DNA from: Antitrichia curtipendula
Lineage: Eukaryota > Streptophyta > Bryopsida > Hypnales > Leucodontaceae
Length of the DNA stretch: 64,000 bases
Assembly (NCBI GenBank): GCA_951230915.1
Contig: OX579634.1
Coordinates: 12,240,725-12,304,724, forward strand
Direction of reading: 5' to 3'
Shown: positions 1 to 64,000 of the stretch, piece by piece
How positions within the stretch are numbered: position 1 is the first letter of the stretch
How the letters are laid out: every line of letters starts with the position of its first letter
Notes under the pieces: model-generated
The model's database searches: none
Seen by the model: the letters and a program-made list of their open reading frames with translations, nothing else
What the model was told of the DNA's origin: nothing
Position numbers and translations under genes: made by a program

Positions 1-222
1 GTTATTTTTTAGTTCTACAATGTATCTTTTTACTTCTAAAATTTGTAATTGATTATTATTAATAAATAAAAATATCAATAATTCAAAATATAAACTTTCA
101 AAGTAGGCATTTTTTATAATATTTATAATATTTTTTAAAATTTTAAATGCAAAAAATATATAGAAGGTCCAAAGTTTTGTTCCCACATGGTTTTTAATGG
201 ATACTTTAAGTGAGCTCCTCGA
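1..222. mobile_element. 3' part of a small TIR transposon (MITE)
   Basis: Positions 1-222 resemble 10876-11102 almost throughout, including the terminal sequence TAAGTGAGCTCCTCGA, a variant of the TIR CTAAGTGACCTCCCCGA of the complete copy at 10539-11102. In copy A this element sits at a different place in the LTR-like repeat than in copy B, which shows it is an independent insertion. The other end is outside the window. Confidence 0.6.
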
Positions 223-1743
223 ACGTATGGTACCCAACATGTAACAAAGACACATAATCCGGCCAAACTAGTCACCACATGGCACAAAGATACCCACAAA
301 CACTTGGAGGTACCCCCAAGTTTTGTCAAGAGCTTGCAAAAAATCAACGATGGGGCCAAAAGTGCCCCGGAAACATCGTTTAAGTTTTTTTTGCTAAAAC
401 ACCAAAAAAAATTCAACATAAATTGGACCTATAGACTCCAAAACAAGAATGGGTGGTGGTTTGAGAGAGAAATGGGTGCCCTTCTATACATTTTCAAGGC
501 ACTCACCTCTCTCTTTGTAAATTAGGTAATCCTATCTTTCCAAATTTTCATCCTTATTTTTTAGGATTTTCATTTATTTTGGGATTTACGTTGGTCCAAA
601 CTTCTAACTAATGGAGATCAACTCCAAATTGAAAATAGATTACGCCATTGACTTCAAACAGCCATTTTTAGCGTAAGGGTCTTCCTACCCCCTATTCCGG
701 CACAAAAAATCCATCTAAAGCTAGTGCTAACTAGGATCAGTAAAAGGGTAAAAATGTAATTCTTAGAGTTTATCTTTTTTGACCAAGGAAAATAGCTAGG
801 GTTGTCTAGAAGGCTTTTGGGAGTATGAACAAACTCCTTGTTGACTTCGTTCCGACTTCGTGTGCTCCTGGGACGCCGGTCAATATGACGTAAATTCTGC
901 CATGTGGATAATCTGGAAGAATGTCAATGATTCAGATACCTGAAATTTGTTGGGACGCATTATTAGCATAAAAAAGGCTAACCTAATTTTTAGTGAGATT
1001 TTACTACACCCCAGATAATTACCACAAATTTCCCATCGGATTTTTAAGGAGTTGATCGTCCAGAAAGGGTATCTCTTTGATTTAGAAAATTTGGAAACTT
1101 CTTGGAGAACCTCTCATAGGGTCTCCCAAAAGGTGTATAAACTTATGCCTTCATCTTTCACGTTTTGATATGGAAGGCAAAATACACCTTCATTGATTTT
1201 TTGGCAATTAGAGAATCTTCCGCATATGAGGAAATCTTGGCTAACGGATTTCTCTTTTGACTTCTTGACATGGTTCTAATCTTAGATCACAATCTGGTGG
1301 TCATAGATTCTTTTGCTGGACCATCTTGAAAAAGTGACACTTGCATGCTAACAATTGAGGTTTTTCCTATTTCATCAATGGGATGGGAAAACTAAAACCT
1401 ATCTTTGGAAACCTATCTAAGGAATTTATGGACTCCTCAGACCAATTTAGTCAGCATGGTCACATGCACAGTGGTTTTTAGGCTATTTCAGGTAAGAACC
1501 CTCAAACCTATTAACTCCCACTACTTCTATAGTTCTAACCTATTTATAAGTGGGGCCTAGGGGTGTTCTTGGGATAAAAGCTTATAGATAAAAGCTTTAA
1601 GACCAAAGGCTACATTAGTATGTAACATAACCATTTTGATTTTGCACTCTTTTTAGGATTTTTTGTATAAAATTACATATCAAATTGCAACAATTAGAAA
1701 AAAAGAAAGCTATGAGTTCCAAGTGATGAATTGGGAGCTTACA
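1..1743 (+). mobile_element. LTR-like TGTGAGC family, copy A (3' part)
   Basis: This is the 3' portion of a repeat family present four times in the window; its 5' part lies before the window. Positions 250-1500 resemble 9300-10530, and 1560-1743 resemble 11150-11323 and 42005-42164. The 3' terminus is the conserved block ending GAGCTTACA (GCTCACA in the better copies), which can fold on itself. No protein-coding capacity is visible. It abuts the LINE-derived sequence that starts at about 1744. Confidence 0.7.
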
Positions 1744-2777
1744 ACAAAGAAGATTATATTCAATACTCAAAATGAGGTCTCGTTGGAGAATTCCTCTAGA
1801 CCTCGACCGTTGTCTTTGATCTTCAAGGAGAAGAAATCAGGGCCTCAGAGAAGTTTAACAAGATCCAATGGTAATCAGACAAGTGAAGGGAGTCGCCCCA
1901 CATAGTCAGGCAATAAACGGGCAAAGGCAGCGGAACCAACTACATGCTTACAAGCCCGATCCAATATTGTAGATGTCAAGAGAGCTGGTTTAGCAGCCTT
2001 GGTCAAGATTGCGAGGATGAATTGGGTCCTCGTCCACTCCACCATCCCAGGCCTCAAAGTTGGCAAAGCAACAAACAAAAGGAGCGATGCGCTATCCCTT
2101 CTTAACGACTATCACACTTTGCCAAACGTTGCACGGGGTTCAGCTGAAGGATCGTAGGACCTAGCAAGCCAGAGCATATTAGGGACGACCTCAATGAAGG
2201 AGGAAGTCAGGGCAATAGAGGTTGCGGTGGGCGAGAAGGGTGAGGATTGTGATATCTTAGCGACGATAGTGCCGAACCAAGATGCAAGGCAAGTGCAGAT
2301 TGATCTTAATAGAGTTGCTCAGGAGTCAAGATTGCTCTTGCTCGATTCCTCGTGATAATCTAGAAGAAGGGGCACAAGCCACTCTAAGTTGCATTCATGC
2401 CCCTCATGAATTTCCTAATTTCCAACCTCATATAGTGGAGGTATCAATCCCATATACCCCAGAATTGGTTACAAGTGCATGGAGTTCACTCCCAGATCAT
2501 TTACATGTTGAGTTTATTAAGTGGTATAGATTTAGGTGTGAAGCGTAGGCAAATGGAGGTTTTCTCACCCCACAGACACAAAAGCTTACTGACTTCTAAA
2601 TACAAAGGAGAAAAGACAATGTAGGCTCATCACAGAAGAATTAGTCTTCAGTCCTCCAATGCAGACGTAAGACCCCAGGACGAGCGGATGTGAATTGGAA
2701 AACTACTCCTAGAGATGATGATAGTAGAGAAGTGATAAGAGGGCCCTTAGTGTTCCACTTAATGCCAATCCTCAAGT
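1744..2777 (+). pseudogene. 5' region / possible ORF1 of a decayed LINE
   Basis: This stretch precedes the endonuclease of the LINE. Broken open segments on the plus strand (around 1905-2155 and 2230-2355) have protein-like composition but several stops, and I recognise no zinc knuckle or RNA-binding motif in them. Position upstream of the endonuclease suggests ORF1/gag-like sequence or 5' UTR. The exact 5' end of the LINE cannot be set. Confidence 0.35.
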
Positions 2778-3510
2778 ATGAAAGTCACAGTTATAACACA
2801 AAATTTGCAAGGCACATATGACCCCTTTAAGGTAGATGTTATTAGGAATTACTTTTGGTTGATAAAGTCCAATTTATATTTTTTGTATTTTCAAGAGCAT
2901 AAACTTCAAGGCCCCGGGCTTTTGGCATTTGGGAAGGCAATATGGCCTCGAGTAAGGTTTATTGGTAAAGAAGAAACCCTTGGATATGGGCATTCTCTAG
3001 GTGACAAAGAGGTTGGCAAAGGAAGAATATGTCTTTGAGTTTCACCCACCATCCAATACCTAGTAACTTCATCGGGCTACTCTAGGTGTAGACAAGCCCA
3101 ATGGGTATAGTTGGGCGGCACGCCTGGGGGTGATTTATCTCTATTTAATGTTTATGCCTCTACAATTGAAAGAAAGCGCATTGAGTTACAGAGCAAGCTC
3201 TTGACAGGTCTGGATAAGGATTGCAAGTGGATTTTAGATGCGGATAGGAACTTTGTAGAGCAACGCTAAGATAAATCCATTCTTTGTGGTAGACTTATCT
3301 CCCCCATTGAGCGTTGAATGTTTGAGCACCTTCTTGGTGCTCTCAACCTTGGTGATCACTTCTTGAGGTCCAACTCAATTAAATTCTTGTGGGATAACTA
3401 TAGGCAGGATGGGGTGAGAATTATGGCCCGATTGGACCATAAATCTATTCTTTTCTCCAACCTGGTGGTCAACCAAGTCCAACTATCGAGTACTTTATGT
3501 CGACTGTAAT
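2778..3510 (+). pseudogene. LINE endonuclease domain (APE-like), decayed
   Basis: The reading frame opens with ATG at 2778 and shows the usual start of a plant LINE ORF2: 'ITQNLQG' (the N of the first catalytic motif), then 'YFQEHKLQG' (QE/H motif) and a 'GKGRICL' strand. After a frame break, later segments give 'WILDADRNF' (the DFN-type motif) and 'LDHKSILFSN' (the terminal SDH region). This endonuclease nicks target DNA to prime reverse transcription. Stops and frameshifts at about 3039, 3270 and 3510 mean it is dead. It continues into the reverse transcriptase downstream. Confidence 0.75.
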
Positions 3511-3582
3511 CATTCTGACCACTTCCCAGTATGGGGACAATTTTTTCTACAAGCCACGAGTAGAAGGTTATCTACCTATAAG

Positions 3583-4062
3583 ATGAGCGCACGTCATCTA
3601 GACGACATAGAAGTTAAGTCTAAAGTAGAGCAAAGTTGGAAGAATAATTCTACAATGGGTTTTTTTGGTAAACTTTGGAAGGTTGTGAAGTCTTACAAAG
3701 TCTATTGTGTACGGGTAGCCAAGGCCCAACGGATAAAAGAAGCTCATCTACAATGCCAATTGGTAGAAACAACAGAGGCATTCCAAGTCGATCCTTCCAA
3801 TGAAGTATGTCAAAGGAAGCTTAGTATAATTGGAGAGCAATTGGGAGTCATGGAGAAATACCATATAGAAGGCCTTAAAATTTGCAATCGGATACGGTGG
3901 AAGAGAGTAGGAGATGCTTGTTCTAAAGAATTCTTCCAAACCCACAAGGACCAGGGAGTTGGCTCACAAATCACATAGTTAGAAGATGCCAAAGGGATTG
4001 TTTACACAAATCAAGCTTCCCTAGAAAAAATTTGCTCATAGTACTATGCTAAGTTCTACACA
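3583..4062 (+). pseudogene. LINE ORF2 linker between endonuclease and RT
   Basis: An open stretch of 131 codons rich in K/E/Q (3583-3978), continuing past a TAG in the same frame into 'LEDAKGIVYTNQ' and 'YYAKFYT'. These resemble the conserved segment ahead of the RT in plant LINEs (the 'I..L.D.NG....' and 'yF..ly' patterns). It has no separate function and is one piece of the broken ORF2. Confidence 0.6.
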
Positions 4063-5180
4063 ATGGCCCCTCCTTCACCAACGCAGGAAGGGGCTGAACA
4101 CCAATGCCTACGGGGTGTCAAGGGGAGAGTCTCCATGGAAATGCAAGACTCTCTACAACGCCCTATTAACCTTATTGAACTGGAAGCACCCTACAAGGTA
4201 TGGATGCCAGTAAGGCTCCAGGCCCGGATGGGGTCATCATGGGTTTCTTTAAGCGAATTTGGGGTGTTATCAAAGAGGATTACTTTGCCTTGATATCCGA
4301 GGCAGTACAATTTGGTACTATGCCACTGGAATCACCCGTGGCCTTATTTCCCTACTACACAAAGGAGAAGAGAGGGAAAAATTCTCCAATTGGTGCCCTA
4401 TTACTCTACTAAATGTAGTATATAAGGTATACACAAAAGCCTTGCAACTTCAGCTCCACCCAATTCTAATGGAAATCATCTCATTGGACTAGTCAACCTT
4501 TTTATCCATGCGATTTCTCCTTGACAATATTTTGTTGATACATGAAACTTTAGATTGGACTCTTCACTCAGAACAACTTGTGATTTTCTTGAAGTTAGAC
4601 TTTAGTAAAGCATACGACATGGTTGATTTGGGATTCTTATTTAGAGTAATGGTGACTATGGGCTTCCCTAGGAATTTTGTGTCCAAGGTCAAATTGCTCT
4701 TCCAAGATGCCCAAGAAGTGGTAAAAGTTAATGGGACTCACTCACCCACTTTTCACATCTGTAGAGGGATACGCCAAGGGTGTCCTCTAGCCCCCTATTT
4801 ATTTTTACTCATCACTACAATGCTCAATTCTATAGTCAAACATGGGATAAGAAGGTATAATTAAAGGGATCACATTACTAGTAGAAGACAAGCAACAAGT
4901 CATGGTGCAATTTGCAAATGACACATCTATAACGCTGCAAGGAGAGTAACTCTCAATGAGAAGTACTATCTACACTTTGGACACCTTTTGTTTAGGCTCA
5001 GGCCTGGTTATGAATTGGGATAATCTTGTGGATACTGGTGGTTCCCAGATGGCCTAGAGAGATCAGAATTGACAAACACGCTACATATAACGTGGGCAAA
5101 GGATGGCAATGTGAGCAAACTGTTGGGCTCTATCTTTGGATTAAATCTAGCCACATTAGATGTGAACCAATTTCTGCTAG
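4063..5180 (+). pseudogene. LINE reverse transcriptase domain, decayed
   Basis: Diagnostic non-LTR RT blocks are readable across several frames: 'SKAPGPDGV' near 4205, 'SNWCPITLLNVVYKV' near 4390-4430, 'LKLDFSKAYDMVD' near 4580-4625 (first catalytic aspartate), 'GIRQGCPLAPYLF' near 4765-4800, and a degenerate active-site box near 4905-4925 where FADD reads 'FANDTS'. Frameshifts and TAG/TAA codons interrupt it, and the second catalytic Asp motif is altered, so it cannot be active. Family: plant L1-like LINE. Confidence 0.85.
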
Positions 5181-5192
5181 ACATAATTCATA

Positions 5193-5376
5193 CACTAGAA
5201 GAAACCCGTGTTTTTTCTTACATCTAAAAATTGGATGTCAAATTTTTTGGACATCAAACATAACATTAGAATGCTAGTTTTGATGTCAAAACTAGCATCC
5301 TAATGTTATGTTTGATGTCCAAAAAATTTGACATCCAATTTTTAGACGTAAGAAAAAACACGGGTTTCTTCTAGTG
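5193..5376. mobile_element. Palindromic CACTA MITE
   Basis: This 184-bp element is a nearly perfect palindrome. It begins CACTAGAAGAAACCCGTG and ends with the inverse, CACGGGTTTCTTCTAGTG. The flanks are ATA on both sides (5190-5192 and 5377-5379), the 3-bp duplication expected for CACTA (En/Spm) transposons. It lies inside the LINE ORF2 between the RT and its downstream region, so it inserted after the LINE. It has no coding capacity and could form a long hairpin when transcribed. Confidence 0.9.
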
Positions 5377-5379
5377 ATA

Positions 5380-6146
5380 AGAAATTGGAATTTGGGTGCA
5401 TTGCTAAAACTAATATTGTTGGATGCACAATTGTTGTCAATCATGTACTTTTATCATCACTTTTCTTCTTTGTCGCTGTTTGGGCAGGCTCTCAAGCCAG
5501 TATTGCCAAATGTAAGGGCACAATGCAGAACTACATGTGGTCAGGATCCCTCCATCAATCTCATGTAAAAGTGGTTTGGCTCCAGTGTTGTAAGAACAAG
5601 GATGATGGCGGTCTTGGCCTAATCAACCCTACCCATGCACTTATGGCCCTTATGACTAAGTGGATCATTAAAGCTTGTGAGTTTAGTTTGTCCAATCTTT
5701 ATGTTCTCTTACGCTATAGATTGTCCCATTTCCAACCTTATAGTAGAAGACATTCATCTCCTAGTTTGGAATATTTCTCACTTGTCAAGTTCTAAAGTAA
5801 GCAAGGTTCTAAGACATGGAATTGGGCATGTGACACGTGGCAGAAAATTGTAGGCAACTTGCTCTCAATCCTCCCATGACTACCTGAGGAGGTCCTTTGT
5901 GAATCCTTTTAGTGGTCACCATTTTCACCCTTAATAGACCTAGGCTTTGGACGGGCAAGGGCATCCAAGTTTTATAAAAGAGGCCTCCCAAAACCTAGTG
6001 ATGCTTGGAATGGCAATTGATTCCTTACAAATTTAAAAGCTATGGATTGCTTTGGTCTCCTATCCAATGAAAGTGGAGCGTGGGATGCTGCCATCCTTTC
6101 TTTGCACAACACATGGAAAAACCTTCTTACCTCTAGCTTCTCAGCT
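5380..6146 (+). pseudogene. LINE ORF2 post-RT (thumb/connection) region
   Basis: A 136-codon open frame (5385-5795) carries post-RT LINE features such as 'WAGSQASIAK', 'MWSG', 'VVWLQCC', then 'DGGLGLINPTHALMALMTKWIIKA', equivalent to the plant LINE pattern 'GGLGL.....N.ALL.KW'. It continues, broken, to the hAT MITE insertion at 6155. It is part of the same LINE as 2778-5180. Confidence 0.75.
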
Positions 6147-6154
6147 CCTAGAGC

Positions 6155-6470
6155 CAGGGTTGTCCATCTTGACGTGACGTTGGCTTTTCACGTCGGGATG
6201 TCCGTCAGCGACGGTCTGGACGCGTCCAGATGCGTCGGGATCGCGTCAGGATCCAAAAAAAAAAAAAATTTTTTTTTTCCCAGAATGGCCTGTCCGTCGA
6301 CCTAGATGAACCGACCGTCAACAAGACGGACCAGCCGTCGACAAGAAGGACGAACCGTCCAAAAAAAAAAAAAATTCTTTTCTTTTGGATACGGACGGAC
6401 AATGGGATTGGATCTTGACGTTTTGTCAGCGTCACGTCCGTCCAGACATGACGTGACGGTGACAACCCTG
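6155..6470. mobile_element. hAT-type MITE
   Basis: A 316-bp non-coding element begins CAGGGTTGTC and ends GACAACCCTG, flanked by an exact 8-bp direct repeat CCTAGAGC (6147-6154 and 6471-6478). The 8-bp duplication and the CAGGG terminus are typical of hAT transposons. Inside are subterminal ACGTGACG inverted blocks, repeated GTCCGTC/GACGGAC motifs and two poly-A/poly-T runs. It is inserted in LINE ORF2. Confidence 0.9.
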
Positions 6471-6478
6471 CCTAGAGC

Positions 6479-6659
6479 AAATGAGTGACTCAGGTGATTC
6501 TGAGATTCTGAAGCTATGTCGCTTGTGCTTGTCCTCCAATGGCATCAAGATAGGCTGGATAACTTCATTGACATTGGCGGTCCCTCTTGAGTTTGGCCCC
6601 TTCTAATTCGTATGACCTCCTGAGTTGTGCTCTCGACATCGAGTACCTTTGTGGATTGT
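6479..6659 (+). pseudogene. LINE ORF2 fragment between two insertions
   Basis: A short remnant of the LINE body between the hAT MITE and LTR-like copy B. Its reading frame is broken, and it resumes after the insertion at 11324. No motif is visible in it. Confidence 0.5.
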
Positions 6660-9447
6660 TGTGAGCATTTATTTACCCACCCTTGATAAATACACGAGCA
6701 CAATTAGGTTCTAGGGGGAGCTTTAATTTCTATCCTACGGGGTGCCTATCGTCGGTCCATTGTGACTTCCAAGCAATGGATCTTTTGCTAAATACCCTAC
6801 CTATCCTAACTTTGCCAAACAAATTACGGGAATGATAACCGTCCCTAGGTAATCAGCACAGCTGTGAACACTATAGTGATCCGGCTTGGAAATTCTAAAG
6901 TTTTAATCTAACTAGCCTAGGTTGGACATTGCATCATGCCAATCTTGGAAACCTAAGGCTTGCCTCCTTTGGACCTCCTTAACCTAACTTGGGTTGGTCT
7001 AAATCTTTTCCAAGGGATTCTTCACTTAATTTGGACCTCGGTATATGTGGCCAACTCTAGTATGGCTTTTATTCTTATCTAAAGGGGGTTGAATTAGTCC
7101 GTGCTACTTGCTATTGTAGGGGACGTTCTATTTTTATCTTGTAGTGCCTACTCTATCCTATCCGGAACCCTAAGTGGTTTTGGATTCGGACTTCCCTACA
7201 AGGAGCTAGCTAGGGATGAAGTTTGGCTGCTAGGTGATACTCTGAACTTCATCCGCTAATTTCTATTAATTGGGGAGTTTTAAATTTACTTCTAAGGGTC
7301 TCCTGGGGTTCTAAGTCCCTATTACTACCACCTACTTGAGTCCTCCCTTGATTGGTCACTTCTTCTAATTTTTCATCCAATTTCGGGTCTAACCTTTGTC
7401 CATTCCTATCTTCTTTGTTACAACTCCAATTTCTACGTATCTTATGTTTTTGGAAACCTCTAGACATGTACTATATGGTTATATGCTCAAACTTATTCTG
7501 ACTTTTGGTCTTGGTGACCCTAGCTCTCGGCCCTAATCCTACCTTGCTAATTAGAATGCGGAAAACGGAAAATAAAGGAGTTAATGTCATACCTCAGACC
7601 ATCCTCCCCGAGCCAGGTGGGGTTGTGTCCCTAAGCTCCCCATCCCAGGGTCCCCTTTAGTCAAGGAATGTCCAATTACGCCTTCGGATTCCTTTATAAA
7701 TGTCTTTAATTTACAATTTTGGGGCCCCCCTTGGTTCCTTCTTTCCCTAGTGTACTCTCCCTTCTCCTTGGTTTCCTCCCCTTCTTTTACCTTGGCATAT
7801 TCCAACCATATTTTGATGGTGGTCTTACAACTTATCCCCTTGTATTCCGAGAAGATTGGTAGTACTTCCTATCTTCTTACGTATTTTTATTTTGTGTCAT
7901 TCTATTCTCTTCCTCAATGGTCCCTAATGGAGTTCCTAGATTTTCGTCATACATGGTGCTAATCCTACTCCTAGGCTACTATTGATCATCTCTCTCCTTT
8001 CCTCTCTTATTTCTATCCTTCTATCTAATCCTTCCTCATTGTTTATAGACTTGTTTGGTGGTGATGTAGGTTGGATTTGGACGTTTTTGTGCAGGTGGTG
8101 CATGGAGTGGCAACCTCTATTTCTCCCCCCTCCCTCTTGTGTTCTTTTAAGTTCCAATCTGATTTTCCTCCCCCCTAACTAGATTCCAAAATTTCAGTCT
8201 TAGTACAATCAAAAATAAAAAAAAGGTTAGTTGGGTCCCCGCAGGGCATTGTCCCGTTTGGTCTGGAAATCCAGTAGTAATCAGGTTTCATGTTCAGTCA
8301 AGCCAACTGGCCCAATGGCTGAGGTTCAAGTTTAGTCAAGCTGACTGCCCAATGGCTGTATGCTAGTTGGTATGCCAACTAGGTGTTGGTCGATATGTTG
8401 GCTGTATACTAGCCGGTATGCTGGTTGGCCTTTCCTAAAATCCACGCCCCCGGGTTCCCTTAGGGGAACCCACTAACACAAACTAAATTGGATTTTTAGT
8501 AGGGAGTTAGTGCCAGGATCGAAACTTCGCCGTCCGGGGGATTAGGCCCTAATTTTTAGAAAGGTCATCTAAGCTAAACATCACAGGACGGTTACTTGGT
8601 TTTCTTTTTCTAGGGACTCTTAACCAATCTTGGAAGCTAAACTCTAGACTTTGCTAAAACTCGGATGAAAACTTGGGCTTGGCTACACTGAGTTAAAACT
8701 TAATCTTTTGGAAGCTAAACTTTGGATGTTTCCAACAATGTCTTGAAAACTAGACTTTGGAGCTAAGGATTGAGGAGCTAAGGATTGGGGAGGTTCAAAG
8801 TTTTGCCGACCAGTTGGATTTAACACCAACTTTAGGACTTTGTGGCACTCCTAAGTTCAAAGCTTTGCCGTGTGGGACGGTTTAACACACACTGTAGAAC
8901 TTGACTTAATCATAAGTTCAAAGCTTTGCCGTTCCGTAGGGGGGTCCACACAACAAGGGAGTTTTTAGAAGAGCGTAGAATAGACACATTTAAAAAAAAC
9001 CCACAACAAAGTCAAAGCTTTGCCGTCCCATAAGGGGTTCCACTCAACAAGGGAAAGGTTAGTAGAAGGTAAGATCACACTTAGAGAAAGAAACACGTGC
9101 GTGAGGACAACGTGACAACAAAAAAACCTACACACTAAAGGCCGCCCAAAGCGGCATCGCCAAGGTACGGTTGGGGGTATCTTTAGGATTAGCACAATCA
9201 AGACAATGATACTTCAAAAAGCACGTTAGTCCAAAGGAACACAAAAAAAAGAAAAAAACAAATGACACACAAATAAGATGGAAGGACTCCCAAAGAACTT
9301 CAAAGCTTGAATTTTAAGAACAATGGAGCTTGAAAAGAGCTCCAAAAACACCTTAGAGGTTTTTGGCTTCAAATGCCAAAATATCCAAAGTAACTTGGAC
9401 CCACGGACCCAACAACAAAATGAAGGGGGTTGATTTTAGAGAGGAAA

Positions 9448-9470
9448 GTGGGGTCCTTATATAGGTTTCC
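9448..9470 (+). promoter_or_regulatory. TATA-like box in LTR-like element
   Basis: CCTTATATAGGTTTCCAAGG is conserved at the same place in copy B, in copy D (about 40891) and, slightly altered (CTTAAATAGG), in copy C (about 16033). Its conservation and the short distance to the 3' part fit an LTR promoter. This is inference from position only. Confidence 0.45.
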
Positions 9471-10538
9471 AAGGGCCCACTCTCCCCCCCCCCCCTAATT
9501 TCCTACTAGTAACCTTATCGATTCAGATTTTCATCCTTATCCTCCAAGATTTTCATCCAAATCCCTAAATTTGACTATCTACCATCTATGCTAGACCAAC
9601 ACTCTAACTTTTGAAGATTAACTCCAAATTGCAAAAGGACAACGCCAATGGTTCCAGAAGGCCATTTTTAGTCCACAAGTTTCCCTACTCCCTACTCCGG
9701 TGCAAAAAGTTCACCACCACCTAGTCCCAACTTCTGTTTAATTAAGTGATAAAAATCTAACTCTTGGTGGTTGACTCCTATGACAAAAGTAACTACTTAG
9801 GGTTGTTTAGAAGGCTCAAGGGAGTGGGAAAAGACCCTTTGTTGACTTTGTTTCGACTTCATGTGCCCCCGAGACATTGGTCAACTTCACGCAAATTCCC
9901 CCACGTTGTAATTTTGGAGGCATCTTGCCAGTTTGGATTCCTCCCACTATCGGCATGTCTTGAAACTTGTCGGGGCGTGTTATTAACATAAAAGAAGCTA
10001 TACTAATTTTTAGTGAGATTTTACCATGCTTGAGGTAATTATTAGAAATTTCCTATCAAGTTTTGAGGCGGTTGACCGTCTGGAAGGGGTATTTCTGCAA
10101 TCTAGAAAATTCTGAAACTTTTGGGGGAACCTCTCATGGAGTTTCCTAAGAGATGTGTCAGCTCATATCTTTCGTTGGCACATTTGTCAGGGGGGGCAAA
10201 ACCTTGGCTCCTCGTATTTATCGGTAGTCAGGGAATCTTTCACATGTGGGAGAATCTTGGTGAATGGGTTTCGCTTCTGACCCCATGACATGTTTCCGAA
10301 CCAAGATTACAATCCGGTAGCCATAGATTCCATTGCTGGCTTATATTGAGGGAGTGACACATGTATGCTAACAATTGGGGTTTCTACTATTCGTCGCTAG
10401 AATGGGGAACTGAAACCTATCTTTGGAAATTTGTCTACGAACCTCCATGGACTTCCCTTAGACCAATTTGGCTACTACAATTGCGTGCCACATGGATTTA
10501 GGCTATTTTGGGTAAGAACCCTCATACCTAGCAATTCC

Positions 10539-11102
10539 TCGGGGAGGTCACTTAGCTCTACTACAACAAACCACGTGCGAACAAGTGGTTTCTAATAAAC
10601 TATAATTTCAACCTAAAATTTTGAGCATTGTTTAATAATGACTATAGATTTCTATTGCCAAATTTTCCAACTCAAATAAAATATGAAATGATTTCTAGAA
10701 GAGGTTGAAAATGGGCTAAAATGGCATGTTTTTCAACTCAAATAATTATAGAGAACACATTTAGATGACCATTGAATCAATATTCAACTCAAAATGAGCT
10801 TTCAATAGAGAGTTATTTTTCAGAATTTTTTGTTTATTTTTTAGACAATTTTTTCTTATATAATATAGGGGTGTGAAAGTTATTTTTCAGTTCTACAATG
10901 TATCTTTTTACTTCAAAAATTTGTAACTAATTATCATTAACAAATAAAAATATCAATAATTCAAAACATAAACTTTCAAAGTAGAAAATTCTATTCGTAT
11001 TTTTTTAATTTTGTTTTATTTAAAATTCAAAAAGTAAATAGGGGGTCCAAAGTTTTGATCACACATGGGTTCTAATGGACACTCTAAGTGACCTCCCCGA
11101 GA
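10539..11102. mobile_element. TIR MITE nested in copy B
   Basis: A 564-bp non-coding insertion with inverted ends TCGGGGAGGTCACTTAG and CTAAGTGACCTCCCCGA, flanked by the direct repeat GCAATTCC (10531-10538 and 11103-11110). The corresponding place in copies A and D lacks it. The interior is very AT-rich with repeated TTTCAACTCAAA motifs. An 8-bp duplication would fit a hAT or Mutator-type MITE; the superfamily is not decided. A second, partial copy opens the window. Confidence 0.8.
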
Positions 11103-11323
11103 GCAATTCCCACTAATTTCGCGGATCCAACCTATGTACAAGTGGGATTTGGGATTATTTTAGGGAAAATACTCTATTATAGACCAAATGCTATATTGGT
11201 ATGTGACATACATATTCTAGTTCTACACTCTTTTGGGGTTTTTTTGTATGATTTTTTTAGTTTAATTTAATATTAATGAAAAAAAAAGACTATAAGTCCC
11301 AAGTGACGAATTTGGGGCTCACA

Positions 11324-11860
11324 CTTTTCAACCAATATTCCATACTTTAGTGGATGGTGAGCAAGTGGTAGTCACCACAGGATCCTTCCATCGAATCTGG
11401 GTGTCAAATGGTACTCGAGGCCTCCGAAAGTCACTTATTCGGCTATACTATAGGTGTATTAACAAGCTTGCTTGGAACCCTCATAAACTTCAGTGGCCCT
11501 CTTTGAAGGATATGATTCCTTTCCTTCAATATAGCACCAAATTGGGACGAGCATTGCTTGGGGCCAAAAATACCATCCCCAATGTCATTGAATATAAGTG
11601 GCAAGGAATCCTTCCACTCACCCATAGACTTTGGTGGAGGACAGTCTGGACCAACTATTGCACCCCTAAAGAAGTAGGACTACTTTGGTGGATATAGCAT
11701 AGGGCTATTGCTAATAATGCTTGGCTTGGGTGCATTCATCATACAATTGATATGGATTGCCCAATTTGCCCGAGACGCTTGCATGAATCTATTTTCTATA
11801 GGTTTTGGAAATGCCCAGCGGCACAATATGTGAGGCAATAGGGCTTTCACATTGTGATTA
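11324..11860 (+). pseudogene. LINE ORF2 C-terminal region with zf-RVT finger
   Basis: The LINE resumes after copy B. An open frame gives 'WQGILPLTHRLWWRTVW' and, beyond a TAG at about 11697, 'CPICPRRLHESIFYRFWKCPAAQ'. That is the zf-RVT signature of plant LINEs (CxxC...H...C with a 'HIFWKCP.AQ.VW'-like tail). This domain probably helps bind template RNA or DNA. Stops within the region confirm decay. Confidence 0.75.
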
Positions 11861-12533
11861 CCTTGATCACCTCTAAAGACGCCAAGGAATTTTGGCAGCC
11901 ACTTACATAGAAGCAAGGGGTTTTCTGATTTTTCTCTAACCATATTCCAAAGAAGTTTGATTGCATCAATAGTAATTGGTCAGTCCCTCCGCATGTTTAT
12001 CATCTAGAATTTTTGGACTAAACGCAACAACGTTGCGTTCAATAACATCCGTTGGCACCCTATGAAGCAACTTCAAAAGACTTAGCTTGGCCTGGTTGAT
12101 TACGGGTGGCTAGAGTAGGACTTAGTGAGTCATATGTTGGTGAAGCAATCCAACAAAGCTGGAAGTGCTACAAACTATTTTGTGAAGAGGTGGTGCAGAA
12201 ATGGTTTGACTGCAGAGTGGGTGGATGATAACCCTCGATGGGCTCTCTTTGGGCCGCACGCGGGCTTTGTCTTTGAGCTTCTTTAGGCACCATACACTGG
12301 CATGGCGCGGCTCACACCATGCCATTCCTATGCACTTCTCCCCCTTGTACTTTAGTTTCCATTTGTTCATTTGCTCTCTTATGTGCCCAGGCCGTTTGCG
12401 ACTAGGCCTTGTACTTTTTTCTCTCTTTTGCAGTAAAGGGTTCCCTTTATTTGTGTAAAAAATAAATGGTGTAGCGAGTTTTCTCTTTTTATTTGATATT
12501 CACTTCTAGAATGGACTTTACTAATTGTGGCTG
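11861..12533 (+). pseudogene. LINE 3' end and tail
   Basis: Decayed C-terminal codons continue to about 12290 ('WCRNGLTAEWVDDNPRW'-like segment), followed by a T/C-rich 3' UTR. At about 12455 there is a short A-rich stretch (GTAAAAAATAAATGG) that may be the LINE tail. The last ~70 bases before the next element hold nothing recognisable. Confidence 0.45.
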
Positions 12534-13155
12534 TGTGGGCGCAAGATTACCCACCTTCGGTAATCGGACGAACACCGACCAGATTCTATGCCTTTATCTA
12601 CCTTTTAAATATATGGGGGTGTTGTGAGCACGGTCCATTGTGCCTTCCAAGCAATGGATCTTTTTGTGCTAATGTTTTCTAAGTGTCGTGGATGGCAACG
12701 AATACTACTAGAAATGCATGGGTAACTAACAAGCTGACTGCGATGATCAAAGGTGATGGTAACTCCTAACTCCCTAACTACCTATCCTATGTTTAGGTTT
12801 GGCTGGGTGGTTGGCGTCATTTCTAACGTCCCTAACTACGGAAAAGGGGAACCCTTACGTTCCTTCCATAATCTCTAAGACTACCTTTTGAGGTTGATCA
12901 CTTCTTTCGGAAGCTGTAACTTTACGGCTAATCCTAAGCTTACTTTTTATTCCTATTTCTAGCTTCTAATTATACTCTCAATTTTTACTCCTAGATTTAA
13001 CTCTAAAGTTTTACCTCTACGGTTACCTCTAAACTTTTACTCCTAATTTTAACCCTAAGGTTTTACCCCTATGTTTAACTTTAAGTTTTTACTCCTAATT
13101 TAACTCTAAATTTTGACTCCTATATTTAACTCTAAGGTTTTACCCCTTTGTTTAA

Positions 13156-14090
13156 CCCCTAAAGGACCAAACACCGTTTTTTGACAACATAGCGATTTTG
13201 GGCAGCTCACTATGACCGGAATTTTTCTTTTTTTTCTTTTAAATTTTCACATAAGATGTGCCTGAGGAGTAGCTTTAAGGTCCAACAATTTTTGTAACTT
13301 TTGATTACATGGTTAAAAAGTTATTGCATGATATGTCATTTTCATTGTTCGGCGGGCAGCCGGGGCAGCAAAAAAACTTCTTTAAAAATCACTTTTAAAA
13401 AAAACTAAAATTTGAAATTGGTTCTTTAGATTTATATGTACGTGGGAGGTTTTGAATCATTCCATTCCGATCAATGAGTCAAAAGTTATGAGGATTCTTA
13501 GTTTGAGGGTAGTTATGGAATCTCTACTCTAAAATAAACTTTGAAGTTCTTTATTTAACTCAATTTTCAATATTTTTGAAAAAAATATAAAAACATTGGG
13601 TGTAGATTGTTTATTACAACATTACAATCGTTGGGATTGGCATTTTTCAATTTCATAAATAAATTCTTGACAATTTAGTGCTTTGAATCATTCTCTACCT
13701 CTTCCTACTTACTATTTTTTTCCTATATATTGTACAATTCCAAATGATCTGAAATTTTTCAAGCATGTAGCTAACTTGCTTTGAAGAATGAATCCAAAGA
13801 GTAACCATCATTTTGGACATTTTTTCATACAAATGTGACCTTGTGGAGGGCAGCTGCCCGTTTTTTCGCAGGGACAAAAAAAGGATTTTTGTCAATTCAA
13901 ACGCTATTATCTTGCAATCCACTATGTGGGAAATTCTGAATTTTTTTTCACATCTTCTTAAACAAGTTTACTACAAGATCCTACGGCTACAAGTGTCCAA
14001 AAATGTTTTTTTTCTAAAATTTGGCACTAGTATTAGAAATGGCAGTTCTGGAGCGGTTTTGGTGAAAACATAGTCAAAAACCTTTAGGGG
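13156..14090. mobile_element. piggyBac-like TTAA element, non-autonomous
   Basis: A 935-bp segment begins CCCCTAAAGG and ends with its exact inverse CCTTTAGGGG, flanked by TTAA on both sides (13152-13155 and 14091-14094). A TTAA target and CCC/GGG ends are the hallmark of piggyBac transposons. Beyond the first 10 bp the ends stay partly complementary (TTTTTTGAC...GTCAAAAA). The flanking host repeat (TTTAACTCTAAG-type units) continues uninterrupted across the junction. No transposase is encoded. The host sequence is rich in TTTAAC units, so chance TTAA flanks are possible. Confidence 0.6.
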
Positions 14091-15031
14091 TTAACTCCTA
14101 ATTTAACTCTAAATCTTTACTCCTATTTCTAATTTTTTACTTTTACTTATCACGGTTTACTATTATCGTGAAAAGGCTAATTAAGAAAATCAATACTAAC
14201 GAGGAGAAAACACCAAGTATTGATTCAAGAACTCACCTCGTCACTATCGGTGTCGGAAATACGCTCGTCCGCATCCGTGCGTACATCCTTGTGCTCCATG
14301 GTGGTCCTTGATTTTTGGTTGAACTTCTTCAAGCTCACCGCTTATTTTGGGGGAAAATATTACACCCGTGTGGTTTAAACGTCTTCCTTCCTTTCCCCTC
14401 CCTTTCTCTTTTCTTTTCTTTCCCTTCCTTTCTTTTGCACTAGTACTATTCTACCTACTCTTTTATGGATGTCTTACAACTATAAATTCGAACCCCAAGG
14501 GGTGTTAATGTCACTCTTACCCTCTTACGCGACCTTGTCCTCGTGTCATCCTAATCCTCCTCCTAATGGTCGCTATGAATTCTCGAGATTTTCTTCCTAA
14601 CACCTACTTAGCTAACCTAGGTCACTATTTATCGTCACTCTCACCTAAGTTGCCCATATAGCCATCCCCTCCTCTCCTCCTCCTTCTATCTTTGAGTGGT
14701 TTTTGCAGGTTTTGGACGGACAATTTCCTTACGTGGAGTTTAGCCAGGACTGGACCCCATTTTCTCTTCCTTTCTCCTCTCAACTATTTCCTTATCCGGT
14801 TTTTGTTTCGAAAACAAGCCCGACTCCCCGCCCGGACTCTAATTTCAATAGCCTTGTATGTGATTTTTTTTTCTTTAGAATCTGATTTTCTTTTCTCCTT
14901 GAACCTTGGTAACCAGTTTTCTCTTTCCAAAGGCCCTGGGCTCTGACCCCCTTGGACTGCCCTGGTTCCCCGACTCCCCTGGACTGCCTAGTTCCCTGAC
15001 TCCCCGGACTGCCTAGCTGAACGACCCGACC

Positions 15032-15150
15032 CGCTGACTGGACAAGGACCCCCCCCCGCTGACTGGACGAGACACCTCCACCCGCTGACTAGACGAGACA
15101 CCCCACTGTGTGCTGGACGAGACACCCTATTGTGTGCTGGACGAGACCCC
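15032..15150 (+). repeat. Short tandem repeat (GCTGACTGGACGAGACACC-like)
   Basis: About four degenerate units of roughly 30 bp built on GCTGACTGGACGAGACACC / TGTGCTGGACGAGACACC. It is a GC-rich block inside AT-rich copy C, equivalent in place to the GGTCAGGCTCTTGTTCT array of copy D. Confidence 0.75.
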
Positions 15151-16975
15151 CTCCTCTGGGCTTACTGGTTGCTCTAAACTGAAACTGATTGCTTTAACTA
15201 AACTGGTTGCTCTAAACTAAAAACTGGTTGCTCTAAACTAAAACTGATTTTTCCCTATTTAAGAACTTGATTTCTCTAACTAAAAGACTAGTTTTTTCTA
15301 GCTTAAGGAAGTAACTTGGACACTAAGCTTATTAGCCGTAAGGGCCCTACCTATCTTGGAAGCTAAACTTTGAATGTTTCTACAAAGATCTTGGAAACTA
15401 GACTTTGGAACTAAACACTGGAGGAGGGTCAAAGCTTCGCCGCCAAGTTGGTTTTAACACCAACTTTAGGACTTGAGGACACCCCGGGGGTTCAAAGCTC
15501 CGCCGTCTTAGTTTTAACACACACTCTAGGACTTCCAATACTCACGTGTTCAAAGCTTTGCCGTGTATTGGGGATCCACACACGGGAACACGACTTTACG
15601 CGAAGGTTAGTTCCCAAATGGGGTCACTCGAACACAAGGACGCTCAAAGGATAATGCCACTTGACATGCATGAGTTAGTATGATAATGGTTAATGTAAAC
15701 ACTCAACAATCCACACAAAAGGCCCCCAAAGCAGCATCGCCAAGGTACGGTGGGGGGTATCTTTAGGATTAGTACAACAACCCAAGAATACTTGACCAAA
15801 GAACTCGTTAGTCCAACAACCAAGAAGAAAACTAGAGCCCAATGACACGTACAATAAAGTAAAAGGACCCCACAAGAACTTCAAAGCTTGAATTTTAACA
15901 ACAACGGAGCCCAAAAGAGCTCAAAAAACACTGTAGAGGTTTCTTGGCTAAAACGCCAAAATCTCCCAACATAAGTTGGACCCACGGACCCAAAACAAGA
16001 TTTGGGGGTGTTCTTGAGAGAAAAATGGGGACCTTAAATAGGTTTCCAAGGCCCCACCCCTTCCTCAAGAGTTCTAAAGTAACCTTATCAACTTGGATTT
16101 TCATCCTCATCTTCAAAGATTTTCATCCTAATCCCTAAAAAACTACTTTTACCTATCTACACTGGACCAACCTCCTAACTTTTGGAGATTAACTCCAATC
16201 GTCAAACGGATTGCGCCATTGGCTCCAGATCGCCGTGTTTAGTCGAAGAGCCCCATACCCCCCGTACCGAGGACAAAAAACCATCATAGGCTAATTTAGT
16301 TTAAAAACTAAACCGTGATAAAATCCTAGATCTTGGGGGTCTCCTATTTTGAGAAATATAAATATCCTAGGGTCTCCGGTAGGTGTGAGGGAGTCGGAAA
16401 AGACTCTTGGTCGACTTCGTTTCGCCATCGTATGGTCTCGGAATGCCGGTCAACGGGGTGGGGACCCCGCCACGTGATTAATTCTCGAGGAATCTCGCCG
16501 GTTTGGGTACTTGCTACTATCGGAATGTCGTGAAACTTCACGGAGCGCATTATTAACATAAAACAAGCTAGTCTAATTTTTAGTGAGATTTTTTGGCAAC
16601 CTGGGTAATTTCCATGAAATTCCCGTTGGAGGTTACTAGTGTTGACTACCCGCAAAAGGTTCTTCTACAAGTCGGAAATGACGGGATTTTTCACATGACC
16701 TCTCAGAGGGTCACATGAAAGATGTGCAGGTGCGTTTCTGTACCTGGCACAATTGGTCAGTGGAGATGAAATCGCCATCTCCTTGAATTATTGATGGTGC
16801 GGGAATCTTTTGCAGATAGAGGAATCTTGGCGAATCGTTTTTGTTGTTGGACTCCTGGCATGGGATTTACCAGAGGACACCACCTTTGGGCTATAGATTC
16901 CTCCACGGGCCCGGTCTTGTGTTAGTGGCTCCTGCAAGCTAACAATCGGGGTTTGGAGAATTTCTAAACCTAACT

Positions 16976-17645
16976 CTAGGACCCGACCTAGTGGCCTCGT
17001 TGTGGATCCCTCTGTCGAAGACCAAAATGTGAAGATTAGCCTAAATACCTAGAAAGATGGGGGAACAAATTAGTATTGATACATTTTTTTTGGTTTGTAG
17101 AGGTGTAAATCAGGAATCTTATTAAGATTAACATTCCCTTACAATAGGTGTAGTAGTGGAGAGATAATTATGTTAACAGGAAGTTAAGATTTCCTGTTTT
17201 TATCGGGAACCGGATTCGGAAGAGGATCCGGATCAGTACCCGGGAATATCTCGAAATGATGAGATCGGATGCAGACACGTACCGAAAGAGGCTGCGGGAC
17301 CTACCGGAAGCCAGTGGAGCATTTCTTGAATCCAACGGCTCTACCGAAAATTAGGTATGACTGTTCAACGGTCAGATCCTCCCAGGATTGCGGTGGAAAC
17401 GGGAAACCTAAACGGTTAGGAACCAAGTGGAGGAAGATGACCCAGGGGTTAGGACTTCCACTTTCTTTTCTCGTTGTAATGTTTGCAGCACTTCTCGAGC
17501 GCTTGGAGTTGTTTGGAATTGTCAAGGTATGAGAGGAAAGCAAGTTCAGAGTTTCCGGATCCAGTAGAGAGGAAGGATCCAATCGCTTGTAGTTTCTGAG
17601 GGACCGTGCGAGGATTGTAGTGGAAGACAGATCTCTGAGGGAGAG
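16976..17645. other. Non-coding junction and leader ahead of gag-like ORF
   Basis: The first ~190 bases match neither the LTR-like family nor the downstream element. From about 17200 the sequence becomes GC-richer with GGATCCGG-type motifs like the following ORF, so it is probably that element's untranslated leader. I could not find a 5' LTR matching the candidate 3' LTR at 19744. Confidence 0.4.
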
Positions 17646-19559
17646 ATGGTGAAGGCGGAAGGCAGTGGGTCTGGAGCGCTTAAGATCAAGAACATCTTTC
17701 CTGCTATTCCGAAGGATGAGAGAGAGAGGAAACAGTTGGAGGAGGATCTCAGCCAAATCGGAGTAGCGGGGTTTCTTAGTCACCCCTGGAGTTTGAAGAG
17801 TGAGGAGATGATCCAGGAGTTGCTGAGCGGACAGTCCAACGAGTGGGTGAAGACAAATCGTGCTTTGCCCGGAAAGTGGACGATTGAGACGTGGAAGAAG
17901 GTGTATGAGTTTCTGCGTCCGGGAGAAGGGATGGCTTCGCGGACGGACAAGTTCGCGGAAGGTAAATTTTCTAATCCTCCCCATGCTAAGGACGGCTATA
18001 CAATAGCTGATTGTAAGATAGGGAGAGAAAGGAGGATGCTGGAGTTTGTAGTCCCGATTCTGTATCCGGAGCGTCCAAACCGGATCACAGTCATTTGGGC
18101 TAATACGATCTTTGGAGCGCTGAGTGGAGAGAGAAAAATCTTCTGGGTAGGAATAGTGAAGGACCTGGTCGGGAAGACGGTCATCTCTTTAGGGAACATG
18201 AAGGCAACCCCAATTGGGCCTTTCCTCTTCCACTTGTACGATTACCTAGGTACGCTGAGGAACTCTGAAAGGACGATTTACAAGGCAGCAGCAACCTTGG
18301 TAAAACTGAACATAACTCCACCCCGAGAGAGTGAGGAAAGAGAGAAGAAGAGAGGACCGGATGAGGAATCCGGGAGGGGTTCATCCGAGAGGAAGAAAGG
18401 GTCTTCCGAACGGAAGACAGTGTCAGAGAGGATCCCAGCCTCTTTTAAGGAGAAAGGACCCCAGAGGGATAGAATGAATACTCCGGATTCGGAAGTCCAG
18501 AGAGAGGATCCACTGGGGAGGGTTATTCTGGATCTAGAGGTGATCCGGGAAGAGCTAGACACGGAGAGAGGCGCAGTGAGAAAGGTATGTGGACTGCTTG
18601 GTGGGATCAAAGTGTCCGAGCTAGTAGAGAAAGTAGAGGATCTGATCCGGGATAGTGATGCCCGGAAGTGGGAAACTCTAGTGAAGGAGCTGACTGAGAG
18701 GAATGAGGATCTTCACCGGCAGTTAGAGAAGAGTTTGGAGAAGAGTAAGGAAGCGAGAGACCTGTCGGCTGAGTCTGATGAGATCCTAAAGAGGGTACGG
18801 AGTTTTGTATCCCATTCCGGGGATGTGTTAAACAAAGCTCGGCTTTATGATGAGGAAATCCACAAGGCTGGTACGGAAGCAGCAGCCAAGGCAGTCATGG
18901 TTTTGGCGGAGTACTCGGAGGCAGTCGAAAAGTTCATGTACGAGATCCGCGAAGCCCTCTAACAGGCCGGATACCTTCCGGATTCAGAGAGGAAGACAAG
19001 GGTGGAAACGAGGAAAGAGACGACACCGATACGGCAAGCTCAGATCATGTCTCCTGCAAAGGAAAGAGAAGTGGAGAGGAAGACACCAGCGAAGGATTCC
19101 TCTAAGGCCAAGACAGAGGCGAGGGAAGGATCTGCACACGGATCCGGATCGAAGGAAGGCACCCGGAAGTCGGAATCCGACTTAGAAACATCGAAGAGTA
19201 AGGGTTCTAAACCCTCTTCTCATACCCCCAGCACGACAAAGAGAAAGATTACGCCGAAGAGGGCGAGGGAGGTGTCTTCAGAGAGTCACCATTCGGAGGA
19301 AGATGAGACTCCGAGTAATTCCGAGAAAGAGGAAGGCCAGTCGCGATCCGATTCCGGATCAGAGTCTCATCCGGAATCCGGATCCGAAGAGAAATTCGAG
19401 CCAGTTCGTATCTCTCCAGCGAGTTTCAAGGGAAAGGCCCAAATGCCGTCTAAGGGGAAAGCGACAACTGGTGTGAAGGCATCAACAAGTAGAGTACAAC
19501 CGCCTAGGAAGGGATCCGCCAAGCATGAGGAACCTTCTCCTAAACGGCTTAGGAAATAG
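17646..19559 (+). pseudogene. gag-like 'putative plant transposon protein' ORF with internal stop
   Basis: A frame of 638 codons starts at ATG 17646 and is interrupted only by TAA at 18960-18962; the same frame then runs to TAG at 19557. Residues about 60-210 ('WTIETWKKVYEF', 'IWANTIFGALSGERKIFWVGIV', 'IGPFLFHLYDYLG') resemble the putative plant transposon protein domain found in gag-position ORFs of plant LTR elements. Residues about 285-410 are a charged coiled coil. The part after the stop (about 440-637) is very rich in S, K, E and P and ends KRLRK, like a basic nuclear or nucleic-acid-binding tail. Codon use is much GC-richer than the surroundings. No protease, RT or integrase follows, so this is a gag-only (TR-GAG-like) or truncated element. 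Confidence 0.65.
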
Positions 19560-20307
19560 ATAGGAAGTGGCTTCTGAAGTAGGAAGGAAGTTATTTAGGA
19601 AGGATTATAGGAAGTTAAATGAAAACAAGAGTTGGAAGTAGGTAGAAAGTTACTTGTGAGGTGCTTTCCAGGAAGATGCACCTGGACTTCCTCTTTTCCG
19701 GGAATTTCGGATCTGAGATCCACTTTTTGCGGAAAGGGGAGGATGTTAGGAAAGTCAACTGTTAGTGGATAGGGAATGACGCGTGTCATTCTCTGGTCCT
19801 GATTTTGGGATTTCTGGGAACCTTTAGGGTTTTCCTGCAGTTTGGTATTTAGGGGTTGAGAGTTAGTTCCAACTCCGGGCAGTTTGTACTCTTGTTTTTC
19901 CTAATGTCAATTTTCTGCAAAGAAAGCTTGAGCTTCTACTCCGCATGTTTCGTCTATAAAGTCTGAGTTTCGTGTTGAGAGGAGGGGTGGTGTTTTGTCC
20001 ACTACTAGTTCAAGTAACTTGATTTCAAGGAGTTGAAAAGGAGGAGTTACCCCCGGATTCTGTCTGGATCCGGTTCTGAGAGTCTTTGAATTTGGTTGGT
20101 AAACCTATTGTGTACTAGGATAAATTCTGGTTGTTGAAGTTCCTTGGATGTCTTCTGAGCAGGATAGCCGTTCTTAGGTTAGGTAAATCTTCCGAGAGTG
20201 GAGGTGAGCGCTAGCTGACGTCCGAGAGGTCCAGCTGAATCCGGAAGAGAGGAACAGGAAGATTGTCAGGATCCCCTAGTTATCAAAGTACCAAAAATCC
20301 GACCCTT
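19560..20307 (+). mobile_element. Candidate polypurine tract and 3' LTR of the gag-only element
   Basis: A purine run GGAAAGGGGAGGA (19731-19743) is followed directly by TGTTAGGAAAG, the layout of a polypurine tract next to a 3' LTR. The LTR would span 19744 to about 20270. It has no visible partner upstream, so the assignment rests on the PPT-TG junction. The region ends where a CACTA terminus begins at 20308. Confidence 0.45.
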
Positions 20308-20475
20308 CACTAGTAGAAAATTCAGTGACAGAATCAACAGAATACTGTTGATTTTTTTGTTGATTTGGACGTGTTAATTCGGGTAGTTTTTAGCAGAGAA
20401 GTGTTGATCAATTAACAAAAAACTGTTGAACCTATAACAAAATTCTGTTGATTCCCTAACAAAAATATGTGTATT
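20308..20475 (+). repeat. CACTA terminus and subterminal repeats
   Basis: After CACTAGTAGAAA come at least five copies of (C)TGTTGA(T/A) in either orientation within ~160 bp (for example at about 20337-20353, 20359, 20402, 20426 and 20447). Such dense short repeats are the usual TnpA-type binding sites of CACTA ends. Confidence 0.65.
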
Positions 20476-20774
20476 TTTTGGTTACTGTGATCACTTTCTG
20501 AGTACACATCATGAATTCCTAGACTCTGTACGTGTGCTTGCAAATGATTGAAATGGCAGATGATGTTTTCCAATACAATAAAAATTTGAATATAATTCAT
20601 CACTGAATGAAAAATTCGATGTCTTCTGTTCAACCGTGTTTGGGAAACTACTGTTCCCCACACGATCTAGTCTTACTTTTTATTGGAATCCAAATTTCAT
20701 TTCCAAATTTTCAGTGGAGTGATTCCTGATATGGCATTTACACAGTCAGAAGCAGAATTGATTGTTCTAAAACT

Positions 20775-20843
20775 AATTCAACACACTTCTCTTCAAAATT
20801 GCTGCTCTAAAAGAAATTCAACACACTTCTCTTCAAAATTGCT
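20775..20843 (+). repeat. Tandem duplication, 40-bp period
   Basis: AATTCAACACACTTCTCTTC and the next nine bases (29 bp in all) occur twice, starting at 20775 and 20815. Confidence 0.9.
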
Positions 20844-23800
20844 ACTTCTATTGTAGCCTTTGTAAGTTACATCTACGCACTGTGCGCCCTCTTTCTTCAG
20901 TTTCTTCCTGTGTCACCTCCCCTTGCATACTGTCACTTGGCCTGTACATGTACCACATACATGAAATGGCTTTGCAAAGTTGTACCATCTATCAAAACTG
21001 CTCCAATGTAAGTAACAATAATTGACATGTTTTTCATTGTTAATATTTTTGTTAATGAGACTTCCCATCACATTACCTATGACTTCAATCTTTGCAATTC
21101 AAATATACTGCAAAAAATGACCGTCCGTCTTCTAAAAACCGGGGCACTGCAGCTTCTACTAACACATCGAACTACCAGAGACATACATTGCTTCCTAAAA
21201 TTTGTAATTTCTTTTAAGGTAGGGGCCTGTAAAAGCAACCTGTCTCGATAACGATTAGGTACATTTCACTTCTAACATTCACCATAACTGTACATTTCTT
21301 GAGTGGATTGCTTTTACAAAAAATAGAGTTTTCAAATTAAAAAATTCATCACTAATTCCATGAAGGTCCAAAACATATGAAACGACTTCTGCTACATGCC
21401 AAATCCATTTTCTTTACCACGAAAATGTATTGCATATTGATTGCAGAAGTTCATCTTCTCCCAAATATGCAATCTAATCTTCCAGGGTCGCTTTCACAGC
21501 CCCATATCTTACCTCCAATCATTTAGACTAGTTCACATGTAATTTTGATAATTTTATCCGCTGCATTCCACATCTACTAGTTCTTCAGATTATTTATGAC
21601 ATTGCAATTTCAAAACCCCCACTATCAATTAACACAGTCGGAAGACTCACATTGTTCAAAGCGTGCTGTCCGTCGACCATGTCAGAAACTCTTGCATTCG
21701 GTACGTCAGCCTTATCCACTCACAGTCCTCTTGCAATCTCGAGGTTGCTCTTTCTCTTCCCGTCCACTTCTAGCGCTCTTCAAGGAACGACATTCCTGCT
21801 TCACGATTGCAAAAAAGAATTTTAACATTGGGAGTAGCCTTCGGTCAATTTTGCAATGACACTGTCTTCATAAAGGCAAAGCTGTACATGTCCTCCAAGT
21901 TTCAAATAATCTTCCACTTGTAAATTCATAGCAATCTAAATCAATGTACAAAATTTCTTGGGAGGAAATGCAATCCCTACAGATTCTATTTGTACACATG
22001 GGAAAGATTCACCTACCGAATGAAACTGTGATCTGAATATGAGGAACTCTGTTCACGTGGGTTCGGCACAGCCAACGACTGACTCAACATGCCCTTGAAC
22101 TACTACTTCGACATTATGCCTTACCCGTTCATTTTCTACGTACAGAACGAAATGACTTCCTACTTCCTAGTCTTCTACTTAAAACTTCAAAGTTTCTTCC
22201 TTACCATTATGAAACGTCTTCCTCCTCGCATATGCCGTGTGCAGAAAAACATCTGAAACCTGTGACATTCACTCTTTCAATTCAGTATGTGCAAGAATAA
22301 ATGAATTTAGTGGTACACTTACTGACATCAACACGCCTGCACTTCAAAATCAAGAACAGCTTTTAAAAGTATGAACACGGAGTTACTAGAATCTTCTCGA
22401 ATTCAAGCCTTCTTCTATGATCACTGACATTATACAAAACAAAGCATTTCAAGTAAGAAAGCCCACTACAAATTCATTACTTCTACTGCAAATTCCATTA
22501 TCTGAACATCATTTTATCAAACTCTGCCCTCTCTTTGTAGCACTGCTGCCACAAAGGTGTTCTACGTTCGGGAATCGTCAGAAACATTAGTACGCACTTC
22601 ACAAATTTTTAACTTCCACTTCCCATAAGTGCTTGTATAGCACTCCGGGGAAAGAAACAAACAAAGAAATCCTCTACGCACACACCGGTTTAAACCCATG
22701 CACCGCCGGCAAAATCAGAACATTCAAATGAAAGACCGCAAAAACCATTACAGTATTTTGGACTGAAAGAAAATAACAAAGAAGTGCTAACCTCCAACAA
22801 CCGTCACTGACAATAGTTCTATCGATCACCGCTTTCTCAATCCGTGCAGTACAGATTTACAGCAACATCTCCACGAAACCTTAAACACCTCAGTCACTGT
22901 CCACCATTCCATTACGACTGCCTCTACCACTTTCATACAATAGTACGTTGTGCATGCAAGTTCGTACTCTTGTGAGTAGTGATCACTACTATTACATGCC
23001 AATATTATATATAGGTCTACTACTGCACTCTTCACAAACCATCATACAATCCAATGACATGCATCGACATTCCGTATGCACGGCATTCTACCTATCAATA
23101 TTAAAGATTTCAAGCTACACTGAAACAATCCTGACATGCGTATCAATCCTACTTAAAATTGCAAAAAAGGACTCCCAAGCATTTTGATTTCACGATATAT
23201 TATCTTTAAACTTGTATCCTACAAGATCTTGAATCCTACAAAATCAATTCACTGACAGAAGTCATTACCTACTAACACAGCATTGTAAGCAGTCGGATAT
23301 AAATTACCGTATGTTCACGTCCTGAATAAAGGTCATGCGTTGACAACGCTTTAGAGAATCACAAATAACCGAATTCCTTTATATAATCATCAAAGTTCAT
23401 CATAGCCACTACAAATAATACTATATGAAATTGGAGTTCCCCCAAAAGAAGCTCACTACTTCACTTCCAAAATTACCTGTTCAAAACAGATTGCTTCATC
23501 ACCACTTTGAATTTATTGAACGTCCGCTGCGATTTCAAAGGTCTGTTAACTTTGGAAACCGGATTTCATCAAGCTCCCTCTGCACCATACAATAAACATT
23601 GACGGCGTAAGAACCATTAATATAAAACAAGAAATTTCACACCATGTAACAGTGCATGCAAACAACACATATGAAAAACTGAAAACAACATCCCAGCCTT
23701 TCTTTGACCAAAAAACCTTCCAATAACTCAAAGCCTTCATATACATATGACTTGCTACTGTATTGCCAACCCTAGCATCAATTATTCTCTTTTGTGCACG

Positions 23801-24653
23801 GTGTCCCATGTACAAACTTCGTTGCACTAAAAACAACACACAACAAAGTGAATTGCATTATGTTTTTTTCCTCACTTTGACATGCATCTTCTACAATACA
23901 CAATGGTTTCAGACAACCTCGGCCAATAGACATGCATTCCTGTACCGAAAGCCTCCTCGCTTTGCCATCCAATTTATCGCCAAACAAATACGTTCATGCA
24001 ACAAATCATATCATTCAAAAGACACATAGTACTGACCTCAAACTTTAAAGGGTTCATACAATAAAAAATTCATCTCTTACTTCAAGTTCCACGTGTTCCA
24101 CATGAGTACCTCCAACTACTACATTCTGAAAATTTACAGCAGACTACACAAATCATGAATGCAAGGACCAATGTTCATTCTGCAATTCGTACTTCTGCAC
24201 AATATCCCTTTGAACATTGCAGGTGCAGCTGCACTGTCCTGTGACGCTACATGCATCGACTTCTGTGTGCATGAGAATGACTATGCTTCAATACTATTGC
24301 ATGTACGCTTAAAATTCAGTTAAGTTCTAAACTTCACTTAATACACCGTCAACATTAATACTGAACCTCATTTCATACCTTAATCTAATGGAGACACCAA
24401 CTGATTTTAGTGTCATTTCAATGCTACACAATTAATAATTGATGTGAAGGAATTCATTTCATATGACTGATGCTAGCAATTTCAAAGAACTGAACTACCT
24501 ATACACTTTGATTTAGCGTAAGTTTCACGTGCTTGCATGCATGTCTATGGCTACTGCTATTTTAAAATGGGACACTGAAAATCATTTCGGAAGAACTTCG
24601 GTTGTCCACTATCCCTTCCATAGTCATCTACAGCCTTCCACTTCGAATGACTG
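20844..24653. other. AT-rich non-coding filler of the CACTA element
   Basis: No convincing exon on either strand. The plus strand is strikingly rich in ACTTC/CTTC and poor in GAAGT. Open frames of up to ~100 codons occur but have no protein-like composition or splice context. Confidence 0.5.
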
Positions 24654-24662
24654 CATCAGATT

Positions 24663-24725
24663 CAATGATGCTAGCAAACGAGCTTGGAGCGGTGAGCTTG
24701 TGAGCTGTGAGCGTGGATCTCGTGA
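24663..24725 (+). repeat. MULE left terminal inverted repeat
   Basis: Begins CAATGATGCTAGC, then GAGCTTGGAGCGGTGAGC, followed by extra GTGAGC units (TGTGAGCTGTGAGCG). It pairs with 43307-43350 over about 35 bases with few mismatches. The repeated GTGAGC/GAGCTTGGAG units look like transposase binding sites. Confidence 0.85.
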
Positions 24726-24878
24726 GCTTGGAGCCCCCAAACTTAAAAAAATTGAAAATTCGAACTCCCAAATTGGTTTTTCCGATTTTGTTGGGAGAAA
24801 AGAGGGAAAATGTCAATTTTTTGACCTATTACCGTGTACCCTATAATCGTGGATTGTGTGAAATTTTATTTTTGATTG

Positions 24879-25185
24879 GGAGGCAATTCCATCACTCACC
24901 ATATTTATTTTCCTAGAAGTTGTGAAAGCCAAGCCGCACTGATGAACAGAAATTCATCGACAAAATTTAATGGGGGCCCAATTCCATCACTCATCGATTT
25001 TTTTTAAATATTTTGGGTAAAAGCAAGGCACCATCGGTGAGTAGAAATTAATCTACAAATTTCAATGGGGGGCAACTCCGTCACTCAACATATTTTTTTT
25101 TCCTATAGGTTGTGAAAGCCAATCACTACCAGCGAACAAAAATTCATTCACAAATGGTAATGGGGAGGCAACTCCATCACTCACA
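24879..25185 (+). repeat. ~95-bp subterminal tandem repeat of the MULE
   Basis: A unit beginning GGGAGGCAATTCCATCACTC recurs at about 24879, 24968, 25065 and 25159, with shared inner segments GTTGTGAAAGCCAA and AGAAATTCATC. That gives three full units and part of a fourth, diverged from one another. Confidence 0.8.
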
Positions 25186-25736
25186 ATTTTTTGTGCCCAA
25201 ATACGAAGTTGTCTGAATACAAAATACACATGACGTAATTCGTCTTGAACAAAATGCTAGAGGACCATTGGGAATATAATATGCCACACAATTACGGCCA
25301 AGGTCTATTCTCCAAACAGTCCTCCCGCAATGATTGTTCATTGAACGTAACTACTTATATAGTGACTCATTCCCAAATGCCAATCGTTATGGGACAACTG
25401 AAGATTTAAAAGTGACCTCTGAACATGTGTTGTGGGACACTTGAATAGGAACCTGGACATTGGTCTTGTTGCTCTTCCCCATTTTCAGCTCTCATCAGTA
25501 TTGTACGCTCATGTATTAGCAAAGGCCGCCTTGTATTTGGGTGTGTAGTATTACAGTAAAATATAAGGTTGGAACTCATGCATATGCATTTTAATTATCC
25601 ACACGTATTCTTACATATGAGACATGCTCCTCTATTTTCTGAAACCAATAACTTCTTCTATGCCATGTACTTCATATCATTTCAAGGTATGAGGGCCATT
25701 ACAATACTTTGCACTACATAAAAAAAGTAGCCATGC
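25186..25736. other. MULE non-coding segment after the transposase stop
   Basis: AT-rich sequence with no clear exon on the minus strand. If the donor overlapping the transposase stop (GTAAGC at 25740-25735) were used, a further 3' exon would lie here, but I see no strong candidate. Confidence 0.4.
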
Positions 25737-28700
25737 TTACTCTGGCAATATGATAATCCTTGCCCGCACTAGGAGTATCTTCAATTCATTGTAGCTATAA
25801 CTAGGTGCATGAATGAATTTGTCTTCATGGAGGTCCATCTTGCAGAAGTACCTATACAAGTAGTACAAGTGCTTACAATTCACGTATTGTTGGCGACCTC
25901 CAACAGCGGACACAACCATATTCACAAAGTCCGGACATGTGCATGTAGGAAACATACCAATAGTAATTCGGTATATATGGCTGTTGGAGTCCACCCCACT
26001 CTCGAGTACCACTATTGCTCCAAGGCCTGGAAAAGGGAGAAGGGTCACTCCTAAAATTTGGCCTCTAACATTCCGAGCACTCTCCCACTTGTTCCGTTGC
26101 TCTACAGTAGGGGCATTTGTAGCTCTCCTAATGGTCCGGTTGTTCCTCACTATTGGATATGCATCCGGATTTGGTGGAGATGCTTGGTCAAACAAAACAG
26201 GTTCAAAAATATTAGACATGGAGAAGAGCTGACGTGGCGACAATGTAGGCCGTTCTTGGAGGCGGAAGCCTGCATGCTCCAGCAACAATGTCTCTTCTCG
26301 ATCCAAGTTGGTTCCAGCCAACACTTGCCAAATTTTCGGCACCTCAGGCCAATCTATGACCCACTTACGCTTTGTACCTTGCACACATCGTTCAATATCA
26401 TCCCAACAAAACCAAAAATCGGCCACCACCTCACGCTTACTCCCGTACTCTTCTTTTCTACCACGGTAGGTGGGAGCTGGAGTTCCCTTTCTTCCTTTTG
26501 CAATTTTTGCGGTACACTTGATCTTTGACATTCGTTGCTGAGCTTGGCATCTTGCATTTGATTTGTGACTTATCCTTGCAATGTGCCACTTTGATGTGTC
26601 GCAGTCACTTTCAAATGCGATTGGCACATACTGGTGTGGAGTGACCTCGCTGTGTGATTGGTTGACTTCCAATGGCTCCGTGAAAACCTTGGTTGACCTT
26701 GTTCGAACTCGAGGTTGAGAAAAGTTGACCTTGTGGGGGCGATGTGAATCTCCGGCATCACCAATAGGTATGTCCAACTTTCTCTTCGTGCTTCCAAATA
26801 TTTCTTCTCCTTCCAAATGCGGTACTCGAGTTCCTACACCATGTGCTTCCGGCAATGTGTTCAATGCCTCCGCAATTTTTTTTGGGCATCCGCTGCGTCT
26901 GGCAGCTCTCAACTTCAATTCTCCCTTGGATGGTCCTGAACCAGAAGTGTGACCTCTCAAATATGCACGGTAGTTTGTCATTTGCATCCAAGCACGAATA
27001 CTATCATCACAAGTGGCGTCAAACAAATTGTTTGCACGTTTACCGGACATTTGAAGCCACTTGTTATGAACCGTTTCGGACAGATTACAAAAAGGTAAAT
27101 CTGTCATCTCTTCCAAACTCAAGCCCTAAAAATCCAACCGAAGCAATTAGAAACTATTCTAAGCATACATGAAACATTTGTATGAGAAAAATGAATTCTA
27201 AAAATTCACACTGTACAACTACGATACCTTGTAAGGAATATTGAAAATGTGAATTCTTAATTTAGGACCTTTCAAATTCCTTGCAACTAATGAATACCCA
27301 AAATAGGAGTAGTACCAGACAACACATGAACATCCATCGGATCCGACGGATGTTTAAGTATTGCTTGGTACTACTCCCATTTTTTAAATTTATCAATAAA
27401 TCAAAGAAATTTACTTGTCAAAATTTCACGTATGTTGTCATGTACAGAAACCCAAAAAAACAAAAGCCATTGAAATTTTTTTCTGGTACAAAGTATAACT
27501 CTATTTTGCAACACTTTGTAATAAATAAAAAATGAAGCTAGAAACAAAAAATCTTAATTGAGCTTACCATGGTCATGAAGCCTCCCCATTGTAAATATCG
27601 AAAATGCCAAAATGCCAACCAGTGGTCTAGGTGATGAAGTGCTTCTTCGGCTGCAGCTCCAGACGAAAGCCACCATGAACGAATTGCAAGGTACCGACTC
27701 TCTGCTTCATCCACGGTCTTTGATTCTTTATATTGCTTGCATAACATAATGTGTTGTTGTTGAAATGCATGCTTGATGTGCTTCTGTGTGTGTTTTATAA
27801 GAGAAGTACTCCAGTGTAGCAAACACGTCCTTTCACGGTTCTCCATTACTTCATCAGGTCTGCCACTACCGTACACAATACGAACTGCGTTCCAATTGGC
27901 CATGGCGCTATCTGCCATAAATCCCTTGAAGTTCGGATCAACCAATCCATGTCGTGCCATGACCAAATTCAAACTCTTCCAAAATTGTACTTGGACTTCG
28001 GTATCTTCAGATTGCATGTCACACATGGCAATGGTCATCACTTTTTTGTACTGTGAATCATACACGTCGCAAGCCATTGTGGTCCAGTCCTTCACGCGCT
28101 TTACGTAGTCAAACATCATCCACGTGTTTTGCAGATCACCACCTGGTTGCATACGCCTTATCAAGTCCACTCCACTTCCAGGTCCTTCAGTGAGCATTTT
28201 GAAAATGTACACCTTCTCTTTGCCTTGGCCTGGGAAGACGCTATCATGTATAAATTCGAACTTTGATTCTTTCTTCATGGTCATAATGTTGTCAATGACT
28301 CCTCCTCGGTTGTTTGAGCGAAAAGAAGAGATGACGTTTCATATACTTGGACTGCTCAGAAACTGGAAGCGGTCCATGACCTCTTCCATTTCTTCTCCCT
28401 TCAACATTTCCTTCTCTCCTTCTCCGTGATGAAATAGGTGATTTTGTAGAAAATCTTTGCTAGCAGATAGCGCAATGGCAGAGTTGGTGGCTGTGGGGGT
28501 TCTAGACACCTGCTCTGCAATGAGATCACTAATTTCTTTTGCGGAGTCCCTATACAAGCCCATAGCTACCGGATGAATATGATTACCGAGGTGAATAGCA
28601 GCCCTACTCATCTTTGCATCATCGCTGTAGCAATAGTAAATTCTAGCGCCGCATGAGCTCACGCACGTAGGTATTGTTTTGCAAACCTTACAAACTAGCC

Positions 28701-29727
28701 TACAATCTTTAGGAGGACCCTCTCCTATTGCAAAAGGAAAAACTATAGAACCGCTCCACTCTGTCTCATTCTTTCTGGAAGCCCTCTTCATATACTCACA
28801 CTCAGTATTTTCACAAACAAGATGACCAGCGCAGTATGACTTACGGAACTTTAAGTTGTCGGAGTTGTGGATGTTTGTTGTCACCAACTTGCACCAAGGA
28901 TGTCCGTCGTATCGCTTGTCCATTCCTTCCAAGTTCTTTGCACAAGATGAATAAGATTGTGGTCCACACGGAGGTAATTCGAAGATGGTGTCCCCATTGT
29001 ATGTAGGAGGCAAAAACTTCACTTCATGGTGTTCCACAGTGTCAAAGTCCATTGTAGACAACTCACTCCTAGAATGGTGAAGCTTAGAAAGTCTCCTCAA
29101 GCACTTCATTATACTGGGTTGGTGGAAAGGCCTTGGGTGCAATGGAGGACGGGACAACACAGAGCGCACATGACTACTAGATGGGGTATTGGATTCAGAG
29201 TTCCCATTTCCCTTCTCCTCTAAAGCATTGTTAATTGTAAGGGGGTTCAGTTGAAGGGTTAAGGGTGGAGAGTCTTCTTCTGAATCGCTAGCCAACTCTA
29301 TGATAGAATCCAAGTTCTCTATCTTCGGTATAACAGGAATTGGACTTCTAGGAAATATTGAGAGACGTTCACGACACGGACCTTCTGTAGTTGCCTCTCT
29401 CATGAGTGGGATATCCACTGTTGAATTCACTGATTGCCGACTTCCTATCTCAAGAGAAGAGGGTACCATTGATAGTGAGATACCATAAACTCTATAATTC
29501 CCAGACGCTAGGTACCAACAGAAGCCCTCATCACACATGGACTTTAGTATAGGAACTGATTGTTGCAATTCACCTAACTCAGACCTTCTTTCTTCCTCTA
29601 CATAGATAGTCGATTCAACAAATTTGAATCTCACATGAAGCAAATGATTCAGTACTTTAGCTCGCCCTCCTTCATCAAGTGGAAACACTAAGGGTGCCTC
29701 CTAACCATCTACACATATGCAGGCCAT
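25737..29727 (-). pseudogene. MULE-type transposase, two exons, two in-frame stops
   Basis: Exon 1 is 29727-27568 and exon 2 is 27125-25737. The intron has GTAAGC and TTTTTAG ends and is in phase 0, giving about 1,182 residues. The ATG at 29727 is the first in frame. Domains: an acidic 'IIELASDSEED' motif near residue 142; a C/H zinc-binding region at about 299-386 ending 'HLGNHIHPV', like WRKY/GCM1-type fingers of MULE transposases; an RNase H-like core at about 545-680 with 'WTTMACDVYD', 'MCDMQSED', 'FKGFMADSAMANWNAVR' and 'RTCLLHW'; and a SWIM finger at about 1115-1139 ('CTCPDF'...'NCKH'). It would cut and paste the element by binding the TIRs. Two stops break it: TAG at 29703-29701 (codon 9) and TGA at 28341-28339 (codon 463). 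Both lie in otherwise clean frame, so this is a recently inactivated copy. Confidence 0.85.
27306..27378. repeat. Foldback with GATCC-centred palindromic core, copy 1
   Basis: GGAGTAGTACCA and its inverse TGGTACTACTCC enclose the palindromic core CATCCATCGGATCCGACGGA (27331-27350). It lies in the intron of the transposase. It is one of four related sequences in the MULE. Confidence 0.7.
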
Positions 29728-32061
29728 GTTTCTATCAATAGACAAGTAGATGCTGAAATCCAAAAGAGTCACACTGTATATGAAGGATACACAGGTTACT
29801 TGGCTGTCTCCATGTTTTATAGTGATCCATGCCATTCCCCATTATGGACAAAGGCGCCAAAGGTAAATTTGATTATAATTTTTACTTTCATCATTAATGA
29901 CGGTAGATGCCATCCTTTTGATGTTTTTCAAGTTCATAAGCGCCAGCATTTACTAAATATTTTGGAAAGGGACAACTGCTACAATACGGTCTCATCATCA
30001 TTGTAGTGCATTTAGGTATGAAGTGAAGGAATCACTGCAGATAGATTTGATTTAAGATATGTCCTAAATTTCTTTTTGAGATATTTATCCTCTTCTGATT
30101 ATATGACACACAATCCACGCTTGTACCATGGCATGTGCAGAATTTCACATTTACCAAAAAAGTACTGTCAGAATTGATGTTGCTCTTCTTAACTGTCATA
30201 GATGTTGACGGCACCATCAAGCGTCGTGATGCGGCACGCTTTGCAACAATAACAAGCCAAAATGGCAGCCTATGCTATAGCACAACTTGTGTGAAGTTAT
30301 GGAGGCCAACGTCCATTTTCAAAGAGTACTTATAGTCTTTTTGAGGAGGAGGGATTCATTTGTACATCATCTTTTTGGTGTGTTAGTGCTTGCTCTTTGA
30401 GGAAGTTCTCATTATCCTTTCTCTTAGCACATGCTCATAGAAGACCGGGGAGATTTGTTTAGCTTGCCATTGCAGGGTAGAAAGAGGAAGAGGCGATCTT
30501 CATTCTATTTTTCTTCTTCTAGAGCATTGAGTAGAGCTAGAATGAATCGATCCAAGAGAGCTATGTCAAAGTCCGGAAATTCTGGAGCTGGCGAGTTTCG
30601 GAAGACTCTTCACTTCGAGGTGGGAGAAAGTGGGGATGCAATGGGTGTTGCAGGCGAGGAGGTTGGTGGAGAAGGGGAAGAGTCTCAGCAAAATTTCACG
30701 TATGACGAAGTTTCAGCTCATCACGTCAGCACTAATGTACGATAATATCTATTCTCTCTATTCTCAAGAGCTTGTTGTTTTTATCCAGTGCTCATTACAC
30801 AAGCGCCATATGTTTGAATGCGATATTCCTTGAGGCCAGACATTAGTTTAATCATGTATTGCTATTATACATACAAGCACAAAAAGGACACCAAATTGCA
30901 TATGTTTTAGGATACAAATATATAGGGCCCTTTATAGTTTGCCAACTTGGAACTGCAGTAGTTGTGAGTACTCAAATGAAATTCTAAGAAGAAAGTGAAG
31001 CTATGTTCAAGTATTGATGTTGTGATCTGAGTAGAGTCTAATGACAAGGGATCAAGAATGTTTTCAATGTCTCTACAGTGAACGTTGTTGTGCTTGAGGA
31101 CAAGTGCATGCATCACATTACAAGCTGTGCTTTAACCATGACTCCCCAAATCAAATAATGAACCGTATTTAGAATAAATTAATGATTATCCTTTCTTTTT
31201 GGTGAAATGGTAGAGATTGATTTATAGATTGACACTTCGTACTGAGCACTATAAAATAATGAGTGGATGGTCTCTGGTAGATGCAAAATGATAAACAAAT
31301 TAGTTGCTTTGCAGGATTTTTGAAAAGATGGATATCTTTGACTTCATTGTCATTTTTTTTTTCCGGAAACTAGCATTCAATCAGTCTAGGCTTCAATATT
31401 ACTCTTCATACATATTGTACCTTCACTTTGGTGGCTTCAAATTTGGAAGTTAGTATTCCAAATTCTTGGACCACAACAGAATACATCTCACTATCCACAA
31501 AGAACAACATATAAGTAGTTCTAGATTTAAGTCGACTTCTTTGTTGCTGAGAAGCTATGAGAGCGTGCGCGCCACGTCACGCATCTGGCAAGTTCACCGA
31601 GACATTCGGGCAGCTAAAGTTGATACGTTTAGGCAGTAAGGGAACGACCATTCATGAACCACAAATCACGCAAGTAAGTGAGGCCACTAAACCGCAACTG
31701 GACTCTTAAGCACAGTTGGTGTAAATTACAGAAGGTAACTCCGATTCAAGAATAGAAAGATGAATCTCTTTTGAACATGATTGCGTTCCTTAGATAATAT
31801 TTGCATAGATGAGGAATTGAAGATTCGTGGAAAAAATATCCATGCAATCGGGTCTGCATTCAATTCGCCGCCCAAAGATTCCGCTGTCACGGAGGCAAGT
31901 CAGCCGAGCCGAAAGCTCCATCGATCACAGCCTGTGACTCAAACTACGTGTGGTTGAGGAAACACTGAACTTCGATACTAAATCGGCCACCATCAGTCCC
32001 ATATCCATCCATTCTTGCATATCGACTGAATCTCTGAGGGACTGCGCAGGAATAGGGAGCG
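29728..32061. promoter_or_regulatory. Shared intergenic region between transposase and cargo gene
   Basis: The two MULE genes diverge from here, so promoters for both should lie within it. An open frame at 30431-30745 starts with ATG, has a basic cluster (GRKRKRRSS) and the segment 'MNRSKRAMSKSGNSG', which resembles the start of the cargo protein. It may be an alternative or older first exon (low confidence). I see no unequivocal TATA box. Most of 30.8-31.5 kb holds nothing recognisable. Confidence 0.4.
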
Positions 32062-32640
32062 ATGAGGAGGAGTATGCGGAGCCGATCCAAGCAGGGCAAC
32101 TTTGGAAATGAAGTTGGGAGCCACTCGGAGCCAGCTGACGCAACAAAGGTATGTGCTTCATTTTGATCTCGTTTTGTGCATGACCGCGAGCATGACCGCG
32201 AGGGTTGTGTCACCTGCACTTGGACCTGCCGTGTGAGTCTGTCTCAGACGTATTTACATATCAAAAGTGACAGACGTAGGATTCGATTCAATGGTACAAA
32301 ATTTTGCGAGTGATGATTGACTTGAGAACGAAATTGCTCGTCGAATGCCTCGGGCTGCAAGGACCCTGGCTTTCTGGTCGCTTGAAGCTAGAATTTCGTG
32401 AGAACGAGGTTGCACACATTAGGAGTTTCACGCATCTGTCAAGCTTTGTGTTATGAGTGCCATGTTCGTGCTGCGCGCTCCGCTCCCCGCCTGGTCTGCC
32501 GTCACGCGTGGCGCGTCCACAACGAGGCTCTCGGCCGGTGAGTGTCGCGCGTCAGGTGAGAAGCTGGGGTCTTTCATGGCGCGCGAATGGTGCGACACTG
32601 GGGTTGACGTTTCTCGGGTTCGTGTGTGGCATTTGAACAT
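31555..32640. promoter_or_regulatory. CpG-rich block around the cargo-gene start
   Basis: In an AT-rich element this kilobase is unusually rich in CG (for example GTGCGCGCCACGTCACGC at about 31565 and GCTGCGCGCTCCGCTCC at about 32470). It surrounds the proposed first exon at 32062. A second short ATG frame at 32462-32540 (MFVLRAPLPAW..., Arg/Ala/Ser/Thr-rich, no acidic residues) ends exactly at a GTGAGT donor and could be an alternative first exon. Confidence 0.4.
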
Positions 32641-35600
32641 GATTGCAACGCTGTTGTCGTTGTCTAGGGGGTGCTTTCTTCAAATTCATACCGAACCTAT
32701 CATTCAAAATGTCAAGTTGGGATGTCAACGGTCCCCTTTTCTGGGGTTGTAGCAGGTAGCTGAGTGACAGGCGTCGGATCCGACGCTACTATTTCAAGTG
32801 GCTGCTACTACCCCACCAACTGGAACTTTAAACAAATTTGGTGACGATCTGTTTCGTTTCCGACCGCAACTGGCGTCTCAATATGTCTTTGACAAAGAAG
32901 ATTCCTCCGAGGTTCGAGCTCAAATGAGTATAGGTTTTATTTTCTTCATAAGTTGAATCGCCTCTGACTTCCATTCGGTTTTTGAATCATGTCCCTAGTT
33001 AGTTCTGCTCGCTTCTGCAACCTGTCGATCCTAGTCCCAAGCATATTTCATTTCACAGATTGAAATATAGTTTTCGGTGATGATCGAGATTCTGGTGTAG
33101 CTTTATTCACTTCTCCGGTACTTGACGAGGATCAAGGAGTCTCATATGGTCAGTACTTGCTGTCGGATTCTTGGAAGCAGTTCTCGTGGATCTCGATTTC
33201 TGGGGTACCAGTAAGAAGCCACCGAATGGGCGTCGAATCCGACGCAGTCTTAGCTGGTGGCATGCGGTACCCACGGAACTGGCAACTTCAGCGGTTCTTT
33301 CCCAAAAATTTAGCACTTGATCGGTTATAGGATAGTCAAAGGACGAATTTACATGTCCAGCTCCGCGAGGGCACGGTGAAGCCATGATTTCCAAGATAGT
33401 GAGACCAAATATATTTGATATATTTGCAAAGTTTCTGGTTTAGGTGTTTACATATCTGATTCCAAATTCTATACAATGCAGGCAAATGATGCATCTCTGC
33501 GAATTGCCATGGAATCTCAGAGAGAAGGTGAACAGGTAACTCACGAAATCAGCAAAGTCTTAGGCAATGGTATGTTGTGATATTTTCAAATTTAGATAAA
33601 ATATTGTTACATAATTTAACGGTGGGATTACTTACTTTTTCCATAAGCAAATGGTTTCGTATATTCTTCATTCACGTTCTAGAGAATTCGAAATTGGTCA
33701 CTCACAAGGACCCGTTTCTGGGGTAGCTCTAGATACCTAAGAAAGGTCCTTCGGATCCGACGAGTACTTTGGGGATCCCAAAATCACCTGAGATAAAGGG
33801 TTTCCCAGCCCTTCAGATAGGTGCGCCTTCAAAGACCAAGAAGTGGCCTCAACCAGGCGTGGACCTCTCAAGCGACTCAAGTGATGAAGAGGACACATTG
33901 GTGAGTTTTGCAGACATCATGGATGCCGCTGAGCGAGCGGCAGATGCTTTTGAGGGCGACTGTGTTAGTCAGACACGTGAGCCTGTCCCTTGGTGGTTGT
34001 CACCAGAGAGCTCTAATACAGAATTTTCTTCTGCTATTGAGCTCTCTAACTCTCCGTGTAGTCCTCAGTTTGAGGGTGGATGTGAGTCTATGTGTGAGTG
34101 CCCGCTTAATGGTAGGGTTTATTCTGACGAGGTTATCATCCTTAGCTCAGATTCAGATGAGGACAATGAAGTGGACGTGGTAGGATAGGATATGTCTTGG
34201 TAGTGATCTTCTTGAGCAGCATGTTATTAGAATGCCCCATGAAGGCAATCATTTTCTCAATCATGTATGCAGTTATCTACCTATCTATCATTAAAGATTC
34301 GTATTTTTTTGGCATAAGCATAGCACTGTGAATTTCGACTCAAGTGAATGCTTTACATCATTCGTCTCACATGTTTATGATCATGATTTCTAAATTTATC
34401 ATACATAAATTTGTATATGCAGATGGACATATCGCCGGTCAAAGAAACACAAGAAGAAACTCTTAGAGAGACTCCTGGAACGGATGATACTATGCAGCCA
34501 GAGATTGAAGAGGGGGACGAAGGAGAAGAAGGCAAGTTCATGCAGGAGGATAGTGTTGAAGACGAGGAAGAAAAGGGCTTGCTGGAAGACGATCTGCGGC
34601 GTATTCACAAAGGAGATTCGGTGGAAACGCTCCGTGGCTTGCGGATGAAGCCTGAAGAACTCTTTCGCCTACACATTCCATTGTGTAGGCTTGTAGCCAT
34701 GCCCATGGTCCGGCCTACACTCTCTTGCGACATCAAAAAGTTAGAGCAAGAATTTGCTGGAGGATATCGTGATGGAGCAGCGGTGTTCTACGTTTCAACG
34801 TCAAATGAGCAAGGAGAAAGCTCAGAATTTACGGAGGCTGAGATGAGCGAGTGGGATGCACTCTGGAAAGAAAATAATGAAGTCTTCACTAAGTATGTGG
34901 AGTCCAGACCCAAGCTCAAGTTCATGAAGAACTTGAAGTTCTACATATGCGATGGAAACCACCGTCGAATTGCTTGGATGAACCTGATTGGCAGGTGCTA
35001 CGCACTGGATCCAACATGGCATTGTGCCATCAATTGTATAGTGTTGGACACCAAAGGTCGGATTGAAGTTGTCATGCAAGTGATGCATGACATCAACAAG
35101 TGAGTTATCTTTGTATTTTTTGTTTTATTTTTAATTTTGATTTATTATATATCTTTAGAAGATTAAGGCAAAAATTATTTATTTGAATACTGGTTTCATT
35201 TCAGATCGGTTGAAGACTCCCATGTCAAGACTAACTTGGTACACACTCTGTATCAAGTTCAAAAGTATGGACTTCTGCCAATTCAGAGATTTGCTGATCT
35301 GCTTAGGCTGTCAGAGAGAAAGAGATGTCTTGAAAACACTGTTTCCAAGAAATGGTACTCCATACCAGTGCAGGTCTTCACATCATTTCTTTTTCGGGTA
35401 AGATATTTTGTTTCACATGAAAGTTCACATTCCTTGTCTTCTCATGCTTTTGAATCTTATGAGGTGATTACCTAAAATTGGGGTGCTTCTGTAGCAAGAC
35501 ATTTCTCAAGCCGCAGATGCTGCTGTGCGGAAGTATATCGAGGTCACGCCTGAAAGTGAGAGGAAGGCAGAAGATTTGGCGCTTGCCATGAAGGCTGGAG

Positions 35601-38600
35601 CAAAAGAGAGAACTAAACATTTGAGTGTGAAGATGGGCAAACTGTTGGCGGTGGCGAATCCTGCAAATGGGCCTGGATTTCTAGAACAAGTGAGTAAAGT
35701 TTCTCAAAATTGAGTGATTTACATTTTCCACATGTTATGTTTAGTTGGAAATTGATCTTCTATTGGTGTAGGTGGAGAGGCATTGGAGCACGAATGAGGT
35801 TCCCGAAATGACCTTGGAGAAGTTGCAGATGGTAGCCACATGCAACATGACAGCCGCACACAAGATCAAGATTCTGAAGTGGTGGAACTCCTCTGCTCCA
35901 TCTCGTGAAGCGAGGAAGTTCCCACAGAAGCCTCTTTCCGAAAACTACCTTTCTCCTTTTCTTGCCAAATGCGTTTGGTATGCAGACGTAAGTGAGCAAT
36001 ATTTTTTATGTTCATGTAATTGAATTTGTTGATGGTTCGTATTGAATGTTCGATTCATGACTTTGGAAAAAACTTTGTCATATCCGAAATTATGGAATTT
36101 CATAGTCTGTCATTTTTTTTAGATCAAAGATGCAGCTGTGGAGTACTTCGATTCAGTGGTGAGGCAAGACAACATCAACATCAATTACAATGTACCGCAG
36201 CAGCCACAGTATTTGCCAGAGTACATTGAAGGATGGAGGTAGAAAATATGGGATCATGGCTTCATGACGTACTTCAAGGGACAAAACTATTTCAAGAAGG
36301 GAGAGTCTTTTGTGGCTCACGAAGGTTCAGGCTCCGCAGTTCGTAGAGTTCTCTTCCGGTAAGTACATTGAACTTATTTCTATAAAATGTAGTTCGCTAT
36401 CAAGTACTAATGTAATTTGTCTTTCATCACTTCGAATAAGAACTTAAAATTGTTGCTATGGTTCTACACACTTGTGTTTGTGAAATAATTTGTGAGAGAC
36501 AAAGTGAGGGTATAAACCTTGTTCAACCTTACTTGGATTGTCCTTCTAATATTTTAGTTAGTCTTTTATTGTCCTCGTAATATTTTTCTTATAGAGAACT
36601 GTAATTGTGTTGCAGTTATTTCAAATTAGAGCTTGAAGCCAAAGGGGCCATTTCTCGCTTGGACCTTCCTCCATTCATATCGTCATTTCTTGACCGCACC
36701 TCAACGGCTTGTATGTTCAGTCCGCATCAGCTACGAACCTGCACCACAGCTCATCTCAGCAGTGGAGGATGGTATTTGGACTGTACAATGGCCTTCACTC
36801 CTCCTTCAGAAGTAGAATTGAGGAGATCTTTGGATGGCAAAGGTGCTGTTGATTTGGACATTGACGAGTTTGCCGGCCTGGATGATAAAGCAAGAACAAA
36901 GGCCATTAGGAAGAGAGATGCTCATGACAAAAAGAAAGAAGCACGAGCGCAAGTGAAACTGGAAACCTCGGAAAAGAGGGAGGCTGAGCGAGCAGCAAAG
37001 AAGGCGGAGAAAGAGAAGGATGATAAAGCCAAGGGCAAGGGTAAGAAGAAGGACGAAGCACCATCTCTCATAGTGGATTATGATTTGGAAATTGTCAGCG
37101 GAGGGAAGCGGAAGGCCACTCTATCGCAGCTCACGGAAGATGTCATTACTCACGTGACCCAAGCGATGGTCTTCACAGAGGATGATGTGGTGAAGACCGA
37201 GGATTTAATCCTCAACGTCTCGATTGAAGACCTTGTGGTCGACATGGAGGAGAAGAAGCCGACTTCGTACAAAGACGTCCTTGTCTTTTTGAAAAAGGTG
37301 ACCATCTTTCTCTTCATAGTAATAAATGATTTATTTTTTTGGAGTGACATTATCATTGTTTGTATTCATTCTCTCAATTTTAATGCATGACATGTTTGTA
37401 GTCTATGTCAGCTGGAAAAGCTCGCAAGTTCGAAGGGGTGACAAACGCTAAGCCAGGGGTGGACGTCATTTTTATTGATTGCCCAGAGAACTTGCCCGTG
37501 CCAGGGGTCTCTTCTCCAGCAAACGAAGTGCCGGAATGGAATGCAGACGAAGATGCTGAGGCCCTCCAATCAGCATGCAGCTTTGCCGCCGAGCATCTAC
37601 AAGACGACGAATGCATCATAGTGTTTCACTCGTACAGCATCAAAGCGAAGGAGGACATTGCTGGAGTGTGTGAGACATACCAGATGGTGAAGAAGAAGGA
37701 GTGGATGGGAATGAACCGTATGCACTTGACCTCGGCTGTAGGCAAAACAAAGACGGTAACTTTCATTCAGATTTTTTGGGGCTTTCATGAGCAATTCACT
37801 TTGTGCTCTACTAACATTCAATGCATTCTAATATCCATTTTGCTTGGCTCCTGCAGACACAAAAGTTTGGAATCACCCTCCTTGTCAAGGACCTTGGCGC
37901 CAAAGGGAATTCCAAATTCTCTTTCAAGCGCACTGTGAGCGCTTATTTACCCACCCTTGGTAAATAAGTAAACACAACCAGGTTCTTAGTATTTCGAGAA
38001 ATTCTAACCTATGGGTGTCCTAACGTCGGTCCATTGTGCCTTCCAAGCAATGGATCTTTTTTCTAAGTCCCTAAATACCAACAATTGCAATCAAACTCAA
38101 AAAGAATGCAACAATTACAATTTCTACCAAAACTACTTCAATCAAAGAGGCCACGGTGATTTTTGAACGCAACTAGCTACAGTCTAAATTTAGCAATCCT
38201 AAGTTGTAGAGAATCTCATGCCATTTCTAAAAACATAAAATTCATCCCTATCCCCTTCTCCTAGCAAAAGATATCAACGGATGAAGTTTTAGCCTTTCCG
38301 GGGCAAATTAAACTTCATCCATGACTTTGGACTTGTTCCCTATTTCAATTAATCGTTAAATTTAAACCCTAGTTTGATATAGTGAAACTCTAACTAAATT
38401 CTAAGTTTAGTCTTAATTGGACTAATCTAAGTTGACTTCATCCGTTTCCTGGTCCAAATTTCATCCTTCTATTTCTTCTAGGTAACTTGGTATTTCTCAA
38501 AGCTTGAACTACGATTGGAACACTTGAAGTTGTCACTCTAACATTCTAATGCTAACTTTCTTCCTTAATCGCGTTTGGACACCCTAATTCTATCCCCCCT

Positions 38601-41600
38601 TGCTCTTTGAAGCTTGGAATGGATTCTGGTCAGTTGCTATTTTTAGTACTTTGAAATTTGTTCCTCAAAGAGGCTAATTCAAGCTTTCCAAAATGGTCTC
38701 TAACTTGATTTTAAACTTATCCTAGCAAAAGTTATTGATGGATGAAGTTTGACCGCTAATCGGTTCCTCAAAATTCATCCGTTGATTACTACTAATCCTA
38801 CTTTTGAATTTTACTTTTAATTCCACTCCTATGATTCAGATTACTTCTACTTGCTAATTTTCTAATTAACTTTCACTTGGACACTTCTAAATATTTTTCA
38901 TCCGATTTTTACTCTAAACTTCATCCAAAGCTAACTCCTTCGTTTTAGATCGAAATTCTAAGTTTAAGGTGTTTTCGGAGAGCTCTAATCATAATCTACC
39001 AACTTTGACAGATAAACTTGGGAAAAATCCTAATTTAGACTCTCTGAATCGACCTTGAAGTTCCGGCTAAGTATTTAGTTGCTAATCTAAACAATTCCAA
39101 AAGAAAGGTAAAAGTTAGTAAGTTACCCCAAGTTGAGCTTCATCCGCCGTGTTGTAGATGAGCTCATCCAAATATTCTTGGTCCGCCATGGTTGAGAGTG
39201 CTTTTGTATTTTTGCTCACCGCTTAAAGTTTGGGTTCTAATACAAATTTTCCTATTCTTTCCTTTTCTTTCTAACTCTCCTTCTTCCTTTTCTTTCTACA
39301 CTATTCTTACTCAATTATTTAGTTATCCCAAAGGTTGACTAGTTGGAATAAATAATTGACTCTTGACTCCTAAATAATAATTGACTCCTATCTTCTTCTA
39401 AGTCAATTATTATTTTATCCAAAAACTAATGGTCCAAATTGACTCTTCAAGATTTCTTAGCAATTCTCCCTAATCCTAATCTCCCTTCATCCTTCTAACT
39501 CCCCATTCTCAACTCATTCTACAATTGTGGTTCTCAAGAGCTTGAAGTGTACTATGAGAGTTTTAAGTGGTTTTTCCTTCTATGATGTTTTTTGGGCTCT
39601 TCTTTGGTGATGGAAACGTTGCTAATTGAGACTTTTCTCTTCCTATTTCTATAATCTCTAATGGTTTCTTCTCCCTTTTGACTTCTTACAAGTTCCTATC
39701 CAATTTTGAATTCGAATTGCAACTTCAATCTTAGCTTGAAAAGATTGAAATTGGCATCAAATTCCTAATTTGGTTTTGGGAGAAGGTATTCCCAAAATTC
39801 TGACTTCCCTATGAGAACTCGAACCTGTCCAGGCAGCTCAAAACCTGGAGCACCGCCCCTCCAGTCGGAAGCCCTCAATCGCAAGCCAGCATCGGGACCT
39901 CAGTCGGAAGCCCAGTCGCGAGCCCCTCTCCCGTACCCCCGGTCAATTGCTGCCACGTGGCGAGGCGTCACTGGTCCAGTCCCGGTGGCTGGCCAGAGGC
40001 GCTGACTGGACAGGGCCGGTGACCGGACAGGGCCGGTTTTGGTCAGGCTCTTGTCCTGGTCAGGCTCTCGTTCTGTCAGGCTCTTGTTCTGGTCAGGCTC
40101 TTGTTCTGGTCAGGCTCTCGTCATGGTCAGGCTTCCGATTACTCACAACTGGTGGGATTTAACTACCCACAGGTTTGGTGATGGTTTTCCCCCTAACTCT
40201 TACAAAATACTTTGAAGATGATTTCTAAGACTTGACAAGCTCAAGCTTCACTTAAAATTCTAGTCCTTCCAACAACTAGTGGTCTCTTTAAAACATCCTA
40301 AGTCAAAGCTTCGCCGTCGTTCTAAAAATCACTAAAAATCACACAAGCTAGGACCAAGGGGGTCCAAAGCTTCGCCGTATTTCAAAAATCACAAAAAAAT
40401 ATTCCACAACTAAGACCAAGGAGGTACAAAGCTTCGCCGTACAAGGGCAATATATAAAAAAACAATAAGTGTTAGTTTAACGAGGATACTCCTACTACGT
40501 GTGTTAGTGGAGGTTAGTACTTCAAGACTTCTAAACACAAGTTAGTAATGCTCAAATCTACCCAAGAACTTAGAATTAGAGCACTAGAGGTTCCCCCAAG
40601 CGGCAAGCCGGGCATAAAGAGGTTTCCCTAGGATTAGTACAAGGACTTCAAAAAAATTCAACAAAACACAAGTAGTACAAAAGCACAAGAAAACCAAGGC
40701 AATCTTTGAAGGGACCCCAATGTCCTTCAAAGAGAGCTTGAGAAAGAGTGACAATGGAGCTAAAAAATGCTCCAAAAACACAAGAATTTGGCAACGTGGC
40801 CTAAAATGGCCAAAATCCAACTAAATGGACCCAAAACTTGAAAAGAGGTTCAAAATGAACCTAAAGGGGTGAAATGAGAGGAAAATGAGAGCCCTTATAT
40901 AGTTTTCCAAGGCCCTCACCCCCCTCTCTTTTCCTACATGGTAATCTTATCAATTAAGATTTTCATCCTAATCTTCTAGATTTTCACTTTCTACGCTGGA
41001 TTTAAACTCTAACTTTTGGAGGTTTACTCCAAATCACAAACGGATTGCGCCATTGGCTTCAGAAGGCCATTTTTAGTCCAAGGATCCCCCTACCCCCTAT
41101 TTTGACGCTAAAAACTCAACAAAACTTAGCGCTAACTGAACACCAAATTAAGGTAAAAACCCAGTTTTTGGAGTTTGACCTTTCTGAGAAAAGTAACTAG
41201 CCTAAGTTCTCTAAAAGGTATAAGGGAGTAAGAAAAGACCCAATTTTGACCTCATTCCGATTCCGTATGCTCCCGGGACGCCGGTCAACTTTCCCGCATT
41301 CTTTAAATTTGTCAATTTCCGGGGAATCTTGCCGGTTCGGGTACTTCTGACTATCAGAATGTCTTGAAACTTGTTGGGGCATCTTATTAACATAAAAGAT
41401 GCTATTCTAATTTTTAGTGAGATTTTACCGCAACCTGGGTGATTTCCAAGAATTTCCCATCGTAGGTTTTGGCGGTTGACCGTCCGGAAAGACATTTTCT
41501 GCAAGTTAGAAAATTCCGAAACTTTTTATGGAACCTCTCATGGAATTCCACAAAGGATGTGCAAGCTAACATTCTTACTTTGCACAAGGGTCGGAGGAGA

Positions 41601-43012
41601 ACCAAATCTTGACTTCTCCTTCAAAATCCGGCCACCAGGGAATCTTCTTTGTCGGGGGGAATCTTGGCAAACCGATTTCGCCGTTGATCTCCAAATGCGA
41701 TTTCCACCCCAAAATGACATGCGGCATCCTCCGATTCCTCCCAGGCGTCGGTCATGAGGTTGTAACTCCTGCAGGCTAACAATTCGGGGTTTCTGCTATT
41801 TCGTCGGTAAAATGGGGAAAGTGAAACCTATCGTCGGGAATGGATTATCTGACCTCAACGGTGTTCCTTCGGACCAAATCTAGCCCTAAGAGGTTACCTA
41901 GCCCTCGGTTTGGCAGTTTAAGCCCTATTTACCAAAAACCCGTTTTAATCACTCGGAATCCCGATTTTAGTCTATTTACAATGGGAATTGGGTTTAGTTT
42001 GAGGGGATTATAGATATAAGTGACCAAATGCTATATGGGTATGTGCCACACCTATTTTGGTCTTACACTCTTTTTAGGTCTTTTTACGTTTAAACTACAC
42101 TCAAAATCATAATAATTAACAAAAAGAAAAGCGTGAGTCCCGAGTGACGAATCGGGGGCTCACACGCACTAACACCATGATCAAGGCTGGTGTTGACATA
42201 GCATGTGATGACATGTTGATGAACTATACCCATCCGGATGACATGGCGATGAATGGAGAAAAGCCATGGCGAGGCGGGCGCGAAAAAGATCCAAGGTTTT
42301 TTACAATCCTCCTTGAAGCAACAAGCATCGAAGGAGATCTGATATTGGATTGCACTGCATCTACAGGTGAATGCTCAATTCAATTATGTTACATTTTAAT
42401 TGTAATCTTCAAATCTAATCAAGGAACTAAGGTATTTCAATTTTTTGGCCTGTAGGTGCATGCATTTCAGCTTGTCGTGGCACCGGTCGCCACATTGTGG
42501 CCTTGGAGGGGAATAGGGACATTTATAACGCAATCTTGAAACCGATGAGGAAGTCAACAGGGACTGTGGTGGCAGCATCAATGTCGGTGTCGATGGAGGT
42601 GGTTTTAGAAGATCCGGATGATATGCCCGTGGTGCCTCGTAAATTCGCTCGCAAGGGGAAATTTAGTAAGTAAGTTGGCACTTTTTAAAATCTTCCATAA
42701 CATGGTGACTCACATTTCAAAACCCTAACATTATTTTGTTCATTTTGCAGGGATCGACGATTGATGGCAGCAGGTGCTATTATGCCAAAACCAAGTCTTC
42801 TCATTAGTCCGGAGAAGCCTTTTGACCTTCCGGTCTATGCCGAGCAAATGGCAAGTGCCTTCGCGGAGTTTGGTTGCTCCAAAGCAAAACGCCGTAAAGA
42901 CACATATGCTCTAAACGTTTTGCAGTACATAGATGGATCTGCATCCGAGGGTAGAGAGTCCTCAGAATCATCTACGAGTTCCGAATCTGCACCTGAGTTC
43001 ATAGCAAATTAG
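32062..43012 (+). CDS. ParB-domain / DNA methyltransferase-like fusion protein (MULE cargo), interrupted
   Basis: Thirteen exons: 32062-32148, 33482-33535, 33733-34179, 34423-35099, 35205-35397, 35495-35689, 35772-35987, 36123-36358, 36616-37297, 37402-37755, 37857-42366 (with an LTR-like element inside), 42456-42669, 42752-43012 (the next exon's G at 42751 completes the split codon). Splice sites are mostly canonical and phases agree at every junction, giving about 1,296 residues. Order: basic start; Ser/Asp-rich acidic region with a SUMO-binding-like motif (about 175-195); ParB/sulfiredoxin-like domain (about 277-422, DGNHRR at 373-378); K/E-rich coiled coil (about 760-830); methylase-like domain with a motif-IV-like 'FIDCPE' (about 953-958) and motif I 'LDCTASTG' followed by 'GRHIVALE' (about 1132-1155). 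Likely a nuclear DNA modifier. A TAG at 36240-36242 (codon 663) and the nested insertion make this copy non-functional. The first three exons are less certain than the rest. Confidence 0.8.
32740..32815. repeat. Foldback with GATCC-centred palindromic core, copy 2
   Basis: GGGGTTGTAGCAGGTAGC (32743-32760) pairs with GTGGCTGCTACTACCCC around the perfect palindrome GCGTCGGATCCGACGC (32771-32786). It lies in the first intron of the cargo gene and is preceded by TTCTGGGG, as in copies 3 and 4. Confidence 0.75.
33200..33273. repeat. Foldback with GATCC-type palindromic core, copy 3
   Basis: TTCTGGGGTACC pairs with GGTACCC, and CCACC with GGTGG, around CGTCGAATCCGACG (33231-33244, one central mismatch). 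It also lies in the first intron of the cargo gene. Confidence 0.7.
33716..33780. repeat. GATCC-centred palindromic core, copy 4 (degenerate)
   Basis: Starts TTCTGGGGTAGCTCTAG and holds the core TTCGGATCCGACGA (33750-33763). The outer arms are weak. The splice acceptor of the third exon of the cargo gene falls inside it, so part is translated in the proposed model. Confidence 0.55.
34663..35099 (+). other. ParB/sulfiredoxin-like domain segment
   Basis: Within the fourth exon of the cargo gene. The pattern is that of ParB N-terminal domains: 'LHIPLCRLVAMPMVRPTL' (the position-and-RP motif), a helix 'KKLEQEFAGGYRDG', a strand 'LKFYICDGNHRRIAWMNLIG' (equivalent to the GERRxxA/DGxHR nucleotide-binding loop, DNA about 34951-34968) and a closing 'VVMQVMHDIN'. 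Known ParB-fold proteins bind or hydrolyse CTP/ATP and clamp on DNA at palindromic sites. Enzymatic activity here is not shown. Confidence 0.7.
37402..37755 (+). other. Methyltransferase motif-IV-like exon
   Basis: The tenth exon of the cargo gene holds 'GVDVIFIDCPENLP' (core at about 37465-37500), placed where group-beta DNA N4/N6 methylases have their D/S/N-PP-Y/W catalytic motif, then 'DECIIVFHSYSI' as the following strand. Here the tetrad reads DCPE, so one proline and the aromatic residue are lost. It is either a divergent catalytic site or an inactive one. Confidence 0.5.
40003..40135 (+). repeat. Short tandem repeats in copy D
   Basis: Two GGACAGGGCCGGT units are followed by six units of GGTCAGGCTCTTGTTCT (about 17-19 bp) with small variations. 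This is the GC-rich block of the LTR-like family. Confidence 0.85.
40308..40445 (+). repeat. CAAAGCTTCGCCGT direct repeats in copy D
   Basis: Three units about 60 bp apart, each with GTC/GTCC/GTACAAAGCTTCGCCGT followed by AAAAATCACAAAA-type spacers (about 40308, 40368 and 40428). The same motif is repeated at the same place in copies B and C, so it is a feature of the family. Confidence 0.8.
42170..43012 (+). other. Methyltransferase motif I exons (SAM-binding)
   Basis: The last part of the cargo gene. 'GDLILDCTAST' (42350-42366) joins across an intron to 'GACISACRGTGRHIVALEGNRDIY' (from 42456), matching the C-terminal motif of N4/N6 DNA methylases ('vLDpFaGSGtt..A....gR..igiE....y'). Motif I lying after motif IV is the group-beta order. 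The final exon is Ser/Glu-rich and ends with TAG at 43010. Confidence 0.65.
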
Positions 43013-43306
43013 ATTCATGAGGTTGATAAATCTCTTGGGTCCCACTATTGTCTATTTCATTTCTATTATGATTGGATTTGTGTGTTTTATGGCTACATCT
43101 CGGATATTTTTCATTTCCTATTTTTTTTAATTGCTTCACTTTATTTACAGCCCTCATATTTCACTATTGTTGCCTAGAAAGAAATGTCAATAAATACAAA
43201 TAGGCACGTAACATCCAAACAAAAACCTTATATTTTTCACATTGCACTACGTATGTCATCCACGGTCATAGGTCCTTTACACTAATTTTTCAAATTAATT
43301 TTTTCC

Positions 43307-43350
43307 CGCTCACCGGCTCACCGCTCCAAGCTCGCCTGCTAGCAACCCTG
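43307..43350 (-). repeat. MULE right terminal inverted repeat
   Basis: Read on the minus strand it starts CAGGGTTGCTAGCAGGCGAG, then CTTGGAGCGGTGAGCCGGTGAGC, matching the left end with a few changes at the extreme tip. It is followed by the target duplication CATCAGATT at 43351-43359. Confidence 0.85.
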
Positions 43351-43359
43351 CATCAGATT

Positions 43360-46300
43360 TGACTGTACATTATTTAATTCATAAACAGTTCAACTACAAA
43401 GAGTGTGGGTCATACTTCGAGTTCTCTCTCCACAACTCCATGGTGATCTTGTACAAAAAAATCTTGCTTACCTCCTCCGACATGCTAGAATTAAAAATAA
43501 CGTAGTCCCCAGTACCACCCTAGCAATGTCACCGACTGGAAGCTTCCTTTCCAAGTGTCCACGTACTGCATATTCAAAATAAAAAGATATTAAACAATGG
43601 AGATCCACGAACTCTCTAAGAAACTTACTCACCAAATTCTTGAACAAACACTGAAACTTGCTCTCCCTAAATGTATGCTACTTTCATTACTTGCACTAAT
43701 TGTTGGAGAACAGAATTTACACAAAACACTAATTACAGTGTACTCTATGATGGCCACAGTGCGACTGCAAGGCAATCCTTCTCAATTTAAAAACGTCAAT
43801 CTTCAAAGCACATACAATGTTCGCGGTTTTGGAAAATCTGTTAATTGGGACATGCGATGCAGTTCCATGCAAAAAAAAGTGAAAAAAAAGGGTAGTTTCT
43901 TTACAAAGGGTATCATTAGGGTTCAAAGTTTTCATAGTACTGAACTAAAAAGGCAACAACAATTATGTCTTGAACTCAATGACCGAAACCTTAATTTCTA
44001 TGAACAACGATACGCATTAGTAGGCATTAAACGTCCAAGGAAGTACCATTTCCGGCAGACAGTTATAAATTCAAACAATTTAAAGTTCTGGTACAGGGAG
44101 TACGAAAAGTTGCCTCCCAGTCCCTGCAGTTACATTCCAAAACGGTTCTGCAACAGACAACAAAGCATCATTTCTGTAGAACTCTAAATTCAAAATTGCA
44201 CAATTGAAATAAAAACGAAGATGCACATGTGGCGGACAAAAACTTTCTTGATGCCGCACTCACGAAATATTGTTTTCCAGCTTTGGCCGAACGCCTCGGA
44301 AACACTTACACTCCAAGCTTCAGGACACTGTCACAACAAGAAAACTTAAACTTAATAAACGCGAGCACAAAGATTCTTCCTCCCAAAACACGCAACCAGA
44401 TAAACATAAAGAAACACATGCACCATGAAGTTATCTAATCACATTACATTAACTGAGGACTCTTAAAACCATACTATACAGAGAGTGTCATCTATATTTC
44501 CTGTAAGACATACGAGTGACCACCTTAAGGAGGAGACGTTGTTCATAATAATGGACACAATTTCAGTTTCTACATTAACGCTCCTGAAACACTCGAGCTA
44601 ATTACACTATAAATTGTGCTGCTCCACACGACAGGATAACAATGAACAAAACTACATAGTAACCTCATTTGTATACTCTTACACATTTTCAAATGCAGGG
44701 GTAGTGCTGTTCCTCAAAACTGGTAAGATTGTACCACAAATCAGATTTTTCTTGAGTTGTCTACAATGCCAGAAATAAAAAAATCATGTCCGCCCATGTC
44801 GTGAATTATGTAAAAAGACACTCTGAAATTATCGTAGCAGCTGACATTCTAAACACACAGCTCTTCTTACCGTGTCCAAAATTTCATTTTTGCAACCGCA
44901 AGCACAGTCCCCAAAATTGAAGTAACAAAGAGGATTACACCTTCATCGAATCATACTAATAGGGGACCAAGTCACGTCCACACTTACCGACGCAAAAGTT
45001 CAGGCAGTCCCAACAGCCCTGCAAGAAGAGTGACATACCTACAATTGACATGGAGTGATCTGCAGCCACATAATAAAATTCATCGTTATTGTTAAGTCTA
45101 TTTTAACTGCAAATACACTCTGCATGCATGTTGCCTGCTTTTGAATATAGTCCTTGCACATAGGGAAGATTTGAGGCATCTCACAATTCTTCGAGGTTGG
45201 TCAATGCACGCATACCACTGAAATAAAACAAATCAGAGCTTACACGCGTAACAGAACCCGCTCTCTCGTTTTTTGAATCACTTATACGTTACTTTAATTC
45301 TACTGCAGCTTTGCATGGCTTAAAACAGCGCAAAAGGGCAGGCAGATTTCGATGTGATAATATGCATGACCTTCAAAAATCTAAGATAAGAACACAGGTC
45401 AATTCACAGACGGCATGCTCATTCTCTTGACTTTCACAATAACTTCCTTCAAAGTTTGCAGTTTTTGTGGATTACAGGAGAAACCATCTTCCTATCACAA
45501 CTCATTAGCAAACCTGAACGTCGCAAAAAAAAACATAACCACAATGCAACAGAGACGAATACAGTTGCACCTGCCTCTGTTTGCTTTAGTGCTATGCTGA
45601 TGGATTTTTTTAACACATGCAATCAATTCAACTTAACTGTATCACGTGAGCAAACTGTCCAATCCTAGAACATGTATACTTTTCAGCGGCTCACTGACAA
45701 TTACGAACCCACATACCCGAGGATACTCATCTGACGAATGCAGTAGCGCTCTCCTCGAATGTCTTCTCCACTGTCGTCAACCTATTCTGAAGCCACTTCG
45801 GATTTCGTTGTTGGCACTAGTTTGGCCAAACAACCCTAGACTTTCATAATTGATTTAATGTACTTTGCAATGCTGGAGACCAATTCATGTGCACAATATG
45901 ACGTCAAAATGAACACAGCTGAACTAATGTCACTGAGAAGCATAATCCTACAGTCCCAGACCACCCGGATTGTAGAGGAGTACTTCTTCAATCGAATTCC
46001 ACGTATACATCATTGTCCTCTGCATATCAAAATTTTGAAAAGAAGGTCCATTATTACGTACCTCCCAAAGCGTTTCTACGCGAGGCACAGCAGCCATGCC
46101 TTACAAGAACTACCCGTCCTACACTTCTGTTTAGCAGCGACCAAGAACAACAACACCAGGCACACATACATTTCAATTGTATCACAACGATGCAATTAGG
46201 CCTCTGCTATAACAATTCAATTCACTAAAACGTGCACCTCCCGGTCATGTTAAACAAAAGCACTGAAATAAACATTGACTCCTCTTCTCTTGCAAATTAA

Positions 46301-46889
46301 AATCTTGCACTTGACATACATTTGTTGACGGCTTTCTTCTCAAATCTACCTACATGTACTTTCTATGAACTTCAGAACTGATCCAAAACTGAACTGAAAT
46401 GACGCGCAACCTGAAGTTCCTCTATCAGTTTCACAAATGCACCATCCACCATTAGCGTGACGTTCACTTCTGCTTTCTTTCCTTCATTTACGTCTTTGCA
46501 CTCAAGTACAAACAATCGCCTTCGGCTATGTTTTTTAAGTTTAACATCATGAGACTTCCTCCACACAATTTACAGAATCAAGGTCATTAATAACTACATC
46601 ATTTTCTCAATCACATGTGATTGAGGAAATGCACACTGGATTAGACAAACTGGAGAAACCTACAAATTAATGCATTCATTACAAGCTAATCAGATGAAAT
46701 CTGAGGAAATCAAACAATTGTTTACGGTGCATTGCACTGGACGCAGCCTTAAATACTCCCTCTATCCCTTCCATCATACTTCTCTCTTTCCGTCGATTAG
46801 CACATACTGAAACTCCTCCTTCTGCCATTCCTTCAATCTCTCCGACTTTCATCTTCAGTTCCTCCTGCTCTGCTGTACATCACACCAAA
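43360..46889. other. AT-rich filler of the CACTA element
   Basis: The flanking sequence resumes after the MULE with the same composition as 20.8-24.6 kb. There are open frames (the longest 196 codons at 43597-44187) but no recognisable domain and no supporting splice sites. I see no RNA gene. Confidence 0.45.
46742..46760 (+). promoter_or_regulatory. TATA-like box upstream of B3 gene
   Basis: CAGCCTTAAATACTCCCTC lies about 140 bp before the B3 gene ATG, followed by a pyrimidine-rich stretch typical of plant transcription starts. Confidence 0.4.
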
Positions 46890-47634
46890 ATGCCGCAACA
46901 AAGACTTACAGTCGCCACTGTCATCACAGACGCATCTTCCCATGGCAGCGACAAAGTATTCCGAAAAATTATGAAGAAAACCTCCTCCCGGACCTTGGTA
47001 AGTTCCGCTCTAGCCTTCATGCACTGAACTGTTTCCACTCTCTTTTACGTGTTGCCATCCGCTGCACTTCAAGAATACGACTTGCCTGCACCCTGTGCTT
47101 CTCTACCTTCCCCATCATATTCTGTAAACTATGCTCAAATTAATCAAAAACTCAAGCAAGCTGCTGCATACAATTAGTCAATAACGTCTTCGCAAGTATA
47201 TATGAACACAAAAACATTGTCACCTTATCCGACTACAGTCTCTGAGAACCCCGTCAATTGCATTTCAGATATTCACCTTCCGGATTACTGTAATTTTATT
47301 GTCTTTTCTTTTTCCGCAGGGCATTCCCACTTCGTTCATTCAAGAGTACGCCCAAGACCTTAAAGGAAAAGTAGGAATGTCCTACGAAGGAGGCGGCCTC
47401 CGCTGGGAAGTGAAGGTCAATCTAAGCTACATCAACAAGAAACCTCACCGGGCTTTTGGAGGCGGATGGACTGACTTCGCTCTTTTCCATAACATTCGCG
47501 AAGGGGACTTCATCAAATTCACTCTCCTCGATGGTCCGTACTTCATTGTTCAGCATGCTACACCGGGTGAGACATCGGCTGGACCCATGTTGTTCAACGA
47601 GCAAATTCCCAGCTCTGATGAAGACTACGACTAA
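46890..47634 (+). CDS. B3-domain DNA-binding protein, two exons
   Basis: Exon 1 (46890-46997) starts at ATG and ends at a GTAAGT donor; exon 2 (47320-47634) follows a CCGCAG acceptor; the phase is 0 and the product is about 140 residues. The whole protein is one B3 fold: 'KVFRKIMKKTSSRTLGIPTSF' (start, with the IP..F strand at about 37-41), 'LRWEVKVNLSY', 'FGGGWTDFALFHNIREGDFIKFTL' (the FGGGW..F...+.I..GD hallmark, about 86-110) and 'YFIVQH', ending in an acidic tail SSDEDYD. B3 proteins bind short DNA motifs in the nucleus and are restricted to green plants. It lacks any partner domain and sits inside the presumed CACTA element, so it may be captured host sequence or a TE-borne regulator. 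The frame is intact. Confidence 0.85.
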
Positions 47635-50600
47635 AACGGTCAATGCCGCTTCTGGGAGAAAGGTCCTCCCCGCGCATCGCCACAGCGACAACCGTATGTG
47701 CCACTCAGAAAGACCTCCAATCCTATGTTATATATTCCTTACAAGTACGACATAACTTCACAGAGATTGTGGCTGTCCAGAATTTCTTCGCTTCTGTTAT
47801 TGCAGGGAAGACGAGGTTAATTGAAGACGATATACGCAGAGATGCACTGTTCATTTCAATTCTCTTAGATACCACTTCTGAATACTTTTGTAGCATGTCT
47901 TTAATTCCGCAGTTTATCAGTTTCACCTTCCTTGTTTCTGCTTGCGACTGAAGAGTAGGCTCAACCAAAAACTTAATGCAAATCTTCGACATTTTGATAT
48001 TTTGACTTGTTTACATATATGCAGCCTCCATGTATACTATGTATAATTTGCAGTTCCACCGTATAGAATACCTTCGAAATGTGTTGTGAACCAAGTCTTC
48101 TACGGCATGGAAACAACCTCCACGTAAAAAAAAAGCTACATGATTGTCAAACCAGTTGAATTCGTGAGCGTTGAATATTACGGAATGGAAAAAAAGGCTC
48201 TCGCAATAAACTGCAGAAGTCTTTAAGAACAGCGTGAATGAGTCGGAGCTGCTCATTTCATTAGCTATACTGTGAAGCAAGTATGTCTGAGCACTACGAT
48301 ATGAATACAAGAACAAAAAAATAAAAATTGCTCCCAGCAAATATTTTTCAATTCATTTGTATTCCCTACCTAGGAATTTCATTACATTTTCCCTAAAATA
48401 CTGTTAATATGCGTCCTACAATTCACATGTACTTGCATATGCATGAATGCAATCTCACCTAAACACTTCGAGTGGTTAAAATAAAATTCTCCGGAAAAAA
48501 GGGCGCTCACACAGTCACATACCAGAAATCGAGTTCTCTATGTGTTCCGAAGGATGATCCATTGTATACCTCGCAGCACAAACAGCCACAAAGTGCAAAC
48601 AATAAAATTAAAGTACGCACAGGACATTCTACTCATACATAGGAATTTCTTCGAAAAACTACCAACAAAAGCATAATGACCAAGAACTACTCCAAATCAA
48701 CCTCATTTTTTCAAACACATTCGTTTTCAAAGGTATAAAAGTCTGCAGTGAACAAGAAACTCACATGTGTTTAATTGTTGTCTGCAGATCTTGAAATCAA
48801 TTCTAATGTTAATATCTTCATGTCTGCAAGCACAATGTCACTTGCAATGAAACAGTATTGTGCACATCAAAGCAACTCTATGTACAATTCGGCATATGAC
48901 GCGAGGACTAATACAACTTAGTTTACACAAAAAATCAAAACTGAACCGCGTGACTGTTTATATCGGTCACATACAAATCTGCTCAAACAACTACTTCCAA
49001 TGTCTTCATATTGCCGCTGAAACAGTTAACCTTTTGAAAAATATAAAGAATAAGTGGGATGTCGTAGTCTGTGGATTATCACACTTTTGTTGGAGAAGAT
49101 CAAACAGGTTCCTACGGTTAACAATAATTCATTACTCTCCAGTGACGTGTATAGCATTTTCTAGACTTGCACATCTGTTGCATTCAACTACAACTACAAA
49201 CGCTACACTGAAACAAAATATATTCAGCTGCAGTCTTCCATTAGAGAAACCACTGAGAACGGTGCCAGATAATGATATTTGTAGAAAACCGCATGCGCGG
49301 CAAAATGCCTTGGTAATAGTTCACTGCTCATTAACCAACAAAGGAACATCCAACTCTGTGAATTACACACCCTATTGCCAGTTAATCATCACTAGACGAA
49401 GCAATGCTGAACAAATGTGTTAACCTAATTACATAGGTGTTCACCTCTTGCAAGCTGCTTCTTATAAGCATTAGGTCTACAAATGTCATGCAAGCAGAAT
49501 ACAGAAATTCATAAAATTCTTTTGTATAGTTTCCAATGTCCACAACCTTTTGCCAAAGAAAACATCAATTTGTTCTGAATTGAGTTTCTACTATGGTTTT
49601 CTCAAGACGTGCATTCATTGGAAGAGGGAAAACTCCCAACATTGTGTGAGTCAGTGCGGACACTCCTAAAAGAACAGAACCTGCAACAAACCCAGCATGA
49701 CAAGCTTTCTCTTTCAAATAACACTATGTCGTGCATGCCTTTCTGTTTGCTTCTACGTAATGAATAGGACCATTTGTTTACGTTGAAATTAGGTATACCT
49801 TTGAATTGTCTATAATAATAGAACACAAACAATATTGCTAGGTCTATAATAATAAAACACAAGGACACGCACTCACATACCGCTTGCAGGACTTTTTCCC
49901 AATCAAAAATCTGGAGAGCAGAGTATTTAGAAATCTGGAAACACGATCATCACTCAGTCACAATCAATGCGAAAAACGCAAACAAAAAACGTAAACCACA
50001 GAAAATGAGTTGAAGAATTCCGTGCTATTTTTTTAATAAACAGTGTACTACCTCTCCACTACTACCAATTAATCAAACGACGACTGGATTCCACAAGACT
50101 GGACAGTTCAAGAAGCAAATTCTGTGAACCTTCTATTGACCATACGGAATTAAACTTATATGAACCATGAACGTCCACAAGATGTGTTAACAAACACATC
50201 ATATTCCAGTACTGTTTGTGCGAGTTCTTCCATTACGAAACTTAATGTACCTAAAAATTAGAGACACGAAATTCAGATGCGCTGCGTTCATTTCTTGACT
50301 TGAACATGCACATTCAAAAGTACACATTGGCTCCATGCATCTTCTGTCTACAAACATACATACCTCTAGCATGAGCCTCGTTGGTTCGCCTTCACAATGA
50401 CAGCCAATCACATGCATGCAAGAAATCGATGTTAGAGTCAGACGCAGCAATGAGTTCAAACTTTTGAAGGGTTAATAGTAAAAACAAACATCCTTGATGT
50501 ATTATCCTACATGTTACTTATGTATCACTCGAAAGACCGGACTGTAGGAAAAATAAAGTGGAATATGCAATTCGTTAAAGCCTGCAAGCATGTACATTGT

Positions 50601-52085
50601 TACATTTTCAGTGGTGCACAAAATCCGGTATAAATTTCCAACAACGGTGCACACTAATGTGACGCTAAATAAAAAAATACATGGATTTCTTCGTACAAAG
50701 AAATCTATACATTTAATTCATAACTGCACTATTTCCGAAATTGATTGCTATTTAAAACTTTTATAATACACCGTAAACCTCAGTAGTGTTCCTTCGTTCT
50801 CTACCGTCAAATGTGCATGATCTTCTACATTTCGTTCAAGCGATATAAACTATTCAAAGGTAGACCGCCGACAGTTGTCCTCTGTCATAACTGTAACTGT
50901 AGGAAAGGAGAATTAGATGCACTTTCGTTTGGAAAGCGAACTCCTGATCCTTGACAAGTCCAGGTACTCAGGTACTTCTACGCAACAACAAGGTGCATGC
51001 GTATTTCTTACTCCTCTCTGCAAAATCATGTCGCCACGCAGATAACAACGTGAAACAAAACAGCAATACGGTAGTCCTCGAACCTTGTTTGGGGCAGTCC
51101 TATCGAACAAGCATGAAAACAACAATACATGACGTCTACATCAATAATTTTTTGCACACATAAAAAAACAGATGCGTCTTCAAATAATTCGAAGCATACG
51201 ACAATTCACATTGCAATTGGCTTTTACCAAACAGCGCCTGCATAGGTAAAGTCTAACGGCTACTTCATGCAACAATTCATGCTTTCTATGAAGTAAAGAG
51301 TTGTTTCCACATTCAATGAGTACGACTTGATACTCCAACAACAGAAACAACTTCCATAGTTGCCGACTTCCTGAGATGTTTTCACATAAATAACTCTTGG
51401 AAAAACCTCCTTCTTCTCTTGTACTGTTCAACTCATGCCGAATATTACAAAACAGGCACACTCTCGTTACACTTACGCAAAACATTTCAACAAATATCAA
51501 ACTAAGGTCCATTTTTTACATTACTTCCTTCCAAATAGTTCTCCTCACGTGCTCATCGAACATCTGCAAGAAAAACCACTAATGTGTCTAAACAATGACA
51601 ATGCATAGTCATGCATGTGATCATGGTTTCTGCTTCAAAACTAACAGTGCCATTGACGATATTCAAGAGAATAAATGTTTTTTCATCATTTAATCATTCC
51701 ACAAAATATTGACGGTAACAGGCCTTTTTTAGCAAACTGTCGTATGAGTACACGTTCGTCAATCGTCACCATTGCAGTATGAATAGGAATTCCAACTCAC
51801 ATATATTGTGAAACAGAAACAAAGTCAATGCCCCTTCTGGAATATAACTTCCGAATTCTAGCCCTGGCACGCACAGAAGCGTTGAAACCCGTACTGAATT
51901 CACGTTCCTTCATACAACTTCTACACCACATCTTCTTACTGCTTTCCAGAAAAACAAAAACTACAAACCACTTCTACACCACATCTTCCGTGTTGCTTTC
52001 CAAAATACGAAAACCCTGAGAGACAACTTCGTTCTAGTATGTGTACCCCGCCACAAACAAGTTCGCTGCGTCAAAAGTCACCGAC
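47635..52085. other. Non-coding stretch between B3 and Ptta-like genes
   Basis: AT-rich sequence with scattered open frames (the longest 187 codons at 48860-49423) that show no domain, codon structure or splice support. I see no repeats above a few tens of bases and no RNA gene. Confidence 0.4.
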
Positions 52086-55000
52086 CTAACCTACAATATG
52101 TCGTTCTTTTACTTCTGGCTGAGCTTCTAGTCGCCTGGTCCTCCTGGGTCGCGAATTCTCCGGAGCGTATTCAACCTACAAATATGACATAAATCTCTTT
52201 TGACACATAAGTCAGCTACTCCAAGTGCAACTGGTATGTAAAATGCAAGTTCAGTCAGAAAGTACAACTACAGCGTTCTAATTCCAGCACTACATACTTT
52301 TGAAAAAGTTTATTCCACGCACCTGACCTCCATCACTGTCCTCCCTTGTATATAGTGAAGGCTTGGACGGCAGTATTGCTCGAGAAGAAGACCCCTTTCC
52401 ACGAACATCTCTGAAACTCCGAAGTTCTGCTTCAAGCAGTTTGATGTACTCATCTGTGGAAGTGTTATCTAATCGGGGAAGTGTTTGTTTTTTGGCTTGT
52501 ACAGAAATTCCTCGTGGTCGTGCCTCTGTCTTATTTTGCTGCATTATTACCAATGCATGAGTGCCCTTCAAAATAAAGAAGCAAAGAAATACATGTATTA
52601 GTTCAGGGAAACAATGATAGACTACGACAATTATTTGCAAAAGAGCAAGGTAAAATTCTCATTCCTACACCAAAGACATTTCCACGCACCTCTGTCATTG
52701 TTTTGTCTGGGCTTTCTTCGCTACTGTCGCCCTCCAGTATAGTTTTCTGAGATCCTGTATGCATTGACCGCTTGTGGAGGTCGTCTTCATTGAAGCCCTT
52801 CACCTCCCGTCCCAAAACAGTATCCAAAGCAGCCCTTTCTTTCCCATACCCCTTATCTCGTTGCATTTCGTCAGCCACTTCGTCCAGGTCTGGTGACCTC
52901 CCATACCATTGGTGAAGTCGTTGATGCACACCATCTTCGCCTACTGCACCGGTTCTTCCAAATGTACGACGACATGCATTGGCATATCGACCATGTTCAG
53001 TTCTTTCTGCTCTCTGCCTGCTACTTGATAGCTTCTCGAGCCTGCTCCAAATTTCCTTGTCTGTATTTTTGGGTTGCTCTAAATTCTTCCTGATCATGGA
53101 TATTAGTTCTGTCCTCCTCCTGGTGACAGCTTTACCGAGCAAACCTCTCAAGAAGTCTTCACTGAGATCTCGTGAATATTCAAAGTTATCGTTCAAACGA
53201 TCCTTTAGTGTGCACATGCTTTCGTGAGTCTGCTTTCTGATGTGTATGCACGATGGATCCAATGCTGCCGCTAGCTTATTAACTTGTGCAACCCATGCTG
53301 GCTTCCCAGGTCCGTAAGGTTCTCCTTGAGGATCCACTGTCAAGTAAAACGGGTTTTTTCCAACTCTCTCTCGTTCGAATCTTTCTTCTTCACGAACTGT
53401 TTCTTTATATCGTCTTGTTCTTCTGTCCATTGATGAAGACGAACGTGTTGGACCTTCTCTTTTCACAATTTCACTTTCTGTACGATTGTTTAAGCGTGCA
53501 TCCTGCATTGGTGGCGACGACGACAAAGGTGGGGATGCAGATCTAGAATACCTTGGACTACTTCTACGCTTTCTTTGTTTTTGGTAAGGTGATCTTGACC
53601 TCCTTGCTGTGTGGTGGCTATCATTGGAGGAATAGTCTTTGGTACGACGACGCTCCTTTCGCTCCGCATGACTGAAGACTTCATGTCGATCTCCTGCCCC
53701 CAAGGATAAGAGGTAATTGTCATTTTCAAGTCAGACGGATTATTGCAGCGCTATTTGGTAAAATAGTTGTGTATTTCTAATCAGCTAATGAACAAAATAC
53801 AATCAAGATTTTTTATGCACAAGAAACAATTACTGAACAATGTAAAAGTTTAAATTCTTTTGCACCTCCACTTCTTTGTGATGACGTCCCTAATATTCAA
53901 ATAGCAAGGTCCGATTCTTTTACTGTTCGAAAAGTTAGACGGTCCACATTCTGTGCTGCATTTTTCTTTCTAAATAGAATGTACGTACGTTTGTAATTTC
54001 ACATGCACTGAAACTGAACTATGCACATTAGTTCTGGTAGATGCACCCATATTCTCTATGAACATGCAGATTCATGAACTTCTATTTGGAAAAAGCACAT
54101 CATCAAGACACACTTACAATAGAAGTACAGGACAAAAATCTTTCTCGTCATACAAAATGGGTGGAACATCTCACCACGTGAACGCTTGTCGAAAAACTGA
54201 CGTTCGTCTATATCTTCTGCGAAGTTTTTACCCTTTCTCGATTCGTGTACTCTTCTAGACAATTCACGACTTGCACGGCGTTCTGGACTACTGATTCGTC
54301 GTTTCGCAGTTCTGCTCGGTGGACGACTTCGAGGACTCCTACACATGGAGTCCCGTGACTGCGGTTGTCGAGATACCTTGGCCCGTGTAGGGGAAATGGC
54401 TCCCACTCCTTCCGCGCGTCTAGACTGCAACAATACAATAGACAATTCTAGTTACCACACAATCACTTAATGACGTGGGCACTTTTCAAAAAATCATTCG
54501 AAGTTCTGAAAGATTTTGAAGACACTGTACTATTTTATTTCAAGCGAAGTTGTAAATGAATGGAAAATGTACTGCAATTATATATGTGTCCTTTACCATT
54601 TGCAAACATGTGAAAACAAAGATAGGGACCACCGTTTTGCAAATTACCATTCAGCATGCGCTTCCGCCTGTAATAGTTAGCATTTTGCCAATTCAATTCA
54701 TTTTTGGAAAAAAAGGCTATTTCGTAATTCCCATGTACAATATATGGTTTCTGTTGTAAGCTGGAAAAAGTTTTTTAAAAAACAACTAAATGTTCATTGT
54801 AATGAGAAATACTTACATTCTGACAGTAATTTATAATTGGTGATGGGCTACGTTCCCAGTCTTCTACATCCTCGACGAAGTTCACAGACGGGTTTAACTG
54901 CTGCAACTCCATGTCACAATGTACTGCTCTATCCATTGTGTTTCTTAAACTAGTGTTGCCGGAACCATTTGCATTCCGCACTTGTTGCTGCACATTCGAA

Positions 55001-56912
55001 GAACTTCGCTTGTTTGAAGCTTCACCAACAAACGGTTGCTCGACGGCGTCATGGATTTCCTGCTCAGCTTCCATGAATGCCTTCAGAGTCCTATTGCGAA
55101 CCTCTACAATGCAACACTCCGCTGTCAATGGCACTTATTATGTAATTTTTTCATTCTGCAATACTTTACGAATCAGTGAAAGGCGTAGGCAGCTGAAATC
55201 ACTTACCAGTGGATGTTTGCATTAATGATCTATTCGGAGACAGTTCAGGAAATTCTGAGAAAAGTTCTTCCGTCTGAACATTAATTCGGGTGCTATTTTC
55301 CATAGCAGTGGACGACTTGAAGTGGACAATTTCTTCATTCAATGAATCGCCTACACTCCTTATGACACGGCCACATTTCACTGCGTCTTGTTCTCTCTTC
55401 TGTCGCATTTCTTCCATGTCCTACACTGCAGTCTTCATGGAGCCAAAAACAACGTCAACGACTGCCGAGGAAAGTGGTTTACCTTTTCTTGCACCCTTCA
55501 TTCGAACAGACTCTTTTCGTACACACTTCACGAGGGTTCCGCTCCCAGTGGGCAAGCCAGCATCTTCATCCCCGTCGTTTATATTTGCTGCACTGTCTTT
55601 TTTTGTTGCCGCTCTAGTCTGTCTTCGGTTCAGTACTCCTCGTTTTTGCCTTTTCAAAGAGTTATGTGGCAATTCGTCATGTTGTCGAGAGGTCACCATT
55701 GTCGTATTCAGAATTTCCTACACACAACAAATAACAGTAACCTTTCAGAAACCAATTGATGGACGACAATGAATCTGACTACACAGTTACAGAGCGTAAA
55801 TTTTGGTAAATTGAGAAAACTTAAACATTAATCCTCTAAATGTGAATGATGCCCAACCTTGCTCTCCTGTCCCCTTTTTTCCTGAAGGTGACAAAATTTC
55901 TTTGTAGTTCTTTTATGTGATTTTGGAATCGCTTAATTCACAAATAATACGAATTGTAGTTCAGCATTCAATCCCAGAAAGCGACCTCACTATACTAAGC
56001 ACACCGAGTACTGAACTGTGCAATGCACTTGTACACCACAATAGCTCACGAGAAAGCTTTCTATTCTGTAATAAATAACTGTGACGGCAATCACATTATA
56101 CAAGAATTTGTTTGTTATGAAGGCAGTTGTGAAAACAACTAATACTTTCTACATTTCCTAACGAGGCTTCCAAGCAACCACCCTTGCCAAGCCGTCCCTA
56201 CTATACCTTCATTCCGAAGACCTAACATCACTTCTGTAATATAAATTGTACATAGTCTGTGACTGTTACGTTGAAAACTGCATCGTACGTCCACAAAAAG
56301 GCGGAGTTGAGAACGACATATCTATGAATTACTCGATAATTCTAGTGTTGCCCTTAGTAATCTTCTTTGTTTCTAATTACAATTTAAAGACTCAGTTGGT
56401 CATGCAGCAACGAATCAACAATCACATGAATGTGGGCTTGCATTCATCTTCTAACAATGCATTGGAAATTTGCTCGCGAACAGCATTTAACCTTGTCAAA
56501 CACGGAATACAGAACTCAAGCACGCATTGAATTTGTGTTGCAATACAAACTTACCTTCTTTTGCTTGCTCTCTTCTTTCTTTGCTGCGCTGTTTGTTTCG
56601 TTCCTCACTGGCATGTCACGGTTCTCACACTCTTTCGGAGGTCCCTTGCAACGACAGAAGTCGTCGTCTGTATCGCTGTCTAGTACTACAATAACCTTGG
56701 ACAATATCCCGTTCGACAACTGCTTCATCGGAGAAACAACTTTAAGTGACTGTGTGACAGAAATACTCCCGCATCCTTGAGTTCTTCCCAGACACAGTGC
56801 TTGAACATCCCTATCGAAGTCGATGCAAGCATGTACTGCTTGGTTTCTCTCGGTTACTGTTTGAAAATAGAAGTCGGCATCTTGTGGAGCCTCTTTCTTG
56901 ACTTCGTTGTAT
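52086..56912 (-). CDS. Ptta/En-Spm-like RS-rich transposon protein, 7 or more exons
   Basis: Exons (minus): 56912-56555, 55717-55207, 55103-54817, 54424-54175, 53693-52690, 52565-52323, 52175-52086. All junctions have GT..AG sites and matching phases; at least one earlier exon is missing. About 910 residues are visible. The first exon has a SUMO-binding-like 'KVIVVLDSDTDDDF'. Exons 4-5 are Arg/Ser-rich (RS domain). From about residue 575 comes a conserved block: 'NPFYLTVDPQGEPYGPGKPAW', 'LNDNFEYSRDLSEDFLRGLLGKAV', 'RRTFGRTGAVGEDG', 'YGRSPDLDEVADEMQRDKGYG'. This resembles the plant transposase Ptta/En-Spm family, which binds transposon ends. It fits the CACTA end at 20308. A single TAG (55423-55421) interrupts the second exon in frame. 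The family assignment is from pattern memory and moderate. Confidence 0.6.
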
Positions 56913-57515
56913 CTGCATTGATACAAGCGGTAATAGTTTACTTGAATTTGCAAAACAGAATTAGTCATCAACAGAAATAAACATGGCTTCCGCCCTCAAA
57001 TTTTAAGTGCTTTTGAAATTAAAAAAAATTCCACTTACTACTGGTATGTAAAAGGCTACAGATAAGAAAAAGTTAGACGAAAGAAACGAAGCAGCTTAAA
57101 GCATATGATTGGCTCAAGTTTCCAAAGCAAAACAGCAGCACACTATTTGCTAGTCCCTCAGGCGGCGGCAGAAGAGAATAAAAAATTGCTTCACAGGTTC
57201 TGTATGAACCTAATTTTTTTCATCCAACTTCCTAAATTAGGGTTCTGAGAAGGCACATGTAACGAGGACCGGATGAACGTGATTCCATTTCTAAGAAATC
57301 GGATTCATATCATACTCTGCGGAGTTTGGACATGGCTATGTCCTACAAATAGAATGTCCGCTTACAGGCGTCAAGTTATTGCATCAAGTGAAAGCTGTAT
57401 TGGCGTTCGCAAGTTTTCTTTGGAAAAGTGACGGAGGGAATCCCGCATTTTTGGACATGTGTTACTTACAAGTGCATCAAATTGGAATGGTTTGGACGGC
57501 GGAATGAAATTAGAG
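56913..57515. other. Divergent intergenic region
   Basis: Lies between the minus-strand Ptta-like gene and the plus-strand unknown gene, so it should hold the first exon of the former and promoters for both. No clear TATA box or first exon could be assigned. The strand bias of ACTTC versus GAAGT appears to change about here. Confidence 0.35.
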
Positions 57516-60500
57516 AGTGGACAATCTAAACTTAGTAAGATTACGTAGGCGGCATTTAATACAGGCATGGGACATTGCGGGCGACTGGCATAGCTGGCGT
57601 ACAAGAGAGAGAGTTGGAACTATCACAGAAAGACTTTGCAAGCGGCTGAAATGCGCAGTAGGCAGTGAATATAGTACAGGAATTTTTAACCTCTCTTGCA
57701 AAGCCTTTTCACTCCACTACCAATACTTCTAACTTCAAGGTTTTTGCCATTCCGGTTGGGAATACTCACACGCAATTCTCCTGTTGAAGCAGCTCTTGGA
57801 AAAGCTGACTGGTACCAATTGTCGCCTCTACGCGCAATTTCTCCCTGTCTTTATGAATCTGCATTTTGGTTGCTTTGTATTTCGTATTCATTCCATTGGA
57901 AAAGAAGACACGGAACCCTGTAGAGGAGAGGAGGTTCACAATTATCGACGACTTCCGACAACGTCAAAATAAGAAGCGGCAAGGATTGCAGGAACTCAGT
58001 GTCTGCATTGCACTGAAGGTGAGAAGTGCTCTATTCGAATTGCATTCTTTATTTCATTATTTGTGATGCTATTACTCTCTTTGAAGACAAACTTTCTCGT
58101 CACTAATGATGTTCTGCTTAATGAGACACTCATTGTTTACTGAAGCACTATCGATTGCCCTTACCTGTGAACTTGACAGTGGAGGTAAACAGTGGTCCCC
58201 TGCATATTTGAATGCGATGAAGTACCATAATGGATTTTTCAGACGCCGTTTTAATTAGGACAGCCATAATCAAGCAGGTTATTTGAAATTAGTTTCGTTG
58301 GGGAAGTGCACTGTATTTCGGGCATTGCAGTCGTTCTTCGTAGTTTCCGTTGCTTCTGTCATGTAAAAGAAACCAAGTCCCTAACTTTTTCAGCTTCTCA
58401 TTTCGGTGGATCAATTCTGCAATACTTTGTTAACTCTTTCGGCGTAGATATAGATTTTATTGTGGTCGAAAAATCAAGTGGAACAGATAAGGTACTACTA
58501 CTAAATTTTCCATAAGCATCTGATTATTACTACTTCAACCGAGTGTAGTTACTGCACACTGATGTACCTCCAATTTTGTTTGTACTTATTTTTTGTGGTA
58601 CCGACGAAGTGTGAATTACTGACGTCTTTTTACCTTGTCTACGAGGTGCAACGTTGAAATGTGGACAATCTTCCACGAACTTATTCTTGAACCTTCAATT
58701 CCTCTCTTCTTTTATGCCGATTTGTAATCTTATTTCCAATAAGTGGCTGTTATAAAAGGAATTCGTACAAAACAGGAATGGAAGGACTTGTTTTCTTAGT
58801 GACACGAGTACTGGGGACAGAGTAAAATGTATTAGGTCGAGTACGCTAATGTCTGAAGTATTCAAGTCCCTCTGTTTTTTCTTTTTTTTAATTACAACAA
58901 GCAATATGACAAATGAAGAATACCTCACGTAACTTATTTGTTGTAATTTGCAGCATCAGAAACATGTGTGGCAGTTTTCGGAAAGACACCTTCACTTCGA
59001 AGTTCCCGTCAACATCCAACTGAAGACGCGACTTGTGCAGGCATGTCTCTATACCAGTCTTTGGTTCATGTCAGTACATACTTCAAGTTTTATTAAGTAG
59101 TTTAAGTATATTGAAGATGGAAAAGTTTGAACACCAAGGAAGGTCAAGCGCTCATATTTGTTTGAAGTGGGCCTAACAGATTTGCGCCCAATTGTGTATG
59201 TCCTGCAGATTACAATTACATGCATCTTGTATTAGTTTTTTGTACTGCTTTCCAGCTATGTCGCTTGCAATTCTTGTTTTCTACGTAATTCGCAAACAGT
59301 AATGCAATGCGTAGTGCTCAGAGTCAAAGTTTTTTAATTGTAGCGAAAACTTTCAAGAATTGAGAGACTAGGAAGGATTTCCGACAGAATTGCGTATTAC
59401 ATAAAATGTAGGTAGTTTTAAACATTGTGAAGCCCTACCCATGACCCTATTACTACTATACAGTTTATTTTGTGAGCCTCTGCATGAAAATGAAAGTCCA
59501 TGTAGTGATAATGCCACATACAGAAAAATAAATGTTCACTTAAAGACGCTGTCTGATGAACTGAAAAACACTTTGCATCTCTAACAGTGAATATGTAACC
59601 TGAGTTACGTGCTTCCGTGCATGAAATTATTCAGAATTGGAAGGGTGACAATAGTACTACAAACAAGAAAGAACATAACGAAGTGCACTACAGGATTGTT
59701 AGTTGTTAAGTTTTGCAATAAAGTGATTTATTTTTTTGTCACTCCAATTTCAGAATGAATTATATATGCAAGTGCACATAACATTGTAAGTTATAGGCAA
59801 CAACATGTTACAGTTGACTGACTTTCTAACTTCGTTTATCGACTCGTGCAGGAACTTCAGTAAGATTGATCGAACGTAAAACTGGCGGACGGAGTTTGAA
59901 GAACGTGCGGAACCTTTTATCCTCGGTCAGTAATCTTTCACCCATGTATGTTTACATTGAAATAGAAAGCCTAAGGTTGACGTACTCTTCAGTGAAGGAA
60001 GACATCTTTGAACGTTGTCTTCGTGTACATGACTGACACAGGGAGATCGGGGAGGCGTCACCCCCCCCCGGTGTAAACTTGGGGGGTGTAGCTTTACCCC
60101 CCCAAACTTTCTGTTTTTAGAAAATTTGGGGGGGGTAAAGCTGCATCCCCCAAGTTTACACTGGGGGGGTAACGCCTCCCCGTTCTCCCTGTGTGACTGT
60201 GCATCATTGCTAAATCCAAGTCTGTACACATGAGTCTCTGTAGAAGTTCTTATCCCATGTCCACTTCCCCTGAAGTAGTGCACACACTATGAAGTACATG
60301 CATTCAAGAATACATTCACGTACTCGTGAGTCGTAGGGGTTCCACATAATTCTAAAAGGGGATTCCTGTGGTGGACCGTATGACGCTTGAAGATGCAGGA
60401 GTGCATGGGTCGTCAGCGGCAAACAGGTGCTACATGATTAAGTAGTACTGAAGATGTAGGCACTGATGTGCAAGTCCAAATGTTAGGGATTCCGTCACTT

Positions 60501-63500
60501 TCGTATCGTGGAATTTGTGAATTGTCACATTCGGAATGATCGCGTAAGAGGTACAGTAACTGGATTTCAGAAAATTGTAGTACAGGAAGTCAAATACGGT
60601 ATAGGTGCAGTCGAAGCAAGAAAGTGAAGACGAAGAAGTTGTTGCTAGACGTGGTCAATGAATCGACTGCAATCCTGTTGAAGGCAAATTCACTGAAAGA
60701 AAAGTGCGAGAGTTTACTTCAGGAAGATTGAAACTAGTGACATTCTAACTTCCGTCGTATGGTGGGTGGAAAATGACTTCAATTGTGACAGTGCGAACAT
60801 TATGAATGCAAGTCTGCAAATTCTGACAAGTCCTGGGATGCACTGACTGCTGAAGTGTGTACGTGGACATGTCTGTGCATTTTCTAAAAATGTATAACTT
60901 CCAAAATGTGATGATTTTTTCTCTGAATGTTTTCTTTTCAGTGTAGCTGCTTCTATACTTGACGAGAGATTTGGACCTGTCATTACACTGTGGTTAGCAG
61001 AATACGAGGTATGTTTGCAGACATCATGCGCTATATATGTACCAACATCATTTCTTCTCTAGGTTGATGGGCTCCATTCTGATGAGATATTACTTGTGAC
61101 TTTCAATACGCGTATATTACAACGCACAGAGTTTTTTGTGAGCGTCTTCAGATCAATCAGATGAATAATGATTTTAGTTTTGACTAAAATTGGGTCTCAC
61201 CGAAGGAAGTGTCTAGGCAAAATGTTTTAAAGCCACAGACTTGTAGTGTGGTTTTACGATCAAATTTTGCTTGCGGGGTGAACGTTGACGGTTAAGGTTC
61301 TATTCCTAAAACATGTAGTGCAAGGAATCCTTATATACTGCTGGACATAGTTGTTCAACGCTGATGACAGGCTCTCTCTGTCGAGGAAAATATAGTTGCG
61401 ATATTTTCCTGAATGTCCAGGCGTCACCTAGTAGGAGCTATCAAGATGAAAATGACAGAAAACTTGATGTATGCAATACATCAGGCAAGAATAGATTTTC
61501 ACAGACTCCGCTGAGAAGTGTTTCCTGCAATTACAGTTACTCGCTGTTTTAATGCTTCATTATTGCTCATCCAGTAAAACTGAATGCGCTATTTCGATGA
61601 AAAAATTAATGAAAATAAAATGAATATATTTGCTGTGGTTTCGGTAAGTATTGAAAAACTTCAACTGCTGCTATCTCTCTAGGAAGAAGTAATAAGCGTG
61701 CAATGGTCATGAATTTATTAAAGGAATTTTGAAACATGCGAAAAGTATGTCGAAGTTTTGGTATGTTCGGTACGACAGCAGAGTATTCGAACTCTGCTGT
61801 AAACGTTATCCACTACTGCCAATTTCAACTGCACATGCACTTGTCGTCCTCCACGCATAAACTGCCGTACAAAAGAGTAATACACTAATAGAGGAAAGTG
61901 TTTTATACAATGTTGAATTCTATTTAGTCACTTAATGGGGAATGAAATCTCTAACTTAGAAAGCAGCAATGCAAATTTCCCTGCTAACCACATGGTCGTA
62001 CCATGATAGGCATTTTTAAGCACCTCTTCATGGAAGAGGAGTAGGAATTCAAGGATTTTCTAGTTAGTCGCTTTTCCAGACACGTATATGCGAGAGAACT
62101 GGCTATCCATATCTTGAAAAATAATACGTGTTTTGTGAATGAATTTCACAGTGTCGTAATTTTTCTCTTTTAACTCTAGAGTACTGTAATAGGTTGCTTG
62201 AAACAACTTCATTTGGTGACTGCTCTTTTCATATCTTCAGTTAGAAGGAAATCGCAGTACAGAGTGTTAATTCTTGTCGGAAGCCCTTTGAATGATGCTT
62301 TTCATGTGGCAATGTTGAGCGAAAAGATGTACTAAAGCTGCAGTTCAAAATTTTTTAAATGAAGTTCATGTACTCGTTTAGTTTTGGAAATGAAACGTCC
62401 TCACGTTTGGAAAGTGACTTATCTTGTATTTGATGTTCAAATTAAAGTATTCAACGTGATTCAGTATTACGAAAATGTTGTTGTGTTTTCTTTTGTTTAG
62501 GCAATGTGTTTGGGCACTGCAAGAACTAGCAGGTGTTGGGTAACATGCATTTTAGTTCAGCAAGTCCGTGACATTTTATTTTTTCGCTTTACATGTTCTG
62601 TACACTCTTTGTGAACTGGATCTACGTTTTCTGTGGAGGTCGTCAAGTGGTTTGGGTAAACGTGCGTCCCATTGTGAATTTGTAAGAGGAAAATGTGAAA
62701 GTTCAAGACATGCAGTACTCTGTCTTTCTTAGATAATTTCACGTCATGAATTCAGTTACGAGACAGTTCCATGTACTCAGATAGCAATGACTACGACTGA
62801 CAGTACAAATCACAGACAAAGGAGTATGCATTTGTAAAGTGTAATCCTCAAAAGCTATTGTCAGTAGTTGTTTTGGTGAAAATGAAGAGTAATATTAAAG
62901 TGCACTGAAAATTCTCATATGTCACCGTATGACGAAGTTGTTCACTTGGTAAATATCTGAGAGAGTGAAGACTGGAATGAAGTAGGAATTGGTCATTCAG
63001 TCGTTGAAGTTATTGAACTTTCAATAGAAATGTACTTGTGTGAATGACGAGGAAGCGGTTGTCATTGTGTGTCTTTATAATTTTTCGTTCACACCAAAGT
63101 AGTGGTTGCTGAAATTTTTCGTAATGACATTTTTTATTTTGTTTGATTTTGTGTTGGGGCGACAATGGCAGGCGAAGATACTACTTTTTAATAATGAATG
63201 GAACCGCAGAAACTACGTGTCATTTGTAATTGATCAGATAGTGTAAGAAATAAAAAACACTCTATTGCGTAACATGAAATTCTGTGCGGGCAGGCGTTCC
63301 TTGCCAAAATTTTCAGTGCCTTGCTTTCAAATCGTACTCGAAATAAGTAGCGGACTAGCGTTATTAGGTGTTGCAGCTTTGACAATGTTGGTCTGTCCTT
63401 AGTCTCATTGAATCAGGCTTTCTGCAGACGTGTGTTCCGCACTGAATGTACTTAATAGAAGAATGAAATATCGCAACTGTTTGTGTGTCTTTGAACCGCA

Positions 63501-63895
63501 GCGTGCAGGCAGAGTATGAATTCTGTTGCAATGCAATGTCGCGTATGAGAAATCTCCGAGTGCATGCAAGTTCAGAAACGCAGTCATGGTCATTACTGTT
63601 TTGAAGTGACACTAAAATTAGGATTAGTACACGTCTAAAACCTTACCGGAATGTAATTTCACTTTCAAAGTTCTGTTGTCTAGTGACTTAATAATACTGA
63701 AAAGTACCGGCTCATTGTCGATCAGCTTATAAATTAAGCGTTACGTAAAGTATGCAGAGACGATGCTTGATTTACTTATGAACTGCAATTGTTTTTCAGG
63801 ATGCATCCCGATCTAAATTCGGCTTACCACATCGAACGTTCTATAGCGAATTGATTAGGAATGCCCGAATATCCTTGCGCTTGCAAGTGATGTAG
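57516..63895 (+). CDS. Unrecognised multi-exon gene
   Basis: I do not recognise the product. Candidate exons: about 57516-58017 (frame uncertain, with an in-frame TAA near 57732, ending at a GTGAGA donor); 58394-58491 ('ILQYFVNSFGVDIDFIVVEK'); 58954-59040 or slightly longer ('WQFSERHLHFEVPVNIQLKT'); 59852-59925 ('VRLIERKTGGRSLKNVRNLL'); 60942-61008 ('ILDERFGPVITLWLAEYE'); 61063-61137 ('VDGLHSDEILLVTFNTRILQ'); and a last exon 63800-63895 ('FGLPHRTFYSELIRNARISL') ending in TAG. Exons 58394/58954 and 60942/61063 join in matching phase. Other exons must be missing between them. The segments read like folded protein rather than noise. It may be a further gene of the presumed CACTA element or a captured host gene. 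Confidence 0.45.
60036..60194. mobile_element. GC-rich foldback MITE
   Basis: A 159-bp almost perfect inverted repeat, ends ACACAGGGAGA and TCTCCCTGTGT, flanked by GACTG on both sides (60031-60035 and 60195-60199). Long C and G runs (up to nine) pair across a short loop around 60108-60125. It falls in an intron of the unknown gene. The superfamily is undecided. Confidence 0.8.
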
Positions 63896-64000
63896 AGGCA
63901 GTTGTCTGCAGAAGGTGGAGATTGTAGCAAGGCACCATGTACGCAATGGGCGTGATCCATACTTGATTTATCCAGTAATGGTCAGTTAAATCTAATGTAC
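63896..64000. other. Window end, nothing assigned
   Basis: Sequence after the last exon of the unknown gene, presumably its 3' UTR. No terminal CACTA repeat is reached. Confidence 0.3.

Follow-up and report, generated by a model that had tools for sequence, protein, structure and literature searches.

What does a gene that joins a ParB-like segment to a DNA-methylase-like domain do inside a eukaryotic transposon? The question arises from a stretch of 64,000 nucleotides of the Antitrichia curtipendula genome (the window), in which an initial annotation had read a 13-exon gene as the cargo of a MULE and had proposed that its product marks DNA. In our opinion the best explanation, to which we give a probability of roughly one half, is that this is a probably dead copy of a large SWIM/MULE-like transposon carrying an accessory gene of a known kind, whose protein would bind repeats of the element and so counter silencing or help the transposase.

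The gene and its transposon

A multi-exon coding gene is indeed present on the + strand. It comprises eight exons (34423-37933), the first opened by an ATG, and three further pieces (42170-43012), all with mutually consistent phases, and its product has about 1,100 residues (Table 1). GT donors and AG acceptors stand at every internal border but two, and these two are the edges of an insertion. Six of the exons are jointly free of stops, with a composition-based chance of 5e-20; neither the TAG-bearing exon nor the final four pieces enter this figure, which is uncorrected for the choice of frames and borders, picked by hand. The 13-exon model misreads the gene in three respects: for its exons 1 and 2 (32062-32148 and 33482-33535) we find splice dinucleotides and nothing further, its largest "intron" is the insertion, and the TAG at 36240-36242, which is in frame, went unmentioned. 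Splicing from a GT at 36239, likewise in frame, might in principle bypass this stop. An additional open frame upstream is possibly an alternative 5' exon, with a GT at 34180 that would join 34423 in frame.

The insertion lies within an exon and is flanked by a 5-bp target duplication, CGCAC, at 37929-37933 and 42165-42169. Together with its TG...CA ends this duplication rules out that 37934-42164 was an original intron. In-frame splicing across the insertion would be possible, from a GT at 37935 to an AG at 42184, the first beyond it, so that the gene need not have been killed. We take the gene to be real, though probably damaged, and this copy carries one in-frame stop in each of two genes, the ParB/methylase-like gene and the transposase.

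Table 1. Features of the locus, in positions of the window
Feature	Position	Strand	Basis or remark
Whole transposon, about 18.7 kb including the 4.2-kb later insertion; exact ends unsure	24663..43347		repeats, two divergent genes
Left 12-bp direct repeat CTGCATCAGATT, resembling a target-site duplication	24651..24662		repeat match
Right copy of the 12-bp direct repeat	43348..43359		repeat match
Left terminal inverted repeat, 51-nt arm, outer 8 nt within the direct repeat	24655..24705	+	82% complementary
Right terminal inverted repeat	43308..43358	-	pairs with left arm
Four GTGAGC repeats, left end	24692..24727	+	candidate protein-binding sites
95-bp tandem repeat, 3.3 copies, subterminal	24877..25192		Tandem Repeats Finder
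Transposase gene region	25740..29700	-	open segments 29700-28342, 28338-27541, 27125-25740
Extra 151-codon open frame, acidic near its end	33733..34188	+	open frame
Exon, acidic N-terminus and ParB/Srx-like segment	34423..35099	+	DGNHRR at 34951-34968; PHROG ParB-like, E=0.027-0.065
Exons 35205-35397, 35495-35689 and 35772-35987 (end of ParB-like segment, middle region)	35205..35987	+	phase, openness
Exon with in-frame TAG	36123..36358	+	reading frame
Exon, lysine/glutamate-rich linker	36616..37297	+	phase-consistent exon
Methylase exon, DCPE at motif-IV position (37477-37488)	37402..37755	+	hhalign alignment
Methylase exon broken by the insertion; final 5 bases are the CGCAC duplication	37857..37933	+	exon phase, duplication
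Insertion TGTGAGC...GCTCACA, 4,231 bp, solo-LTR-like	37934..42164		CGCAC on both sides
Interrupted exon resumes; motif I begins	42170..42366	+	frame, CGCAC copy
Methylase exon, remainder of motif I	42456..42669	+	hhalign alignment, frame
Last exon, acidic/serine-rich C-terminus and stop	42751..43012	+	reading frame

That the gene is the cargo of a transposon stands, because terminal inverted repeats and a 12-bp direct repeat bracket it together with a divergent, SWIM-type transposase gene on the opposite strand, both genes lying within one inverted-repeat pair. In their best window the inverted repeats agree at 37 of 45 nt, whereas none of 100 shuffles exceeded 26, and as for the direct repeat, 12 or more nt were common to only 3 of 20000 random 40-nt pairs. 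The right end also holds two reversed copies of GTGAGC, at 43308 and 43316.

The attribution to the MULE superfamily has no firm statistical footing. In Pfam, at E up to 10, the transposase matched no transposase family, and its identity rests on its position and on a SWIM-like CxC...CxH in the segment 27125-25740, whose profile match (E=0.22) falls below the cut-off; an in-frame TGA separates its segments 29700-28342 and 28338-27541. The inverted repeats are short, but the lengths listed for MULEs in the part of PMC6446971 used here include 42-46 and 45 bp. The direct repeat that edges the element, whose exact boundary is unsure, has 12 bp, and 8-11 bp are given there for the target-site duplications of MULEs.

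The methylase-like half

The C-terminal half, annotated as N4/N6 DNA-methylase-like, is by its homology a beta-class N4/N6 DNA methylase fold with motif IV before motif I. It matches phrog_498 of PHROG (E=1.3e-4) and a type II methylase of PADLOC (E=1.9e-5), and hhalign aligns it over 203 columns, from motif IV through motif I, to a methylase profile built on five of six fetched phage loci (L005 omitted). The score is 64.5; the best of 60 shuffles reached 20.4 and the reversed sequence 13.5. Sequence searches of solved structures returned no methylase, only two unrelated chains (E 0.69 and 1.3). A PADLOC match to Cas3fv (E 0.008) is weak and unrelated, and we set it aside.

Active N4C and N6A DNA methyltransferases carry (D/N/S)PP(Y/F/W) as motif IV and FxGxG as motif I. 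In the hhalign alignment the present protein has DCPE instead of DPPY and TxSxG instead of FxGxG. Segments resembling both motifs are thus in place, but the "clear SAM motif I" of the initial annotation is not, and these changes make catalysis by this half doubtful.

How firmly are these residues kept elsewhere? A genome scan with the motif-I segment gave 161 pattern matches and 14 loci; on reading, 13 of these loci encode ordinary bacterial methylases and the remaining one is noise. DPP[YF] is found at 12 of the 14 (at the other two, one reading frame ends before motif IV and one is no methylase), and FxGS(G/S) at 13. The motif IV of the pattern scans (DPPY or DLPY in 79 of 80, DPPF in one) is not evidence here, since the patterns required the motif or HPT[QE]KP. 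By the genetic code, DPPY to DCPE needs at least four base changes across two codons, which would speak for a change that was fixed before the copy decayed.

The ParB-like segment

An N-terminal segment resembling ParB is, in our opinion, plausible. The DGNHRR box is there, and the top PHROG family for the segment is ParB, albeit with a weak match (E 0.065 and 0.027). The middle region that follows gave no match in the PHROG profile search. The ParB/sulfiredoxin-like reading of the initial annotation leans on this box. The HMM check proposed with it found no ParB match in Pfam, and profile comparisons did no better than shuffles. By eye, the order IPLxRL ... DGNHRR ... CIV is like that of phage ParBs.

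The further tests are as follows. tblastn with the segment returned 12 phage records, none annotated as ParB, and one plasmid record, likewise no ParB; the search of solved structures returned no ParB and one unrelated chain (E 0.65). Against P1/SopB-type ParBs (six of seven fetched sequences; L026, whose sequence was cut, omitted) 22 columns aligned with probability 0.2. With a second profile the score was 18.1, and 2 of 60 shuffles scored higher. Of the ten ParBs in this profile, one is from a phage-like contig, four are from phage records and five from plasmids, the last nine taken from among 50 matches listed (28 and 61 records had a match). In a gap-tolerant alignment 318, 541 and 536 of 1000 shuffles reached the real score at the three gap settings, and the reversed sequence outscored the real one in two of them.

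An ordered-block test, with block boundaries chosen by hand on the ParB profile, gave 864/20000 (about 0.04) for all five blocks, 6719/20000 without the DGxHR block, 2366/20000 for that block alone, and 394/20000 for a choice of three blocks picked after looking; in this test the ParB segment scored 48.7 and the methylase piece nearly as much, 44.5. The segment was also modelled from its single sequence with AlphaFold2, and the model, with a mean pLDDT of 38.9, was set aside.

Known systems and alternative explanations

In a large protein database no relatives were found with the whole read-through protein (E up to 1, among the 7,999 candidates sharing most words) or with residues 65-340 and 745-990 (E up to 10), and scans of viral contigs with the ParB segment and with the transposase gave no matches. 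The part of PMC12477816 available to us describes, for the transposon Sola1-1_Ec32 of Ectocarpus, an accessory ParB-like/DNA-methylase protein encoded antisense to the transposase, suggests that it may modify its own transposon, and cites similar transposon proteins from a 2011 work and from Petroll et al. 2025. The present gene is like it in length (about 1,100 residues), in its N4/N6-type methylase, in its (here probable) ParB-like segment, in lying on the strand opposite the transposase and in belonging to a giant DNA transposon (21.5 kb in Ectocarpus). It differs, as far as descriptions can be compared, in its SWIM-type, MULE-like transposase, where the brown alga has a Sola1. Hence we do not agree that this is an undescribed system: a protein of the same description, similar in length and orientation, has been published, and the accessory gene is of a kind known from algal transposons. 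Any novelty may lie in the vehicle, which is MULE-like, and in the degenerate state of the methylase.

Other comparisons are more distant. Prokaryotic fusions of ParB and methylase exist, such as Bce_0392 (passages of PMC5512222). In L041, from a phage-like contig, ParB likewise precedes the methylase in one protein, and the box reads IDGNHR; a BLASTP comparison with our ParB segment gave a weak match over 66 residues (E=0.083 for this single comparison). Unlike the present protein, L041 has about 540 residues and the canonical motif IV DPPF. DNA-methylase genes also occur in eukaryotic retrotransposons, but those described in the relevant passages of PMC5890265 are C5 cytosine (5mC) enzymes. 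VANC of the VANDAL MULEs, an accessory protein too, binds short tandemly repeated motifs of its own element, and its anti-silencing role has been tested (PMC5735166, in part). Binding of own-element repeats is what we would propose here by analogy; the passages of that paper do not mention the methylase fold or the (probable) ParB segment that mark the present protein.

Could the protein nevertheless methylate DNA, or once have done so, as an N4C or N6A enzyme that marks the transposon encoding it? The fold spans both motif regions, and the Ectocarpus authors suggest as much (PMC12477816, in part), but the altered motifs of this copy, the retention of DPP[YF] at the bacterial loci and the number of base changes separating DCPE from it make this unlikely. 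The claim that the protein marks DNA is weakened because the DPPY and FxGxG residues are lost, and for the same reason binding seems more likely than methyl transfer in this lineage. A somewhat better case, though still a minority view, can be made for a chance resemblance to ParB, with an unrelated N-terminal domain joined to the methylase fold. The failed profile tests and the tblastn records without ParB favor it; against it are the best PHROG family, the motif order seen by eye, the IDGNHR of L041 with its 66-residue match, and the publication of a fusion of the same two domains (PMC12477816, as far as seen).

Two further explanations concern the element. It is rather improbable that the gene is passive cargo, captured in Pack-MULE fashion from a host or a bacterium and without a role for the element. 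MULEs do tend to pick up fragments of host genes (PMC6446971, in part) and this copy has its TAG and its insertion, yet a long gene with many exons is no short fragment, and a protein that fits this description stands antisense to a Sola1 transposase (PMC12477816, in the text available). Nor do we give much credit to the idea that the gene is part of another element, itself nested within the transposon. Nesting does occur here, the insertion sitting within the gene itself, but about 335 bp separate the end of the gene from the element's right end, and between 20000 and 50000 there is no second bracketing pair of inverted repeats with arms of at least 30 nt.

We return to the probably dead MULE-like transposon with its accessory gene. 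The element would have been a large DNA transposon that moved by cut-and-paste, its MULE-like transposase bearing SWIM. The accessory gene, head to head with the transposase, would encode the N4/N6-methylase fold behind a middle region and, before that, a segment for DNA binding that is probably ParB-like. Its protein may bind short repeats near the ends of the element, for example the 95-bp tandem repeat or the cluster of GTGAGC. Once bound it may shield the element from silencing or aid the transposase, in the manner of VANC in VANDAL.

Implications

A SWIM-type, MULE-like element would probably be a new vehicle for the accessory genes that have been reported from giant transposons of algae. 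This suggests that one protein of prokaryotic origin has been acquired repeatedly by transposon superfamilies unrelated to each other. With the catalytic motifs changed, a question arises that the suggestion of self-modification leaves open, namely whether such proteins write marks or only bind. We offer one speculation, which we hold to be improbable as it stands: MULE-like transposons outside algae (itself a guess) may carry a branch of the ParB-methylase accessory proteins whose methylase, stripped of its catalytic residues, has become a "pseudo-methylase" that reads the ends of the element and shields them from silencing or recruits the transposase. If this were true, a second anti-silencing system like VANC would have arisen independently, from parts of prokaryotic origin.

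The transposon and its transposase

The initial annotation regarded the gene as cargo of a transposon, and this is borne out by our analysis. The best 45-nt window of the inverted arms has 37 matches vs at most 26 in 100 shuffles, and inside the arms lies a transposase on the minus strand, head to head with the ParB/methylase gene. A 12-bp direct repeat (CTGCATCAGATT) stands at the outer edges of the arms; at least 12 nt were common to just 3 of 20,000 random 40-nt pairs drawn from the window. Because this repeat overlaps the reported arms, the exact end of the transposon is unsure.

The transposase comprises open segments of 453 and 266 codons, split by one TGA, and then a segment of 462 codons that carries a SWIM-like CxC...CxH. 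PMC6446971 describes MULEs as having SWIM fingers, additional ORFs and target-site duplications (TSDs) of 8-11 bp. The earlier assignment to a MULE was not confirmed: Pfam matches SWIM with E=0.22, and up to E=10 it matches none of the transposase families. In our opinion, 'MULE-like' is a reasonable label for the element, short of proof. Its ends contain a GTGAGC cluster and, subterminally, a 95-bp tandem repeat in 3.3 diverged copies, found within 24600-43400 at the left end only. A near-palindrome of 84 bp, whose two 42-nt arms directly adjoin and are 83% complementary, also lies between two transposase segments and resembles a small nested hairpin element.

Features of the transposon and its surroundings
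Feature	Position	Strand	Remarks
Open frames	17646-19559	+	438 and 185 aa
Inverted arms of transposon	24655-24705, 43308-43358		82% complementary
95-bp tandem repeat	24877-25192
Near-palindrome	27300-27383
Hydrophobic-Ser/acid stretches	34129-34164 (+), 29307-29272 (-), 56698-56660 (-)		predicted proteins
ParB/methylase gene, first block	34423-37933	+	8 exons; phases agree
In-frame TAG of gene	36240-36242	+
Insertion	37934-42164		4,231 bp
17-bp tandem array	40036-40133
62-bp repeat	40304-40441
ParB/methylase gene, second block	42170-43012	+	3 further pieces; phases agree with first block
Last exon of gene	start 42751	+
Open frames	52603-54445	-	rich in arginine/serine

Structure of the gene

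The gene is real. Rebuilt from open segments and splice sites, it runs spliced on the plus strand from 34423 to 43012, with AG acceptors and GT donors at every internal border except the two insertion edges. That six exons are jointly stop-free has a chance probability of 5e-20 (from base composition, uncorrected for the frames and borders that we picked; the stop-bearing exon is excluded, as are the final four pieces). The read-through protein used for searching has 1,100 letters, including 2 X. The first two exons modelled previously (32062-32148 and 33482-33535) are tiny and find no support; in their place, the upstream exon could be an open frame of 151 codons (33733-34188).

An in-frame GT donor at 36239, just ahead of the TAG, could in principle remove this stop by splicing. 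However, the 39 codons beyond it look coding-like and end in a good donor.

The supposed intron at 37.9-42.2 kb proved to be an insertion: it begins TGTGAGC, finishes GCTCACA and is flanked on both sides by CGCAC, and by coordinates the reading frame continues across the site (77 exon bases before, T at 42170 after). Since none of the direct-repeat families listed (20 of 21) joins its two ends, it looks like a solo LTR. A 17-bp tandem array and a 62-bp repeat lie inside it. The insertion need not be lethal to the gene, because in-frame splicing from the GT at 37935 to the first AG past the insertion, at 42184, would remove it; this pair may be what was taken for an intron. This copy of the transposon is probably dead.

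The methylase half

On profile comparison, the methylase homology of the C-terminal half is secure, as the initial annotation had it. The alignment to A1, a profile built from five phage methylases, spans 203 columns, with motif IV ahead of I as in the beta class. It scores 64.5, whereas 60 shuffles reach no more than 20.4 and the reversed sequence 13.5. In PHROGs, the DNA methyltransferase phrog_498 covers both motif regions (E=1.3e-4) and five more methyltransferase families match at E 0.002-0.07; PADLOC gives a type II methylase across the motif-I part (E=1.9e-5), and NCBIfam CcrM matches at E=0.0078, under its cut-off. As to the Pfam families expected earlier, N6_N4_Mtase matches at E=0.014, yet under its cut-off, and ParB does not match the protein. 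With tblastn, 199 of 50,697 phage records matched at E up to 10; of the 30 listed, 26 carry a methylase or methyltransferase annotation (best listed E 3e-3). Sequence search among solved structures found no methylase.

The catalytic sites are degenerate. In the A1 alignment DCPE stands opposite DPPY (VIFIDCPENLPV for MVITDPPYNISV), and the supposedly clear SAM motif I reads DCTASTGAC where the profile has DPFMGSGST. Motif IV is required for catalysis in the N4/N6 methylase family. Among 14 bacterial loci matched by the motif-I segment, whose printed ORFs were read by eye, DPPY or DPPF occurs in 12 (one other is truncated ahead of motif IV as read, one has no methylase) and FxGS(G/S) in 13. At least four base substitutions, spread over two codons, separate DCPE from DPPY, and we infer that this change was fixed ahead of this copy's decay.

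The ParB-like half

Here the earlier claim is plausible. The DGNHRR box is present, ParB is the best PHROG match (E=0.065 and 0.027), and IPLCRL...FYICDGNHRRIA...INCIV resembles phage ParBs by eye. The phage-like contig IMGVR_UViG_3300046799_000032 encodes a ParB-methylase fusion of ~540 residues, reading IDGNHR and DPPF, to which the ParB segment aligns over 66 residues in BLASTP (E=0.083, for that single comparison). A scan with this fusion's own sequence matched only the contig itself.

Other tests brought no confirmation. No ParB was among the 12 phage records and one plasmid record matched by tblastn of the segment, or among solved structures by sequence search. P1-type ParBs align over just 22 columns; ten other ParBs score 18.1, with 2 of 60 shuffles higher; gap-tolerant alignment to ParBs gained nothing; and the ordered-block score was equalled or exceeded by 864 of 20,000 shuffles. 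The AlphaFold model of the segment was of too poor quality for use. An insertion of ~50 residues ahead of the DGNHRR box may explain these failures; alternatively, the resemblance to ParB may be due to chance.

Other observations in the window

A hydrophobic stretch with serines and acidic residues after it recurs in three predicted proteins (EVIILSSDSDED, SIIELASDSEED, KVIVVLDSDTDDD); we take it to resemble SUMO-interacting motifs. One such stretch belongs to the transposase N-terminus and another to the ORF that precedes the ParB/methylase exons. The two long plus-strand open frames at the left lie in a GC-richer, purine-skewed stretch. Neither these nor the arginine/serine-rich frames have a Pfam match above cut-off.

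Possible role and novelty

The novelty of the system is smaller than initially thought. The transposon-borne ParB/methylase kind is already described (PMC12477816), the same idea included, with the accessory protein of Sola1-1_Ec32 in Ectocarpus. Among the open-access papers listed by our searches, none was seen to report a gene of this kind from a MULE or from a land plant.

Our best supported guess for its role is that the protein would bind the DNA of its own element specifically; a methylase fold that has lost its catalytic residues could still read DNA. VANC proteins of VANDAL MULEs, as described in PMC5735166, bind short motifs that are tandemly repeated in the element encoding them, and they lift silencing; in the present element the GTGAGC cluster and the 95-bp repeat are candidate sites of a similar kind. 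A nicking role is also possible, because the ParB domain of a Bacillus cereus ParB-methylase is said (PMC5512222) to nick nonspecifically. Of these two roles, we prefer element-specific binding. What may be new here is that the vehicle is probably MULE-like and that the methylase motifs are degenerate.
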